This document shows positions 1 to 64,000 of a DNA stretch of 64,000 nucleotides, piece after piece. The translations under genes were made by a program, and so were the position numbers. Where the stretch lies: positions 40,390,016-40,454,015 of the forward strand of contig CM055092.1 of NCBI GenBank assembly GCA_029204225.1, in the 5' to 3' direction. Source of the stretch: Diphasiastrum complanatum (taxonomy: Eukaryota > Streptophyta > Lycopodiopsida > Lycopodiales > Lycopodiaceae). A model generated the notes under the pieces. It made no database searches and was not told where the DNA came from. It saw only the letters and a program-made list of their open reading frames with translations. How positions within the stretch are numbered: position 1 is the stretch's first letter; each line of letters starts with the position of its first letter.

Positions 1-6
1 CCACCA

Positions 7-215
7 GTTGATTTTTTCAAAAGATGCATAGCGGTTCACCTCCTAGAGGGTTGATGGGAAGAACATGTTGTAGGTTACATGGGAGAGATCATGTGGCCTC
101 TCAACCTATGTCCCGTGGAGTCCAAGTGCTGATTTCTTCAAAAGATGCATATTGGTTCACCTCCCAAGGGGTTGATGGAAGAACCTGTCACATGTTACAA
201 GGGATAGTGGGATAG
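7..215. repeat. Two-copy tandem repeat, about 120-bp unit
   Basis: The segment that begins at about position 7 with TTGATTTTTTCAAAAGATGC recurs at about position 129. Both copies go on to a GGTTCACCTCC block, a GTTGATGGAAGAAC block and a GTTACA(A/T)GGGA block. The copies differ by scattered substitutions, so this is an old duplication. The open frame across it has no recognisable product. Confidence 0.75.
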
Positions 216-597
216 CGACCCTTGCGCCTTGTGCTGACATCATGTTTGGTGGGTGAACGAGGGATTGGACGTATTAAGCGCCACCACTGCAATGATAGCG
301 GTGGGTAAACATATGCTATAGCACCATCGCTTGGTATGCTACGATAGGTTCTTCACCCTTAGATGCATGTGAGCCCACCACTGTCACCACAGTGATGATG
401 CAAATTCGTGAACGAGTTTACATGTGAAGGCACTCTTACTCTCCATTCGAGTAGGTCCAAGGATAGGAAAGGAACACGTTGGTAGTTGGGGTTTCCAAAA
501 AAGAACATGGCCGGGCAGCTAAAATATTGAGATGTGCTCCAATGCGGAGATCCACGATGAAAAGATTCCCAAAGTATCATGGTCTACATTCTTCACC

Positions 598-800
598 ATC
601 TTATTATTTTTATGCCTGTTTTTTTGTTTTGAAATTTAGAAAGTAGAGACGAAGAAGGGAGAGGAGAGAAGACAGGAGAAACAGGAGAGAGCTTCTCCAT
701 TCCATTACTATTTTTATGCCTTTCTTTTTGTTTTGGAGAGTTGAGACGAAGAAGAGAGAAGACTGAAGAGAGAAAAGGGAGCTGCGAGCGAGCGAGCGAG
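598..800. repeat. Diverged tandem duplication, about 102-bp period
   Basis: A block starting ATTATTTTTATGCCTGT at about 603 is repeated at about 704. Each copy runs through a T-rich stretch into GAGACGAAGAAG and then purine-rich GA sequence. Reading frames here are low-complexity and I assign no gene. Confidence 0.65.
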
Positions 801-2493
801 GGATCTGGAGCGCGTACTGCATAGGAATACGAGTCATCATGCCCGTACAGGTACGTATTCGGCGACTGTGAGTGAGTTTTTGGATCAGTCTCGTTTGTTT
901 TATGAATCAATGCTAGGATATGTCAGCAGATCCTTAGCACTCTCTTTCACCGCTCGCTTGATGCATTTTAGCACAAGTCCGGAAACCAGGATCATCAAGG
1001 AAGGATGGACAACAAGTTGTGCTTAGGGCTTCAAGGACGGTCCATAATACTTTTTCCATTTTGCTATGTTAAGGAAACCAGTACTCGCGCTTCTTCGTTG
1101 CTAAAGGCGGATATATCTAGAGGTTTGCTGTTGTGGATGTTAGAGATCTACACCCTCCTGATTTCGAGTCTTCGCTGAGGCATTTGGCAAGGAACATAAG
1201 ATCATGTTATATGCAGATAGTATTAGATGGGACTGTTGTCATTGTCCTTTAGTGACCTCAGATCTGTTAACTGTTTGCCAGCCCTTACAAATTTATGCTG
1301 CACAAGGTCTAGTGATGGTCTTCTGCAAATAAAGGTCTGTCTTCTGTTCATTTTGAACAGAGAGAGAGAGAGAGAAGTAGAGCTTTTGGCTATTGTCGTT
1401 TGAATATCGACCGACCTTGAAAATGTGACTGGTCCCTACTCTAGTTCTCCCATATTCGAAGCTTCCCTGTCGCTGGAAGCGAGCCATAATGCCCTGTGAT
1501 ATCCTAAAGCCAATTCTCTTCTTTGCTTGGAACTTCTAATGGGTTTAACTTTCTTCATACTTGCTGTAAATCTTAGGGAATCGATATAAAGTACAAAATA
1601 TATCTCAATGGTCGACAAAATTCAACAGATTCGGACTTATAGTGGTCAACGAATTGGTAGCTCAGATGCTTCTTCAAAATACCTAAACCTGTACGTTTTG
1701 CTTCATTGTTTGTTGGACGTTTTCTGTATTCCTTTCGCTATTTATCTGACGGATTGAGGATGTGTGAATTGCTCTTTTGTACTATCGTTGTTTTTCTTGG
1801 AATGATTAGAATGAGTTTAGAAATTCTATTTGCACTTCTATGTGTGAATACATCCTTCAGATATAGTATTGTCACTCTCTGTCAAGGGAACTTGTTGTCA
1901 TTATTTTACTGGAGTCGGGTGTGTTGCTTACAAGCTTTGTTCATCTTTGGTATTGCAGAAACAGTTGTAAAATTACTGAATCTAGGCCATTTTATAGAGG
2001 TCTTTGAAAAGATTAATAAGGTATGGCATGTTTCATGTGCTTTTGTGTTTGTGCATTTTTTTTTTGAAAATAAAACATTGATTTTGAATGTGATGATTTA
2101 GATCATATTACGATTGAATGTGATCTTTTAGATTGATTATATTCTAAATCTTTTCGATAAGTTTCAGCAAGCCAGATGGTATGCATCCTTATATTGGAGA
2201 ACATGTTTTCCAGTAATTTTTAAACCTTAAGATACTTTGGATTCTTAAAACTTTGGGTTGTGCATAATTTATGTTCTAAGCTTTAATTAATGACATTACA
2301 GACTTCTCAATTTGATATTTGTGAGATTTTGATATTTACCAATCTCACAAAACAATATGAAGATTGATGCTGAATTTTACTCTTTTGGTGCATGCAGCAT
2401 AGTTGAGGAATTATGCAATGCAGCTGTAGTTTGCAGTGCCATTGACTGCTGTGCTCTCAAGGTCCAAGGAATTTTTATTATTGTGAAGTCTTA
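801..2493. other. No recognised gene; region upstream of the WVD2-like gene
   Basis: I see no supportable coding region here. A short GA tract lies near 1,360. The stretch may hold the promoter and 5' untranslated exons of the downstream gene, but I found no distinctive signal. The long open frame at 1,706-2,101 is rich in F, L and C and resembles nothing I know. Confidence 0.4.
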
Positions 2494-2677
2494 ATGAGAA
2501 TGGAGGAGACAGTAGCAATCGAAGGTGCCAACTCGATGGAACAAACCTTGGAACTCCCCTATGAGAATAATGTGGAATGTGAAAGTTTTAGCCCTGCAAT
2601 AGCAGTGAATACGACTTCTGACAAGGAAGAATATGCTTTGTGCAAGAAAAGATCGAAGAGTTAATCAGTTCAACCAG
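2494..2677 (+). other. Possible 5' exon of the WVD2-like gene, frame disrupted
   Basis: An ATG at 2,494 opens a short acidic reading frame typical of the variable N-terminus of WVD2-like proteins. It stops at a TAA near 2,659-2,661. A second frame, beginning around 2,640 and reading as an EKIEELISS-like peptide, continues to a good donor (CAG|GTAATT) at 2,677. Neither frame joins the next exon at 2,811 without a shift. This is either a decayed or misread exon, or 5' untranslated sequence, with translation starting at the ATG at 2,850. Confidence 0.4.
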
Positions 2678-2810
2678 GTAATTTTCCATTGGGAAAATCA
2701 GGGATACCTATAATTTATACGTGTTTCACCTTTTTGTTATAATAAATGTTACAAATGCTTAAGCAGGTATTCTTCAGTAAAAAGTTTGATAATATGGAAT
2801 ATGTGGACAG

Positions 2811-2894
2811 AAGCAGGACTTAGAGCAGGCAGAAAATGGAGACAAACTTGTGATGAATGAGAACATGCACCATGAAGAGCAGCAAAAGGTAGCC

Positions 2895-2988
<94 letters not shown>

Positions 2989-5900
2989 GCTGCTATTATA
3001 TTGGAATATCTTTTCTCTTGATAAAAGTTATCCTCTGGAACACTCGTATTACTTTGTTTGCAAGGAATTGGTTCTGAGGGTATGAACTACTTTGTGCAAG
3101 TCATGGCTAAGTCAAATATACATGCAGGAGAATACAACATCTGGGCAAACGATTCTACAGCCTAAGCTACTTAAGTCAAAGGCATCCAGTAAAAGACTTG
3201 TTCAGAGTGTTTTCACAGTTGGCGAAAGGTGCACAGTGGATTACGGGGAAAGGGCCATCTAAATCGTTATCTAAAGCTGATGTGGACGACATTTCCAAGC
3301 GAAAAAGAAGCACTAGTGAGCATATCCATGTCGATGCTTCTGAAGCCCTGCCTTTGACCTCAAGCAGTGTGCTCCATCGTTCACCATGTCTGGGATCAGC
3401 TAGAGCCAATTTTACAGTCCCTCAGCCCTTTGCTCTAGCCACAGACAAACGAGCTTCACTTGGAAATCGACCAGCAAGTGGTGAAGTTGCCAAACTGTCA
3501 TCAAAACAACCTGGAAATGGTTGCTCGCCAACATTCTCAATAAAGAAGCCTCAGGTTTTGATTTTTATCATTTTCAAAATTGTACTCCCTTGTTGGTCAT
3601 TGAACAAATTCACATCCCTGTCTTAATATTTTATAAGAAGGGTTTTAAGCTCAAAAAAGAAAATTTTGAGCAGCATTGCTTGAAGCCTTGAAGTTCTCAA
3701 ATTTCCAGTCAGAGTCAAATGTGCAATATAATGTTGTTAGATGTTTGATAACTTGAGGCATTCTAATACAATGTCCTAATATAAGAACTTGGTAAGTACC
3801 AAAGACTGTAACACACTATGCACACTTGATTGTCCGGTAACTCTCAAACAACTATGGCATGACAGATATCTTTGTGCACACATGAGGGAATAAATTAAAA
3901 TTTTAAATACTTTCGAGCACTGAGAACGATTTGGGCGATCTTGGCTGAGTGTTTTTATCATTTGAGTGACCTCCATTATTTTGCAGTTACAGCGCACTTT
4001 ACACGAAATTGAGTGTTGCAATTAGGTGCACACTAGCATCACATGTATAACTTCATGCATTTTACATACTCTCTATTTCTAGGACTTTTAGAGTAAAGAC
4101 TGTTCGCCCACATTTTGTCTCACAACAAAAAGTATGAGCACAGCTTCAGCAGTATTTTATAGAATAGTTTTGTTCTTCAATTCAATGATAATAACCTTGC
4201 TTGCTAAAGGCAGAAACCTTTTTGAGATAATGAAGGCAAAACTCAAGTAGCAAGCGTATCATCTGGTATAACTATTTCCTTCTGTTGCTTTTCTTTGTGT
4301 CATTTTTTAGATGAAGCCCTGTTGAGGAGATGTGCCTTTTTAACAGTCATAATCATTCTATGGCTGACCGTGGAAGCCCCTTTTTTGAAAATCACCTATT
4401 GTTTTTTTCTTAAAGACTGGCCAATCTAGGAATGACAGTTCTATATATATGGTTTCATTTTGGGTAAGCAGTACATATCCTTAAGTTGGGTTGGTCTGCA
4501 TTCACCAACTTCTAAGTACACAGCTTTCTCTTTAGCATAACTTTGACATCCTTCCATTATAACTCTTTTCCAAGGATTCACGTCAGATACATTCTACCAG
4601 GTATTGCAGTGACTTTGTCTTACCAATGAAGCTTTTGCTTGGTTCACACATGCTTATGTTAGAAGCCTAAAGGTTTTCAGATAAGAAAAGCTTCTCTAAT
4701 AACCACAAGGCTTAAGATTGAATCAGAAGGTAATTTGTAGATGCTCTAAAAAGATTTCTTGTTGGTGCTTTAACCGGAAGTTCTAGAGCTTATGAAGTAT
4801 GGCTTACGAAGTATGTTCTTTCAAAGAAACAGATGTTCGTTAGCTTTCGAAACAGTCATTTTGCAGATGCATGTCTTTGGCAGGTCTTGCCCAAGACCTC
4901 TACAAGACCATCTTCAGCGAAAGATATCCATCTTGAAGCTATCAAGTAAGTCTTAAAGACTGAGTAGACCCTAAAAAATTTAACAACTTGAGTCTTGAAG
5001 CTAATGTAAGCTATGCCATTGCCAATGGTTTAAGGTTTGAAGCTTATCAGGGGTTGTTTAGACTGATTCAAGAAAGGAGCCTAAATTAGCTTTCTTAAAA
5101 ATCACATGTTGCAAGTTGAAAATCGTGAAGCTGTCTGTTAGCTCTTTGATTTAGAATTTCACAATCTCTTGTTGGAATCTGCAGATCCTCCAATGAATCA
5201 AAAGCGATGGAGGTTCCAGAAGTTGAGCCAGCCACATTTCTGTATCTTTTGGATCTGTGTTGAATGTTGAAATTTAGCCACCACATGTGCATAGTCATGG
5301 GTATTTGAATATGAGATACTACAATTAAATTCTGCAATGTTGGTGCTTACTGTAATCCTATGCTGTGAACAGACCTCACAAAGTAATCTATTTCTTGAAA
5401 AACTAGGGTTGCTTTGGCCAAGGAATGTTTGTTCTCATATTGGTGTGTATACCTAGTTTCAAATTATCTTTGCTTGCAAGTGCTTCTCTTGACTGTTGTA
5501 GGCAAGCTCTGCCTAGTAGTCCTGCAAAAATTAAGGAGGAGCACAATTCAAAAAGCATGATTGGATTCAACTTCAAGTGTGATGAACGTGCTGAGAGGCG
5601 GAAAGAGGTAGTTTTGACAAATTTTATTACACTGATCATGACCACCTACTTTACTCTTTATTAAGCCATGGATTCTTAATCATGGTTTTGATCTCATGAC
5701 GTTGAGCTTTTGCATGATAAGTTCTTGTCAGTCCATTTGGTTGCTGCTTTTAGGAATGGAGCTTATTGCTGGTATGAAAACTACCTCTTGAAGTGTTTCT
5801 TTGCCAAACCAAACACTTCTTCTATGCACTTGTAAACCAATTAAGCAATTATATATATTTCGTTGCTCTATAAGGGACTTGTTTAAGAAAATCATGAAAA

Positions 5901-6684
5901 AAGGCCGAACTATTTTGGTTTCTTATGGTTTTGTCTTTGGTATTTCAGCTTTTTGTATGTTTAAGATTATCAATTATAGAATCCAGATATGTGGGTAGTT
6001 AAGGAGCCTGCTTTGTGACTAGTATGTTATATATATCGTCTATGCCTTGGTAACTCTTGTTTACGTAATAGTCTTTATCTTTATTTAATATTTTATTTTA
6101 AAAATTTGCTTTCTTTGTCGATTGTTATTTGCTGATTCTTTGAAGCCAAGATAGCAACCTATGCTTGCGCATTGATGGGACCAGACACGAGGGTCCGGGC
6201 CAAAATGGTCGCGTCCGACGCCCAGACCCGGACGCGTCCGACCCCCGGACGCGGGGTCGGACGTGTCCTTTTTTTTGAATTTTTTTTTTTTAAAGGCTGG
6301 ACGGGTTTTTAAAAAGAAAGAAGAAGAAGCAAAAACCCGCGGGCCCTGCGGACAGTCCGCAGAACCCGAGAGCAGGCAGAGGGCGGAAGAGGGAGAGTGT
6401 GGAGGAGCATAGAGTGATAGAGAGAGAGAGAGAGGGAGAGAGAGAGAGAGATGGTGTTTGTGTGTGTGTGTGTGTGAGAAAATTGTGTGTGTGAAAATTG
6501 TGTGTTGATTTGTGTGCATTCAGTTGTGTGTGTGTGGTGATCTGTGTGAGAGAGAGAGGAAGAGAGAGAGTGTGAGGAATGTGTGTGTGTGAGTTTAGGA
6601 TTTAGGTTTAGGTGTGCTTGGGTTTGGAGTTTAGGGTTTAGGGTGGGAGAGAGCTTGGATTTCCGTGCTTCTGTGTGTGTGCGC

Positions 6685-6782
<98 letters not shown>

Positions 6783-9700
6783 TGCTCGTCCCATTTGGGA
6801 TGAGGTGGAGGTGATGCCCGACAAGAAGTGGTGTTGCCCTTTTTGTCGAAAGCAGTTCACAGAGAACGCCTCTCGGGTTCGAGCACATCTGGGGGGGTTG
6901 CGAGTCCGACCCACGGGGGGGACGCTACGGGATTGGCATTTGTATGGTCATCCCCGCTGCGGAGAGGGCTTGCATTATGGAGACATATTCTGAGACAGCT
7001 GTTGAGCCCGACGAGCCGTCCACAGATGCCGCGGACTCTATTTCTACTGGTGCACCCACTGCCACCGACCCTGCCATTGGTACACCCAGCGCCACCGCCC
7101 CCACTGTCGCATCTGCACCCGCCACTGCCGCTGCATCTGCACCCGCCCCCGCCTCCGCCTTTGCCTCCGCCTCCGCCAGTACTCCCCATGGATCCACGGC
7201 CCCCACTGTTGCACCCACGCCTCTGCCATCACCGTCAGATCTGCACGGCCCGTCCACATCCTCCGCTTCCGCACTTGCACCTATGCCACCACCTCCACAT
7301 CCGCATCGTCCATCCGCATCCTCCCAGCCATCCACATCACGAGGCACCAGACAGATGTCCATGCCGAGATCTTTCAGAGAGGGGCAGCACAGAGAGGCCA
7401 CCAGGACCATAGCACAGATGTTCTATGACCTGAACCTCCCCTTTATCATGGCATCATCCCGCATGTTTCGAGAGGCTATCTCGAAAGTTGCAGTCTGTGG
7501 GCCCCGGCTACACACCACCCACAACCGACGCACTACGAGGCCCTTTGCTCGAGGACCGGGTTGCATCAGTCAGAGAGAGACTGGCCGCACTGCACGAGGC
7601 TTGGGATAGATACGGCTGTTCCATCATGACTGATGGGTGGACTGATCGTCGCAGACGTCCACTCATCAACGTGATTGTTTCCAATTGTTACGGTTCCATG
7701 TTCCTGTGTAGCATCGACGCCTCCGAGGCAGGGAGAGTGCATTCGGCCGAATACATTTACGGCATCATTCGTGCGGCGATAGAGGAGGTCGGACCACAAC
7801 GCGCTGTCCAGGTATAATATTCTTTCATTAGTTGCTTGCTCATTTGTTGCTTGATGTTGATACAATAGTTCTGCGTAGTTTTCGATTGATTGCAATGTGT
7901 TTCCGAACTGTGAACTGATCGTGTGAACGTATCGCGAAAGGTTGTGACGGACAATGCGTCCAACTGCCGCGGTATGGGGGAGCTTCTTATGGCAGACCTT
8001 CATTGTCTAGACTCCATGCGCCGTACACTCACTGGACCTCCTCCTGCATTCCATCGGGCGCCTGCCTTGGGTCAGTGACATTCTCACGAGGGCACTTGTG
8101 ATCGTGGACTTTGTCACACGCAAGCGCCGCATGACGGCACTTTTCCGCACATTCAGCAGGTAACCTGCCACTTACTTTTTGGCTCGTTCAAGATGCTCTT
8201 TTTTTTTTGCTCGTTTCATGTGTGCCTCTCATTCCGTTTGTCAATGCAGGCTCGACTTGAAGAAGCCCGCTCGCACCCGCTTCGCCTACCAGTTCATCAT
8301 GCTTGAGCGACTACACAAGCTCAAGGGTGAATGGCGGCACATGGCCACTTCGGCAGAGTTTACCGCCATGGACCTGTCCACGACCCCAGAGGGCTTGGCC
8401 TTCCACGAGATCTTATTCACGGAGCCTTTCTGGGTGGATATGCAGCAGCTCATGGACGTCATGCGCCCCATCTACTCTGTTCTGAGACTCGTTGATCGCG
8501 AGGGGTGCACGATGGGCCTCATTTACGAGTTCATGGACCGCATAGGCGAGTCTCTCCAGCGTTCTGAGCTGGACCCTGCCAGGTATAACTTTTTTCCGTC
8601 TTACCATCCTTACTTCCTTTTCACACTTTGTTTTGTCTTGCTGCCGCAACACGATGGTATGTAACTGTTGCCTCCACGTGGTTTGGTCCATAGGTTGGAA
8701 CCTATCAGGCGCTTGTGGTAGCGGCGATGGATAAGTTTCACCGGCCCATTCACAGTGTGGCCCACATACTGCATCCGCTGTTTCAGAGCGAGAGGCAGTA
8801 TGACGATGCAGAGTTGCGTGCGGACTGGTTCGCATACATCCGCCTCCTCAGCAGCGACACTGGGTTCCGCAGTAGGCTCGAGGTGCAGAGGCTCGGTTAC
8901 AGGTAAACTCTTGATCTATCGCACGCGGTCGTTCGTTCAATTTCCCTGCGCGGGCTCAAGTGTACTCAAGCATATCGTTGCTCAACTGTAGGCACTCTCT
9001 GGGGCTGTTCGGCGAGGACCTTGCACTTCGAGAGAACAGGCTCTTGCCTGTATCATGGTGGGAGAGCTACGACGTCGGGCAGCCAGACCTGAGGACGCTC
9101 GCGCTCCGAGTCCTTTCACAGGTACGTTGTCTTGTCTCATTCATCCAACCAGTTTTCGCATTTTCTCTACAAGGTCGGTACTCACTCGAGTTGTTGCCAA
9201 TTAATGCAAGACTGTTTTGCTTGCGCGTGCGAGCGGAACTGGTCAGCATTCAGCCTTGTTCACACGAACAGGCGGAACCGTCTGACGACGGAGCGGTGCA
9301 ATGACCTGGTGTACTGCAACACCAACACCAGAGTGGTTCGACGCATCACGGAGAGCATGAGGGCAGGAGGCGCACACGCCTTACTGCTGCAGGTATATTT
9401 CGTTGCTCTGTCGTTTTGCTTTCGTATTGGTTTGAGACATTCAGTTTAATGCCCTCACGGTTGCTTCGGCTGTTCTCACGAATGATTGACTTGTGCAGGT
9501 CAATCCCGACGAGTGCCTGGTTGCAGCGGCAAGTCTGGCTGGGAGTCTGGAGGCATCTAGGACTCCTCTAAGTCTGGGCCAACGCCTGCCAAGAGACGAC
9601 TAGAAGAATCATCAGTGCGTCCCCTCTTGGCTGGCCTGCCTCTGGGTCTGCCGGAAGGAATCCTCTGTGGTACACTCCTACCTGGGGGTCTCCCTCTGCC

Positions 9701-10232
9701 ACGGGGGGGTCTCTGGGAGGAACTGCCTGCCTGTGATGCTCTGAGTCGTCTCTGCGCTATATGTCTCTGGGCAACAGCCTCTCTCTACCTCGCAAACTCT
9801 GACCAGCCATCATCTGAAAGGGGGCGTGATGTGGGGGTATTGGGTGGGGCACGTGGACCATCCCCTGCTAGGTCCACCATCTCGTCTGAATCATATGTGG
9901 GCTCATCATCAAAGGAGGGCAATGGAACGTCAGCAGGGAGGGTGGTGGTCTCATCGGCATCGGCATCATCCTCGGGATCACCCAGCAGAGCACGCCGAAC
10001 AGCATCGTCCGGATCACCCCTGCAGATGCATCTGGCACACAGGGGGATGATTTGTTTAGCGCAGACTTGTAGATACTGATACACATTTTAGCATCATGTA
10101 CAGTGGCATCAGATGAGATGTATATATTTTTTTACAGTCTATTTGTGTCATGGCTAATTTATTGTGGTTGCTTACAAATGGTTAGCTCTGTGAAGTTTGA
10201 ATGGTTAGTCAAAAATGGTTTGCTCCGTGCAA

Positions 10233-10297
<65 letters not shown>

Positions 10298-12968
10298 AGC
10301 ACATCTGCATCTCATTCAAAACATATGCATCATGTTCAACCATTTAACATAAGACCCTAAACCCGACACCCCAACAAATGGCACAGTTAACACAACACCC
10401 CAAACCCTAACAAATCACCCTAAACCCACAACCCCACAGCCATAACCATCAAAACAAGCCACAAGCATAATCATCATCCATAAACATCATCAACCCCACC
10501 CACGTCCTGATTGTGTCGTAGGCATTGCACCACAGGTATGTGCAGATTCAACATCAAAGCTGCACTTGTGCAACATACACTTAAACCTGCGTAGAATGTA
10601 TCAATGGTCCAGGAATACAGGCGCGGGGGTTCGTGGAGCAGGTACTGTAAATTTCGACATCGTATTGTAGCGAGTTGGAGTAGTGCCATAACTAATTAGT
10701 AAGCTGTTGAAGTTCATCCGGGAAGAAACCGATCCCCTAAACCGAGTCACAGTAGTGTATAGCTTGTCACTATTCTGGTGAGCCCTAATTTCCCCCAGAG
10801 ACTTCCGCTCCTGAGAGCTTGTCACTCTTCTGGTGAGCGTTCACCTCTCCCCAATCCTCTAGCGAGCATTCAATTCTGAACCCCAAATCAGTAATATGTT
10901 TGCCATACAAACCTTCACTCGAAACCACTCTCAGATCTTTCTTTGCCGCTTTTTTGGAGCTTAGTTCCCAATGAAGGATCGTAATAATTTATGAACTGCT
11001 CACTGGCCATGATTGTTTAGTACTACTGAGGTTATGAGAGGCATGGCCCAGTGGTTAGGTCTGTTGCAAATATTTTTGCAAATTTTTTTGGTACTGTTTT
11101 CCTATTTGTTAACAGGAGGGGGCAGGTGGGTGCCAGACACCCTCTGATAATTAATTCTGGGGGAAAAACAGGGGCCATAAATTGTTTTTATTTTGCTTTT
11201 TGGATTGGGGTCAGTGTAGGCAGGTGCCTGTATTTTTTTGTTTTTAAAAAAAAAAATTTGAAAAAAATTGGACGCGCATCCGCGTCCGCCATCCGCTTCC
11301 TGAGGATGGGACATAAGTTGTGCTGGTTGGCTAAGATTTTTCGTTTTTTGATTTTTATATTACTGTTATATTATGGATCCTTTGGCTTTTTTTTGTTGCA
11401 TGTATAGTTTTACCTAAGCTTTACCTCATGACATCACTGGTTTCTTAAATTAAATTTGTGAATTTGGATATGTTCCAATTTCATAAATAGATATATCATT
11501 TGTACTGTTAACCTCTGGTCAGGGCCTCTGGTCCCCTAGGTATATGACAATCACACTATAACGAGTCTATCTTTGTTATGCATGCTCCTTATCAGTTCTA
11601 TTCAAAATTGGAAGAGAAGTTGAATGCTAAAGAAGCAGAGAAAAGTGAAATTCAAGCCAAGACACAGGTAATTTTTGCAAATTTTTTTCTGCATAATGCT
11701 GAAACAAATCTACATTTATAATCTTTAGGCATCAAAAGCACGCATACATGCAAATAGAGTTTGTTTGTTTGAACTTTGGCATGCTTTTTGGCTATAAGTC
11801 ACTCTCAGCAGAGATTGTTCCTACTGGCTGTACACCTAGCAATGATCAGGCTAGTCCCAATAGTAAATCTCTTGAAACCTTGATTTTGAAGTCAAGTCTA
11901 TAGTGTATCCAATCAATTTATTTCTAAGTCTCCAGGTTTTTTTATGTATCTTGTTCTCCAGGAAGAATTGGAGGCAGAGATCAAGGAGTTACGAAAGAGC
12001 CTGACATTCAAAGCGAAACCCATGCCTAGCTTTTATCAAGAAGCACCTCCTCCAAAGGCAGAGCTGAAGAAGGTCTGACATCCACCTTGCATTTGACACT
12101 GTGTGAATTCTATAGTAGAATTGTTTGCCCTTATTGCAGCTGTAGCTTTTGAAAAATTTGCGTACTGCAGATTCCACCGACTCGTGCTAAGTCTCCTAAG
12201 CTAGGGAGACGAAAGAGCATAAATGGAGTAGCTGGCAATGAAAATGTTGATTCTAAATCTGATGATACGTCCAAGTCTTCAGATTTTGGTAAAAATACAA
12301 GCGTTCCTATGAAAATCAATGATTTTACCCCAAAGCCTCACATTAAGAAGCTCTTGATCAAGACCCCAAGCGATAAGACAATCAGATATGAAGGAGGCTT
12401 TGGCAAAAGTAAGAGTGAAGCGACAAGTTCTTTCAATGGTCAACCAAGTTGTGTAGATGATGAATCTGATGAAGTTGCTGGAAGTAAAGTTGAAGGAAAT
12501 ACAGAAAACTCATCTCCTATGGCTGCTGCAGTAGGTACTTCAAGGGTTGGACTGGATGATACTCATCTGTCAGATCACGTGAGGGACGATGGTGGTCAAG
12601 AATGTGCAGTAAACAATGGCCCTGCAGTAGCTGTTGATGAACTGAAGGAAGAAATGAAAGAGAAGCACAACCAGAACTCAGAAAACCAAGTTTTTAATAC
12701 GATTCATGAGACTCAGGGTGTCACAGCTGTAGGAGCTGACAGAGGTAAACTGAGGATAAGCAAGGTTTCACAGCATATTGTGCATTCGGAAGGTCAGGAA
12801 GCAAATGAAAAACCTGTCAAAAGTTTTAAGCGAGAACGTCTGAAAGCAAGTACACCGACCATTAGCAGCCTAAGACGGGAACACACCAAAGCTGGATCTG
12901 CAAGAAGTATTTCTAAAAGCAGTCAAGGGTTATCTTCTACAAACACAGATGTAGCAGTAGCGTCATAG
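2811..12968 (+). CDS. WVD2-like (WDL) microtubule-associated protein with TPX2 domain; spliced gene
   Basis: This gene encodes a member of the plant WAVE-DAMPENED2-like family, proteins that bind and organise cortical microtubules. Exons that join in phase are 2,811-2,888, 3,219-3,554, 4,884-4,945, 5,502-5,607, 11,596-11,667, 11,962-12,072 and 12,171-12,968, with stop TAG at 12,966. From the ATG at 2,850 this gives about 507 residues. Family marks are [17 protein letters not shown] in the third block, the TPX2-like core [12 protein letters not shown] / [18 protein letters not shown], then [17 protein letters not shown] and [15 protein letters not shown]. The C-terminal exon is a long, low-complexity, charged tail. 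The intron between 5,607 and 11,596 is about 6 kb and holds nested transposons. The acceptor at 3,218 and the true start are inferred. A different frame is open from 3,128, so the 5' structure is uncertain. An AATAAA at 13,148 could serve polyadenylation. Confidence 0.85.
2898..2984. repeat. (GA)n microsatellite in the WVD2-like gene
   Basis: An almost pure GA dinucleotide tract begins ten bases after the donor at 2,888, so it lies just inside the intron. An open frame runs through it but is only an RE/ER repeat. Confidence 0.95.
3219..3554 (+). CDS. WVD2-like gene exon with KTVPQPF-type motif
   Basis: The exon encodes 112 residues. Its start (TTTTCACAG|TTGGCG) is chosen because it restores phase with the 2,811-2,888 exon. 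It carries a Ser/Lys-rich stretch and then the conserved [17 protein letters not shown] motif that precedes the TPX2 core in this family. The donor is CCTCAG|GTTTTG. Confidence 0.75.
3555..4883. other. Intron of the WVD2-like gene, nothing else recognised
   Basis: AT-rich intronic sequence. I see no repeat, RNA gene or coding segment that I can support. Confidence 0.6.
4884..4945 (+). CDS. WVD2-like gene small exon (62 bp)
   Basis: Bounded by GGCAG| and |GTAAGT. It reads [20 protein letters not shown] and leaves two bases (AA) that pair with the first base of the 5,502 exon to make a Lys codon. The exact phase match on both sides supports the exon although it is too short to stand out as an open frame. 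Confidence 0.8.
5502..5607 (+). CDS. WVD2-like gene exon, start of TPX2 core
   Basis: Bounded by TTGTAG| and |GTAGTT. It encodes a [20 protein letters not shown] stretch, the first helix of the TPX2-like microtubule-binding domain. It ends in phase 0, matching the TTC TAT TCA start of the next exon nearly 6 kb away. Confidence 0.9.
5840..6181 (+). mobile_element. 5' part of a Penelope-like reverse transcriptase relic (copy 1), split by hAT
   Basis: This stretch aligns by eye with about 14,620-15,030. Shared landmarks include an FKKIM+K peptide, a TTTTGTCTTTGGTATTTCAGCTT block, a GGTAACTC(T/G)TGT block and CTATGCTTG. It breaks off exactly at the 8-bp GATGGGAC that flanks the hAT element and resumes at 11,305. 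Only the thumb and 3' flank of the element are present. Confidence 0.75.
6174..6181. repeat. 8-bp target-site duplication, left copy (GATGGGAC)
   Basis: GATGGGAC occurs here and at 11,305-11,312, on either side of the hAT element. At the undisrupted paralogous site (about 15,019) a single, related octamer AATGAGAT stands in the same place and is followed by the same ATAAG. Confidence 0.8.
6590..6655 (+). repeat. Telomere-like TTTAGGG motifs, left subterminal
   Basis: Several TTTAGG and TTTAGGG units occur close together (for example GAGTTTAGGGTTTAGGG). The complementary CCCTAAA type recurs at 10,350-10,430 near the other end of the hAT element, so the two clusters are inverted with respect to each other. 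Confidence 0.6.
6687..6777. repeat. (GA)n microsatellite before the hAT transposase start
   Basis: About 90 bp of uninterrupted GA dinucleotides run directly up to the ATG of the BED-finger exon at 6,778. Confidence 0.95.
6778..9603 (+). pseudogene. hAT transposase, BED zinc finger plus DUF659 plus C-terminal dimerisation domain, disrupted
   Basis: Related intact proteins cut and paste hAT elements. In order: a BED finger ([10 protein letters not shown] followed by RVRAHLGG), a Pro/Ala/Ser-rich linker, then a DUF659 block ([17 protein letters not shown], then VVTDNASN in the next exon). The helical hAT core ([32 protein letters not shown]) and the dimerisation domain ([19 protein letters not shown]) follow. 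Introns with normal GT/AG ends fall at about 7,813-7,941, 8,160-8,250, 8,583-8,691 and 8,903-8,991. The frame is broken at the G7 run near 6,892, near 7,487, at a TAG at 8,008 and at a TAG/frameshift near 8,719, so it cannot make a full protein. Stop at 9,601. Confidence 0.88.
9604..10086 (-). pseudogene. Antisense acidic reading frame with two AT-hook-like motifs inside the hAT element
   Basis: Read on the minus strand from about 10,084 down, the frame gives a Cys-containing start, a very acidic middle ([18 protein letters not shown]) and, after one in-frame TAG at 9,785-9,787, an Arg/Gly/Pro tail with two AT-hook-like motifs (RGRGRPPGR and [12 protein letters not shown]). AT-hooks bind the minor groove of AT-rich DNA. 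It lies tail-to-tail with the transposase and continues open to about 9,600. It could be a second gene of the element or an inverted piece of the transposase tail. I do not recognise a full family. Confidence 0.4.
10235..10295. repeat. (GA)n microsatellite, 3' part of the hAT element
   Basis: About 60 bp of pure GA dinucleotides. Confidence 0.95.
10350..10430 (-). repeat. Telomere-like CCCTAAA motifs, right subterminal
   Basis: Repeated ACCCTAAACCC, CCAAACCCTAA and ACCCTAAACCC units. Complementary in orientation to the cluster at 6,590-6,655. Confidence 0.6.
11305..11500 (+). mobile_element. 3' part of the split Penelope-like relic (copy 1), including right target duplication
   Basis: Starts with the second GATGGGAC (11,305-11,312) and then follows the copy-2 sequence at about 15,020-15,205: GGTTGGCTAAGATTTTT, GATCCTTTG, AAGCTTTACC, ATGACATCA and GAATTTGGATAT blocks in the same order. 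It shows that the hAT element entered a pre-existing copy of this repeat. Confidence 0.75.
11596..12072 (+). CDS. WVD2-like gene, two exons completing the TPX2 core
   Basis: Exon 11,596-11,667 encodes [18 protein letters not shown] followed by IQAKTQ. After an intron with GT/AG ends, exon 11,962-12,072 encodes [20 protein letters not shown] and then [17 protein letters not shown]. Together they form the conserved coiled-coil and [14 protein letters not shown] signature of the family. Both exons begin and end in phase 0. Confidence 0.92.
12171..12968 (+). CDS. WVD2-like gene, last coding exon
   Basis: Acceptor CTGCAG|ATTCC. It opens with [16 protein letters not shown], the end of the conserved domain, followed by a tail of about 250 residues rich in Ser, Lys, Glu and Asn without recognisable domains, ending in TAG. 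The single frame through the exon is intact. Confidence 0.9.
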   Translation: MPPTRAKSPKLGRRKSINGVAGNENVDSKSDDTSKSSDFGKNTSVPMKINDFTPKPHIKKLLIKTPSDKTIRYEGGFGKSKSEATSSFNGQPSCVDDESDEVAGSKVEGNTENSSPMAAAVGTSRVGLDDTHLSDHVRDDGGQECAVNNGPAVAVDELKEEMKEKHNQNSENQVFNTIHETQGVTAVGADRGKLRISKVSQHIVHSEGQEANEKPVKSFKRERLKASTPTISSLRREHTKAGSARSISKSSQGLSSTNTDVAVAS

Positions 12969-14219
12969 AGCGCGATCAGGGATACAAACATGGCCTCATT
13001 TGCTCATTAATGCAAGCTTTGTTTTTGTGTGCCTAGGTGTGGTGAAGGGCTTATGATTATATGAACACTACTGCCTGTTTCTGACACAGTGGAGTAGGTA
13101 TCTATCTATTCTATTGAGCTTTGATTCAATAGATTAGGCTCGATGAAAATAAATGGAGGAGAAGACCTCATGTAGGCATTATAATATCAATGTACTGGAA
13201 GGGTTTGGGTAGACATATGAGATTATCTGTATATGATTTCTTAGAGAGCTTATCCATACAGGTGGTAAGTGGTTAGTGTGAAAAAAGCTTGACTCAATGT
13301 AGGAGTTTAACTTCATGCTGTATTTTAGATTTGTCTCGTGTGGATCTTTTGATCTGTGTATTCAGTGTAATGGACATCAGCACCTTAGCGTGACATCTGA
13401 CAAAGAGAACTTGCTGTCAAAGAGAAAAGCAACATACATTTTATCTTTATTATATATAGCACAAGAACATGGTTTCAATATGCTAAAAACAAATTCATTC
13501 ATGGCAACACCAAAACATTGACATTTGTTAAGATTGATTTGTGCAGTCCATACCATGCATAGGCAGCAGTAATGTCTGTAATGGTTACTAGTGTTAATAA
13601 TTTTTGGAAGAAATCCGGAATTTGATTACAGCTTGTACTTGTCGAGTGACATGATCTGAAACCGACTGATGTAATCGATTTGCGAACATTGCAGTATTCT
13701 TTGTCTAAATAGCCACTAGTGTCTTGTGGTTGTGTCTAAATAGCCATTGCCAATATTCTTTGTCTAAATAGCCACTAGTGTCTTGTGGCTTTGCATCATG
13801 TAACGGCTTGTATTAGATTAGAAAATAAAATTTGGTTTCGACTTTGATTGATGAAGCTCTTCAGAATGTTTTCTTTGGATTTCTTGTTAGCTTTTGGTGT
13901 TGCTTGATTTTTATTTGCTTTCTGCTGAAGTCAGTAAGATGTAATTTTTGAGATGCAATGCTGCGTTCATATTACATCTAATGAAGTGGTTTTTTGAAGT
14001 GGATGTAAGCCTCTCATTTGTCCTATTGTTACCTTGAGTTAGGGCATGTAGGTGGGGGTTAATCAAGGTGTTTGAGTTATTTGGAGCCTGATTAGTCATG
14101 TCTGGACCCCTAAAACTTCAGGAATCGATTTTGGACCCAATTCAGCTTTTTTGAGGATAATTGATGTTGAAGATGTTTGTTCTTGGCTGCACTTTCTCTT
14201 GGATAACTTGCATATTTCT
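12969..14219. other. 3' flank of the WVD2-like gene; short tandem duplication
   Basis: Probable 3' untranslated and intergenic sequence, with AATAAA at 13,148 and near 13,823. The only structure I see is a two-copy repeat of TTCTTTGTCTAAATAGCCAC and its extension at 13,697-13,729 and 13,755-13,788, about 59 bp apart. Confidence 0.6.
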
Positions 14220-15205
14220 AGGTGACTCCCTTTTTCAACATCGATAGGTATCCTCATGGGTACTAATTGTGCTGTTCATCTAGCTAACTCGTATCCTTTC
14301 TCTTATGAATTAGAATTTATACAAAGATTAGTTTCTTGTGGTGCTTGTCCCATGCTAGTGCATAAATTAACTCATGTTAGAAGATATATTGATGATATTT
14401 GTTCTTGATCTCCAATTTTGGTAGTTTTAGGCCAGGTTAGGTTTATTGGTCGATAGTTTTAATAAAAGGCTCAGCCAGAATATAGTAACTTGAACATAAT
14501 TTGCATGCCTCGAAATATTTCAGATTTTGTTAAATATGGAGTGATCACTTGTCAATTCTACAGGTTTTCTTGTCTTAGTACTAGTAGGGATGCTTTTGTA
14601 GACCAGTCGAGTAGTCTAATCATTTAGTTACTCTGTAAGGATTACACCTTTAAGAAAATCATGAGAAAAGTTCGAATTGTTTGAGACTCTTTTGGTTTTA
14701 TCTTTGGTATTTCAGCTTATGGTATGTTGAAGATGGTTATATAGAGAGTCCAAAAAAGTGGAGAGCTCGCTTTGTTTCTAGTATTTTGTCTTTGTTTTGG
14801 TAACTCGTGTACATATTATGATCCTTGTTGTTATTTATTTTATTTTATTTTTAAAATTTTACTTTTTGAATTACATTCAATTTGAATTATTATCAATATT
14901 ATTATTATGTCTTTCCTCCTATTGATTGTCTTTTGCTTCTTAGTCAACAATGGGTCTACCCAAGAGAATCCGGATTCTTTTGAAACCCAATTAGCTACTT
15001 ATGCTTGGGTACTAATGAGATATAAGCAATGTTGTTTGGCTAAGATTTTTTGTTTATTGAATTTTATATTATTGTTTTGAATTAGATCCTTTGACTTTTT
15101 GAGTTGCTCATATATCGTTTCTAAGCTTTACCTTATGACATCATTGACCTTTCTATAGACATTTGTGAAATTGGATATATTCTAATTTTACAATTAGATA
15201 TATGC
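14220..15205 (+). pseudogene. Penelope-like reverse transcriptase relic (copy 2), empty site for the hAT insertion
   Basis: The translated stretch at 14,225-14,405 shows an RT palm: GILMGTNCAVHLANSYPFSY corresponds to the (I)PMGTNCAP-type motif, and RRYIDDI is the catalytic YIDD box. Further on, NISDFVKYGVITCQFYRFSC and FKKIMRKVRIV match the thumb region of such RTs. Stops and frame changes show decay. The remainder (14,700-15,205) is the element's 3' flank. I favour a Penelope-like (endonuclease-lacking) RT. A LINE relative is possible. Confidence 0.6.
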
Positions 15206-17443
<2,238 letters not shown>

Positions 17444-17992
17444 GGATGCTCTTTTGTTCAGTTTCACCCCACTGCATTAAACAAAAAACGTGGACAGATA
17501 CTGACGTACCGCTACTACAAACTTACAAGGTTTTTATTATTGTACCCTTGCATATGATGAAGTTCCATTTTTAGCTTAGAAGGTTTCGCACAAATATTTG
17601 AAATGGTTTGGTCTATATAAAATAATTTGGAGGGAAATGGAATTTTCCCTCCCACTCTCTCCTTCCAGGTTACTATCTTCATGGGCACTATAAGTGCATG
17701 CTCTTTTCAACCCTTTTTGCTTTACAACACCGATGAAGAACTCTGCTCCTCTAACACTCGCTAAAAGTGCACCCTACCTACCTACGGATCAACGATTTGA
17801 CAACTTACGGTATGTATTTGCTTCTCTCTTACATTCTGCTCATATTTACTCTACTTTCCGAAGAAGGATGCTTTAATAATGCTCTGTTTTGATATGCCAT
17901 CTCTCTAAACCATGTAAAGGCTGTGATAGGTCAAGAACACATTGACAATGTCACTTTTTGATTCTTGAAACTGTCCACCCTACCTCAATAGG

Positions 17993-18432
17993 CAGCGATG
18001 GACAGTTGTGGTTATGTGATAGTTTTTTGAAATTGCAGATGATAGTAATGATGTAACCACGATTTTTCCATGCTTTTGCTTGCCCCTTATGTCTCAGTGG
18101 GCAGCGATGGAGGGCTGCCTCACTCCTGCACATACTTTATGCACTTTTGAGATGGACAGATAGCTGCAAACCATCCATAAGATGAATCTTTATCGGTAGT
18201 GTTATGTTCTATCCAGCGATGGATTGCATAGGCATGATAGACTCACATTTACTCACCAAATCTACACATAGAGACCCTGCTATTCCAGCGATGGACAGGA
18301 GAGTGGTCTCCTTTTCAAATGACAATACTATAAATCCATGTATGGCTAATTGTCCAGCGATGGACCATGAACTCATGCTATCTGTTCATAGAATTCTTCA
18401 CTTTATTAGCCTCCTCCAACCAACGATGGACA
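17993..18432 (+). repeat. Periodic CAGCGATGGA motif
   Basis: CAGCGATGGA occurs at 17,993, 18,102, 18,214, 18,286 and 18,355, with a variant CAACGATGGA at 18,421. The last three intervals are about 72, 69 and 66 bp, and the first two about 110 bp. Sequence between the motifs is unrelated. No product is suggested. Confidence 0.6.
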
Positions 18433-18949
18433 CATTCAAGCCTAGCTCTTACATATGTGCTCTCTTTACAAGTGTTCATAGATCTTGTGATCTCATAGTA
18501 TGAAGCGAATGATATCTCATGCTGTTGCTTCATTACACTGCTCCAGCTTTGTCAAAATATTACTTGGTTCTTTCCTGAACCGACTACTCACTATTGAAAG
18601 GTATGCAACCAACTGGATCTCTGCATTGTAAGTTAACTAACATAGTCAAAAGATGTCTTGTAAAGTGCTTTCTACATAACTTTTGGAAGCAATACGCTCA
18701 CTCCACAGTTTCTTGGCTTTTTTATGTTCTAAAAGAGTAAGAACTCAGTCGCTTAAATACTACTATGGCTGCCTCTCAAGAAGCTACGTCTACAACTATT
18801 CAGGTACACTTTTCAAGTTTAAATATACTCTTTACAACTTCGGTAAGTATGGTAGTTTTGGTTCCATAAAGGCTATGATATACCTTCACTCTACATAAAT
18901 TCACTCTTTCTTTCTGTTTTTCTTTCCACTTTTCAACTTCCCTTGTTCG

Positions 18950-20829
<1,880 letters not shown>

Positions 20830-21995
20830 TCAATTCAACAACATTTCATTATAGTATCACATGCTTGGAAACTCGTGGAGGAGGCCTCTATGTATACCCA
20901 TGAGCTGGTGAATCCAATTTTAACATAATTTGGATTCCACCTCTTACAATTGAGTGAACCCCAGTCTATAAAGATTTGGGTTCCACCTCTTATATGATAA
21001 TAGGAGGTCTCTTTATTGAAAAACATAATTTTAAGCTGAGAAAGTCTAAATTACTAGCTCCCACATGGTTTTCCATCTTTTGGGAATTACCATGGGGCTC
21101 ACAAATTGTACATTTCAGTCCAGCACTAATAATTCTCATGCTCTCAGACTCGGCTCTCAACTTCGTCTCTACTTTTAAAGTCTTCGGACTCTTTTCGATC
21201 ATCAAACTGTCTTCATATTCTTTCCTTAGCTTTCTCGGATAGCTTTTTTGAAGGCCTCGCCAAGTAGTTGTCCAAAGCGGTGGCGCTCTTTGTATCAGAA
21301 ACTCTTGGTGTTGAGCCCTCAGACTTTGATCCAGCAAAGGTGTCACTCTTACTCTTTGGAGAGGATGGAGAAAGTCCCATAGGAGGTTGCACAGTCTCAT
21401 CAAGTGGTTCTTGATCAAAAGAATTGAAATCAGGTGGTGATGGAGGTGAAAACAATTTACAAGTAGAGGGTAGTGGATTAGTTATGAGGTTATACTGAGT
21501 TGTTGGCGAAATGAATTGTTTTAAAAAATGGTCATCAGATTGTAAGGAAGACGTGGTGGGTATGGTGTTAGAGGTGGAGGTGGAGGCAATCGAATGAGTA
21601 AATGGAAAAAATGATGGTTGGTAAGATGAAAATGGATCAAAAAAATAAGAAGATGAGTGAGGCAACTGCGTATAAGTGGAGGAGTCCACGACAGGTTTGT
21701 GGAGAGAGCCAAAAATGGAGCCTTGATATGGCATGCCAAGACCAACACCTCGTTGGTTGATGGATCGCTTTGCTCAGGTGCTCCGACATCATCGTTGACG
21801 TCGTCTTTTCTCTACACTGATATGCCTGCGTCGAGTCTACAGGACATATTCCAAATGAGGTCCATTTGTTGTTTTGACTGGAGAAGTTTCTCTTGGATCT
21901 TGTCGACGCTTTCTTTGAGTGATGACAACTTTTTGTTGTTTTCTTCTTCTGAAATTTGATGGTTCCTCTTCAGGGCTTCATGTTTTTGGATCAAG
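20830..21995 (-). pseudogene. C-terminal half of a decayed coiled-coil gene, cut by a copia element
   Basis: On the minus strand from 21,995 down, a coiled-coil stretch (LIQKHEALKRNHQISEEENN, then KLSSLKESVDKIQEKLLQSK) runs into a Ser/Pro/Thr-rich segment (21,734-21,213). A tail follows in which a clear peptide, NYVKIGFTSSWVYIEASS, is readable near 20,900. The N-terminal half continues beyond the copia insertion at 28,070. Several stops are present. I do not recognise the family. The coiled coil next to a low-complexity tail resembles proteins carried by plant transposons. Confidence 0.5.
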
Positions 21996-22000
21996 GAGAC
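21996..22000. repeat. 5-bp target-site duplication GAGAC, left
   Basis: GAGAC directly precedes the TGTAG start of the left LTR and recurs immediately after the right LTR at 28,070-28,074. Confidence 0.9.
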
Positions 22001-22937
22001 TGTAGAAAAAAATGATAACATTCTTCCTCAGAGAACACGATGAAAGTTTGAATAAATCAAACTAATATCAATGTCTTCAATCATGGTTTGTTTCTGATCT
22101 ATGTACTAATATAATAGTTTTTTTTTTATTGAATAAAACGTACGGAATTAAGAGACAACTTTAGAAAATTTTAGACAATAAGAAACTATTGATCAGAAAA
22201 TGAATTTTTAGAACTCTAAATCTGAATCATCAATATAGATCTCTTGCTGTATTATCTTGCTGTTGTGTCTCTGATTGAGTTAGTTACAATAAGTAGTGCA
22301 CATGTATTTATATTGCTACAGGACAGGTCTTTTGGTCTTTTATTCTGTAATAGTAGATATCTAACCGTTTACGACGGTTGATATTCATATAGACGTTCTG
22401 TTTTCAAGGTCAAATAATTTATGTTCGCGAATTTTTCGCGACAGTCTGTCTCTTCATCACAACTTCGTGTTTCACAAATTGTTCGTGACACTTGTCTCTT
22501 CACGACATTTTCGTCTTTCGCGAATTGTTTGCAACAGATTACAATTTTGAGCTTAAAGAAGAATCCAGAAGATTTCACGAACTGTTCGCGATAGTTTTGT
22601 GATAGGTGAGCTTGAAGAAGAATCTAGAATATTTCACGAATATTTCCAGACAATTTCTCGACATTTGAGGTTTGAACAAAAAACAAAATATTTCGCGACA
22701 ACATTCTATTCGCGAATCTTTCAAGCTTTAGCAAGAAAACCATGAGCTTCTACAAGAAACTGTTTCGTGAATCTTTCGAGTTGGCTGCAAGATAAACTTC
22801 GTGAATCCTTCACAAATATTTTGAGTTGGTCATGAATAGAAATGTTTTGAGTTCGCATTCATTTTTTTCTCATCCTTTGTCAAGTAAACTACGCGCTTTT
22901 TAGTAGAATTGAGATTTGTTTGATCAGGTGTTCTACA
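22001..22937 (-). repeat. 3' LTR of the 22-28 kb copia element
   Basis: 937 bp, TG...CA bounded. The interior carries many near-palindromic TTCGCGAA or TTCGCGAC motifs and their decayed forms between about 22,420 and 22,850. Adjacent on the inner side is the polypurine tract. Confidence 0.93.
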
Positions 22938-22956
22938 GCTCCCTCTCAAAGTGGGC
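22938..22956 (-). other. Polypurine tract of the copia element
   Basis: On the minus strand the sequence before the 3' LTR reads CACTTTGAGAGGGAGC, the usual primer for plus-strand synthesis in copia elements. Confidence 0.8.
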
Positions 22957-22988
22957 AGTTGGATTAACCCCAATCTTCTTCGTTACTT

Positions 22989-23640
22989 TTAGAACAAAGC
23001 TTTACTGAGTGGCTTCGTAAAGATATCAGCTGTCATTTCCTCTGTGGGTATGATGACTATCTTCAATATCTTCTTCTCGACTAAGTCCCGAATTACATGA
23101 TACTTGATAGCTATGTGCTTTATTTTTGAATGAAATACAGGATCCTTCATAAGATAGATTGCTGAAGTGTTATCCATTAACAAGACATAAGGTTCAGAAA
23201 TAGATTCATCAAATCATTCCAACATCTGTTTGATCCTGATAAGCTCATTTGCCATCTTGGCTGTTGCTACATATTTTGCTTCACAAGAAGATTGAGCTAC
23301 TACTGTTTTCTTTTTGCTTATCTAGGGTATGACTATGCCAGATACTAGAGTACAACCTCCTGAAATACTTTTTCTATCATCCTTCATGGATGCCCAACTT
23401 GCGTTATTGTAAGATTCGATGTGAAATCCAGCTTCCTTCGAATAACATAGTCCATAGTATTGTAGTACTCTCTTTGCTAACTTCCAATGCAACGATCCTA
23501 GGTTTTGATTATTTTGGCTCAGCCTGTATACTGCAAATGCTATATCAGGTCTGGTGTTGTCTGCTAGATATAACAATGACGATAGGGTGTTTTGGCCATT
23601 TGCTTCTCTTCCTCGAGAGTCTGCGGACAATCCACCTTGT
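22989..23640 (-). pseudogene. copia RNase H region, broken
   Basis: Two minus-strand pieces: 23,322-23,630 (YLADNTRPDIAFAVYRLSQ, then SYNNASWASMKDDRKSISGG, normally D.DWA) and 22,989-23,183 (MDNTSAIYLMKDPVFHSKIK, then TADIFTKPLSKALF). They correspond to the connection/RNase H part of copia Pol. A stop lies between them. Confidence 0.85.
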
Positions 23641-24412
23641 TCAGTATTGTTCTAGGTGTCATTGGAGTATGCACACCTTTGCATTCGAGCATGTTGAAGT
23701 CTTCAATGATCTTTTGAGTGTACTTTTGTTGGTGAAGATACAACTTACCACCTTCAAAGTCTCTCACGATCTGCAAGCCTAGATAAATTTTAGCTTCTCC
23801 TAGGTCAACGATCTCAAAAATTTCAGAAATGTCTCTTTTGACAGCTGAAATTAACTTATCTCTTCTTGAGAAGATAAGTGTGTCATCAACATAGACAGCT
23901 AGAATGATTATTTCATTTTGGACATGCTTGATATAGACAATTGATTCAACAAATAGATGTTCGAAGCCTAAGGAACGTAGTGCTTTGTCCTTCTTTCTAA
24001 ACCATTGTCTTGCTGCTTGTTTCAATCCATAAATGCTTTTATTCATGTGACATACGTATTCTGGATATTCTTGATTTACAAAACCAAGTGGTTGGTCCAT
24101 GAATAAGTCTTCTTCCAATTTTGCATGCAAGAAAGCAGTCTTCTCATCTACAATATGGATTTTCAGATCATGAGCCACTGCATATGCGAATAACAAGTGA
24201 ATTGATGTATGTTTGACTATCGGTGAGAAAGTATTAGTGTAGTCAATCCCATACTTCTGTGAAAATCCTTTTGCAACTAACCTTGCTTTGTATTTGATGT
24301 TTTCTCCATCATGACCTATTTTGATCTTGTAGATCCACTTGCATTTGATTGGTTTTCTGCCATCAGGTATAGGTGCAAGTGTCCATACATTGTTCTTATA
24401 CATGGATGACAT
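23564..24412 (-). pseudogene. copia reverse transcriptase (RVT_2)
   Basis: 282 open codons covering most of the RT. Landmarks are WIYKIKIGHDGENIKYKARL, LVAKGFSQKYGIDYTNTFSP, SIYGLKQAARQW and the catalytic box LAVYVDDTLIF, then GLQIVRDFEGGKLYLHQQKY. The fingers and palm are intact here, but neighbouring domains are in other frames or contain stops. Confidence 0.92.
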
Positions 24413-24983
24413 TTTGTCCTCCGTTGCTTAAAACCCGCGATCTTTATCTAGTCCATCAACACCTTCCTCAAATGTTTGAGGTTCGTTAGAGAAACTACAA
24501 AATTAGATGGTTGTATTAAAAACATCCTGACCATACCTTTCTGGTGGTTTTCGTTGTCTGTCAGATCTTCTCACAGGTGGTTTCGAGTTCGATTCTGATT
24601 CGACCTTTTCTGCTAGAATTCGAATTGGTGATTCGAGTCTATCAAGTACTCGATCTTGACCTCCCTCTAAATCTGGTATTTCTCTTTCATCTTCTGCTTG
24701 TTTTACTTCTGTCGTTGTTGGTAGCTCATAATAGTTTTTAAGAATTTCATAGCCAACTAGATGACTATCTGCTATATATTTTGGCTCATCAAATTTAACA
24801 TCTCGAACAACTTTTATCTTGCCAGTTTCGGGTACATAGACACGATAATATGACGAATGTAACTCGAATCTTACCAGAAAATCTTGTTATGTCTTTTCAG
24901 AGTTTCTTTCTCAGCTTATCTGGTATGTGCATATACACTGCGCATCCAAATGTCTGAACATGTGCAAGATTTGGCTTCGACTT

Positions 24984-25733
24984 CTACCATATCTCATGAG
25001 GAGTTTTATCCAGTATTCGAGATTTCAGAATATGATTCTGAAGATAATTTGATGTAGCCACTGCTTCTGCCCACAATTGTTTTGGTGCCTTCGCATGAGC
25101 CATCATACACCTAGCAGCTTCCATAAGTGTACGATTTTTTCGTTCAGCTATTCCATTGTGCTGAGGTGTGTATGATGTAGTCTTTGTATGCATAATACCT
25201 TGATCAGTACAGTAAGTTTTGAATTCGTTGGAAATGTACTCACCTCCACTATTTGTGTGAATATGCTTCAGCTTATTTCATGTCTGCTTCTTAGCCCAAT
25301 TCGTATACTCAACAAATTTCTCGAAAGCTTCAAATTTTGTACGTATAAAGTATACCACAACGAACTTGCTTAAGTCATTAATAAACATAATGAAGTACTT
25401 TGCATCACCCAACGACAATACTCCGAACGGTCCACAAATATTTGAATGCACAATTTCCAGTACCTTAGTTGCTTTATAAACATCTTTACCGAAAGGTGTT
25501 CTAGTCATCTTGCCTTTAAGACAGGATTCGTAGGTAGTTCAAATATCTCTATTTTTGATTTTGACTCCTTCAATTCTCTGACTTTTGTTGGCTTGGTACA
25601 AGGCTTCCATGTTCATGTGACATAGCCTCTTGTGCCACAGTATATCTTTTAAAAATCTGAGTTTGATTGGCTTGTTCGATTTTAGTTCGAATGTTCTGGT
25701 GATACAAATTTCCTTCTCTGTTGCCTTTAGCAA
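24984..25733 (-). pseudogene. copia integrase, broken
   Basis: Minus-strand pieces give the pre-integrase zinc-binding region (LWHKRLCHMNMEALYQ), the core start EIVHSNICGP and the end of the core (HNGIAERKNRTLMEAARCMM) with the catalytic Glu. The usual first catalytic Asp in H(S/T)D.CGP reads Asn here, and the conserved FIDD reads FIND. Stops separate the pieces. Confidence 0.85.
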
Positions 25734-26834
25734 CTAGGTTATCAGAATCTTCCTTGAACAGTTTACAAGAGTTCTTATTGAAGGTTACTGACATGCCTGT
25801 ATCGACTATCTTAGCTACGGATAGAAGATCTTTGTCAAGAGTAGGGACATAGAGAACTTCCTCCAGTTTCTTTTCACCCTGATTCATGTTCAGCCATAGT
25901 ACACCAGTTCCATCAACCACGTGCTTAGAACCGTCTCCAAGTAGAATGAATCTTGAAGAGTTTGTCTTCTTGTACTCAGACAATATATGTTTCGAGAAAA
26001 CAAAATGTGAGGTGGCTCCCAAATCAAGTACTACTTCTTGAATTTTAGAATTTGTTAGATAACATAGATTAGCACTAACATAAGCTGCTGAGTCCCTTGT
26101 TGCCCTATCTTCTGCTACTTTGGAGCATTCTGCCTTATCTTTGACATAGTTTGAATCTGAACATTCGCTTCGATTCTGCTCATTTTTGTTTCTGGAATTC
26201 TGATAACAGTCTACTGCTGCATGACCCCGTTTATGACAATGAATGCATTCAATCTTTGGATTTGACCAACACTTATCTTCTGTGTGACTTGATCTTTTGC
26301 AGCTGTTGCAGATTTTCTTATCACCATAATTTTTTTGTTGTTTTTCAGATTGCTGATCATTAGTCTTAGACTCATTCTTTTTAGATGACTCCCTCTTAAA
26401 CTTAGACTTCTTAGAAGATGTATTCTTATGAGTAAATAGAGCATTTTCGAAATCACCATTGTCGTCATAGCATTCATGAGCTTCTACTTTCTCTTTAATC
26501 CGTCTATTGCCTTTTGAAGTGTCATTGTCGCATCTTTCGCCAATAAGGTTCGAGTTGTGTGGAATGATCTGGGTAGGGCTCTAAGAAAATAACTAAGCTG
26601 TTTTTCCTTTGAAATTGCATTTTTTGTACCAGAATTCTGCAAGGAAGTAAACAACTGTTTTATCTTTTGTATGGATGTGTTCATGTCTTTGTTGTCCCAC
26701 TGTAGGTAAGTTAATTGGTCTTCCAAAAATATGATATGATTACGAGATCGAGTCTCATTCTTGGTTTGCAATTCTTCCCATAAATCTTTTGCATTCAAAA
26801 TTGATGTAAGATCTAGTATTATATTGTCATGCAC
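25570..26834 (-). pseudogene. copia gag and protease, broken
   Basis: 26,484-26,834 carries a UBN2-type gag domain (ILNAKDLWEELQ). A frame change at about 26,480 leads to zinc-knuckle residues (CIHCHKRGHAAVDC). The protease follows at about 26,022 with DLGATSHF where active copia proteases have DSGA(T/S)H, so the active-site triplet is altered. GTGVLWLN and VLYVPTLDKDLLS complete the protease fold. Confidence 0.85.
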
Positions 26835-27125
26835 TGGAGACGCAATAATTGCTATAGCTTTATCATTTCTTAAACTCCGTTCTCAAACTCCTCTATTGGT
26901 GTTACCCATTGTCAAAGACCTTCGTCCTTCAATATGAGTGAAGTCTTTAATTTCCAAATCAAGTAGTTTGAACCTTCTGGATCCAAGATCATAGTGATCT
27001 TAGCCTGAATATTGCTAATCAACGACATCTTCTATTTTCTGAATAACTCCAGATAGTGGCTTGTTGATGGATGTATGAAGAATGTCGAGAGAGGTACGAA
27101 GATACCACTGTATCAACTCTGACTC

Positions 27126-27137
27126 GCTCTGATACCA
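27126..27137 (-). other. Primer-binding site, initiator tRNA-Met type
   Basis: Minus strand reads TGGTATCAGAGC one base inside the 5' LTR (27,139-28,069), the standard copia primer site. Confidence 0.9.
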
Positions 27138-27138
27138 C

Positions 27139-28069
27139 TGTAGAAAAAATGGTAACAATTCTTCCTCAGAGAACACGATGAAAGTTTAAATAAATCAAAC
27201 TAATATCAGTGTCTTCAATCAGGTTTGTTTTTTATCTATATACTAATAGAACAGTTTTGTCTTGATTGAATAAAACGTGCGAAATTAAGAGACAACTTTA
27301 GACAATTTAGACAATAAGAAACTATTGATCAGAAAATATATTTTTTTAACTCTGAATTTGAATCATCAAGACACATCTCTTGTTGTCTTATCTTGTTGTT
27401 GTGTCTCTGATTGAGTTAGTTACAACAAGTAGTGCACATGTATCTCTATTGCTACAGGATAGGTCTTTTAGCCTTTTATTCTATAACAGTAGATATCTAA
27501 TCGTTTACAACGGTTGATATTCAAATAGATGCTCTGTTTTCGAGGGCGAATAATTTCTGTTCGCGAATTATTTGCGACAGTCTATCTGTTCATCACAGCT
27601 TCATGTTTCATGAATTGTTTGTGACACTTGTCTCTTCACGACATTTTTGTCTTTCACGAATTGTTCGCGACAGATGACAATTTTGAGCTTGAAGAAGAAT
27701 CCAGAAGATTTCGTGAACTGTTCGCAACAGTTTTGCGATAGGCGAGAAGAAGAATCTAGAATATTTCACGAATATTTCTAGACAATTTTGTGACATCTGA
27801 GGTTTGAAGAAGAAACAGAATATTTTGCGCCAAGATTCTGTTCACGAATCTTTCGAGCTTCAACAAAAAAATCATGAGCTTCTACAAGAAACTGTTTTGC
27901 AAATATTTTGAGTTGTCTCAAGATAAATTTTGCGAATCCTTTGCGAATCTTTTGAGTTGGTTACAAATAAAAATGTTTCGAGTTCGTGATCATTTCTTTC
28001 TCATCCTTTGTCAAGTAAACTGTGCACTTTGTTAGTAGAATCAAGATTTGTCTAATCAGGTTTCCTACA
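27139..28069 (-). repeat. 5' LTR of the 22-28 kb copia element
   Basis: 931 bp, TGTAG...CTACA, aligning end to end with 22,001-22,937. Followed by GAGAC at 28,070-28,074. Confidence 0.93.
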
Positions 28070-29530
28070 GAGACATACTTCTCCATTTTTATTGTCTCTC
28101 CTGAAGATGAAACTGGTATATTGATATCTTTAGGCCTGATTGGTTCTTGACTATCGTCATCACATCAATTAATATCTTATTTTCCTGAATCAAGAGATCT
28201 AACCGGCCCTCAAACTGGTTTTGCACCACTTGGAGAGACTGGAGCTAATTTGAGAACTGATTTTGCTCTTACAGTCTCTTGGCCTTTTCACTCTGCAATT
28301 CTTCCAAAGCTGTCAGCAACTCTCCCTAGATTTCTTAGGAAAACTATCATAGGTTGGAAAAGTAAGAAATTCAGAAGGAAGACGATGGTAGGTAGGAAAA
28401 AAAAACTAAGAAGCTATGGAGTGAGTTGGAAGTGGAACAATTAGTTGAGTATTTACAACAGTGGTGATGGCGGAAATTATAACAGTAGAGTTAAGAGAGA
28501 CAATGACGGGTGTGGTATCAACAATGGTGGTGGTAGTGGTGGAAATGGAGGTTAGTGATGTGACTGGTGCAACTACATTTAAAACTGTCTCAACGTCCTT
28601 ATTTACAAGATTGCCTTCATTGAAGTATTCAAGAGTGTCTACGTCGATGGAGCCGTCTTGCTTCAGAGCAGAGGGGTCTTCAGCTTTCTCTTTAGCCTTT
28701 GGGCTTTCCTTGAACTCAACTATTACTTGTGCCACTTGATCTTAATCTTCTACTTTTGTTTTTTGATCAAACTCAGCTGCACTCGTTTCTTCTGCTTTGT
28801 CTTCTTGAGTGGAATCAGCTGCAATTATCTTCTCTATGCATGTAGCTGCAGGCAACTCCCTTTCTCCTCCCCTGAAACTGTTGCTTGTGGTTGGATGGCC
28901 ACCACAGAAGCAAGTGTCTACTATACACGAGAGGGTGAGGTAATAATTTGAAATGATCTCGATGGTGATTGGGATCTGGTGCTTCTAGCTGGTGATTGCA
29001 ATGGAGATTGGATCTACTGTGGGTCCATGATCTAGAGTTGAGCTGAGGAAGCAGCATGTGAGATTCTTCATTGTCGAGTATGTCTTGTTTGGAGGCTGTC
29101 TTTCTTTTCATCTTCATTATCTTCACTACTGGAGGGAACATCTTCGTATCTAGCCATTTGCTTTTTCTGCTTCTTGGGAGTCAGTTATTTTGTCTTCGCG
29201 TGTGGGGTATCTGACTCTGTAACTAATTCAAGAGCTGGTTTGTTGGTGGTCATCTTATTTCTCAACTTCTTTGCTGGTGGTGAGGTATCAGCAAGTTGAC
29301 CGGCGTGGGGTGATGAGCTGTCATGTCACTTCTTAAGTCGGTGTTCATGAAACATAGCAGTCTATTGGGAAAGTGAGGCTGAAGCTGTTGATGGTATATA
29401 GCCTCGGCTAGCAACAACATCCCTTGGAGGCAAAATAAGCTTTAAGTCGATAGAGGATTGACTTCGAGCCAAATCGAAGAAAATGTAGCCCAAGGAGATA
29501 ACTGGGGCTCTCTTCTGTAAGGCAGTAATA
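28070..29530 (-). pseudogene. N-terminal half of the decayed coiled-coil gene
   Basis: Minus-strand reading from about 29,530 gives NWVGFISRQLITALQKR, LGYIFFDLARSQSSIDLKLI, a basic/acidic linker (KKQKKQMARYEDVPSSSEDN), a Ser/Thr-rich stretch (28,735-28,406) and the start of the coiled coil (EELQSEKAK, QNQFEGRLDLLIQENKI). The coiled coil resumes at 21,995 after the copia element. Stops and frame changes show decay. The layout resembles uncharacterised plant transposon-encoded proteins. I cannot name it. Confidence 0.45.
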
Positions 29531-29889
29531 AGTTGTCTGGAGATGAACCCAACCCAATTGTGTATGTTTTGTCAGCCCTCGTAGGCTTCTCCCAGTCTGG
29601 CAAAAATCTGGAGGGGAATCCTCAGCAGATGTGCCTTTTGTGTATAAGTGTACTTAGTGATGTAAGCACACGCAGCTCCCAGTTCCTCGCACTTGATGGC
29701 CTTGAGGAGGATGCTTTTTTGTGCTACCAAGAGGAAGTATAACATGGAGGGTTGTCTAAAAAAGTTAGGTAGGAATATTCAGAGAAAAATATATGGGAAA
29801 GAGGATGGATCAAAGGAAAAAAATGGAAGAGAAAAAATAATAACCCTGAAATACATCTTAGACAAGATCTACAGTAAAGATATCCTCAT

Positions 29890-30860
29890 AGTAACAACGT
29901 AGTCGGCTACCATTGACTAATGTGTCAAGGGGTATGCCTTCTAGCGTCTCTAATTGCACAACAACGTTTGTGAAATTTTTTTTGACAACGTAAGGACCTT
30001 GGCTACAAAATTTCAACTTCCTTGGATGGACCTTGGAAGATGTGTAAAGTAAAATTTTATCGCCATCTTGAATATCCTTAGTTCGGACATGATGACGATC
30101 ATGCCAAGCCTTCTATCATCGTTTATGAACTAACTGTGCATGATAAGATATAAGTCGTGTTTCACACAGTTTCGTCAATGTAAAGAGTCGATTCTGAACT
30201 TGGTGTTGATAAGCACAATCGTCACACAAGTCAGTGGCATATGCTAAAGTGACGCATGGATAAGGAATTAAAAATTCTACTAGCATAACAGCCTCTTGGC
30301 CATATACCAACTCAAATGGTATTTTCCAACCCGTGGCTTGCTTCGGCGTTGTTTGATATGCCCAGATAGCAGAAAATAACTTCATTTCCCAGTCTGATCG
30401 ACTTGTTTCTACTATCGTGGTTAAGAATTCATGTGGATTCAGCTAATCCATTGCATCTAGGATAGTACGGGGTGCTCTTTCGGTGTATAATGAAGTAATG
30501 AGTCAGTAAACTGTTGATTACTTCATTAAAGAAGTGAGAACCTCGATCAATAACAAGGTCTATTGGACAGCCAAATCGAGTGATAATATTTTTATGGAGG
30601 AAGCGTGCTACAGATTTTGCATCAGCTTTGCGCATTGCTCTAGCCTCTATCCATTTTGTCGCATAATCAGTGAAAATCAAGATATATCGTGATTGTGTGC
30701 CACGTGCTACTGGACTAATAGGTCCAACAAAATCAATATCCCATTTGTGAAATGCTTCGCTTTCAAGTATTGGAGTAAGGAGATTGTGGTCGGCCTTTTT
30801 GATATTCTTTGCGCGTTAGCTTATATAGTAATTCGGTTGACTTCGTTGATAAGTATGAGG
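29890..30860 (-). pseudogene. Ty3/gypsy integrase fragment
   Basis: Minus strand: FTDYATKWIEARAMRKADAK, FGCPIDLVIDRGSHF and YYPRCNGLAEST form the integrase core (third motif N-G-L-A-E). TPKQATGWKIPFELVYGQEA and QLVHKR follow, then a C-terminal part recognisable by its match to 42,600-42,780. The order and wording match the gypsy element at 42.6-46.9 kb, so both belong to one lineage. Stops occur between the pieces. Confidence 0.85.
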
Positions 30861-30889
30861 AAGAAATATTTATCAATTTACAAATTAGA

Positions 30890-31358
30890 AAGGCTTTTTT
30901 CTGCCTTGAAAAAAAAATGGGATTGCTCTTACCTTTATCATCTCATTCACTTAATTTTACTCATGACTTAGATGAAGAAAATGCATCTTAGTCAAAAATC
31001 TTCTCCCAAGATATATGTGATATTAGTGATCAATCTAGGTTTGAATTTAGTTAGGCTAAAAGTTGTCAAGTCCCTATGGAACCTAGCCAAACTATTGAGT
31101 TTAAGTCCTCCCGCACTTCTTATAAGCTTTGGAGCCTCCCCTCCATCAATTTTCTTGGCCCTTTGTCTATTGATCTTTGGGTTATTCTTGCACATCTTAC
31201 TGAAAAGAAAATACAAACATGCAAACTTGCGGCTCTTCAAAAAAACTCTTCTCTTGAAACACCCATTTGTTTTGATACTATTATTCCCATGAACAAACTT
31301 GAACCCTCTTGATGTCCTTTTGAGCAGACTGAGATCAGAATTAGAGGTCACTTTGATA
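30890..31358 (+). repeat. Left arm of a large palindrome
   Basis: This 0.47-kb arm is the reverse complement of 31,503-31,970, with roughly nine in ten bases agreeing over long aligned runs. One frame reads YKLWSLPSINFLGPLSIDLW and LAALQKNSSLETP, which looks like decayed coding sequence of unknown family. Confidence 0.9.
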
Positions 31359-31377
31359 CTAGCTTAAGGGCTGGTTG

Positions 31378-31451
31378 TGGGCAAGGAGGGATTCGAACCC
31401 TTGACACCGTGGCTCGTAGCCATGTGCTTTGATCCTCTGAGCTACAGGCCT
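31378..31451 (-). tRNA. Plastid-type tRNA-Arg(ACG)-like sequence at the centre of the palindrome
   Basis: Minus strand reads a complete cloverleaf-like order: TGTAGCTCAGAGGAT (D arm), TGGCTACGAGCCA (anticodon arm with ACG), a short variable loop, GGGTTCGAATCCC (T arm) and TGCCCA. From general knowledge this matches chloroplast trnR-ACG rather than nuclear tRNA-Arg. A few bases differ from the form I recall, including the 5' end, so it is probably a nuclear copy of plastid DNA and a pseudogene. Confidence 0.75.
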
Positions 31452-31502
31452 TGTCTCCATTGGATTTTCTTTCTTCTCCTCAGCCATTCTCGGTAAAGCC
31501 AC

Positions 31503-31970
31503 TATCAAAGCGACCTCTAATTTTGGCCCCGGTCTGCTCAAAAGGACATTGAGAGGGTTCGAGTTTGTTCATGGGAATAATAGTATCAAAAGAAATGGGT
31601 GTTTCAAGAGAAGAGTTTTTTTTGAAGAGCAGCAAGTTTGTAGGTTTGTATTTCCTTTTCAGTAAGATGTGCAAGAATAACCCAAAGATCAATAGACAAA
31701 GAGACAAGAAAGTTGATGGAGGGGAGGCTCCAAAGCTTGTAAGAAGTGTGGGAGGACTTAAACTCAATAGTTTGGCTATGTACCATAGGGACTTGACAAC
31801 TTTTAGCCTAACTGAATTCAAACCTAGATTGATCACTAATATCACATATATCTTGGGAGAAGATTTTCGACTAAGATGCATTTTCTTCATCTAGGTCATT
31901 AGTAAAATCAAGTAAAGAGGTGATAAAGGTAAGAGTAATCCCATTTTCTTTTTTAAGGCAGAAAAAAACC
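31503..31970 (-). repeat. Right arm of the large palindrome
   Basis: Inverted copy of 30,890-31,358. The 144-bp spacer between the arms holds the tRNA. The right arm abuts the inverted copy of the unknown repeat. Confidence 0.9.
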
Positions 31971-31984
31971 TATCATACAATACT

Positions 31985-33420
31985 CAGAAAAAAAATACAA
32001 TAACGTAAAACTTATTTCAAGGCATCCAGCTAGTACCTGGCACCATCCCACCACACAAAACTGCAAATGTTAGTTTAGTGAGGAAGATAGATGTCAACGT
32101 TGGACGTCAGGACGTTATCCATGTGCATAACAAGTTTAACCCCTTAACAACATATTGGTGATCATTAAAAACAATTAATCCAATATAATTAATAAACATT
32201 AGTTGGTGATAGATTGAACCCTGTCGTTACCGTATCACAACATACACCATACTAATTAGTTCATGGGATATCAGTCCATATCCGTTATATCAAGCACTCA
32301 AAGTAAACTGTAAATACAACTTGCAAAATTGATAAGACAGGCTAGGTCATGTAGGTGAATATTAGGGCAAATCCATGCTATAATAATCCCAATGACTTTT
32401 GTATGGAACTGGTAAGTCATCACCCAATGTCATATTTTCTGAGCACATCCATGCTATTCAGAGATGCAAGCCATGACTCTATTTAAATAATTATAAAACC
32501 CAATAGACCTAACTTGAGATGATATGTCATATCAAGCTTCAATGAAATTCATTACCATTAGAGGTAGCAAGGACATCATGAACAATATTAGAGCAACTCC
32601 ATGCCATTCTAACGTGTATGTTGGAGCAAGATGTCAACATTCATGCACAAATCCATTTTCTTCATGAATGATCAAGCCACTGCGCTGATAAGCTTATATA
32701 CAAGACTAAAGGACTGAACCAGCTAGTAGGTTGTAGCTTCTAGGTAAAGTTTTAGCAAAAAGACCTAACCACATGGTGATGTTCAATGATTTCATTTTAA
32801 GTTAAAGACTAGAAAGAATAACAAGGAAAGAATAGTTCTTGCTTGGTTGCCCTTAAAAATTAGGTTACCACATAAACTGTTATGTATCATGGATTGAAGC
32901 AATAGGAATCATGGTAAATTTATAGCATGAAGTAGTTTAAGCTTAATCCGCATAAATCAGCTAAAAAAAGATTTGTTTCTCTGATTTGACAAAGTGTCTC
33001 CATGCTTTCTTGTGATGATGTCATGGTGTTTCTAGAAACTATGTTTCCTTAGCTACTCAAAAACAACAAAGATACCATCTTAAAGCAATGCATTAATTTA
33101 ATGTTGTATCTTACACATCTTTATTCCCTTGAATGTAAGACAAACATTGTCTTATGTCAAGAGGTTTCACATCGAAAATGTTCAACATTCATCTTTGCCT
33201 ATTATTTACCTTAAGCCATAATGCGTATGAGATGGGTAAATATATTTGTACGAAGCTTTCTAAGACATAAGCCAAAATGGCATACATGTAGTCAAGTCAC
33301 AACCAAATCTTGTAAGGAGTGTATAAAGTTCCGTATAAAAATGACACTGTAAAAAGTAGATTGAACAATCGATTTTCATCACAGCTTATAAATATGCGAT
33401 TTGATCATGGTTTGCATTCA
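31985..33420 (-). repeat. Unknown dispersed repeat, inverted copy
   Basis: Reverse-complemented, this region follows 18,950-19,740: GAATGGCATGGAGTTGCTCT, AGCATGGATGTGCTCAG, TAGCATGGATTTGCCCT, GTGATACGGTAACGAC and ATCTTCCTCACTAAACTAAC in order. It lacks the long CT tract. The match is clear up to about 32,640 and weak beyond. No coding potential is visible. Confidence 0.5.
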
Positions 33421-33479
33421 TCTATGAATCTAAAAAATAGCTGAGACAGAATGTATATCAATTGGCCATGCAAAACTGA

Positions 33480-35217
33480 GTAGTAATAAAGCGATTGTGA
33501 CTAACTGGAGTGCTGCCCATATAGCACACAGAGCAATTCATATGAACAAAATACTAGAGCAATCAGGCTCAGGCGTGTCCATTGTCGACCCACTTTCTGA
33601 CAGCAAATCAGACAAAGACGTTGCTGCTACACAACAACAAGTCCCAGGAGTGGTTCATCAGTCGAATCCTCCCAGAAGATCAAGCCGAGTGCGCACACAG
33701 TCCACAAGGTATACTCCTGAGTCTGCATGTCTCTTGATACAGGAATTGACAACAATCGAAGCTCCTATTGGCTACAATATCATTGATTGCAAATGGATCT
33801 TTAAGATCAAATACAATGCCAACAGAGCAATTGATCAAAGGAAGGCAAGACTGGTAGCACGAGGATTCACTCAGATCCCCAACGTCGACTACAGCGAGAT
33901 TTTCAGTCCAGTAGTCAAGCATTCATCGATCCGAACACTCTTGTCTTATGTTGTAGTTGTCGACCTCGAAGTACATCAACTTGATGTACAAACAACCTAT
34001 CTGAATGGAGTTATACAAGAAGATATCTACATGATCCAGCCCAAAGGATATGTTTTGGAAGTATGAGAAATCATGTCTGTAAACTCCACAAAGCACTTTA
34101 TGGCTTGAAACAGTCTGCTAGAGCTTGGTTTCAGAGAATCAACACATTCCTCATCGAATAAGGATTCCAACCAAGCATTGCTGACTGCAACATCTATTTC
34201 AAGTCAGTTTAGCAATCCTTCATTATCATCACCTTATACATGGATGATACATTGCTCTTCAGCAACAATACCAATTTGGTCACCTAAGCAGATGCTGTTT
34301 TCAGAGTTTGACATGACTGATCTGGGCGAAACTCACTTTTGTCTGGGCATTCAGATCCATAAAGACAGAGTGAGATGACTGATTTACATCACTCAACAAA
34401 GGTATCTTCACAATGTTCTTAACAGATATAATCTAATGAATTGTAAATTAGCTCACTCACCGATGGATCCAGGCCTACATTTGTCAAAGGACCAATGTCC
34501 CCAGACCAAGCAAGAAGAGGAACAGATGAGAGAGTATCCTTATCGATCGATATTTGGATCTCTCATGTACAAGACCAGATATCTCTTTTGCAGTAAGCTC
34601 ACTCAGATAATATATGGCTAATCCTGACATTACCCATTGGAAGGCTCTCATAAAAGTCATGAGGTATAATCGAGCTATCATGGACCAGTGCATCTGCTAT
34701 GGAAATGTCAGCAACGACAATCTTCATCAGCTCAGTGAATATTGTGATGCAAGCTGGGGAGGAGATGTAGACAATCGTAAGTCCACATCTGGATTTACAT
34801 TCTTCTTCAACGACGGTCCTATGTCATGGAATAGTCGTAAGCAAACCTCTATCGCACTTTCTTCTGCATAAGCGGAATACATTGTTGCTTCTCAATCTAT
34901 TAAGGAAGCGTTGAAAAATTTACTTTCAGACATTAATCTATATTAGTACAGCCCTACAATTTTATTCTGTGATAATCAGAGTGCTATTGCCTTATCGGCC
35001 AACCCTAGATTTCACTCTAGGAGTAAGCACATTGAAATCAGATATCACTACATTAGGGGCAAAGTTTTCAACAAGGAGGTGAGCTTAACGTACTGCAGAA
35101 TGCATGACATGGTTGCAGATATGTTCACGAAGACATTAAGTGTTAATGCAGACAACAAATTTTGTGCATTGCTCGGTATGAAGATCAAGACATTTCCAGA
35201 TCCAAATTAAGGGGGGT
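33480..35217 (+). pseudogene. Ty1/copia pol remnant (integrase tail, RT, RNase H)
   Basis: Plus-strand reading begins in the integrase-RT linker (QSNPPRRSSRVRTQSTRYTP), continues through RT (DCKWIFKIKYNANRAIDQRK, RLVARGFTQIPNVDYSEIFS, LYMDDTLLF in another frame) and RNase H (CDNQSAIALSANPRFHSRSK, ADMFTKTL). It ends at a polypurine run (AATTAAGGGGGGT). Gag, protease and most of the integrase are absent. Numerous stops and frameshifts are present. Confidence 0.88.
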
Positions 35218-36371
35218 TGTTGGATTTATCTCCTCTACTCCCCTAAATCCTATTTTAAACTGCCTCCATTCATGCTGCAATTTTACTCATGTTGTCGCAC
35301 AGTCTGCATATTTACATGTAAAATAAGATAGGCACGAAAAACTCGACTGTATGCATAAATACAAGTAAATTTCCAAAGGCGAAAAAGGCAAAAAACATGA
35401 TACTGTGTTTCTACACATGATTTGTGACAGGCAAAAAAGACGACACTGTCTTACAAAATGTCGAAGGTGCCCTAGGAAAAGCGAAGGCACCCTATAAATC
35501 AAATCCTAAGGCATTTCGTCAGAGTGTCACATTTTTCACATCTTCACCAACGTTCATTTCAGCAAAGGCTGATGTTGCGACCTTTTCATGCTCATCCCAT
35601 GCAACTTCTGCTAGCATATTTGACAACGACAGCAGTCACCCATGATCTCCTACAGACAGCACACCTATAAGATTGTGTATATATTGAATACCACTTGCGT
35701 CTTTAGTGTGTGTGTGAAAATAATAGATGCCTTGCGCATTGATTCTTTTGTATTGTTAGTAACAGGTTTATTCCTTTTACAGATTGAATTAGCTTTGTAG
35801 AGCACGCGGTTTTGTCCGCTATTTTCTTGTGGTCCACAACATTATTGACATGTATATTTTGCCATATTTAATCTGATAACAACTCTGTCTCATTCTGCTT
35901 TCAGATTTGTGTCAATATTGCTATGCTTTTCTACATTCTGTTTGACTCTCTTATTGCTCAATCTGGTAATCTGTTCTTAGCAAATTATTATTAGTCTACT
36001 AGCTGTTGACGACTTATATTTGGTCTTGCCTTTCGTGACTGACTATCAGTTGAGCTTAGTCTAGCTCTTCGTGAATCATTCATGACTAATAATTTGTCTA
36101 GTTGTTTGCGACAAATTATTCTTTTGATGTTTTGTTGCTTAATGTTTGGCTACGTAATCAGATCGACCGTGATTTCTATCACTAACATTCTGTTCATTTT
36201 TTATAGGCATAGTCATGCTTAAGAAAAAAGAAATATAGCTCATTCCGCTGCGCACGAACACTTTTCGTTCGAGTTCGTTCCTTGTTCAAGTTTCGAGTTC
36301 GTTTCTTTTCGTGTTCGTTTCTTTTCAAGCTATTTTTGTTTCTCACACTCACACACCCTCTTTCTCCAACA
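35218..36371 (+). repeat. 3' LTR of the 33-36 kb copia element
   Basis: About 1,154 bp, starting TGTTGGATTTATCTCC directly after the polypurine tract and ending CTTTCTCCAACA. The first and last seven bases are inverted repeats (TGTTGGA/TCCAACA). Related to the LTR at 62,878-63,870 (minus strand). No matching 5' LTR was found upstream. Confidence 0.85.
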
Positions 36372-36647
36372 ATCATCGGCTCACTAATGTACGCAATGAT
36401 CTGCATGTGACCAGACCTTGCATATTCAATCAGTACACTACTTAGCCAGTTCCTGTCAAATCTAGGCTTAACTCATTGGAAAGCACTAATAAAGTTCATA
36501 AAGTACATCCAGGCAATGAAAACTCTCAGCCTCTGCTACGGAGGCAGCCACACTGCCAACATCCTTGAAGCCTACACAGATGCGGATTGGGCAAGAGATG
36601 TCGACACCAAAAAATCCACTTCTGGATCTATATTCATTAGAGAAACT
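36372..36647 (+). pseudogene. copia RNase H fragment of another copy
   Basis: Immediately after the LTR the plus strand reads IIGSLMYAMICM, a TGA, then PDLAYSISTLLSQFLS, LTHWKALIKFIKYIQAM, TDADWARD and KSTSGSIF. This is the pol segment just before RNase H. Its sharp start at the LTR end suggests that the preceding copia element inserted into an older one. Confidence 0.8.
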
Positions 36648-36790
36648 TAGAGCCCGAAGAGGGCCTTTGAAAAAGATGTTTTTTTATTTAATTTTCTTAT
36701 TTTCGTTGCCATGTGGACCAATTGAAACCTTAGCTTTGGGGTTCTACGTAACGTAGAATTTTTCAAATATAAATAAAATAAAAACTTTTA
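36637..36790. repeat. Terminal-repeat-like end of an unknown DNA element
   Basis: CATTAGAGAAACTTAGAGC begins inside the copia RNase H codons (after GSIF). Together with the following sequence (AGGGCCTTTGAAAAAGAT, a T-rich stretch, CATGTGGACCAATTGAAA, TACGTAACGTAGAA) it is the inverted counterpart of 44,830-44,990, one end of the element inside the gypsy RNase H. Confidence 0.55.
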
Positions 36791-37106
36791 AAATATATTA
36801 CTGTTTCGTCGGGCAGCATGTGGAAATGCTATTGGTTGATGAGGCATGCCCTTCTAGCTCATCACTACCCGAAGAGACCCAAAAATATTGAAAATGAATA
36901 TGACAGATGGTTGAGATGAGAAAATCGATGTACCATTAATGTATGTGCATTGTCAAATCATGGTTAACAGGGTTAATTAGAGTTAATTTGTGGTGCCAAA
37001 TAGATCAGTATTTCAAATTTTTCCCAATATTTTTTCTCAGATCCATGGCTACGCAAATTTTCAAATTCATAGTTCATTGTTTTAGATTTTTGCATGCAAA
37101 TTACGA

Positions 37107-38478
37107 ATGGCGCCATCAAGGAAGCCGTGCTCCTCAATCAACTATGTGCTTCTATTCAACGAGACAGATGATAATGGATTATGGGTGCCAAGAAAATATT
37201 CAAAAAACTCTTGGGTTTTGATGCATCCATCATCAAGAGGAGCATTTTGAAAAAGGAAAAGGTCAAAACTATCATTTCGATTTTATTAAAAGGCCAAGAA
37301 TTTCGGATTTCAGAACATTATCAGGAGGAAAATCTATTTCTGAAATTCTAGTCCAACATGTATATATGCATTCAGAGATAAATGTGCAAGAATTCAATAG
37401 TCAAGATCACAAAAAAAAACAACTGTGAGTATTGATATTTTTTATGCTTTGATTTTTGTCATTTAGAAATATCTAATAGTAAACTTGGCCAATCTGTCAT
37501 TTTTCTTTTGCTAGATTTATATCCATCCAACATAAATGAATGAGATCCGAGTGGATCTTTAGTAGGTGTGTTAGATGTTATTCACATTGATATTGGACAG
37601 CTACAATATTGAGATAGAACTACAAAAGATCTAGTTGATGGTGGGATCTTTTTTTATGAATCAATGTACATTCTTGATACAAAAGAAAATTTTGGACAAA
37701 TAGTACCAATTCCATTACCTAGTTTTGAAAGTGATGAATGGATTGCACCAGATGCTACAGTCTCAGAATCATTTCGTTGCAAGATATATAATGATGCAAA
37801 AAATTCATTAAAAATGAGCACAAGATAAAAAACAGTCAGATTGATTTGGTTTATTTCCTTGAATATGTTTGTGGATTTCTTTTCAAGTGTCAATGTACAC
37901 AAAACCCCAACGATGTTTGTATGCAAAAATTTATCAGATAGTTTATTATCTGAACTTATGGATGAAGGCTGGGACAAAAGATCGGTTGGAGAAATAGAAT
38001 GCAGAATTAAAATGTCTTCCATGTGCTTCCATTATCAAATTGAAAAACAAATGTTGAGCTTATGCTTCCATTATCAAAGATGGAAAAAAAATAAAGGTAA
38101 ATGGGTGCCACTCGATCAAGACTTAGAAGCCAGTGGACATTCAAAATGAAAAAAATATTGAAATTATATACAATGATGTTGTTTTGACATGTGTTGAGGT
38201 GGAAGAAGATTGGAGCCTAAACTACATCCGGCGGGAACTAGTGCTCCTACAAGATGATGTACTTTTAGGCTTCAGATTCATTTTCAATGGTAAACTCGTA
38301 AGTAACTGTAAACACTCGATTTTTTATGAATAGATTCAATCAAACTTTCTAATACAATCTTTGTACTAATTGTAACTAACTTTGTATTAGTTTTATGCGA
38401 GTACGTAAAAGACATGAGCTCGAGATCAAATGCAGAGATATTGGCGAAACAATCCAACTTATGGAAGAACATTGAGAT
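37107..38478 (+). pseudogene. Unrecognised decayed gene, tail-to-tail with the H3-peptidase gene
   Basis: The plus strand shows several coding-like stretches. An ATG at 37,107 opens a peptide with NYVLLFNETDDNGLWVPRKY. A frame change is followed by GKGQNYHFDFIKRPRISDFR and a donor CT|GTGAGT near 37,427. Then GSLVGVLDVIHIDIGQLQY, DGGIFFYESMYILDTKENFG and FESDEWIAPDATVSESFRC (37,514-37,810). Later EIIYNDVVLTCVEVEEDWS and FRFIFNGKL precede a donor GTAAGT at 38,300. A possible last exon from about 38,391 reads RKRHELEIKCRDIGETIQL. Two TGA codons sit where CGA would give Arg. I do not recognise a family. The segment near 38,150-38,300 has a ubiquitin-like feel but this is weak. Confidence 0.5.
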
Positions 38479-38674
38479 TCACTATCAGCAAATACATGCC
38501 AATCATCATGTCTTTTTATCAATAGAGAAAATTGCATTTCACTATTACACTATGGACACAACCTGATTGTAAGAATCTATATTGATATCAATAAAAAAAA
38601 ATCATAAATGGGTTGTTTACATGTAAAATGATTGTATCTTTTTTTTTTATGTCTCTCTATTTACAAATAGATCT

Positions 38675-40780
38675 CTATTCAATCATTTTTTCTATATTTT
38701 CTTTATCAATATTAGGAACTGATAAGAGAATAGCTCTTTCTATAATCTGGCCCTCCTTTGTTTCGGGAAGGGCCTCAATGCCTTTTAAGACAAGAGGAAT
38801 ATCTGCTATAATATTGCCTTCCTCTGTATTAGGAAGGACTTTTATTCCTTTTTGATCATATAAAATGAGATCTGCATCCTGAGCAACCTGAAAGGTTATT
38901 AAGGCAGGAGCAGCGTCCTTTTGAGGGCCCTTGATCCTAGGTGCAATGCTTACACCGTATTGGGCATAGGTTCTGATCAACTCTTGCCGAAATCTATATA
39001 CATCATCAGGAGTATACGACTCAAGAGTGAACTGTCATCACAAAACACGAGAATCAGCAAATTACAAACAATGATAGTAAAAATATATGAATCAGAATGA
39101 AAGGAACTACAAATGAATAGAATATTACCTTTTCAATATCTACATCCACTTGTAAATTATACCACTCAAAAAATAGCTTTGTATTGTATAGGACGAACCA
39201 TGCACAACTAAAAGCGTCCTTTTGTTGTACACACTACATATATAGAACAAAAACTAGTAATATTATGATAGAATATTTATGCTATGATGATACATTCGAA
39301 TTAAAAAAGGAATACATGCATATCAGAGATAAATTGAATATACCTTGAGAGATCTAATGCTTATATCTCCAATTTAAGTTGCCGTTGTCGGTATTTCCCG
39401 AACGGCATCATGAAGTAGAGAATCAAATTCTCTATGTGTATTTGCAGTTGAGTTTAATTTTACACACAAAAAATTTGATACTCCCTCTTTATTTATCTTT
39501 ACAAAAAGAATGTTCAGGCTCCAATGCAGACTGCAACAACCAAAATACAAATATCATTAAATCCATATTTATGAAAAAATTCCTTACTTATTAAAGCAAT
39601 GAAGCATGCAACAATCCAGATTAAAGCAACAGAAACAAAAGAGCAAAACTTATTTATTTTCATATGGAATCAAATAAAATTTCGCCACAGGACTGCATTT
39701 GATAAAATAGACAGCCTTCTCAAAATTGGCTTCTTTCGCCTTTACCGCTCCCATGAAAAATGGACTAACAACAAAAACTATACCATGGGAATTAAAACTA
39801 ATACTATTTGCAAAAAAAAAAACTCCGGCTTCTATTATTACATCTGAAATTGCTGAGGTTTTATCTTTCAGCTCGGCACAAAATTTGGGACCTAATCTAA
39901 AGCTTGTACGTGTATCTGGAAGAAAAAAATCAAAAAAGTTGTCGAGAAGATCAATTTTATTAGCTAGTTAGGCCTCATATTGATTATAATGGTCAGAATC
40001 AAAATAAACTTGGGCTGGATTGCATGGAATTCTCACAAAAAAATTATGTACAGGAGCAGAAACAGAAGTGGAAACAATATTTATAGATTTCTCTATTATT
40101 TTGTCGAGCTCTTCTTGGGTAATCAACACTTTTGGTGATGAAACCTACTGAGGAGCTGGACGAATAACAAGAGGAGGAAGGGGTGACGATTCTCGATCTG
40201 AGTCAGATTCTCCAGCATCTGACTCAGAGCTCAAGAAGATATGGGGTTTCTTGGCCGGGATACGTCTAGGAGGAAGGGAAGCAGCTAGCCTTCGAGATCC
40301 AGCCTTCTTGGGGACAGGTTGCTTCTTCTTCCTCCTAGAGGTAGTAGGCAAGTCAGTACTATCCAGAGGTAGGTCTCTGGAGGTGCTGGCATTATCAACA
40401 TGCAGACCAGAATATCTGTTCCGAAGCCTTTTGAGAATGACGAAATCCTTTGGCATGATGGTGACAAGCTTACCATGCACTGCCAAAAGACAAGTATCCT
40501 CAAAAAATTGGGACAGAAAATCTTCTGCAGCACCCTATAAGGCCTACATGGCTGTCACGGCAAAACAAATATTCAGCCCAAGTGACAGAGTGACATTCCG
40601 TACAGATCGGTTGAAAGGAGCTCTAGGGATCAACAATTCAGTTGATCTCTGGAGTTTTCTGATCTCCCTCATCCAGACCTGCTTCCTGCCACGCCTACAA
40701 CCAATACCAGGGGGGACACGGGAATGAGATGGCTATACAATGGTTATGGCAAGGACAGTGGATTTGCTCCCGGCCATCAT
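38675..40780 (-). pseudogene. Histone H3-fold and Ulp1/C48-type cysteine peptidase fusion, four exons, six in-frame stops
   Basis: Minus-strand exons 40,780-39,654, 39,530-39,344, 39,233-39,129 and 39,031-38,675 sum to 1,776 bp, exactly 592 codons. Residues about 32-122 resemble histone H3: MREIRKLQRSTELL, AAEDFLSQFFEDTCLLAVHG and KLVTIMPKD, with a short non-canonical N-tail. A Lys/Arg- and Ser/Asp-rich linker follows. The C-terminal half resembles Ulp1/SENP (C48) peptidases: ISDVIIEAGVFFF, IPYEN then LHWSL (His), EFDSLLHDA (Asp), QQKDAFSCAWFV (Gln, Cys). Six in-frame stops (four TAG, two TAA) each differ by C-to-T from CAG or CAA, and the first donor reads ATAAGT instead of GTAAGT. So the gene is dead, but its structure is preserved. 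C48 peptidases normally process or remove SUMO-like proteins, or serve mobile elements. The role here is unknown. Confidence 0.8.
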
Positions 40781-41430
40781 TCTGAGAAGAAAAAAATCAA
40801 CAAAAAAAGTTTGAACAAAAGAAAAGTGGTTGAAAACAAAAAAATTTGCGATAAAAGGGCGCTTGAGATCGATACCAGAACTGAATATCGGTTTCGAACG
40901 TAAGATCTACACAAATTATTTTAAGAAAAGAGATGCACGCTTGAAAGCGATATTGGATTACCAGCGGTATCGGACTCGAGCGCATTGTGAGAGGGCGGAA
41001 GCTTGAACGGTGAGAGAGAGCGCTTGAGAGCGATATTGGGAGCGAAAACCGAAAATTTTGCGAAAAAAAATGAAAATTCCGAGGACTTATATATACAAAA
41101 TTTTTGCACATGTGAAAAGATGGCCGAGACACATGTCGTCATATTATTGGTCCATGCGAAATGTCCATACTGACAATGATGACCCAATTATGAGGCCAAG
41201 TGCACTGGGACATGTGCATGAATCCATTCTCGACGCGTGTCATTCTCGCACGTGACAGATGTCAAATCAATCATTCTAGGTATGGCGCATTAATTTTGAC
41301 CAATCACAAGTCGACACGTGTTCCTTCGCCACTCCTCCACACATGCAATTTTTTTTTAATAAATAGCCATGGTGAGGGTCAGGAGAAGAGGTTGCTCGGT
41401 GGTATGCAATCCATCTTGGCAATATGCACT
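40781..41430. other. No gene recognised; flank upstream of the H3-peptidase gene
   Basis: A stretch of several hundred bases with GAGAGCG/CGCTTGAGAGCGATA motifs repeated (about 40,858, 40,943 and 41,021). It could be the promoter of the minus-strand gene at 40,780. Nothing coding is supportable. Confidence 0.45.
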
Positions 41431-41898
41431 TCAAACATGGTGATGAGGACTTCTGAGGCGGCCCGTAGATGGGGATCTGTGATGAGGCGTATGGCGATCC
41501 CGTCGTTGGTTTGGGCTATGGCCATCCTTTGTCAGAAACTTGGTAAAGTATTTGGCATCATAGCTGGTGCCCTTGCCATGGATTGTCTCTCCGAGATTAG
41601 AAAAGCCAATGCTCTGGAGATCCCTATGAGAGACGTTGATGATGGTATAGCTGCCACTCTTAGATGTAAGCCGAAAAGTTTGGAATTTATCCGAATAGGT
41701 GGAGTAGGCCAGTCAGATGAGGCTCTCGCTCTGCTGGTCCCGGAAAAGAGTTAGATCAAAGCCAAGGTTTGTGAGGATATCCTTGGCCAGGGTGAGCTGC
41801 TCAACCTAATTCTTGATACAGATCATAAAAATATCTCCTGAATAAGGACGAGGGGGTTTACGACGATGAAAACTGAGCGAAGAATCGCAGGAGGCCAT
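41431..41898 (-). pseudogene. Small unrecognised minus-strand gene, two in-frame stops
   Basis: From the ATG at 41,898 a single frame of 155 codons runs to TGA at 41,431, interrupted by a TAG and a TGA that would be CAG and CGA before C-to-T change. Readable parts are HRRKPPRPYSGDIFMICI, VEQLTLAKDILTNLGFDL, KFQTFRLTSKSGSYTIINVS and GKGTSYDAKYFTKFLT. The style of decay matches the neighbouring H3-peptidase gene and both lie on the same strand, so they may have been parts of one element. No family recognised. Confidence 0.4.
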
Positions 41899-42080
41899 GA
41901 TAACAGTGATTTTAGATTGCTCTGAGAATTTTGAAAATTTTGAAACATTTTGGCATGAACTTGAGAGCAGCAATGTAAAATGAATTCGTGGAGAGAAGGG
42001 TGGAGGTCTATATATAGACTTTTTTTGACAGTAATTCGCAACTTCACTCAGAAATCATCCTAAGTGTCCACAATTTGGTA

Positions 42081-42456
42081 ATGATGGCCGTGAATTTTGA
42101 GGCAATGTTCAAAGGGTCCGCAAATTCTGGTAAGTGATTTTTTTATGCCAAAAGAGAAAAAAACGTCTGACAATGCAAAACTTTGTCTGATCATTCGTAG
42201 AGATAGTAAAGAAATCGTGAAATTTTTTTTGAGCTCCAGCGAATTGTCTGCGAATTCTGATAGTGGATATCTAAAGTTTTTAGAAAATTTTGTCTCTGAG
42301 ATAGAATTCGCGGAGGCTAAAAATAAACTGTGCACTGTAAAAAAGAGGTCAGGCGAATTCTATCTGAGATGGTGTGAAACAATTCTTTTGAAACTAATGG
42401 CTTTTGTGGTTTTCTTAGAGAAGACTGTTGGTATACCTGATCTGATAGCATCTTGA
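42081..42456 (+). pseudogene. Small unrecognised plus-strand coding region
   Basis: An ATG at 42,081 opens MMAVNFEAMFKGSANSG, which then meets either a stop or a GTAAGT-like donor near 42,131. A second frame continues MPKEKKTSDNAKLCLIIRRD, KFFLSSSELSANSDSGYLKF, LENFVSEIEFAEAKNK and RWCETILLKLMAF to a stop at 42,456. Amino-acid use looks like real protein but I recognise no family. It lies divergent from the minus-strand gene at 41.9 kb. Confidence 0.4.
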
Positions 42457-42547
42457 TGGTTTGAACAAGAAAGCACATCAAAATTTTTGTCGAAATGGTA
42501 GCAGACAAGTAAAAAAATAAAATAAAACAAAAAAATAAGAAAAAACA

Positions 42548-43745
42548 TTAGGAAAGAAAACAACTAATACATATCAAGATAAAAACAGGGTTCATTGTAC
42601 TTTCTCTGTCAGCTCCCATTGACCATAGTGTCGAGGATATCGCCTTGAAGGGTTTGGAGTTGTACATATTCGGAGGCAAAGATTTTTTAATGACGTAAGG
42701 TCCTTGGCCAAAAAATTTCATTTTGCCTTTGAAGGCTTTGGCCTGGTATAGCAGGACCTTATCTCCAACTTGGAAGTCTCTAAGTTTCAAAGATTGATCA
42801 TGCCATGTTTTTTGTCGTCGTTTGTGGACTTGTTGAGCATGGATGCTGATCCATCGTGTTTCACAGAGTTGCTTTAGATGGAATAACTTGTTTCCTAGAT
42901 TCTGGTGAGTATCAAGCTCAAGATTATAGGCCACTCGAAGGGAGGGGATATGGAATTCCACAGGCATAATGGCTTCTTGGCCATATGTTAGCTGGAAAGG
43001 GGTCACTTCGAGGTGGTGCGAGAAGCCCAGAGAGCAGCATGGAGTTTGAGTTTCCAATCAGATCGGCTGGATTCAACGGTTTTGGTGAGAATTCCACATA
43101 GGATTTTATTGGTGGATTCCGCCTGGCCATTGCATCGTGGGTAGTATGGAGAACTTTTGCGATTTACCACAAATTTTTTTGAAAGGAGATCTACTATGAC
43201 AGAGTTAAGGAAATGTGTACCCCTATCACCAATAAGCTCTAGAGGACATCCGAAACGAACTATAACCTATTCATATAGAAATTTTGCAGTAGAACGAGCG
43301 TCAACATTGCGAACAGCTCTTGCTTCAGCCCATTTGGTGCAATAGTCCATAGCTACTATGATGTAACGAGATTGTGTGTGTCGAGTAGCAGGACTAATAG
43401 GTCCGACATAATCAATTCCCCATTTCTGGAAAGCTTGATCAGTGGTTACAGGGTGTAAAGGCATGTAGTCAGTCTTTTGAAAGCGTTTTGTGCGTTGGTA
43501 GACATCACAAGCCTTAGTGTAATTGTGCGTATCCTTGAAGAGTGTTGGCCACCAAAAATCGGCCAAGAGGATTTTCATAGCAGTTGTTTCAAAAGAGAAA
43601 TGACCTGCACCAATACCTTCATGAGTGAGAAAAATTACAGAGGGTATTTCGCCTTCAGTAAGACATCGTCGGATGATTTCATCTAACTCTTGCTTGTAGA
43701 GTTGTCCTGCAATTAATGTATACGGTTTAGTTTTGAAGACCAACG
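42548..43745 (-). pseudogene. Ty3/gypsy integrase
   Basis: Minus strand: the zinc-binding H2C2 region (GIGAGHFSFETTAMKIL, then KACDVYQRTK), core start KWGIDYVGPISPATR, AMDYCTKWAEARAVRNVDAR, then VTPFQLTYGQEAIMPVEFHI and the C-terminal KLRDFQVGDKVLLYQAKAF with GQGPYVIKKS. The family is that of the fragment at 29.9-30.9 kb. Stops and frameshifts break the central core at about 43,060-43,270. Confidence 0.9.
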
Positions 43746-44221
43746 CACGTTGTTCAGGTTTAGAGAAGGATCCATCTGCCCTGAAGTTAAATATCCTGTA
43801 ATTTCCTTAGCCCATATAGGTGTAGAGTCAACTTGGAAAATGATTGCATCTGGTAAATATCGTTGACGCCTTGATCAGGGGTAGGAAGGCTAGGGATTTG
43901 GGATAGATGGTCTGCTAGAAAATGCTGAACTCCCTTACGAACCACGATCCTAAACTCAAATTCTCGCAGTAATAGGATCCATCTAGTAATACAGCCTGTG
44001 GTGCAGGTCTTGTTGATGAGATACAACAGTGCTTGATGATCAGTGAAGAATACAAAAACTTTTCCTAGAAGATAATGGCGAAACTTCTGAACTGCATATA
44101 CCATTGCCAAGGCTTCATGTTCGGTAGTTGTATAATTGACTTCAGCAGGTACCAATTGTCGACTAAGAAAACGGATTGGGTAGTCCTTTTTGAATTCTCC
44201 CGGTTGGGTGTGCACTGCTCC

Positions 44222-44990
44222 ACATTAGAGAAAATTTGGACTTGGAAAGGGCCCTATAAGGATTGCCACGTAGGATGACAATTTTTTGGCAATGCAAAAT
44301 ACTAGAATAAAATTTTTTTCTGCCCGCAGTCTTGCCCACACAGTCTTCGATGATTAGCTATTATGTGGGTGATATAGTCTGTGACTAAAAAAATCATAAC
44401 TTTTGAACAACAACTCGGATTGAGATGATTACGGTGCCATTAGAAAGCCCTCGACGAGAGCTTTTCAACGACACCCTACATAACCCAGTTTCGAGCGATG
44501 GTGAAGAAGTTATGGCTCGTCAAAGTTTTGGTCGGTCAACACTTGGTCAACCGGGTCAAACCGGTCAACTGCGCTTGAAAGAGATACTGGGTTGACCAAG
44601 TGTTGACCAACCAAAACTTTGACTAGCCATAACTTCTTCACTGTAGCTCGGAACTAGGTCATGTTGGGTGTCGTTGAAAAGCTCTCGTCAAGGGCTTTCT
44701 AAAGGCACCGTAATTGTCTCAATCCGAGTTGCCGTTCAAAAGTTACATTGTTTTTTTTTTTTTTTTTGTTGAGTTGCATACTATACTACAAATAAAATGG
44801 CTTATTTACGGGTTGCCCCCGACGCAAAATTACATTTCTTTTAAAAAGAAATAAAAATCAATTTGAAGGAGCTACGTTACGTAGATTTCAAATTTGAGTG
44901 TTTTGATTGGACCATGTAGAAGAAAATTTTGATAAAAAAAATAAAAGGTATCTTTTTGAAAGGCCTCTTTTGTGCTCAAATTTTCTCTAA
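44222..44990. mobile_element. Non-autonomous TIR element inserted in gypsy RNase H
   Basis: Its ends are CATTAGAGAAAATTTG and the exact reverse complement CAAATTTTCTCTAATG, a 16-bp perfect terminal inverted repeat. It splits the gypsy RNase H reading frame. One subterminal region of about 160 bp (44,830-44,990) is homologous, inverted, to 36,637-36,790. The centre is a long foldback. I could not settle a target duplication. It carries no gene. Confidence 0.75.
44395..44755. repeat. Foldback (long inverted repeat), arms of about 170 bp
   Basis: The left arm (about 44,395-44,565: CATAACTTTTGAACAACAAC, GAAAGCCCTCGACGAGAGCT, GAAGAAGTTATGGCTCGTCA) is the imperfect reverse complement of the right arm (about 44,585-44,755), around a short core near 44,570-44,585. 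It lies entirely inside the TIR element. Confidence 0.85.
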
Positions 44991-45299
44991 TGATGGCATA
45001 CTTGGATGCATCGGTATGCACATGGAATTCTTTACTATAATCAGGAGCCCGAAGGATGGGTGCATTGGTAAGGGCTTCTTTGAGTTGATTAAATGCGATG
45101 CGTTGTTCATTCGTCCATTTGGGAACTACAACTACTTTGTAGATTATGCGTGCTTTGTTAGCGAAATAAAAAATAAAGCACCGATAGTAGTTGGCGTGGC
45201 CAAGGAAAGAGTAAACTTCACTTTTCCCTTTCTAGAAAGTCATTTTCTCTCTCTAGATCTTATTGATCCCCAGGCTTCCTTTAATCATGCCTAGATCGT

Positions 45300-45640
45300 G
45301 TGAGGTGATTGCACATCGATCTGAGCTCTCTGGACTCCGCTAGAACCGATCAAAGATTTTCAGCCATAGGAACTTGGCGCCGGTTGGATTCTGGTCACAG
45401 TGGCACCGGGAGCGGCACCGGCGCCGTTGGCGCCGGGAGCAGCAGGGGCGCTGCTGGTGCCGGGGAAATAGATGGCGCCGATGGCGCCGGAAGTAAAGCT
45501 TGTAAAGGTAGCTTTACAACATCCACCCCACCTTTATAAAATCTGATGTACTCATCAGATGTCAGATTAAAGTAAAGGTGTCTCCCAATTAAAATGACTA
45601 TACATTTAAGCTACTTGGCACAGTACTCAATTTACTGGCC
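45300..45640. repeat. GC-rich GGCGCCGG/GGCACCGG repeat patch inserted in gypsy pol
   Basis: Between the RT thumb (ends about 45,650) and the RNase H start (about 45,290) lies foreign sequence with at least seven GGC(G/A)CCGG-type units at 45,370-45,500, in an otherwise AT-rich area. One frame gives Gly/Ala repeats, the antisense frame Pro/Ala repeats. Neither resembles gypsy Pol. Confidence 0.55.
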
Positions 45641-45649
45641 ACTTTTTAT

Positions 45650-46880
45650 TAACATTGAAGCTGGCACACCACAAGTCGGAGGCTCAGCTTTTTGTACTGA
45701 AAAATTACATAACTTGAAAAAAATATCTTTGTCTGGGAAAAGCGTAGATTTGATATTGCTTTCGTAAAACCTGAGAACCTTATTAACTGGTGATAGAGGC
45801 CTTTCTTTGAAATGTACGCCCCAGTCGCTTCTGACTTTCGACTTTGGAACTCCTTTGAGCTCCTGATTTGTCCTTGATGCACTTTGTGTTCGCGGTTCCG
45901 GTAGATTTTGAATGATAAGCTCTTTTCAAGGTCAGTGGCAATGCCATTTTGTGAAATAATAAATCCTAACACAATACCATGTGTTACCCAAATCTAGCAT
46001 TTTTCAGGATTAAGAGAGATGCCAAAGCGTTGACATTGGATAAATTTTTTTCGAACACAGACAGATGGCATGTTTCTTCTGAATGTGCTCCTAAATCGTC
46101 CAAGTAAACCTCCAAAGTATCGTCCATCTGCTGAGAAAAGGCCGCTTGCATAACACGTTGGAAGGTGCTAGAAGCATTGCAGAGACCGAAGGGCATGACT
46201 TTCCAGCAGAAGGTTCCCCATTCTGTAGCAAAAGCAGTTTTATGTAGATCTTCTTCAGCGATTTGGATCATATCGTATCCGCTAAAGCCATCTAAGAAGG
46301 AGTAAGTCTCATCTCCTGCGAGATTTTCTAAGATGGATTCTCCGAAAGGTAATGGAAAATGATCACGTCCGGTGACGACGTTAAGTTTCTTAAAGTCGAC
46401 ACAGATTCGAAGTTTTCCATTTTTCTTGGGAACGATGACAATTGGGGAGACCCACTCAGTATTTGGAATGTTCGGGGGTTGGTGTAGGAACAGAGGCAAT
46501 CTTAGGACTTTTCTAACAATTGTGAGGTCACCCGACGGTTGAATTTGAAGCAGTTTTTTCATTTTCTCTTTCATAGTATGACCACGTGGTTGAGGCTTTG
46601 GTGGTGGAGAGGTGTGTGGATGAGGGAAGGTTGGTACATCATGAAGGATCTCATCATCAATTTGAAAGATGGTCTCCTCCTCACAGAGATCCCATGGATA
46701 GTGTGGGCATTTGGGACGGTAGAATTTTGTCTCAGGCTTTTCAATTGCAACCTTGGCAACTGGTTCCACCTTGGAAGCATGTTGTGGATAGGTCCTAAGT
46801 GGAAGTGCCTCCATGTAATTGAGGATCTGAATATCAAAAATGTCATCCACTCAACGAATGAGGCAACATCAAAATCCCAG
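45650..46880 (-). pseudogene. Ty3/gypsy reverse transcriptase
   Basis: Minus-strand frame 45,984-46,850 includes WVSPIVIVPKKNGKLRICVD, FSGYDMIQIAEEDLHKTAFA, PFGLCNASSTFQRVMQAAF and the catalytic EVYLDDLG. A frame change leads to the thumb (GFIISQNGIATDLEK) at about 45,960. The RT is the N-terminal end of what remains on this strand. Gag and protease are absent, and beyond 46,880 lies an opposite-strand gypsy piece. Confidence 0.92.
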
Positions 46881-46904
46881 CTACCCATCATCAATCCCAT
46901 GAGG

Positions 46905-47580
46905 TTTTAGCAGTTCTCGATGGTGGCTCCGGTGTCAACATCATTTCCACATCCCTCATGATAGAATGGAATCTGAGAGACAAGCTAGCCAAACCCACTT
47001 GTCAGCTTCGGATGGCTAATCAAAGTGTGGTCTGACCTACCGATCAAACTAGGAGGTCTCAAGTTTTCTGTCAATCTCGTAGTACTTGATATTCCCACTA
47101 ATGCGTATTCTTATGAATTACTACTTGGTCGTTTGTGGCTCACCAATGCACGAGTCGTTCATGACTGGAGCAAAGGCTGAGTCACTTTTGGAAATCGTGA
47201 CAGTTCTATCACCATTGATTCAACGGATAAACTCAAACCTGACGCATCCATGACGAAGGGTCCTCAACTACAAACTTAGTATTTGAACCATACTAGTCCA
47301 GCCACGAAAAAGGTCATTATGTTAAATCTACTGATATCATAAACTGGAGTCACAGTCTAGCTACCATTGATTGTGTGAATGCCGATTATTGTGCTCAACA
47401 TCAAGATAATTGTACCTCTCCACTCCCAATCAATCACGACCGATTACCTGATCTGGATACACCTATCATCAATATCAATTTTATTGATATCCTTCCACAC
47501 CATGATGAGTTACTAAATGTTGCATGGCTACCTACTAATGAATTAGACGATTTATTCATCGATGACGAGAATGTATTATG
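46905..47580 (+). pseudogene. Ty3/gypsy aspartic protease region on the opposite strand
   Basis: Plus strand reads VLAVLDGGSGVNIISTSLMI, a retropepsin-like active-site segment of plant gypsy polyproteins, then QLRMANQSV and, after a TGA/frameshift, NAYSYELLLGRLWLTNARVV and SSITIDSTDKLKPDASMTKG. An acidic stretch (47,375-47,581) follows. It abuts the minus-strand RT head to head, so it belongs to a different copy or an inverted piece. Confidence 0.75.
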
Positions 47581-47583
47581 AAT

Positions 47584-48241
47584 TCAAAATTGCCCTCTTG
47601 TCTTGTCCTTGGTGAAGAGTGCTTTGACATCTCCACCATCCTTCATTGAGAGTTTCTTGATCCTCAACATGTTGTTCTCTTGCCTGCTTTCTTCAATAAT
47701 TAGAACTCCTTGAAGAGTTTCCAATGTTGGTAGCTCCTTTCTGATAGTATATGTTTGAACAATATTTTCAAATTCATCTCTTAATCCATTAAGGACTACT
47801 TGAACAAGTTCATTGTTCTTTAGAGCATCTCCAATGCATGCTAATTCTTTGTGGAGATCTTTAACTCTCATGGCATAATTTGAAGCACTCTCATCAACTC
47901 TTTGATAGCTTAGAAATATTTGATTTCTAGGTGTGAGCAGTCTTGATGTGTTCTTTGCTTCATAAATTGTCTTAAGGATGTCCCAAGCCTCCTTGGATGA
48001 TGTACAAGAACTGATGTACTTCATTAGACACATTTATTTTTATAACATGAAGAGCAATTTTGGATCTCTTCTTGAACTCTTGAGCTTGATTAGGAGCTTT
48101 AGGTTCAACTTCAACTTTTGACACAATGTCCATAACATCTTGAAGAACCAATAATGATTCCATTCTTATCTTCCAAATAGCATAATTGGAAGATGTTAAC
48201 CTCTCACCGTGTTCCAAGAGATATGAACCCATGGAAGTCAT
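47584..48241 (-). pseudogene. copia gag (UBN2-type) fragment
   Basis: Minus strand: LTSSNYAIWKIRMESLLVLQ opens gag. After a frame change near 48,000, SSCTSSKEAWDILKTIYEAK, LHKELACIGDALKNNELVQV and LNGLRDEFENIVQTYTIRK follow. This is the standard copia gag order. No LTR or pol of this copy is recognisable nearby. Confidence 0.88.
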
Positions 48242-48249
48242 GTTCTCTT

Positions 48250-50553
48250 TGAGAAATCTTCTAGGAATGACAAAAAAGTGGAATTGAATGTGTTGCTACT
48301 CTCTCAACCTAGGATCTGACTTGAAATGTTGATCCAACCTATTGAAATCTTGCAACAAAATATGTGAGATCTTGCTTACAACAAAGAATCAATCAACTTG
48401 AATCTAGATCTTGCCTCTATCTAGTGATGAAGCACTCACACGTTTGATGTCAAATTCTTCCACGAGTTTCAAAGAATTGAAAACACTCCAAGATCTCACA
48501 TACAACTCAAACACAACTCACTTGTGTGAAATGATGTGGCTATGACCTCAAGAAACTTGTCTAAACAATTCAATCTTTGATTGACAACACAAATGAGAAT
48601 TTTCATGAGATTGAATAGATGTGTGCTCTCTTTGGCATATCCCTCAAGATGGGATGCACCCCTACCTCTGTGATTGCCTTTCACTCTCTAAAATCAAATC
48701 AAATTGAATTAGAAACTAAAGCATCACACTCTACTCTTCAATACCTTTCCAACAAGCAATTAAACACCAAATTTGGATCATTACTTGAGATATACCACCT
48801 AAATGAAGAAGGCTGATCTCACACATGCGAGACCTCTGGTCTGTACATGGCTCATTTGAAGAAAATTAGGCTTGATTTGATTCACCTGTGGTATTTTTTA
48901 GATCATTATGGTTCAATTCCATTGATATCAAAAGTTTTGCCAAAAACTAATGTTTATCTCAAGGTAGTCAAATGATAAGAAAATTTAGGACATTGGTTGC
49001 AATAGAATCTTTTCAAATCCATTCAAACTCTAAAGAGATAGAGTCATTGGTCTTTTTTGAGTCCAATAGGAGTGATTGGATCTGATTTTGGTGTGATTTG
49101 ATTCAAATTTGTTGTGCTTTCAACTTGGTGATCAAAGCAAGGCCTAATTTCCAACGTGACTAGATTTTGGTGTGGTGTGATTCTAGAGTTTGTGATCTAG
49201 ATCTTGGGAGATCTTGCTATAATCTTGAATCTTGTTCAAATTTATTTGTTTTAAGGTCAAAAAGTCAGTATTACAGTCCTTTCACATGTGTGTACTTTCG
49301 CCGTTAGTAGTCACTACTAGACAAAATCTTTTACGGTTGGAAATTTTGCCCAATCGTGAATAGTGCCGAGTGGTCGAAATGTCGAGTCGTGGTTGAACAG
49401 TTTAGTTGAAGAGTGGTCAAATCAATGGAAGCTCTTCGACAATTTGCCTTTGATAGTGACACTCGACAATTCGACTTGATGGTGTTAGCACCTGTTATTG
49501 ATTCCCTTGTATTTTTGCAGACTGTGCGATTGTACAGATATACTTTCAGCAAATGAATGGATCTACATTAGCTGTGAGATTAGGGATGGAGAGGATAGGA
49601 ATCCAACCACCTCAATGTGTTATGATAAGGTGTAAAGGAGTACCTCAAGGGGATAATTACCTATAATGAAAGAAAACAAAAGCATTAATGTGGTTCTCTA
49701 TTGCACTAAATAGCTAAATTGTATTATGTGAGATTTGTTGTGGTAGACAATGACCTCAAAAAGAATATCAGAGATACTCAATAGAGGGATCCACATTGCC
49801 AATGTGTGTGGCCTTTAGCTTGCAAATTTAATTGTCACATGGATGAGTTAGTTGCATTTGTCACTTCAATAGAAGCACACAACTAAGCCAAACAAAATTA
49901 TAAAGATTTCATGCCATGCATCAATGGACTTCATTGTATGACCTTTCTTAAGTGCCATCAAACTCCATACAAATGGTTATTTGTATGGATTGAATTTTCT
50001 CGTGATTAATTAGCAATAGTCATCAATCATGATTGTGAATATGTAAGATAATACATCTAGTGTTGTGTTTCTTTTGAGATAAACATGTGAATAAGGTCTT
50101 TAGATTAAATGCAACTAACGGTATGTTGTGTGAATAATCTAAAGTCTAATCATATATTGAGTTCTTGAGCATATAAGATTAAGACATGACTAATCAAGTT
50201 TCTCAAATAAAAGTGCTAATTGAACCCTTAAAAACAATCTATAGTATTAAGTGAAACCACCACAAAGATATTGAACCATGAAAAATCCTAATGTGGAAGC
50301 AGAATTTACTCATGGTACATAGAAGTGAACCACTTCCGTTCTTCGTCTATTTCAACGTATCACTCACAAAGTACAGGGATGTGCAAAGGACTACTATGCT
50401 TGAGATTTAAGCAGAAAATTTACTAAACAATCATAAAGTGCACCTTTTATTGACTCTAACGGGAAAATAAAACATAAAAAACCGGCCTTGCATATGGACG
50501 AATGCATTCTTCAATGTGCTTAAGTCAGATATTGTGCGTGATCAAATCTGTTC
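48250..50553. other. No gene recognised
   Basis: AT-rich intergenic sequence. I found no domain or RNA gene. A CACTACTAGACAAA string at about 49,312 recalls CACTA-element ends but has no partner. Confidence 0.5.
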
Positions 50554-52027
50554 TCAAGTATTATTCCGTGTCCATGACCGTACACACTCTTTCGGAACTC
50601 CCCAAAAAAAGCCTTTCAACTTCTTCCAAACACGTTTTCGAGATTTCAAATACGTCCACCTTTGAAGTACATGTCTGAGGTCAAGAATTTTCCTCTCAAT
50701 TGAAGTACAGCAATTGGCATGCATGGTGCAAATATTTTCAATGTCATGGCTTACAAAGCAAAATCCACTGATGATGTTCGTGCTCAGAAACCTGAATTTA
50801 ATCCCTAGATTTGCGAACTCTTTACTACTTTGAACAATACTCAATACATCCTGATCATGCATTGAAGGATAAAACTCTCTAAATTTCATCCATAACTTGA
50901 AGAGCTCTAATGTCCTGTTATTATGTCTAACATAGAAAAACCCTGTATTTGCTTTGTTGCCGAGGTGGAGGTTGGTTTCATTTATATTGTAGAAATCACA
51001 GGAAAATGCAGCATCTGCATCCGCCATTGCAAGATATGGGAAAGGGTTCCTAAGCCATAGAATGTCTGCATCCTGCAACATGGCGCATACATATGTATGT
51101 TAATTTATGTATGGGCATTAGATAAGCTAAATCTGATTAAAAAATGTAGAAGGTCAAAACTCAATATGAGAACCACCCTCATCAAAGTAAATGTCAATTT
51201 CTTTTTAGTTAATCACCTCAAATGCATCCATACCAGGCCATTCTTATACATGCTTAAAGAATCAAGAGAATCAAGGACAAAAGTAGAATACGGACACAGT
51301 TTGACCAGGAAAGTACATAGAAAGTACCGAGAATACAAAATTGTAGCCCATCTTCAGAACAATCCTCATCACATCAATCCTTTTCCAAACTAGTTTTATA
51401 TAATCTTCTGTCATGAAAAACTTTTCACCGGACAGGTCTACTTCTGTCATGAATTTGTAGCAATGTATGTAAATTGCTCGACAACGATCGTAAGCTTTCT
51501 GGTCCAGTGCAACTACCAGCACATGGTCCAATAAACTTTGTGTTCCATCACCGACGACAAAGCTTTCCTTGAAAACATCCATCAAGGAATTGGGGGCTGC
51601 CGCCGCCTCATTGACTGTTGTCAAGATTACTGTTTTCTTGCGAAAAGATGCACTCCTCAAAGATGTCTCTAATTTCCATAGCTCCGTCTTTGTCTGCACT
51701 ATCCAGATTTAGGCCCTTAGATAGTTGGAAGGCAATTGCAACATGCAAGCTATTCACTCGGGTCCCCTCAAAGTAGTATTTATATAAATAAGAAAAAAAG
51801 AACTCGAAATTACATAAACAATCGTTGATATGAGAGAGATATACAATGTTTTCAGTTTGTGCCACCAACGATAACTCCTTATCTCTCATGTTCTGGATTA
51901 TATCCACCTGAAGTTGAGGAAACTCATGCTGCAATGGACGACGTATAAAGTCCTTTGAAGTGTTCCGTAAGACGATACAGGAAATTACTAGCACGCATGT
52001 AAAAACTCCAATTTTTATCTTGTCCAT
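50554..52027 (-). pseudogene. Nucleotide-diphospho-sugar transferase family protein (Golgi type II), one frameshift
   Basis: Plant proteins of this family are Golgi glycosyltransferases of the nucleotide-diphospho-sugar transferase (DUF271-like) group. Exon 1 starts at the ATG at 52,027 with a basic, then hydrophobic segment (IGVFTCVLVISCIVL), a likely membrane anchor. Exon 2 ends at 51,328 (GYNFVFS|GTACTT) and carries KKTVILTTVNEAAAAPNSLM and ALDQKAYDRC. Exon 3 (51,072-50,554) opens with DADILWLRNPF, the DXD sugar-nucleotide site, and contains NTGFFYVRHNNRTLELFKLW and MHDQDVLS. The frame changes at about 51,652, where one extra base separates EIRDIFEE from ASFRKK. Removal of that base would restore phase. 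It may be a young pseudogene or a sequence error. Confidence 0.82.
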
Positions 52028-52700
52028 TATAACTAACTCACTCAAAAGCACTCTGATTCTCACTCTCACACAGTATTCACACACACACAATCTCTCTACA
52101 CATGAGCATCGGATAGGCGCTCTTACTGCTCAGGAGAGTTCTCACTCTCAGTCACACTCGTTCTCACTCGCTCATCTATCTATCTATCTATCTATATCTC
52201 TCTCCTACTACTCATTATATCGAAAGTTTTGGTTGTGGTAAAAGCTCTTTCAGCTGTTTCCTCTCGCCTCTCACTCGCGCTCTCATCTCTCTCGTTCTGC
52301 TGCGTGTGTCTCTCTCTCCTCTCTCTTCGCTCGAGCTGCCCAGGGATCGTTACTCATCTAGATCTGTTGTCTCTCTGTCTTCGCTCTTGCTGCCCACGGA
52401 ACGTTACTCACCTTCATGATCAGCTCGAGATCTCTCCTGTCATGCGCTCCAGATCGCTCCTCTCCTATTCCCTATTGTTTTATCTCTCTCTTCTAAAGTG
52501 CTCTGTTGTCTCCTCCCTTGCATGGGGGTGCATCCAGGATTAGCAGCTGCAACTTTTGCATGGGAAAGCTGTTGCATAGGACTCCACGATAGCCAAACCC
52601 TAGAAGAAATCGCTTAGTCGTGTACCAACCAAACGCATCGATCACGTTTTCACCATCAGAAGATACGTTCATTGTCTCTCCCAATTACAGAATCACACTC
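52028..52700. other. CT-rich upstream region of the sugar transferase gene
   Basis: Rich in CTCTCTC, ACACACA and TCTATCTA tracts, as often seen in plant 5' leaders and core promoters. A minus-strand frame at 52,493-52,684 (NVSSDGENVIDAFGWYT) is open but not recognised. Confidence 0.4.
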
Positions 52701-52734
52701 TCTCTCACACACATGCACTGCTCATTGTGACAAA

Positions 52735-53200
52735 TTAGAGCTGTTAGTATGATTCTAGAAAGATAGTTGTGTTGCAAGTGCAACCTTCACAAAAACAAAA
52801 ACGACAAAATGCAAAGGTGGAGGCGCTTAGAGTCTAACTGACTGACCTACTCCAGTCAATTGTAGAAATTGCGTCGGTGGGAAAATTGGGATTCGTAAGG
52901 ATTCATAACATTCACACACTGTAGTATGCACACACACGGCGAGATTGACAATTGGAACTGTTAGAATGATTCTATAAAGATAGTTGTATGGGGAATGCTC
53001 AAGGAGTGCACTGCAGTGCACCCGCAGTGCTGACCCACTCCATCCAATGGTGATGGATGGAGCTAAGGGAAAAAATATATATATATTCCCCTTGGATGGA
53101 GTGGGGCCTGTGAATCAGTGACTCAGTTGTATGCAACGTTCACCGAAAAAAACGACGAAATCCGATGCAAAAGGTAAGGTGCTCAGAGTAGCTGACACAA
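52735..53200. repeat. Tandem duplication, second copy carrying a MITE
   Basis: Copy 1 (about 52,740-52,840) reads CTGTTAGTATGATTCTAGAA then AGATAGTTGTGTTGCAA and AAAACGACAAAATGCAAAGG. Copy 2 (from about 52,957) repeats this order but is interrupted at GTTGTATG by 135 bp before resuming with CAACGTTCACC and AAACGACGAAATCCGATGC. Confidence 0.75.
52991..53125. mobile_element. Small MITE, about 135 bp, with 8-9-bp target duplication
   Basis: Flanked by (A)GTTGTATG on both sides (52,982-52,990 and 53,125-53,133), and absent from the tandem paralogue at about 52,765. Inside, CCCACTCCATCCAA (53,030-53,043) pairs with TTGGATGGAGTGGG (about 53,090-53,104), forming a hairpin around an AT-rich centre. 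An 8-bp duplication suggests hAT and a 9-bp one Mutator. The shared extra A leaves this open. Confidence 0.75.
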
Positions 53201-54199
53201 CTACAGAGACCAGGATATATATTTAAAATGTCAGCTCAACATTCCAAGAGAACCACCCAACAATTTCCGATTCCCCCAAGTCGTAGGTCTACCCTCGAGC
53301 ACTCTTTACGTATACCTTTTGTATGCCAGACATATTGTTAGCAAAAGCCCTGTCTTTTCTTTTTGATAATCTGATTGATATATATAGTAGATTCTGGTAA
53401 GGCCATGGCCCATGTATTATTGGGGTAGTGCATGATAATTCGAGCTGGTTGTCGTAACTGCGGGCTTTTATTATCATTTAGAATAACCCATTATTCTGGA
53501 TTCTAAAAATAAATGGTCTCTCGTGATTTCGCTCTTATTTTTATTAAGACGATTCTTGTTTTACTCTCAGTTCTCAATTCTCAAGGTCGCCTTATTTCGG
53601 AAATTTGTTGTTTGCTTGGGAAATTGGCGAACATATTTGAAATTAATCAATTCTGAAATCAAGCTGCAGCCTGCTGGTTGCCGGAGTTTGCAGATTATTT
53701 GTTCAATGCCTGCTGGTTACCGGACTTTGCAAATTATTTGCTCAATGTTGTTGAGCATTGTTTGTTTTCCTTGAATAGCAGGTACCATGATTCAGGAAAG
53801 GTGACCCACCTTTTTCTTTCTAGGATTCCACTCCTACAAGTCAGCTGGTCAGCCTCCCTGCAAAAGGTTGCAATTTAACAGGCTGCCTCTTTCAAAATGC
53901 AATTGAAGGGGAGTCTCAAAATTCTGCCTTTGTTTTACACTTCAAAATGCCTCTAACTAATATGGAATATGGCATCAAATTTTAGCACTTCTACTAAATG
54001 TTTTGGAGCCAATTGAATACTATTTAACATTTTCCTTGGGGCATGTTGGGTAAGAGAGAAATTTTGCCTTATATCGTAAAAGAGCAAACAACAAAAGTAA
54101 TTGCAAAAATTTAATGTAGAAAGTGAATCAAATAGTTAAGTAGCTATAGGTTGGAACTTCCTAGGGCGTGCACTTGGCACATTACAAGAAATACCTTAT
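53201..54199. other. No gene recognised
   Basis: A two-copy short repeat (GCCTGCTGGTT(G/A)CCGGA.TTTGC) lies at 53,670-53,735. Otherwise nothing supportable. Confidence 0.5.
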
Positions 54200-54425
54200 G
54201 CATTATTCATAGAAAAAACTAGTAGGTACATTGATGAAAAAGATATATACACCTCGAAGGGGAACTTTACGCAAAATAACCTCAAACAAGAGCGAAGCTT
54301 GCAGTAAAGCTAAGATTAATCCAAATCCTTGCATTAAAAATAAAAGTGAATAAACTATGATGATGTCAGTGGGAGTCTGCCAACTGACTGCAGCAGATAA
54401 AAAAAGTGACGAGGTGGTGAGTCCG

Positions 54426-55089
54426 CTAATGAAGGGAGATGAGAAGTAGCAGACCCAGAGTCGCCTGTTGCAGGATTGATAGGGCATGAGCACATTGCAG
54501 GGCAATGGAAATATGTTGTTTGAAAGAAGCCAAGAGAATAGAACCAGGAATACCGTGACGCTCCGCCGCTTGATGAGAACACATGCGAAGAAAATCCTCA
54601 CAGCGTCGATGCAAGGTGCCATGAGTCTCAATTGTCAGGGGAGGGAAAGTATCAGTGGGGTGCCTGTCGGAGTAGTTTTTTTCCTTCTCTTGTGCTGCCA
54701 CGCTTGTCACTTCTCCTGGCATGAAGGCAGAGCGAGGCAGTAGGTCACCACGCGTGTGGGATCAACACAACAACATATGCCAAAGTACGAAGCCCATCCC
54801 GAGAGAGGACAATGTCAACACGCCTGCGGGAAGAGTGGGGCGCGGTAGAAGGAAGGACATGAGACTGCTCTCTGAGGACATGGAATCCTCCATCTCTGGC
54901 TATAGCGGCCGCTGCATCTCTGACAACATCATGCGTAGCTGTGCGCTCACTCCCACAAGGACATCGGAGGAGGTGGATAGCAAGAGCATCAATAGGATGA
55001 CCACAAACACACCAGGCGAGACCCAAGACCGAAGGATGAGGTATCCCCAAGCGAAGACGAAGAGCAGCGGTGAAGATGGCCGAAGACAA
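54426..55089 (-). pseudogene. LINE-like C-terminal domain
   Basis: Reads LRLRLGIPHPSVLG, CVCGHPIDALAIHLLRCPCG, ERTATHDVVRDAAAAIARDG and SSRRRVDIVLSRDG, then (in another frame, 54,722-54,426) CEDFLRMCSHQAAERHG and ISIALQCAHALSILQQ. The C.CG...HLLRC arrangement suggests a zinc-binding knuckle typical of plant LINE C-termini. Confidence 0.75.
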
Positions 55090-55249
55090 CCGAAAGGAAG
55101 GAATGACAGGCCGAGCTGACAGCCAAGCCCCCGCACCTGGACCCGCACAAAAAAGAAGCCGAGCTCAATGCAACGTCGAAGGAGCCTCATAGAGCATGCT
55201 GAAAAGTGTTTGCTTGTGCACGCGCTCCAAGAGGGTCTCTTGTAGGTGA

Positions 55250-56430
55250 TCTAAACTGAAAGTGAGGAGTTGCTCAAAAGGGGGAAGACAAGCTTGGGTA
55301 GAGAGCGAGAGCAGCTCTCATGCAGCGATGAGGAGGTACTGGAAAGGCAGAGAACTGCTATTCGCATAAGCAATGCAATCCGCCAAGAGAGGGCGAAAGC
55401 CCGAAAGGAATCGAGAAGACAAAGCAGGGGGGACAAGAGCCCAGCTCCCAAGAAAAGCTGCAGGTGCAGAAGAAACTGTAGAGAGAAGACCCACACCTCC
55501 ACAAGAAATGGGTAACTGAGCCTGGTTCCTAGCTTAAAGGGTCTCCACACCATCCAAAGAACCTGGGCCCAAAAGACGGCCAAAAACATCCATAATAGAG
55601 TTGTCAAAGAAAGAGAGAAGATGCAAAAGGTCATGAGTAGGGGAGAAAGTCCGCAGCAGATAAGAAGGACGTTGGATAAAGCAGGACGTCAAGATGCCAA
55701 ATGCGATTGGAGTGTCGCCCAACCGGAGAAGCAGATCTGAATGAGCAACATCCTCCTAGAGAGCCTCACCAAGAAAAACAGATGTGAAGGAAGTAGACCC
55801 AAAAGGAATACCCATAATGCAAATGCCATCCGAAGGAGCAAGGAGGAGGAACAAAGTCCAGGAGAAGACCTACTGGAGACATTGAACACTTGCGAGGTTG
55901 AATAGACAAACCAAGAGAAGCCAACTACTTAGAGAAATGTTGAAATGCGAGGAGCACCATAGGAGCAGGACCAACAATATGAGTGTCATCAACAACCGAA
56001 GGAAATAAGCAGGAGAGAAAGGCCTCTACAAAAGCTCGAAGTGCACGGAAATGAGCCAGAGCGAAAAGAGGACCACCCAAAGGATCACCTTGACGAGTAC
56101 AGTAGAAAGATCCCCAGAGCGCACATGGTGACTGTAAAAGAGGGGAGTCTCAATAGCATAGAACAACCGCACAAAAGGGATAAGCTGAGCCAACACACCA
56201 CCAGCTGCGCACAGCTCCTGAAAGATCACAGCTCTAGAAATAGAGTTAAAAGCATTGGAAACATCCACTCGGAGAACAACCCAGTTAGGATGGAGATCAA
56301 GGGTGGCACACAAACCATGAATGACAACTTCATAGCCGCCAGGAGTAGAGACGCCAAACTGATGAGGGGAGAGAAAAGAGACGAAAATATGTTGAAACTG
56401 AAAACAAATAGAGCGACTAACAAGATGGAG
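55250..56430 (-). pseudogene. LINE-like reverse transcriptase, C-terminal part
   Basis: Minus strand: FLSPHQFGVSTPGGYEVVIH, HPNWVVLRVDVSNAFNSISR, IFQELCAAGGVLAQLIPFVR and PLFYSHHVRSGDLS, then the catalytic VVDDTHIVG at about 55,970-55,998 (DD codons 55,985-55,990). DVSNAFN supplies the first catalytic Asp. The region breaks off at 56,435 where the TRIM is inserted. Confidence 0.85.
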
Positions 56431-56435
56431 GAGGA
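56431..56435. repeat. 5-bp target-site duplication GAGGA, left
   Basis: GAGGA precedes the TRIM start and recurs at 57,573-57,577 directly after its end. Confidence 0.85.
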
Positions 56436-57572
56436 TGTTAGAAATTAATGTCTATTTTGACACCCCTTAATGATAGTTTGGCCATGCCTGTGTGCTATTT
56501 TTTGGGGCCATTCTATGTATAGTAAATTCATTTTTTAAAGCCTATGCATGTAGGTGGGTGCACTACAAATAGATTAGGATCTATTTTAATACTTAGAAGT
56601 TCATTTTTAGTTCTTACCATATATAGGTAGTATTTTAGCGAATAGCTTTTGCTATTTTACTATTTACTTTAGGCTCATTAACTTTTATCAATCATTAGAG
56701 AAACTATTTAAGAAGGCGGGTGCCTCACCACAATTATTCTATTCAATTCAATGAGCTAGAGCAATTGCTCAATTCTCTTATGATCTGATTTCTCTCTATG
56801 CTTAGTTTTTGTGTGAGTGCTAGTAGGACTAGTAACTCGAGTCTAGAATTTGTATCACAAATTCTAACATGGTATTAGAGCTGAGGTTTGTGAGAGAGAG
56901 TTTGTTTGCAGGGTTGCAACCAGATCTGATTGGAGGAGTTGTTGCACTGGACTACTATTGGAAGTAGTTCGCTGGAATCAAGTTTTGTTTACTACTGATC
57001 ACTGCCTACAGATCGTTGGAATCACGCTATTGCCTACAGATCGCTACTGCTAGATCATTGTCTACAGATCGCTAGAATCAGGCTATTGCCTACAAATCGC
57101 TACTGCAAGATCGCTGCCTACACTGTTCGCTACTGTACTATTTGCTGGAGACCAAATCGCTGCTGTTTCAGATCTAAACGTCGTCAGATCACTGAGAAAA
57201 AAGACTTTTAGTCTGTTGGGTATCTATTGATAGTGCACTGCTTTAATCTACTGCTGGATCATTGACTACAAATAGATTAGGATCGATTTTAGTACTTAGA
57301 AGTTCATTTTTAGTTCTTACCATATATAGGTAGTATTTCTAGTAAATAGCTTTTGCTATTTTACTATTTACTTTAGGCTCATTAACTTTTATCAATCATT
57401 AGAAAAGCCATTTAAGAAGGCTAGTGCCCCACCACAATTATTCCATTCAATTTAATGAGCTAGAGTAATTGCTCAATTATCCTATGATCTGATTTCTCTC
57501 TATGCTTAGTTTTTGTGTGAGTGCTAGTAGGACTAGTGACTCCATCTAGAATTTGTATCACAAATTCTAACA
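56436..57572 (+). mobile_element. TRIM (terminal-repeat retrotransposon in miniature), 1.14 kb
   Basis: Left LTR 56,436-56,869 (TGTTAGAA...TTCTAACA), a primer-binding site TGGTATTAGAGC at 56,870-56,881, a non-coding interior of about 385 bp and a right LTR ending TTCTAACA at 57,572. The right LTR aligns with the left only from CTACAAATAGATTAGGAT (57,266), so its first 130 bp or so are missing. Perfect 5-bp duplication GAGGA. No protein coding, so it must have been moved by proteins of another element. Confidence 0.92.
56990..57135 (+). repeat. Imperfect internal repeats of the TRIM
   Basis: Units containing TGCCTACAGATCGCTACTG, TCTACAGATCGCTAGAATCA and GGCTATTGCCTACA recur three to four times at about 50-bp spacing between the primer-binding site and the right LTR. 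Confidence 0.7.
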
Positions 57573-58357
57573 GAGGACTTCACCAACAGTGATGGGATAG
57601 ATGCCACCCGAGGCTTTAGTCATGGCGATTAAACGAGACACAAACAAGAGACGTGCAACAAAAGAAGGAATGTGACCAGAGGCTATAAAAGAACAGACTT
57701 GAAAGAGTTGAACAAAGCCACTAGCAGAGTCCTCAGGGGGAAAGCAATCACGAAGGTGTTCATAGACCAAACCAGAGGGATCGCCAACAGCAAGACGAGG
57801 ACTGCGATGGAAAGGCACAAGAGAAAGAATCACGATCAAACACGAAGTGAACATCAAGCACAAACTCCTCCACAAACAAGGGAAGAATGCCTTCAGAAGC
57901 AGGATGAAGAGCTTGGAGAGTAGCAACAGTATCAACAGAAGAGGGAGCGAGAGTGACAGGAGCTAAAGCTTGAGTTGCACGAGAATACTCACCAACTTGC
58001 CCAAGATGCAGGGTGCGATGAAGACGAGGGTGGAGAGGTGGGGCACCTTGAGGTTGAGAATCCTGTGAGACGGTGAGCAGCAAGTGCCTGACAACGGGCA
58101 AAGTGTTCGTCATGAAGCATTTCCTAGTCTCCCGATAGAAAGCGACGAAGGCGAGCACGATTTTCTTTATGACCAACATATCCATACCTCGGAGGGAGGA
58201 CTAGACACCAAAGAGGAAAAAGAAGAAATAGATTCCAAGCCGCAATGTCAAAGGGGTCAATAGCCAAGCGATCAAGGGGAATATGCATAGCAAGTTGAGT
58301 TTCACGATGGAGAGCGAGGGGAATATGAAAGTAGAGCCTTGGACGAGGGAAGCCCAA
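57573..58357 (-). pseudogene. LINE-like RT N-terminal part and preceding linker
   Basis: Minus strand 57,935-57,573 reads VYEHLRDCFPPEDSASGFVQ, LFQVCSFIASGHIPSFVARL and ASGGIYPITVGEV, which leads directly into the RT segment on the other side of the TRIM. Upstream (58,357-58,130): DPFDIAAWNLFLLFPLWCLV and GHKENRARLRRFLSGD. Confidence 0.8.
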
Positions 58358-58453
58358 GTGAAAAGCACCGAGGACGTCAAGGGAAGAGATCCAAGACCAA
58401 GCTAAAGCAAAGGGCGAATGGGATGCTGAGAGAGAAGGGCGATCTTGAGACGA

Positions 58454-58780
58454 CTAAAGCAACGCAGGACAAGAACGTTGGTGACGGGCAAGACCTCCTC
58501 TAGGAGAGAAGAAACGACCACAAGCAAGGCAAGGAACCCATTCAGGGGGTTGAGAAGGCTGCGCAACAAGGGTCGAAGGAGGTTCACAACCAAGAGAGGG
58601 GGCAACAGTGCCATGGGAAGAGCTAGTCGGAGGAGGAACATAGGGCATTGAGGCAAGTGTGAAACCATTAGCAAAAAGCACAGCTTGATGCGAATGAGGA
58701 GGGGAGTCTGGAGGAGGAGAGACAGTGGAAGCAGGTTGTTTGAGACTGAGAGGACGAAGTCGAGAGATGTCCAAAGCCAT
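58454..58780 (-). pseudogene. LINE-like N-terminal zinc finger region
   Basis: From the ATG at 58,780, a Pro/Ser-rich stretch ends in PCLACGRFFSPRGGLARHQR followed by SC, a single finger of the form C-x2-C-x12-H-x3-C, as found at the start of several plant LINE and related RT proteins. The frame stops at 58,454. Confidence 0.7.
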
Positions 58781-58800
58781 GAAAACAACAGTACAAAGGA

Positions 58801-60099
58801 ATCCCTGTGATGGACCACCTCACCAACTGAACTGAGATCTTTTTTATATTTTATGATTTATCTTCACACGGAATGTCTTTAACTTCGATGGAGCCATCGA
58901 CCGAAGTAAACCTTTAGCAATAGATTCTGAAGAACTTGTTGTAGAACAACGATCAATCCTATTGCTCCCAGTGTTCTACTAAAGGAGACAAAGAGCCAGA
59001 TCCTAATTCTGCAGGCTATTTCACAAAAACACTCCATCAGAATGTAGACAAGACAAATGCGACCATTTTAGCTTTTTACATGAACTTGATCTGACAGCGG
59101 GATCATCCGCTATGCTCTTTGAAAGTCTATAAAATTATTCTTGAGAATAAGGAGACCTGTCTTTTGATCAATCCAGCGCCTGATTGTATCTGTTTATAGC
59201 TCGAAAAAAGATCAGCTTTGTACTCCTAGGCTTAGCCTAGGTTATCTATAACACATTTGAAGCCTTGCTCTAGTTTTGGATTAGGTTTTGCCTAACATTG
59301 TATATTAGTGATTAAGGTTGAAGTAAGACAACAAGGTACTCCACAAAGGTGCATCAAGTAGTTATGTTGCACTTGTATTCAATTGCACTAGCATGATTAT
59401 GTACAATATTTGTACCATACAACCAACTAGATGCTATTGTAGGATACAGCACATATTTTTCAAAATTCTTGATCTTGCATCCACTAGCTAGGTGGTATAG
59501 CTCAATCTTATCAATGGCTCGAGAGTGGGACTTGCCTTTGACTAGATAATGCCAGGCCAAAATTACTAAGGATGAGACATGTCAACAATTTTACTCAACG
59601 TCACCAAGGTACCATGAGATGTAATGTTTGATTAAGGTTTTAGTTTGACTTTATCTATAGTTGACAAACCATTTTGTTTATGAGTAATTAGCTTTTATTA
59701 GCTTCATCAAGATATCTACCATTAACTCAAGATACTATGGATAACATTTAGACGCATAGATTACCATATTGCTAAAACAATTGTATAAAAAAGTGTGATA
59801 AATGCTTGTTTGAAAAGCTTGAGTCTAGCTGGTATACAATAAATAGCACTACAAAAAAAGACATCAAACTTAAGAAGATAGATCTTTGTGGCATTTTATT
59901 GTTACAAGTGGAATAATAGAAATTTCATATGAATGCAATTAGCCTTGGTTTCAAAAGAAAAAAATTCATATTTCTATAGAGATTTATTGTAACACATACA
60001 CTCTAATATTTTCATTTGTTTTGAACATATTGTTTTGCTTTTCTTATGTTGAATTTTTATTTTTTCAAACCATGAGATGTAAGTAACTTTGAGCTAATG
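58801..60099. other. No gene recognised
   Basis: No domain seen. A CACTACAAAAAAAGAC string at 59,847 resembles the end of CACTA transposons, but no inverted partner was found. Confidence 0.5.
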
Positions 60100-60780
60100 C
60101 AATAGTAGCTTAATGTCATCTCTACAATCATCATTTGCAACATAGACGATTTTTTGTACATAGAAATCTAACTCTTCGTTTTCTTGATTAACATCAAAGA
60201 GTTTCCAATCATCAAGGAGTCATCTACAAAAATAGTTAGAATCACTAAGCTTCTTCCTACAAAAATAGCTAGAATCACAAAGCTTCTTCCTACTCTTTAT
60301 ATAGACATTACAGTCTGGTTGTGTAGGAATGAAGTCTAGAGACTTCAGAAGATTGTCGAGAAGCTCGTGATGCCTACTTCAGACCATAAATGCATTGATG
60401 CAACTAAGAAACATATTGTCGATTGTCGGGGTCAGGTTGCTTCATGAAGATTTCTTCCTCTAGATCTCCATGGAGAAAGACTGTTTTGACATCAATCTGG
60501 TGTATTTCCAGATTGTATTGTGTTGCGCATGTAAGGAGTAGTCAAATGCGTGTCATTTTCACCATTGGTGAGTAGGTATCAAAGTAATCGATACCGTACC
60601 TTTGCGTGTAGCCTTTGGCGACAAGTCTAGTCTTGTAGCGATGGTGCCATCTAATTTTATTTTCCTTTTGTAAATCCATTTGCAGTCGATGATCTTTTTA
60701 TCTTCAAGTAGTGGCCCTAGTGTCCATGCCTCATTCAGCCTCATTGATTCGATCTCCTCTGACATTGTTTGCTTCCAAAG
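60100..60780 (-). pseudogene. copia reverse transcriptase fragment
   Basis: Minus strand 60,765-60,559 reads EEIESMRLNEAWTLGPLLED and [20 protein letters not shown], the start of copia RT. Lower down, in broken frames, VILTIFVDDSLMIGN (about 60,200-60,245) is the catalytic FVDD region. Stops and deletions are many. Confidence 0.8.
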
Positions 60781-61086
60781 TTCTCCCTCTGGACTCTAGA
60801 TAGCTTCTTGGTAGGTTATCGATTCTTCAGTAAAGTTGCAAAATTCAAAATCTGCATCTTCACTCCATTGAAGATTGTCAATTTATCAATCTGGAGGTCT
60901 TCTTTGTCTTGTTGACCTTCTTGGTCCTATTTGTCGCTGTTGGTTCGTTTTTTCTTCGTCAGATTTCCTGCTCTGGAGTGTGGGACTTGATGTTCTGATT
61001 TGGTGTTTGGCCTAGATCTCGCAGCAGTGTGAAGGTCTCATGGTCCTTTTCTTCCTTGAATCCAAGAAATGTGGATTCATCGAACT

Positions 61087-61930
61087 TCACATCTCTACTC
61101 GACACAACTTTCTTCGAGGTTGGTTTGTAGAGTCTTTACACTTGTGTTCCATTCGAATATCTGACCATGACTGTTTGCTCCAACTTTTCTTCAAGCTTGC
61201 TTCTATTTTCTTTTGGTATGTGCTTGTATGTTGCACATCCGAACACATGAACGTATGACAGATCAGGCCTTTTGCATGTCCACATTTCATACGGTGTCTT
61301 ATTTTCCAGGGTTGTCATTGTTGATCTGTTCTATAGGTGTACTAATACAACTATTGCCTCAGTCCAAAATTGGCTCAGCAATTGAGCTTGTGCCATCATG
61401 CATCTGGCTCCCAGTGTCCTGTTTCTTCTTTCTGCGACACCATTATATTCTGGTGTGTATGCAAAAGTAAAATGATGCTCTATTCCTTGTTCCTAGCAAA
61501 ATTTTGAGAGCTCCTTGCTCTTGTACTCACGGCCATTGTCATACTTGATGGTTTGTACATTCTTCGAGGTTTGTCTCTGCGCAAATGCCACGAACTTCTT
61601 AAAAGAGTCAAACACTTCAGATTTTTTCTTTAAAAAGTAGGTTGTTGTCATTCGGCTGTAGTCATCAATGAATGTTAAGAAGTACCTCGATCCTGAGAGC
61701 GAATCGACTTTCATTGGTCCACAGACATTTGAGTGGACGAGCTCAAGCACTTCCTTGGCTCTTTTCCTTTCATGCACAAATGGACTTCGATGTTGTTTGC
61801 CCTTTTGGAAGGCTTCACAAAAGTCGGTGTCGGGTCTGGAGATCTTCAGACCTGTGACTATGTCTTTTTTGTTCATGTCATAGAGGCTTCTCATGTTCAG
61901 ATGATACATTCTTTTGTGCTAGAGTTGAAC
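61087..61930 (-). pseudogene. copia integrase
   Basis: Minus strand: MYHLNMRSLYDMNKK (pre-integrase), VLELVHSNVCGPMKVDSLSG, YFLTFIDDYSRMTTTYFLKK, IKYDNGREYKSKELSKFC and, past a break, TPYEMWTCKRPDLSYVHVFG. The first catalytic Asp of H(S/T)D.CGP is Asn here. The second (DNG) is kept. Confidence 0.88.
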
Positions 61931-62044
61931 TTCATTTTCAGATGCATTCAGTATGCTATCAGAACTGTTGATAATCTTGGCTTGGTACAAGTTACCTTCT
62001 CTAGACCCAATAGTTAGCAGCTTCTTTGTTCTTACCTCGAACAT

Positions 62045-62310
62045 TCAGCATATATTGCCATCGAACAAAACTCGAATTCTTAGATCTGGCATATTTGATA
62101 TAGATAGGAGGTCTCTTCTTAGGGAGGGTACATATAGTGCTCCTGGCAACTCTGTCTGTCTTGATAGTGTTCGTAGTTGTAGAGTCCCAATGCCCTTGAC
62201 ATCGTGTTGGCTCTCATCGCCTAGAATCACTACTCTGTTGTTTTCGAGTTCTCTGTAGTTGATCAAGATTTTCTTGTTGCAAGTAATGTGTGAAGTCGCT
62301 CCTCAGTCGA
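62045..62310 (-). pseudogene. copia protease with a stop in the active site
   Basis: Minus strand reads VID, TGA, GATSH where active copia proteases have D-S-G-A; the TGA is forward 62,303-62,305. ILGDESQHDVKGIGTLQLR and LPGALYVPSLRRDLLSISNM follow. Confidence 0.85.
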
Positions 62311-62314
62311 TGAC

Positions 62315-62878
62315 TTATACGTCGTCGTAGTCTTGCTTTGCATAGCTTGTTGAAGCCTCGTCGAATATTATAAAGGCTTCGTCGCTCTTGTCGGGATCCT
62401 TCGATGACCTTACAACATTGGCCTTTTCAGCCTTGGTTCTTCTTTTTGGGTTGAATCTGCACTCATATGTAGAATGTCCTTTCTTCTTGCAGTGCATGCA
62501 AGGGATTGTTGAGTTGAACCAGCATCTATTGGCTGTGTGTCCCGACTTGTGACAATGATCACAAGAAGAAGTTTGTTGGTTGTCATTGCCTCTGCTCGAA
62601 GACTTTGAATGAGCCTTGTCAAATTTGGGTTTGTTCTTGTTTTTCTTCTTTCCTTTTGTGAAAAGAGCCTTCTCATGGTCATTGTCTCCTTCTCCTTCGT
62701 CTCTCATCAGTCTCTCATTGGCGACAAGACTGATAGCTCGCTCGAACGTCATGTCTGGTAAGCTTAGAATGAGCATTCTCAGTGGCTGATAGGATGTAGG
62801 TAGAGTTTTCATGAAGTACATCAGCTGTTGTGGTGCTGAGACCTGCTGCTCCTGTCCAGATGCAGCAAGTTGCTAAGC
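62315..62878 (-). pseudogene. copia gag C-terminal part with two CCHC knuckles
   Basis: Minus strand: MYFMKTLPTSYQPLRMLILS, LPDMTFERAISLVANERL, a Lys-rich linker, then CDHCHKSGHTANRC and CMHCKKKGHSTYEC, two zinc knuckles of the C-x2-C-x4-H-x4-C form. The gag N-terminus is missing because the reading runs straight out of the LTR at about 62,878. Confidence 0.88.
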
Positions 62879-63870
62879 ATGACTAGGCCTACCAGTCTCG
62901 AACTGAACGTTAGTGATAGAAATCACGTTCGATCTGATTTTGTAGCCAAATATTAAGCAACAACACATTAAAAAGATAATTTGTCGCGAACAGCTAGACA
63001 AATTATTAGTCGCGAATGATTCGCGAAGAGCTAGACTGATAATCAGTCCCGAATTAGTCACGAAAGGCAAGACATATATTGGTCACAAATAGCTAGACTA
63101 ATAATAATTCGCTAAGAACAGACTACCAGATTAAGCAATAAGAGAGTCAGACAGAATGTAGAAAAGCATAGCAATATTGACACAAATCTGAACGTAGAAT
63201 AAACAGAGCTGTTATCAGATTAAGTATAGCAAAATATACAAGTCAATAATGATGGTGAGCACAAGAATAGTGGATGATACCGCGTGCTTCACAAAGCTAA
63301 TCCAATCTGTTAAGGCAATAAACCTATTACTAACAATACAAAGAATTAATGCGCAAAAGCATCTACTTCATCTATTTCTGACAAGCTTCTGATGCTATTA
63401 TGCTTGTTGCTTGTTTCTCTTACATCTTTTTGAAGATGCAGATGGTATTCAATATATACATATTTTTACAGATGTGCACATGAAGAAAGTACAAAGTGGA
63501 TGTGCTATCTGTGGGAGATTGTGGGTGGCTGCTGTCATTGTCAAATATGTTTGCACAGTTGCATGGGATGAGCGTGAGAAGGCTGCGACGTCAGCCTTCA
63601 CTGAAATGAACGTTGGTGAAGATGCAAAAAATGCGACACTCTGAAAATGCCTTAGGATTTGTCGCTTTTTCATTAGGGGACCTTCGACATTTGTAGAGCA
63701 GTGTCGCCTTTTTCGCCTATCACAAATCACGTGTAAAAACATAGTGTCGCATTTTTCACGTCTTATTTTACATGTAAATATGCAGACTGTGCGACAACAT
63801 GAGTAAAAATGCAGCATGAATGGAGACAGATTAAAATAGGATTTAGGAGAGTAGAGGAGATAAATCCAAC
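62878..63870 (-). repeat. copia LTR, 3' end deleted
   Basis: Minus strand starts TTGGATTTATCTCCTCTAC after a polypurine run and follows the 35,218-36,371 LTR. Shared landmarks: CGCACAGTCTGCATATTTAC, GATTTGTGTCAATATTGC, TGATTTCTATCACTAAC, and finally GGC(A/C)TAGTCATGCTT. The roughly 150 bp that complete the other LTR, the primer site and the gag start are missing; gag follows directly. TTCGCGA motifs cluster at 62,985-63,115. Confidence 0.8.
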
Positions 63871-64000
63871 CCCCCCCCCTTAATTTGGATCCGTGAATGC
63901 CTTGATCTTCAGACTAAGTAATGCACAAAAATTATTGTGTGCATTAACACTTAATGCCTTCGTGAATATGTCTACAACCATGTCCTGCATTCTGCAGTAC
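63871..64000 (-). pseudogene. copia RNase H end and polypurine tract of an upstream internal region
   Basis: Minus strand reads from the window edge YCRMQDMVVDIFTKALSVNA and then CALLSLKIKAFTDPN, a stop and a G-rich polypurine run that leads into the LTR. This is the 3' end of a copia internal region placed upstream of the same LTR that precedes the 62.8-kb gag. Confidence 0.8.

Follow-up and report, generated by a model that had tools for sequence, protein, structure and literature searches.

The window, i.e. the whole stretch of 64,000 nucleotides of Diphasiastrum complanatum DNA analysed here, contains on its minus strand a gene copy of four exons (40780-39654, 39530-39344, 39233-39129 and 39031-38675), which join in phase over 1,776 bp (592 codons, the last of them the terminal stop), as an earlier sequence-only reading had claimed. 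Exon 1 (39654-40780), whose border was set by comparison with the related copy L015, encodes in one single frame a short tail, a histone H3 fold (about residues 35-122, positions 40415-40678 of the minus strand, placed by Pfam and PDB searches), a linker and the first part of a C48 peptidase. Exon 2 (39344-39530) carries a His-Trp motif and one in-frame stop, exon 3 (39129-39233) a Gln-Gln...Cys motif, and exon 4 (38675-39031) ends with the stop codon. Exon 4 of this subfamily has at least 40 matches in the genome (40 scored of 1563 candidates), 92-100% identical, among which are the window's own copy and, on C169, a stretch identical to it.

This H3-C48 copy is dead: six internal stops interrupt it, five in exon 1 and one in exon 2, and its first intron has lost the GT donor that L015 has at this place. 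The frame of exon 1 is not due to chance, since it contains 5 in-frame stops in 374 codons while each of 1000 dinucleotide-preserving shuffles contains at least 9 (mean 21.0). The H3 part matches PF00125 (Histone) with an E of 1.3e-20 and its best matches in the PDB are CENP-A and H3 proteins, which bears out the H3 fold proposed from the letters. The C-terminal part matches PF02902 (Peptidase_C48) with an E of 2.3e-4 (21.5 bits, for a cut-off of 20.7); a PDB search with this half alone gave no match up to E 1.

The D. complanatum assembly (1.745 Gb, 5176 contigs) was searched with the histone profile. At least 153 matches were obtained; 150 of 6325 candidates were scored, so that match counts are lower bounds. 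Comparison of 20 of these matches, with 10 kb of sequence each, distinguishes three subfamilies. Subfamily A is made of seven copies (L013, L014, L015, L021, L022, L023 and L025) that match the H3 part of the window copy and at least part of its peptidase half, and subfamily B of twelve copies that match the H3 part and not the peptidase. L026 (subfamily C) is a close relative of the window copy, 78% and 88% identical to it in two parts of exon 1, and contains another H3-C48 stretch, which has diverged. Among the B copies, L009/L010, L012/L018 and L016/L017 look like three pairs of duplicates, with one insertion per pair. Between subfamilies the H3 folds are roughly 44-59% identical and can be aligned.

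Intact genes occur in two A copies out of seven: L015 and L023 show four open exons, GT-AG introns and uninterrupted proteins of 470 aa. Both domains are well recognised in these proteins (L015: Histone E 1e-27, Peptidase_C48 E 1.1e-10, 42.2 bits; L023: Histone E 8.7e-27, Peptidase_C48 E 5.4e-10, 39.9 bits). The C48 profile is thus over its cut-off in the window, L015 and L023. The other A copies are altered: L021 is stop-free with proper borders missing around exon 3, exons 2-4 of L022 are absent, and L013, L014 and L025 contain stops or shifts. In subfamily B, L028 displays an uninterrupted frame of 417 codons (412 aa counted from the second Met) with, in this order, MSEEMARTKQTARD, polyQ and polyP stretches, the H3 fold and an H3 end of normal appearance, and no peptidase.

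The linkage of the two domains was assayed over the genome. A 64-residue query from the C48 exon gives at least 297 matches (150 of 6040 candidates scored). Pairing 136 of the 153 histone matches with 150 of the 297 C48-exon matches yields, among the matches listed, 18 pairs that share strand and order, at distances of 0.8-1.4 kb, and no pair in another arrangement within 2.5 kb. These joined pairs and the uninterrupted L015 and L023 proteins confirm the fusion of H3 and C48 in one protein. The first interpretation was therefore right in that the fusion is real, and it recurs genome-wide; it overlooked that this is the gene of a high-copy transposon, that the beginning of the H3 tail is retained in its relatives, and that one subfamily has no peptidase.

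In the protein database the non-histone part has one real relative, the fragmentary P0002, itself a D. complanatum protein, with 83% identity over 71 residues of the last exon; the H3 part finds other H3-type proteins, at 54% identity at most. No relative was confirmed in the prokaryote contigs scanned. A viral origin was considered and rejected, scans of viral contigs with related queries having confirmed no relative.

A four-row profile of the peptidase half matches yeast Ulp1 with an E of 5.5e-5. L015, L023 and the window copy all have the His-Trp, the Gln and the Cys at matching positions. For the catalytic Asp of Ulp1, the HMMER alignment of the four-row profile puts a Lys opposite; by eye, introducing a gap brings an Asn (KxNS) into this place. 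The FDS of the earlier reading falls on an Asp that is invariant in all four rows of the profile, and either this Asp or the Asn may be the counterpart of the catalytic residue.

The homology between A copies mostly ends at positions 990 (left) and about 9671 (right) of L015. As CATTAGAGGAGTTCTCAATATCAAAAAGACC is present, inverted, at both borders, these delimit an 8.7-kb element; the L015 and L023 genes both lie within such elements. The H3 gene is thus part of a DNA transposon that is present in many copies and bounded by terminal inverted repeats (TIRs; 5'-CATTAG...). The 31-bp end of group A occurs 1004 and 1045 times in the genome with up to two mismatches (0 and 0 for the reversed control pattern), a count that overstates the independent insertions because the dense groups of A ends on C1 share their flanks: of the ends fetched there, all 14 near 65 Mb and all 6 at 97-98 Mb are segmental duplicates. 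At 65.0-65.8 and 97.4-98.5 Mb of C1, segments with this end have been multiplied locally, and their flanks are identical or nearly so.

Several B copies have an end that begins with CATTAGGGCCCTTTTTGG. L012 has both ends and is a shortened B element (2873-9276); the right end of group B was not found in two extended copies, and no B end was found in the examined stretches of L009, L010, L027 and L028. Selection by the ends alone gave four elements. One of them, L065, matches L015 along its full length; L064 still has exon 4 and the H3 fold, L067 has kept part of exon 1, and L066 has nothing of the H3-C48 gene. Target-site duplications are mostly absent, with 1 bp shared at most in six of the seven insertions for which both flanks are available and tca in the remaining one (L038/L039).

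Subfamilies A and B have a common gene set in the same order: gene D, the H3 gene, an “adapter” gene (a label coined in this analysis) and a transposase-like gene. The H3 and adapter genes lie on opposite strands between A and B. The transposase-like pieces carry EWHLA.DLKTLKCMY...C.YC and QGMEKSH...HGG and have neither a Pfam match over cut-off nor a PDB match; from the place and conservation of this gene we infer that it is probably the transposase. The gene D and adapter pieces do not match any Pfam family over cut-off. Since subfamily B has no peptidase, the H3-C48 fusion is not essential to the transposon lineage.

In the window the right part of a subfamily C element survives (36635-41366, minus strand), from the right terminal repeat to the last base matching L026. 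The repeat (CATTAGAGAAACTTAGAGCC...; 36635-36680, plus strand) adjoins a broken copia RNase H frame (36398-36634). It is followed by the remains of gene D (37092-38312, plus strand), convergent with the H3-C48 gene and recognised by tblastn with the ORFs of L015, L023 and L018. Parts of gene D and the H3-C48 gene are all that is recognisable; the left part of the element (adapter, transposase-like gene and left end) was not found in the window. A broken minus-strand ORF with no Pfam match lies upstream of the H3-C48 gene (41360-41898).

A gypsy reverse transcriptase and integrase further upstream (42548-46850) suggested that the H3-C48 gene could be an extra ORF of a gypsy element. Its introns argue against this, as do TIR-bounded copies without reverse transcriptase or integrase along their length; no pair of LTRs was found around the window copy. 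A gypsy RNase H has received, without duplication, the insertion of a non-autonomous relative of 770 bp whose ends are of the same kind (CATTAG; 44223-44992, minus strand), and the frame it interrupts is uninterrupted in L024. This small element contains a 166-nt inverted repeat, 89% complementary (44387-44552 and 44590-44755). The GAATTCGC repeats at 42.1-42.4 kb were discarded, being no more frequent than chance. Elsewhere in the window, copia-like frames lie between two direct repeats (21999-22938 and 27137-28070; about 940 bp, 87% identical), and this region (21999-28070) is probably an LTR retrotransposon. Two nested foldback repeats (246 nt, 95%, and 127 nt, 91%; 31000-31862) surround a predicted tRNA-Arg (31377-31451), and a frame at 50554-51099 matches Nucleotid_trans (PF03407, E 1.7e-33), perhaps as part of a host gene.

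We then compared the tails of the H3 proteins. The start of H3, ARTKQTAR, is recognisable near the protein start in all three subfamilies. It is exact in five of the twelve B copies (L011, L012, L024, L028 and L010) and near-exact in the other B copies, and it is changed and still recognisable in A (MDRRKQTRR) and in C (ARTKSTAR type). With positions numbered from the Met preceding A/D, the Lys-4 position is a Lys in 25 of 26 genomic copies: 12/12 in B, 5/6 in C (L026 has a Glu) and 8/8 in A (the seven copies and L065), where the tail-finding motif included this Lys and all seven fetched copies were still found. At the Lys-9 position none of the 26 has a Lys: B has ten Asp and two Gly, A seven Asp and one Gly, and C six Ala. 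These counts exclude L064 and L070, in which no start was located, as well as the window copy, whose degraded start shows a Lys at the Lys-4 position and an Ala at the Lys-9 position. The first ATG of the B gene is found four codons upstream of MARTKQTAR, which may therefore not be the true N-terminus.

In a tree the 21 transposon H3 rows come together, split by a branch (95/87) from the 17 other rows, i.e. two host H3s, human CENP-A, one plant CENH3 and 13 database proteins (five of the 18 chosen were excluded because the motif did not find their start). The transposon clade is apart from this one CENH3 and from human CENP-A; a host CENH3 was looked for and not found. The ancestor of the transposon H3 may have been either an H3 or a CENH3. 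The tree also places a more diverged H3-like frame of the same genome (L030, 226-510), which has a long branch, with the H3s of subfamily B (96/84).

Within subfamily A the pN/pS is 0.22 for the H3 fold and 0.65 for the linker, and it is 0.33 for the fold in B, in copies mostly selected by histone score, a choice that favours a conserved fold. One copy picked by its TIR gives 0.13-0.92 against seven others. For the C48 half of A the values are 0.61 (first part), 0.37 (exon 2) and 0.49 (exon 3); by this measure it is under less constraint than the H3 fold.

The window gene is thus almost certainly a decayed copy of an H3(-C48) gene borne by a high-copy DNA transposon lineage of D. complanatum. 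The best explanation overall joins this identity to an anti-silencing role, and we give the whole an even chance of being right; the anti-silencing mechanism taken alone is a tentative proposal, somewhat short of even. With more reserve still, we suggest an undescribed superfamily, with CATTAG ends, mostly no duplication and a transposase of no recognised kind, that would place a K4-keeping, K9-less H3 in its own chromatin and, in two subfamilies, a SUMO protease.

Plant transposon silencing depends on H3K9 methylation and DNA methylation, and SUMO participates in heterochromatin. The transposon H3 would pair with host H4 and enter nucleosomes or H3 chaperones. H3K9 methylation being impossible on a protein that has Asp, Gly or Ala at the lysine-9 position, chromatin with this H3 would be unable to bear the mark at that site and would largely keep the lysine-4 end. 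In A and C the tethered C48 domain could act on SUMO at silencing factors, and the two activities together would maintain transcription of the element, an outcome that VANC achieves for VANDAL elements by another route. An H3 that keeps its Lys-4 end and is without Lys 9, with a Ulp1-like domain in two subfamilies, fits such a role. The chromatin tether or nucleosome mimic first imagined for the H3 part is plausible. The action of the peptidase on element polyproteins is unsupported: no polyprotein was observed, the genes are separate and that for H3-C48 is split by three introns.

The transposon could also have captured an H3 gene of the host, together with a Ulp1 gene in some lineages, and carry this cargo without benefit to itself. 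Excerpts of a review describe gene capture as common in plant DNA transposons, and many copies are broken here. But the H3 gene was retained in three diverged subfamilies next to the same genes, two A copies are intact, and the fold is less changed than the linker, albeit in copies whose choice by histone score favours a conserved fold. We therefore judge such passive carriage unlikely.

It is quite improbable that the H3/CENH3-like part brings the transposition complex to chosen chromatin, e.g. centromeric nucleosomes, and so guides integration. The LLIP and AAED motifs of A and C, which we take to resemble plant CENH3, the one extra loop 1 residue of group A (our own count) and the apparent density of A ends in parts of C1 speak for it. 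However, the dense groups that were checked are segmental duplicates with common flanks, so that centromere targeting deduced from clustered ends was rejected; moreover the plant CENH3 included in the tree, a single one, does not group with the transposon H3s, and the histone and C48 places listed scatter over many contigs.

To the same low degree we credit a role as transposition cofactor, with the H3-fold protein shaping DNA in the transposition complex and C48 acting on SUMO in host repair. Ulp1 and OTU domains are recurrent in other transposases, and the excerpted Ginger paper suggests for them a role in transposition or repair (PMC2836005). Against this, the H3 gene is separate from the transposase-like gene, and it is not evident what the complex would gain from a tail that starts with ARTK. 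Finally, two unrelated pseudogenes mistaken for one gene, as the six stops of the window copy and its C48 score just above cut-off could suggest, is an artefact of negligible probability, already contradicted by the intact L015 and L023, which encode both domains, by the single frame of exon 1 running from the H3 fold into the C48 half, and by the 18 joined places against 0 in other arrangements.

The putative anti-silencing H3 can be set against known systems. With histone H3 and CENH3 it shares the H3 fold, the ARTK-type tail start and the closest PDB matches; it differs from them by the absence of Lys 9 in the copies read, an otherwise replaced tail, and the C48 fusion or a long polyQ/polyP insert. 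Giant viruses and bracoviruses have histones, and are alike as mobile genomes with their own histone, the carrier being a virus there and a transposon here. Concerning KDZ (Kyakuja-Dileera-Zisupton) transposons, for which Pfam includes a model, a 362-aa transposase-like piece gave no Pfam match up to E 10. No published transposon-borne H3 was found in open-licence PMC papers.

Ginger1, as far as the cited excerpt goes, has Ulp1 fused to a gypsy-integrase-like transposase (PMC2836005). It is likewise a DNA transposon with a Ulp1/C48 domain and introns, but its Ulp1 is on the transposase whereas here the domain is on H3; no rve or H2C2 match was found in the transposase-like pieces. Fungal DNA transposons carry TET/JBP genes, thought in the excerpt to aid escape from silencing (PMC12730594); they are alike in having captured a chromatin-acting gene, theirs being a DNA-oxidising enzyme and ours a histone. 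A parallel may also be drawn with the VANDALs of Arabidopsis, as the cited extracts present them: VANC is a shown anti-silencing protein that strips DNA methylation from its own transposon family, and KIU-type VANDALs carry Ulp1 (PMC13317346, PMC5735166). Both are accessory genes of multi-gene plant DNA transposons, as is the H3 gene, and the Ulp1 domain of KIU recalls C48. In contrast, VANDALs are described in these extracts as non-TIR MULEs, with VANC containing DUF1985/DUF287, while we find TIR ends and a histone H3; the transposase-like, adapter and gene D pieces have no match over cut-off to a MULE transposase or DUF1985 in Pfam. Transposons are thus known to carry genes that remove DNA methylation. 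If our proposal is true, the cargo here is the nucleosome subunit that receives the heterochromatin marks, which would make for a very direct resistance to silencing and offer a natural K9-less H3, a test of which histone residues silencing needs; given the intact copies, it is testable through the expression of one protein.
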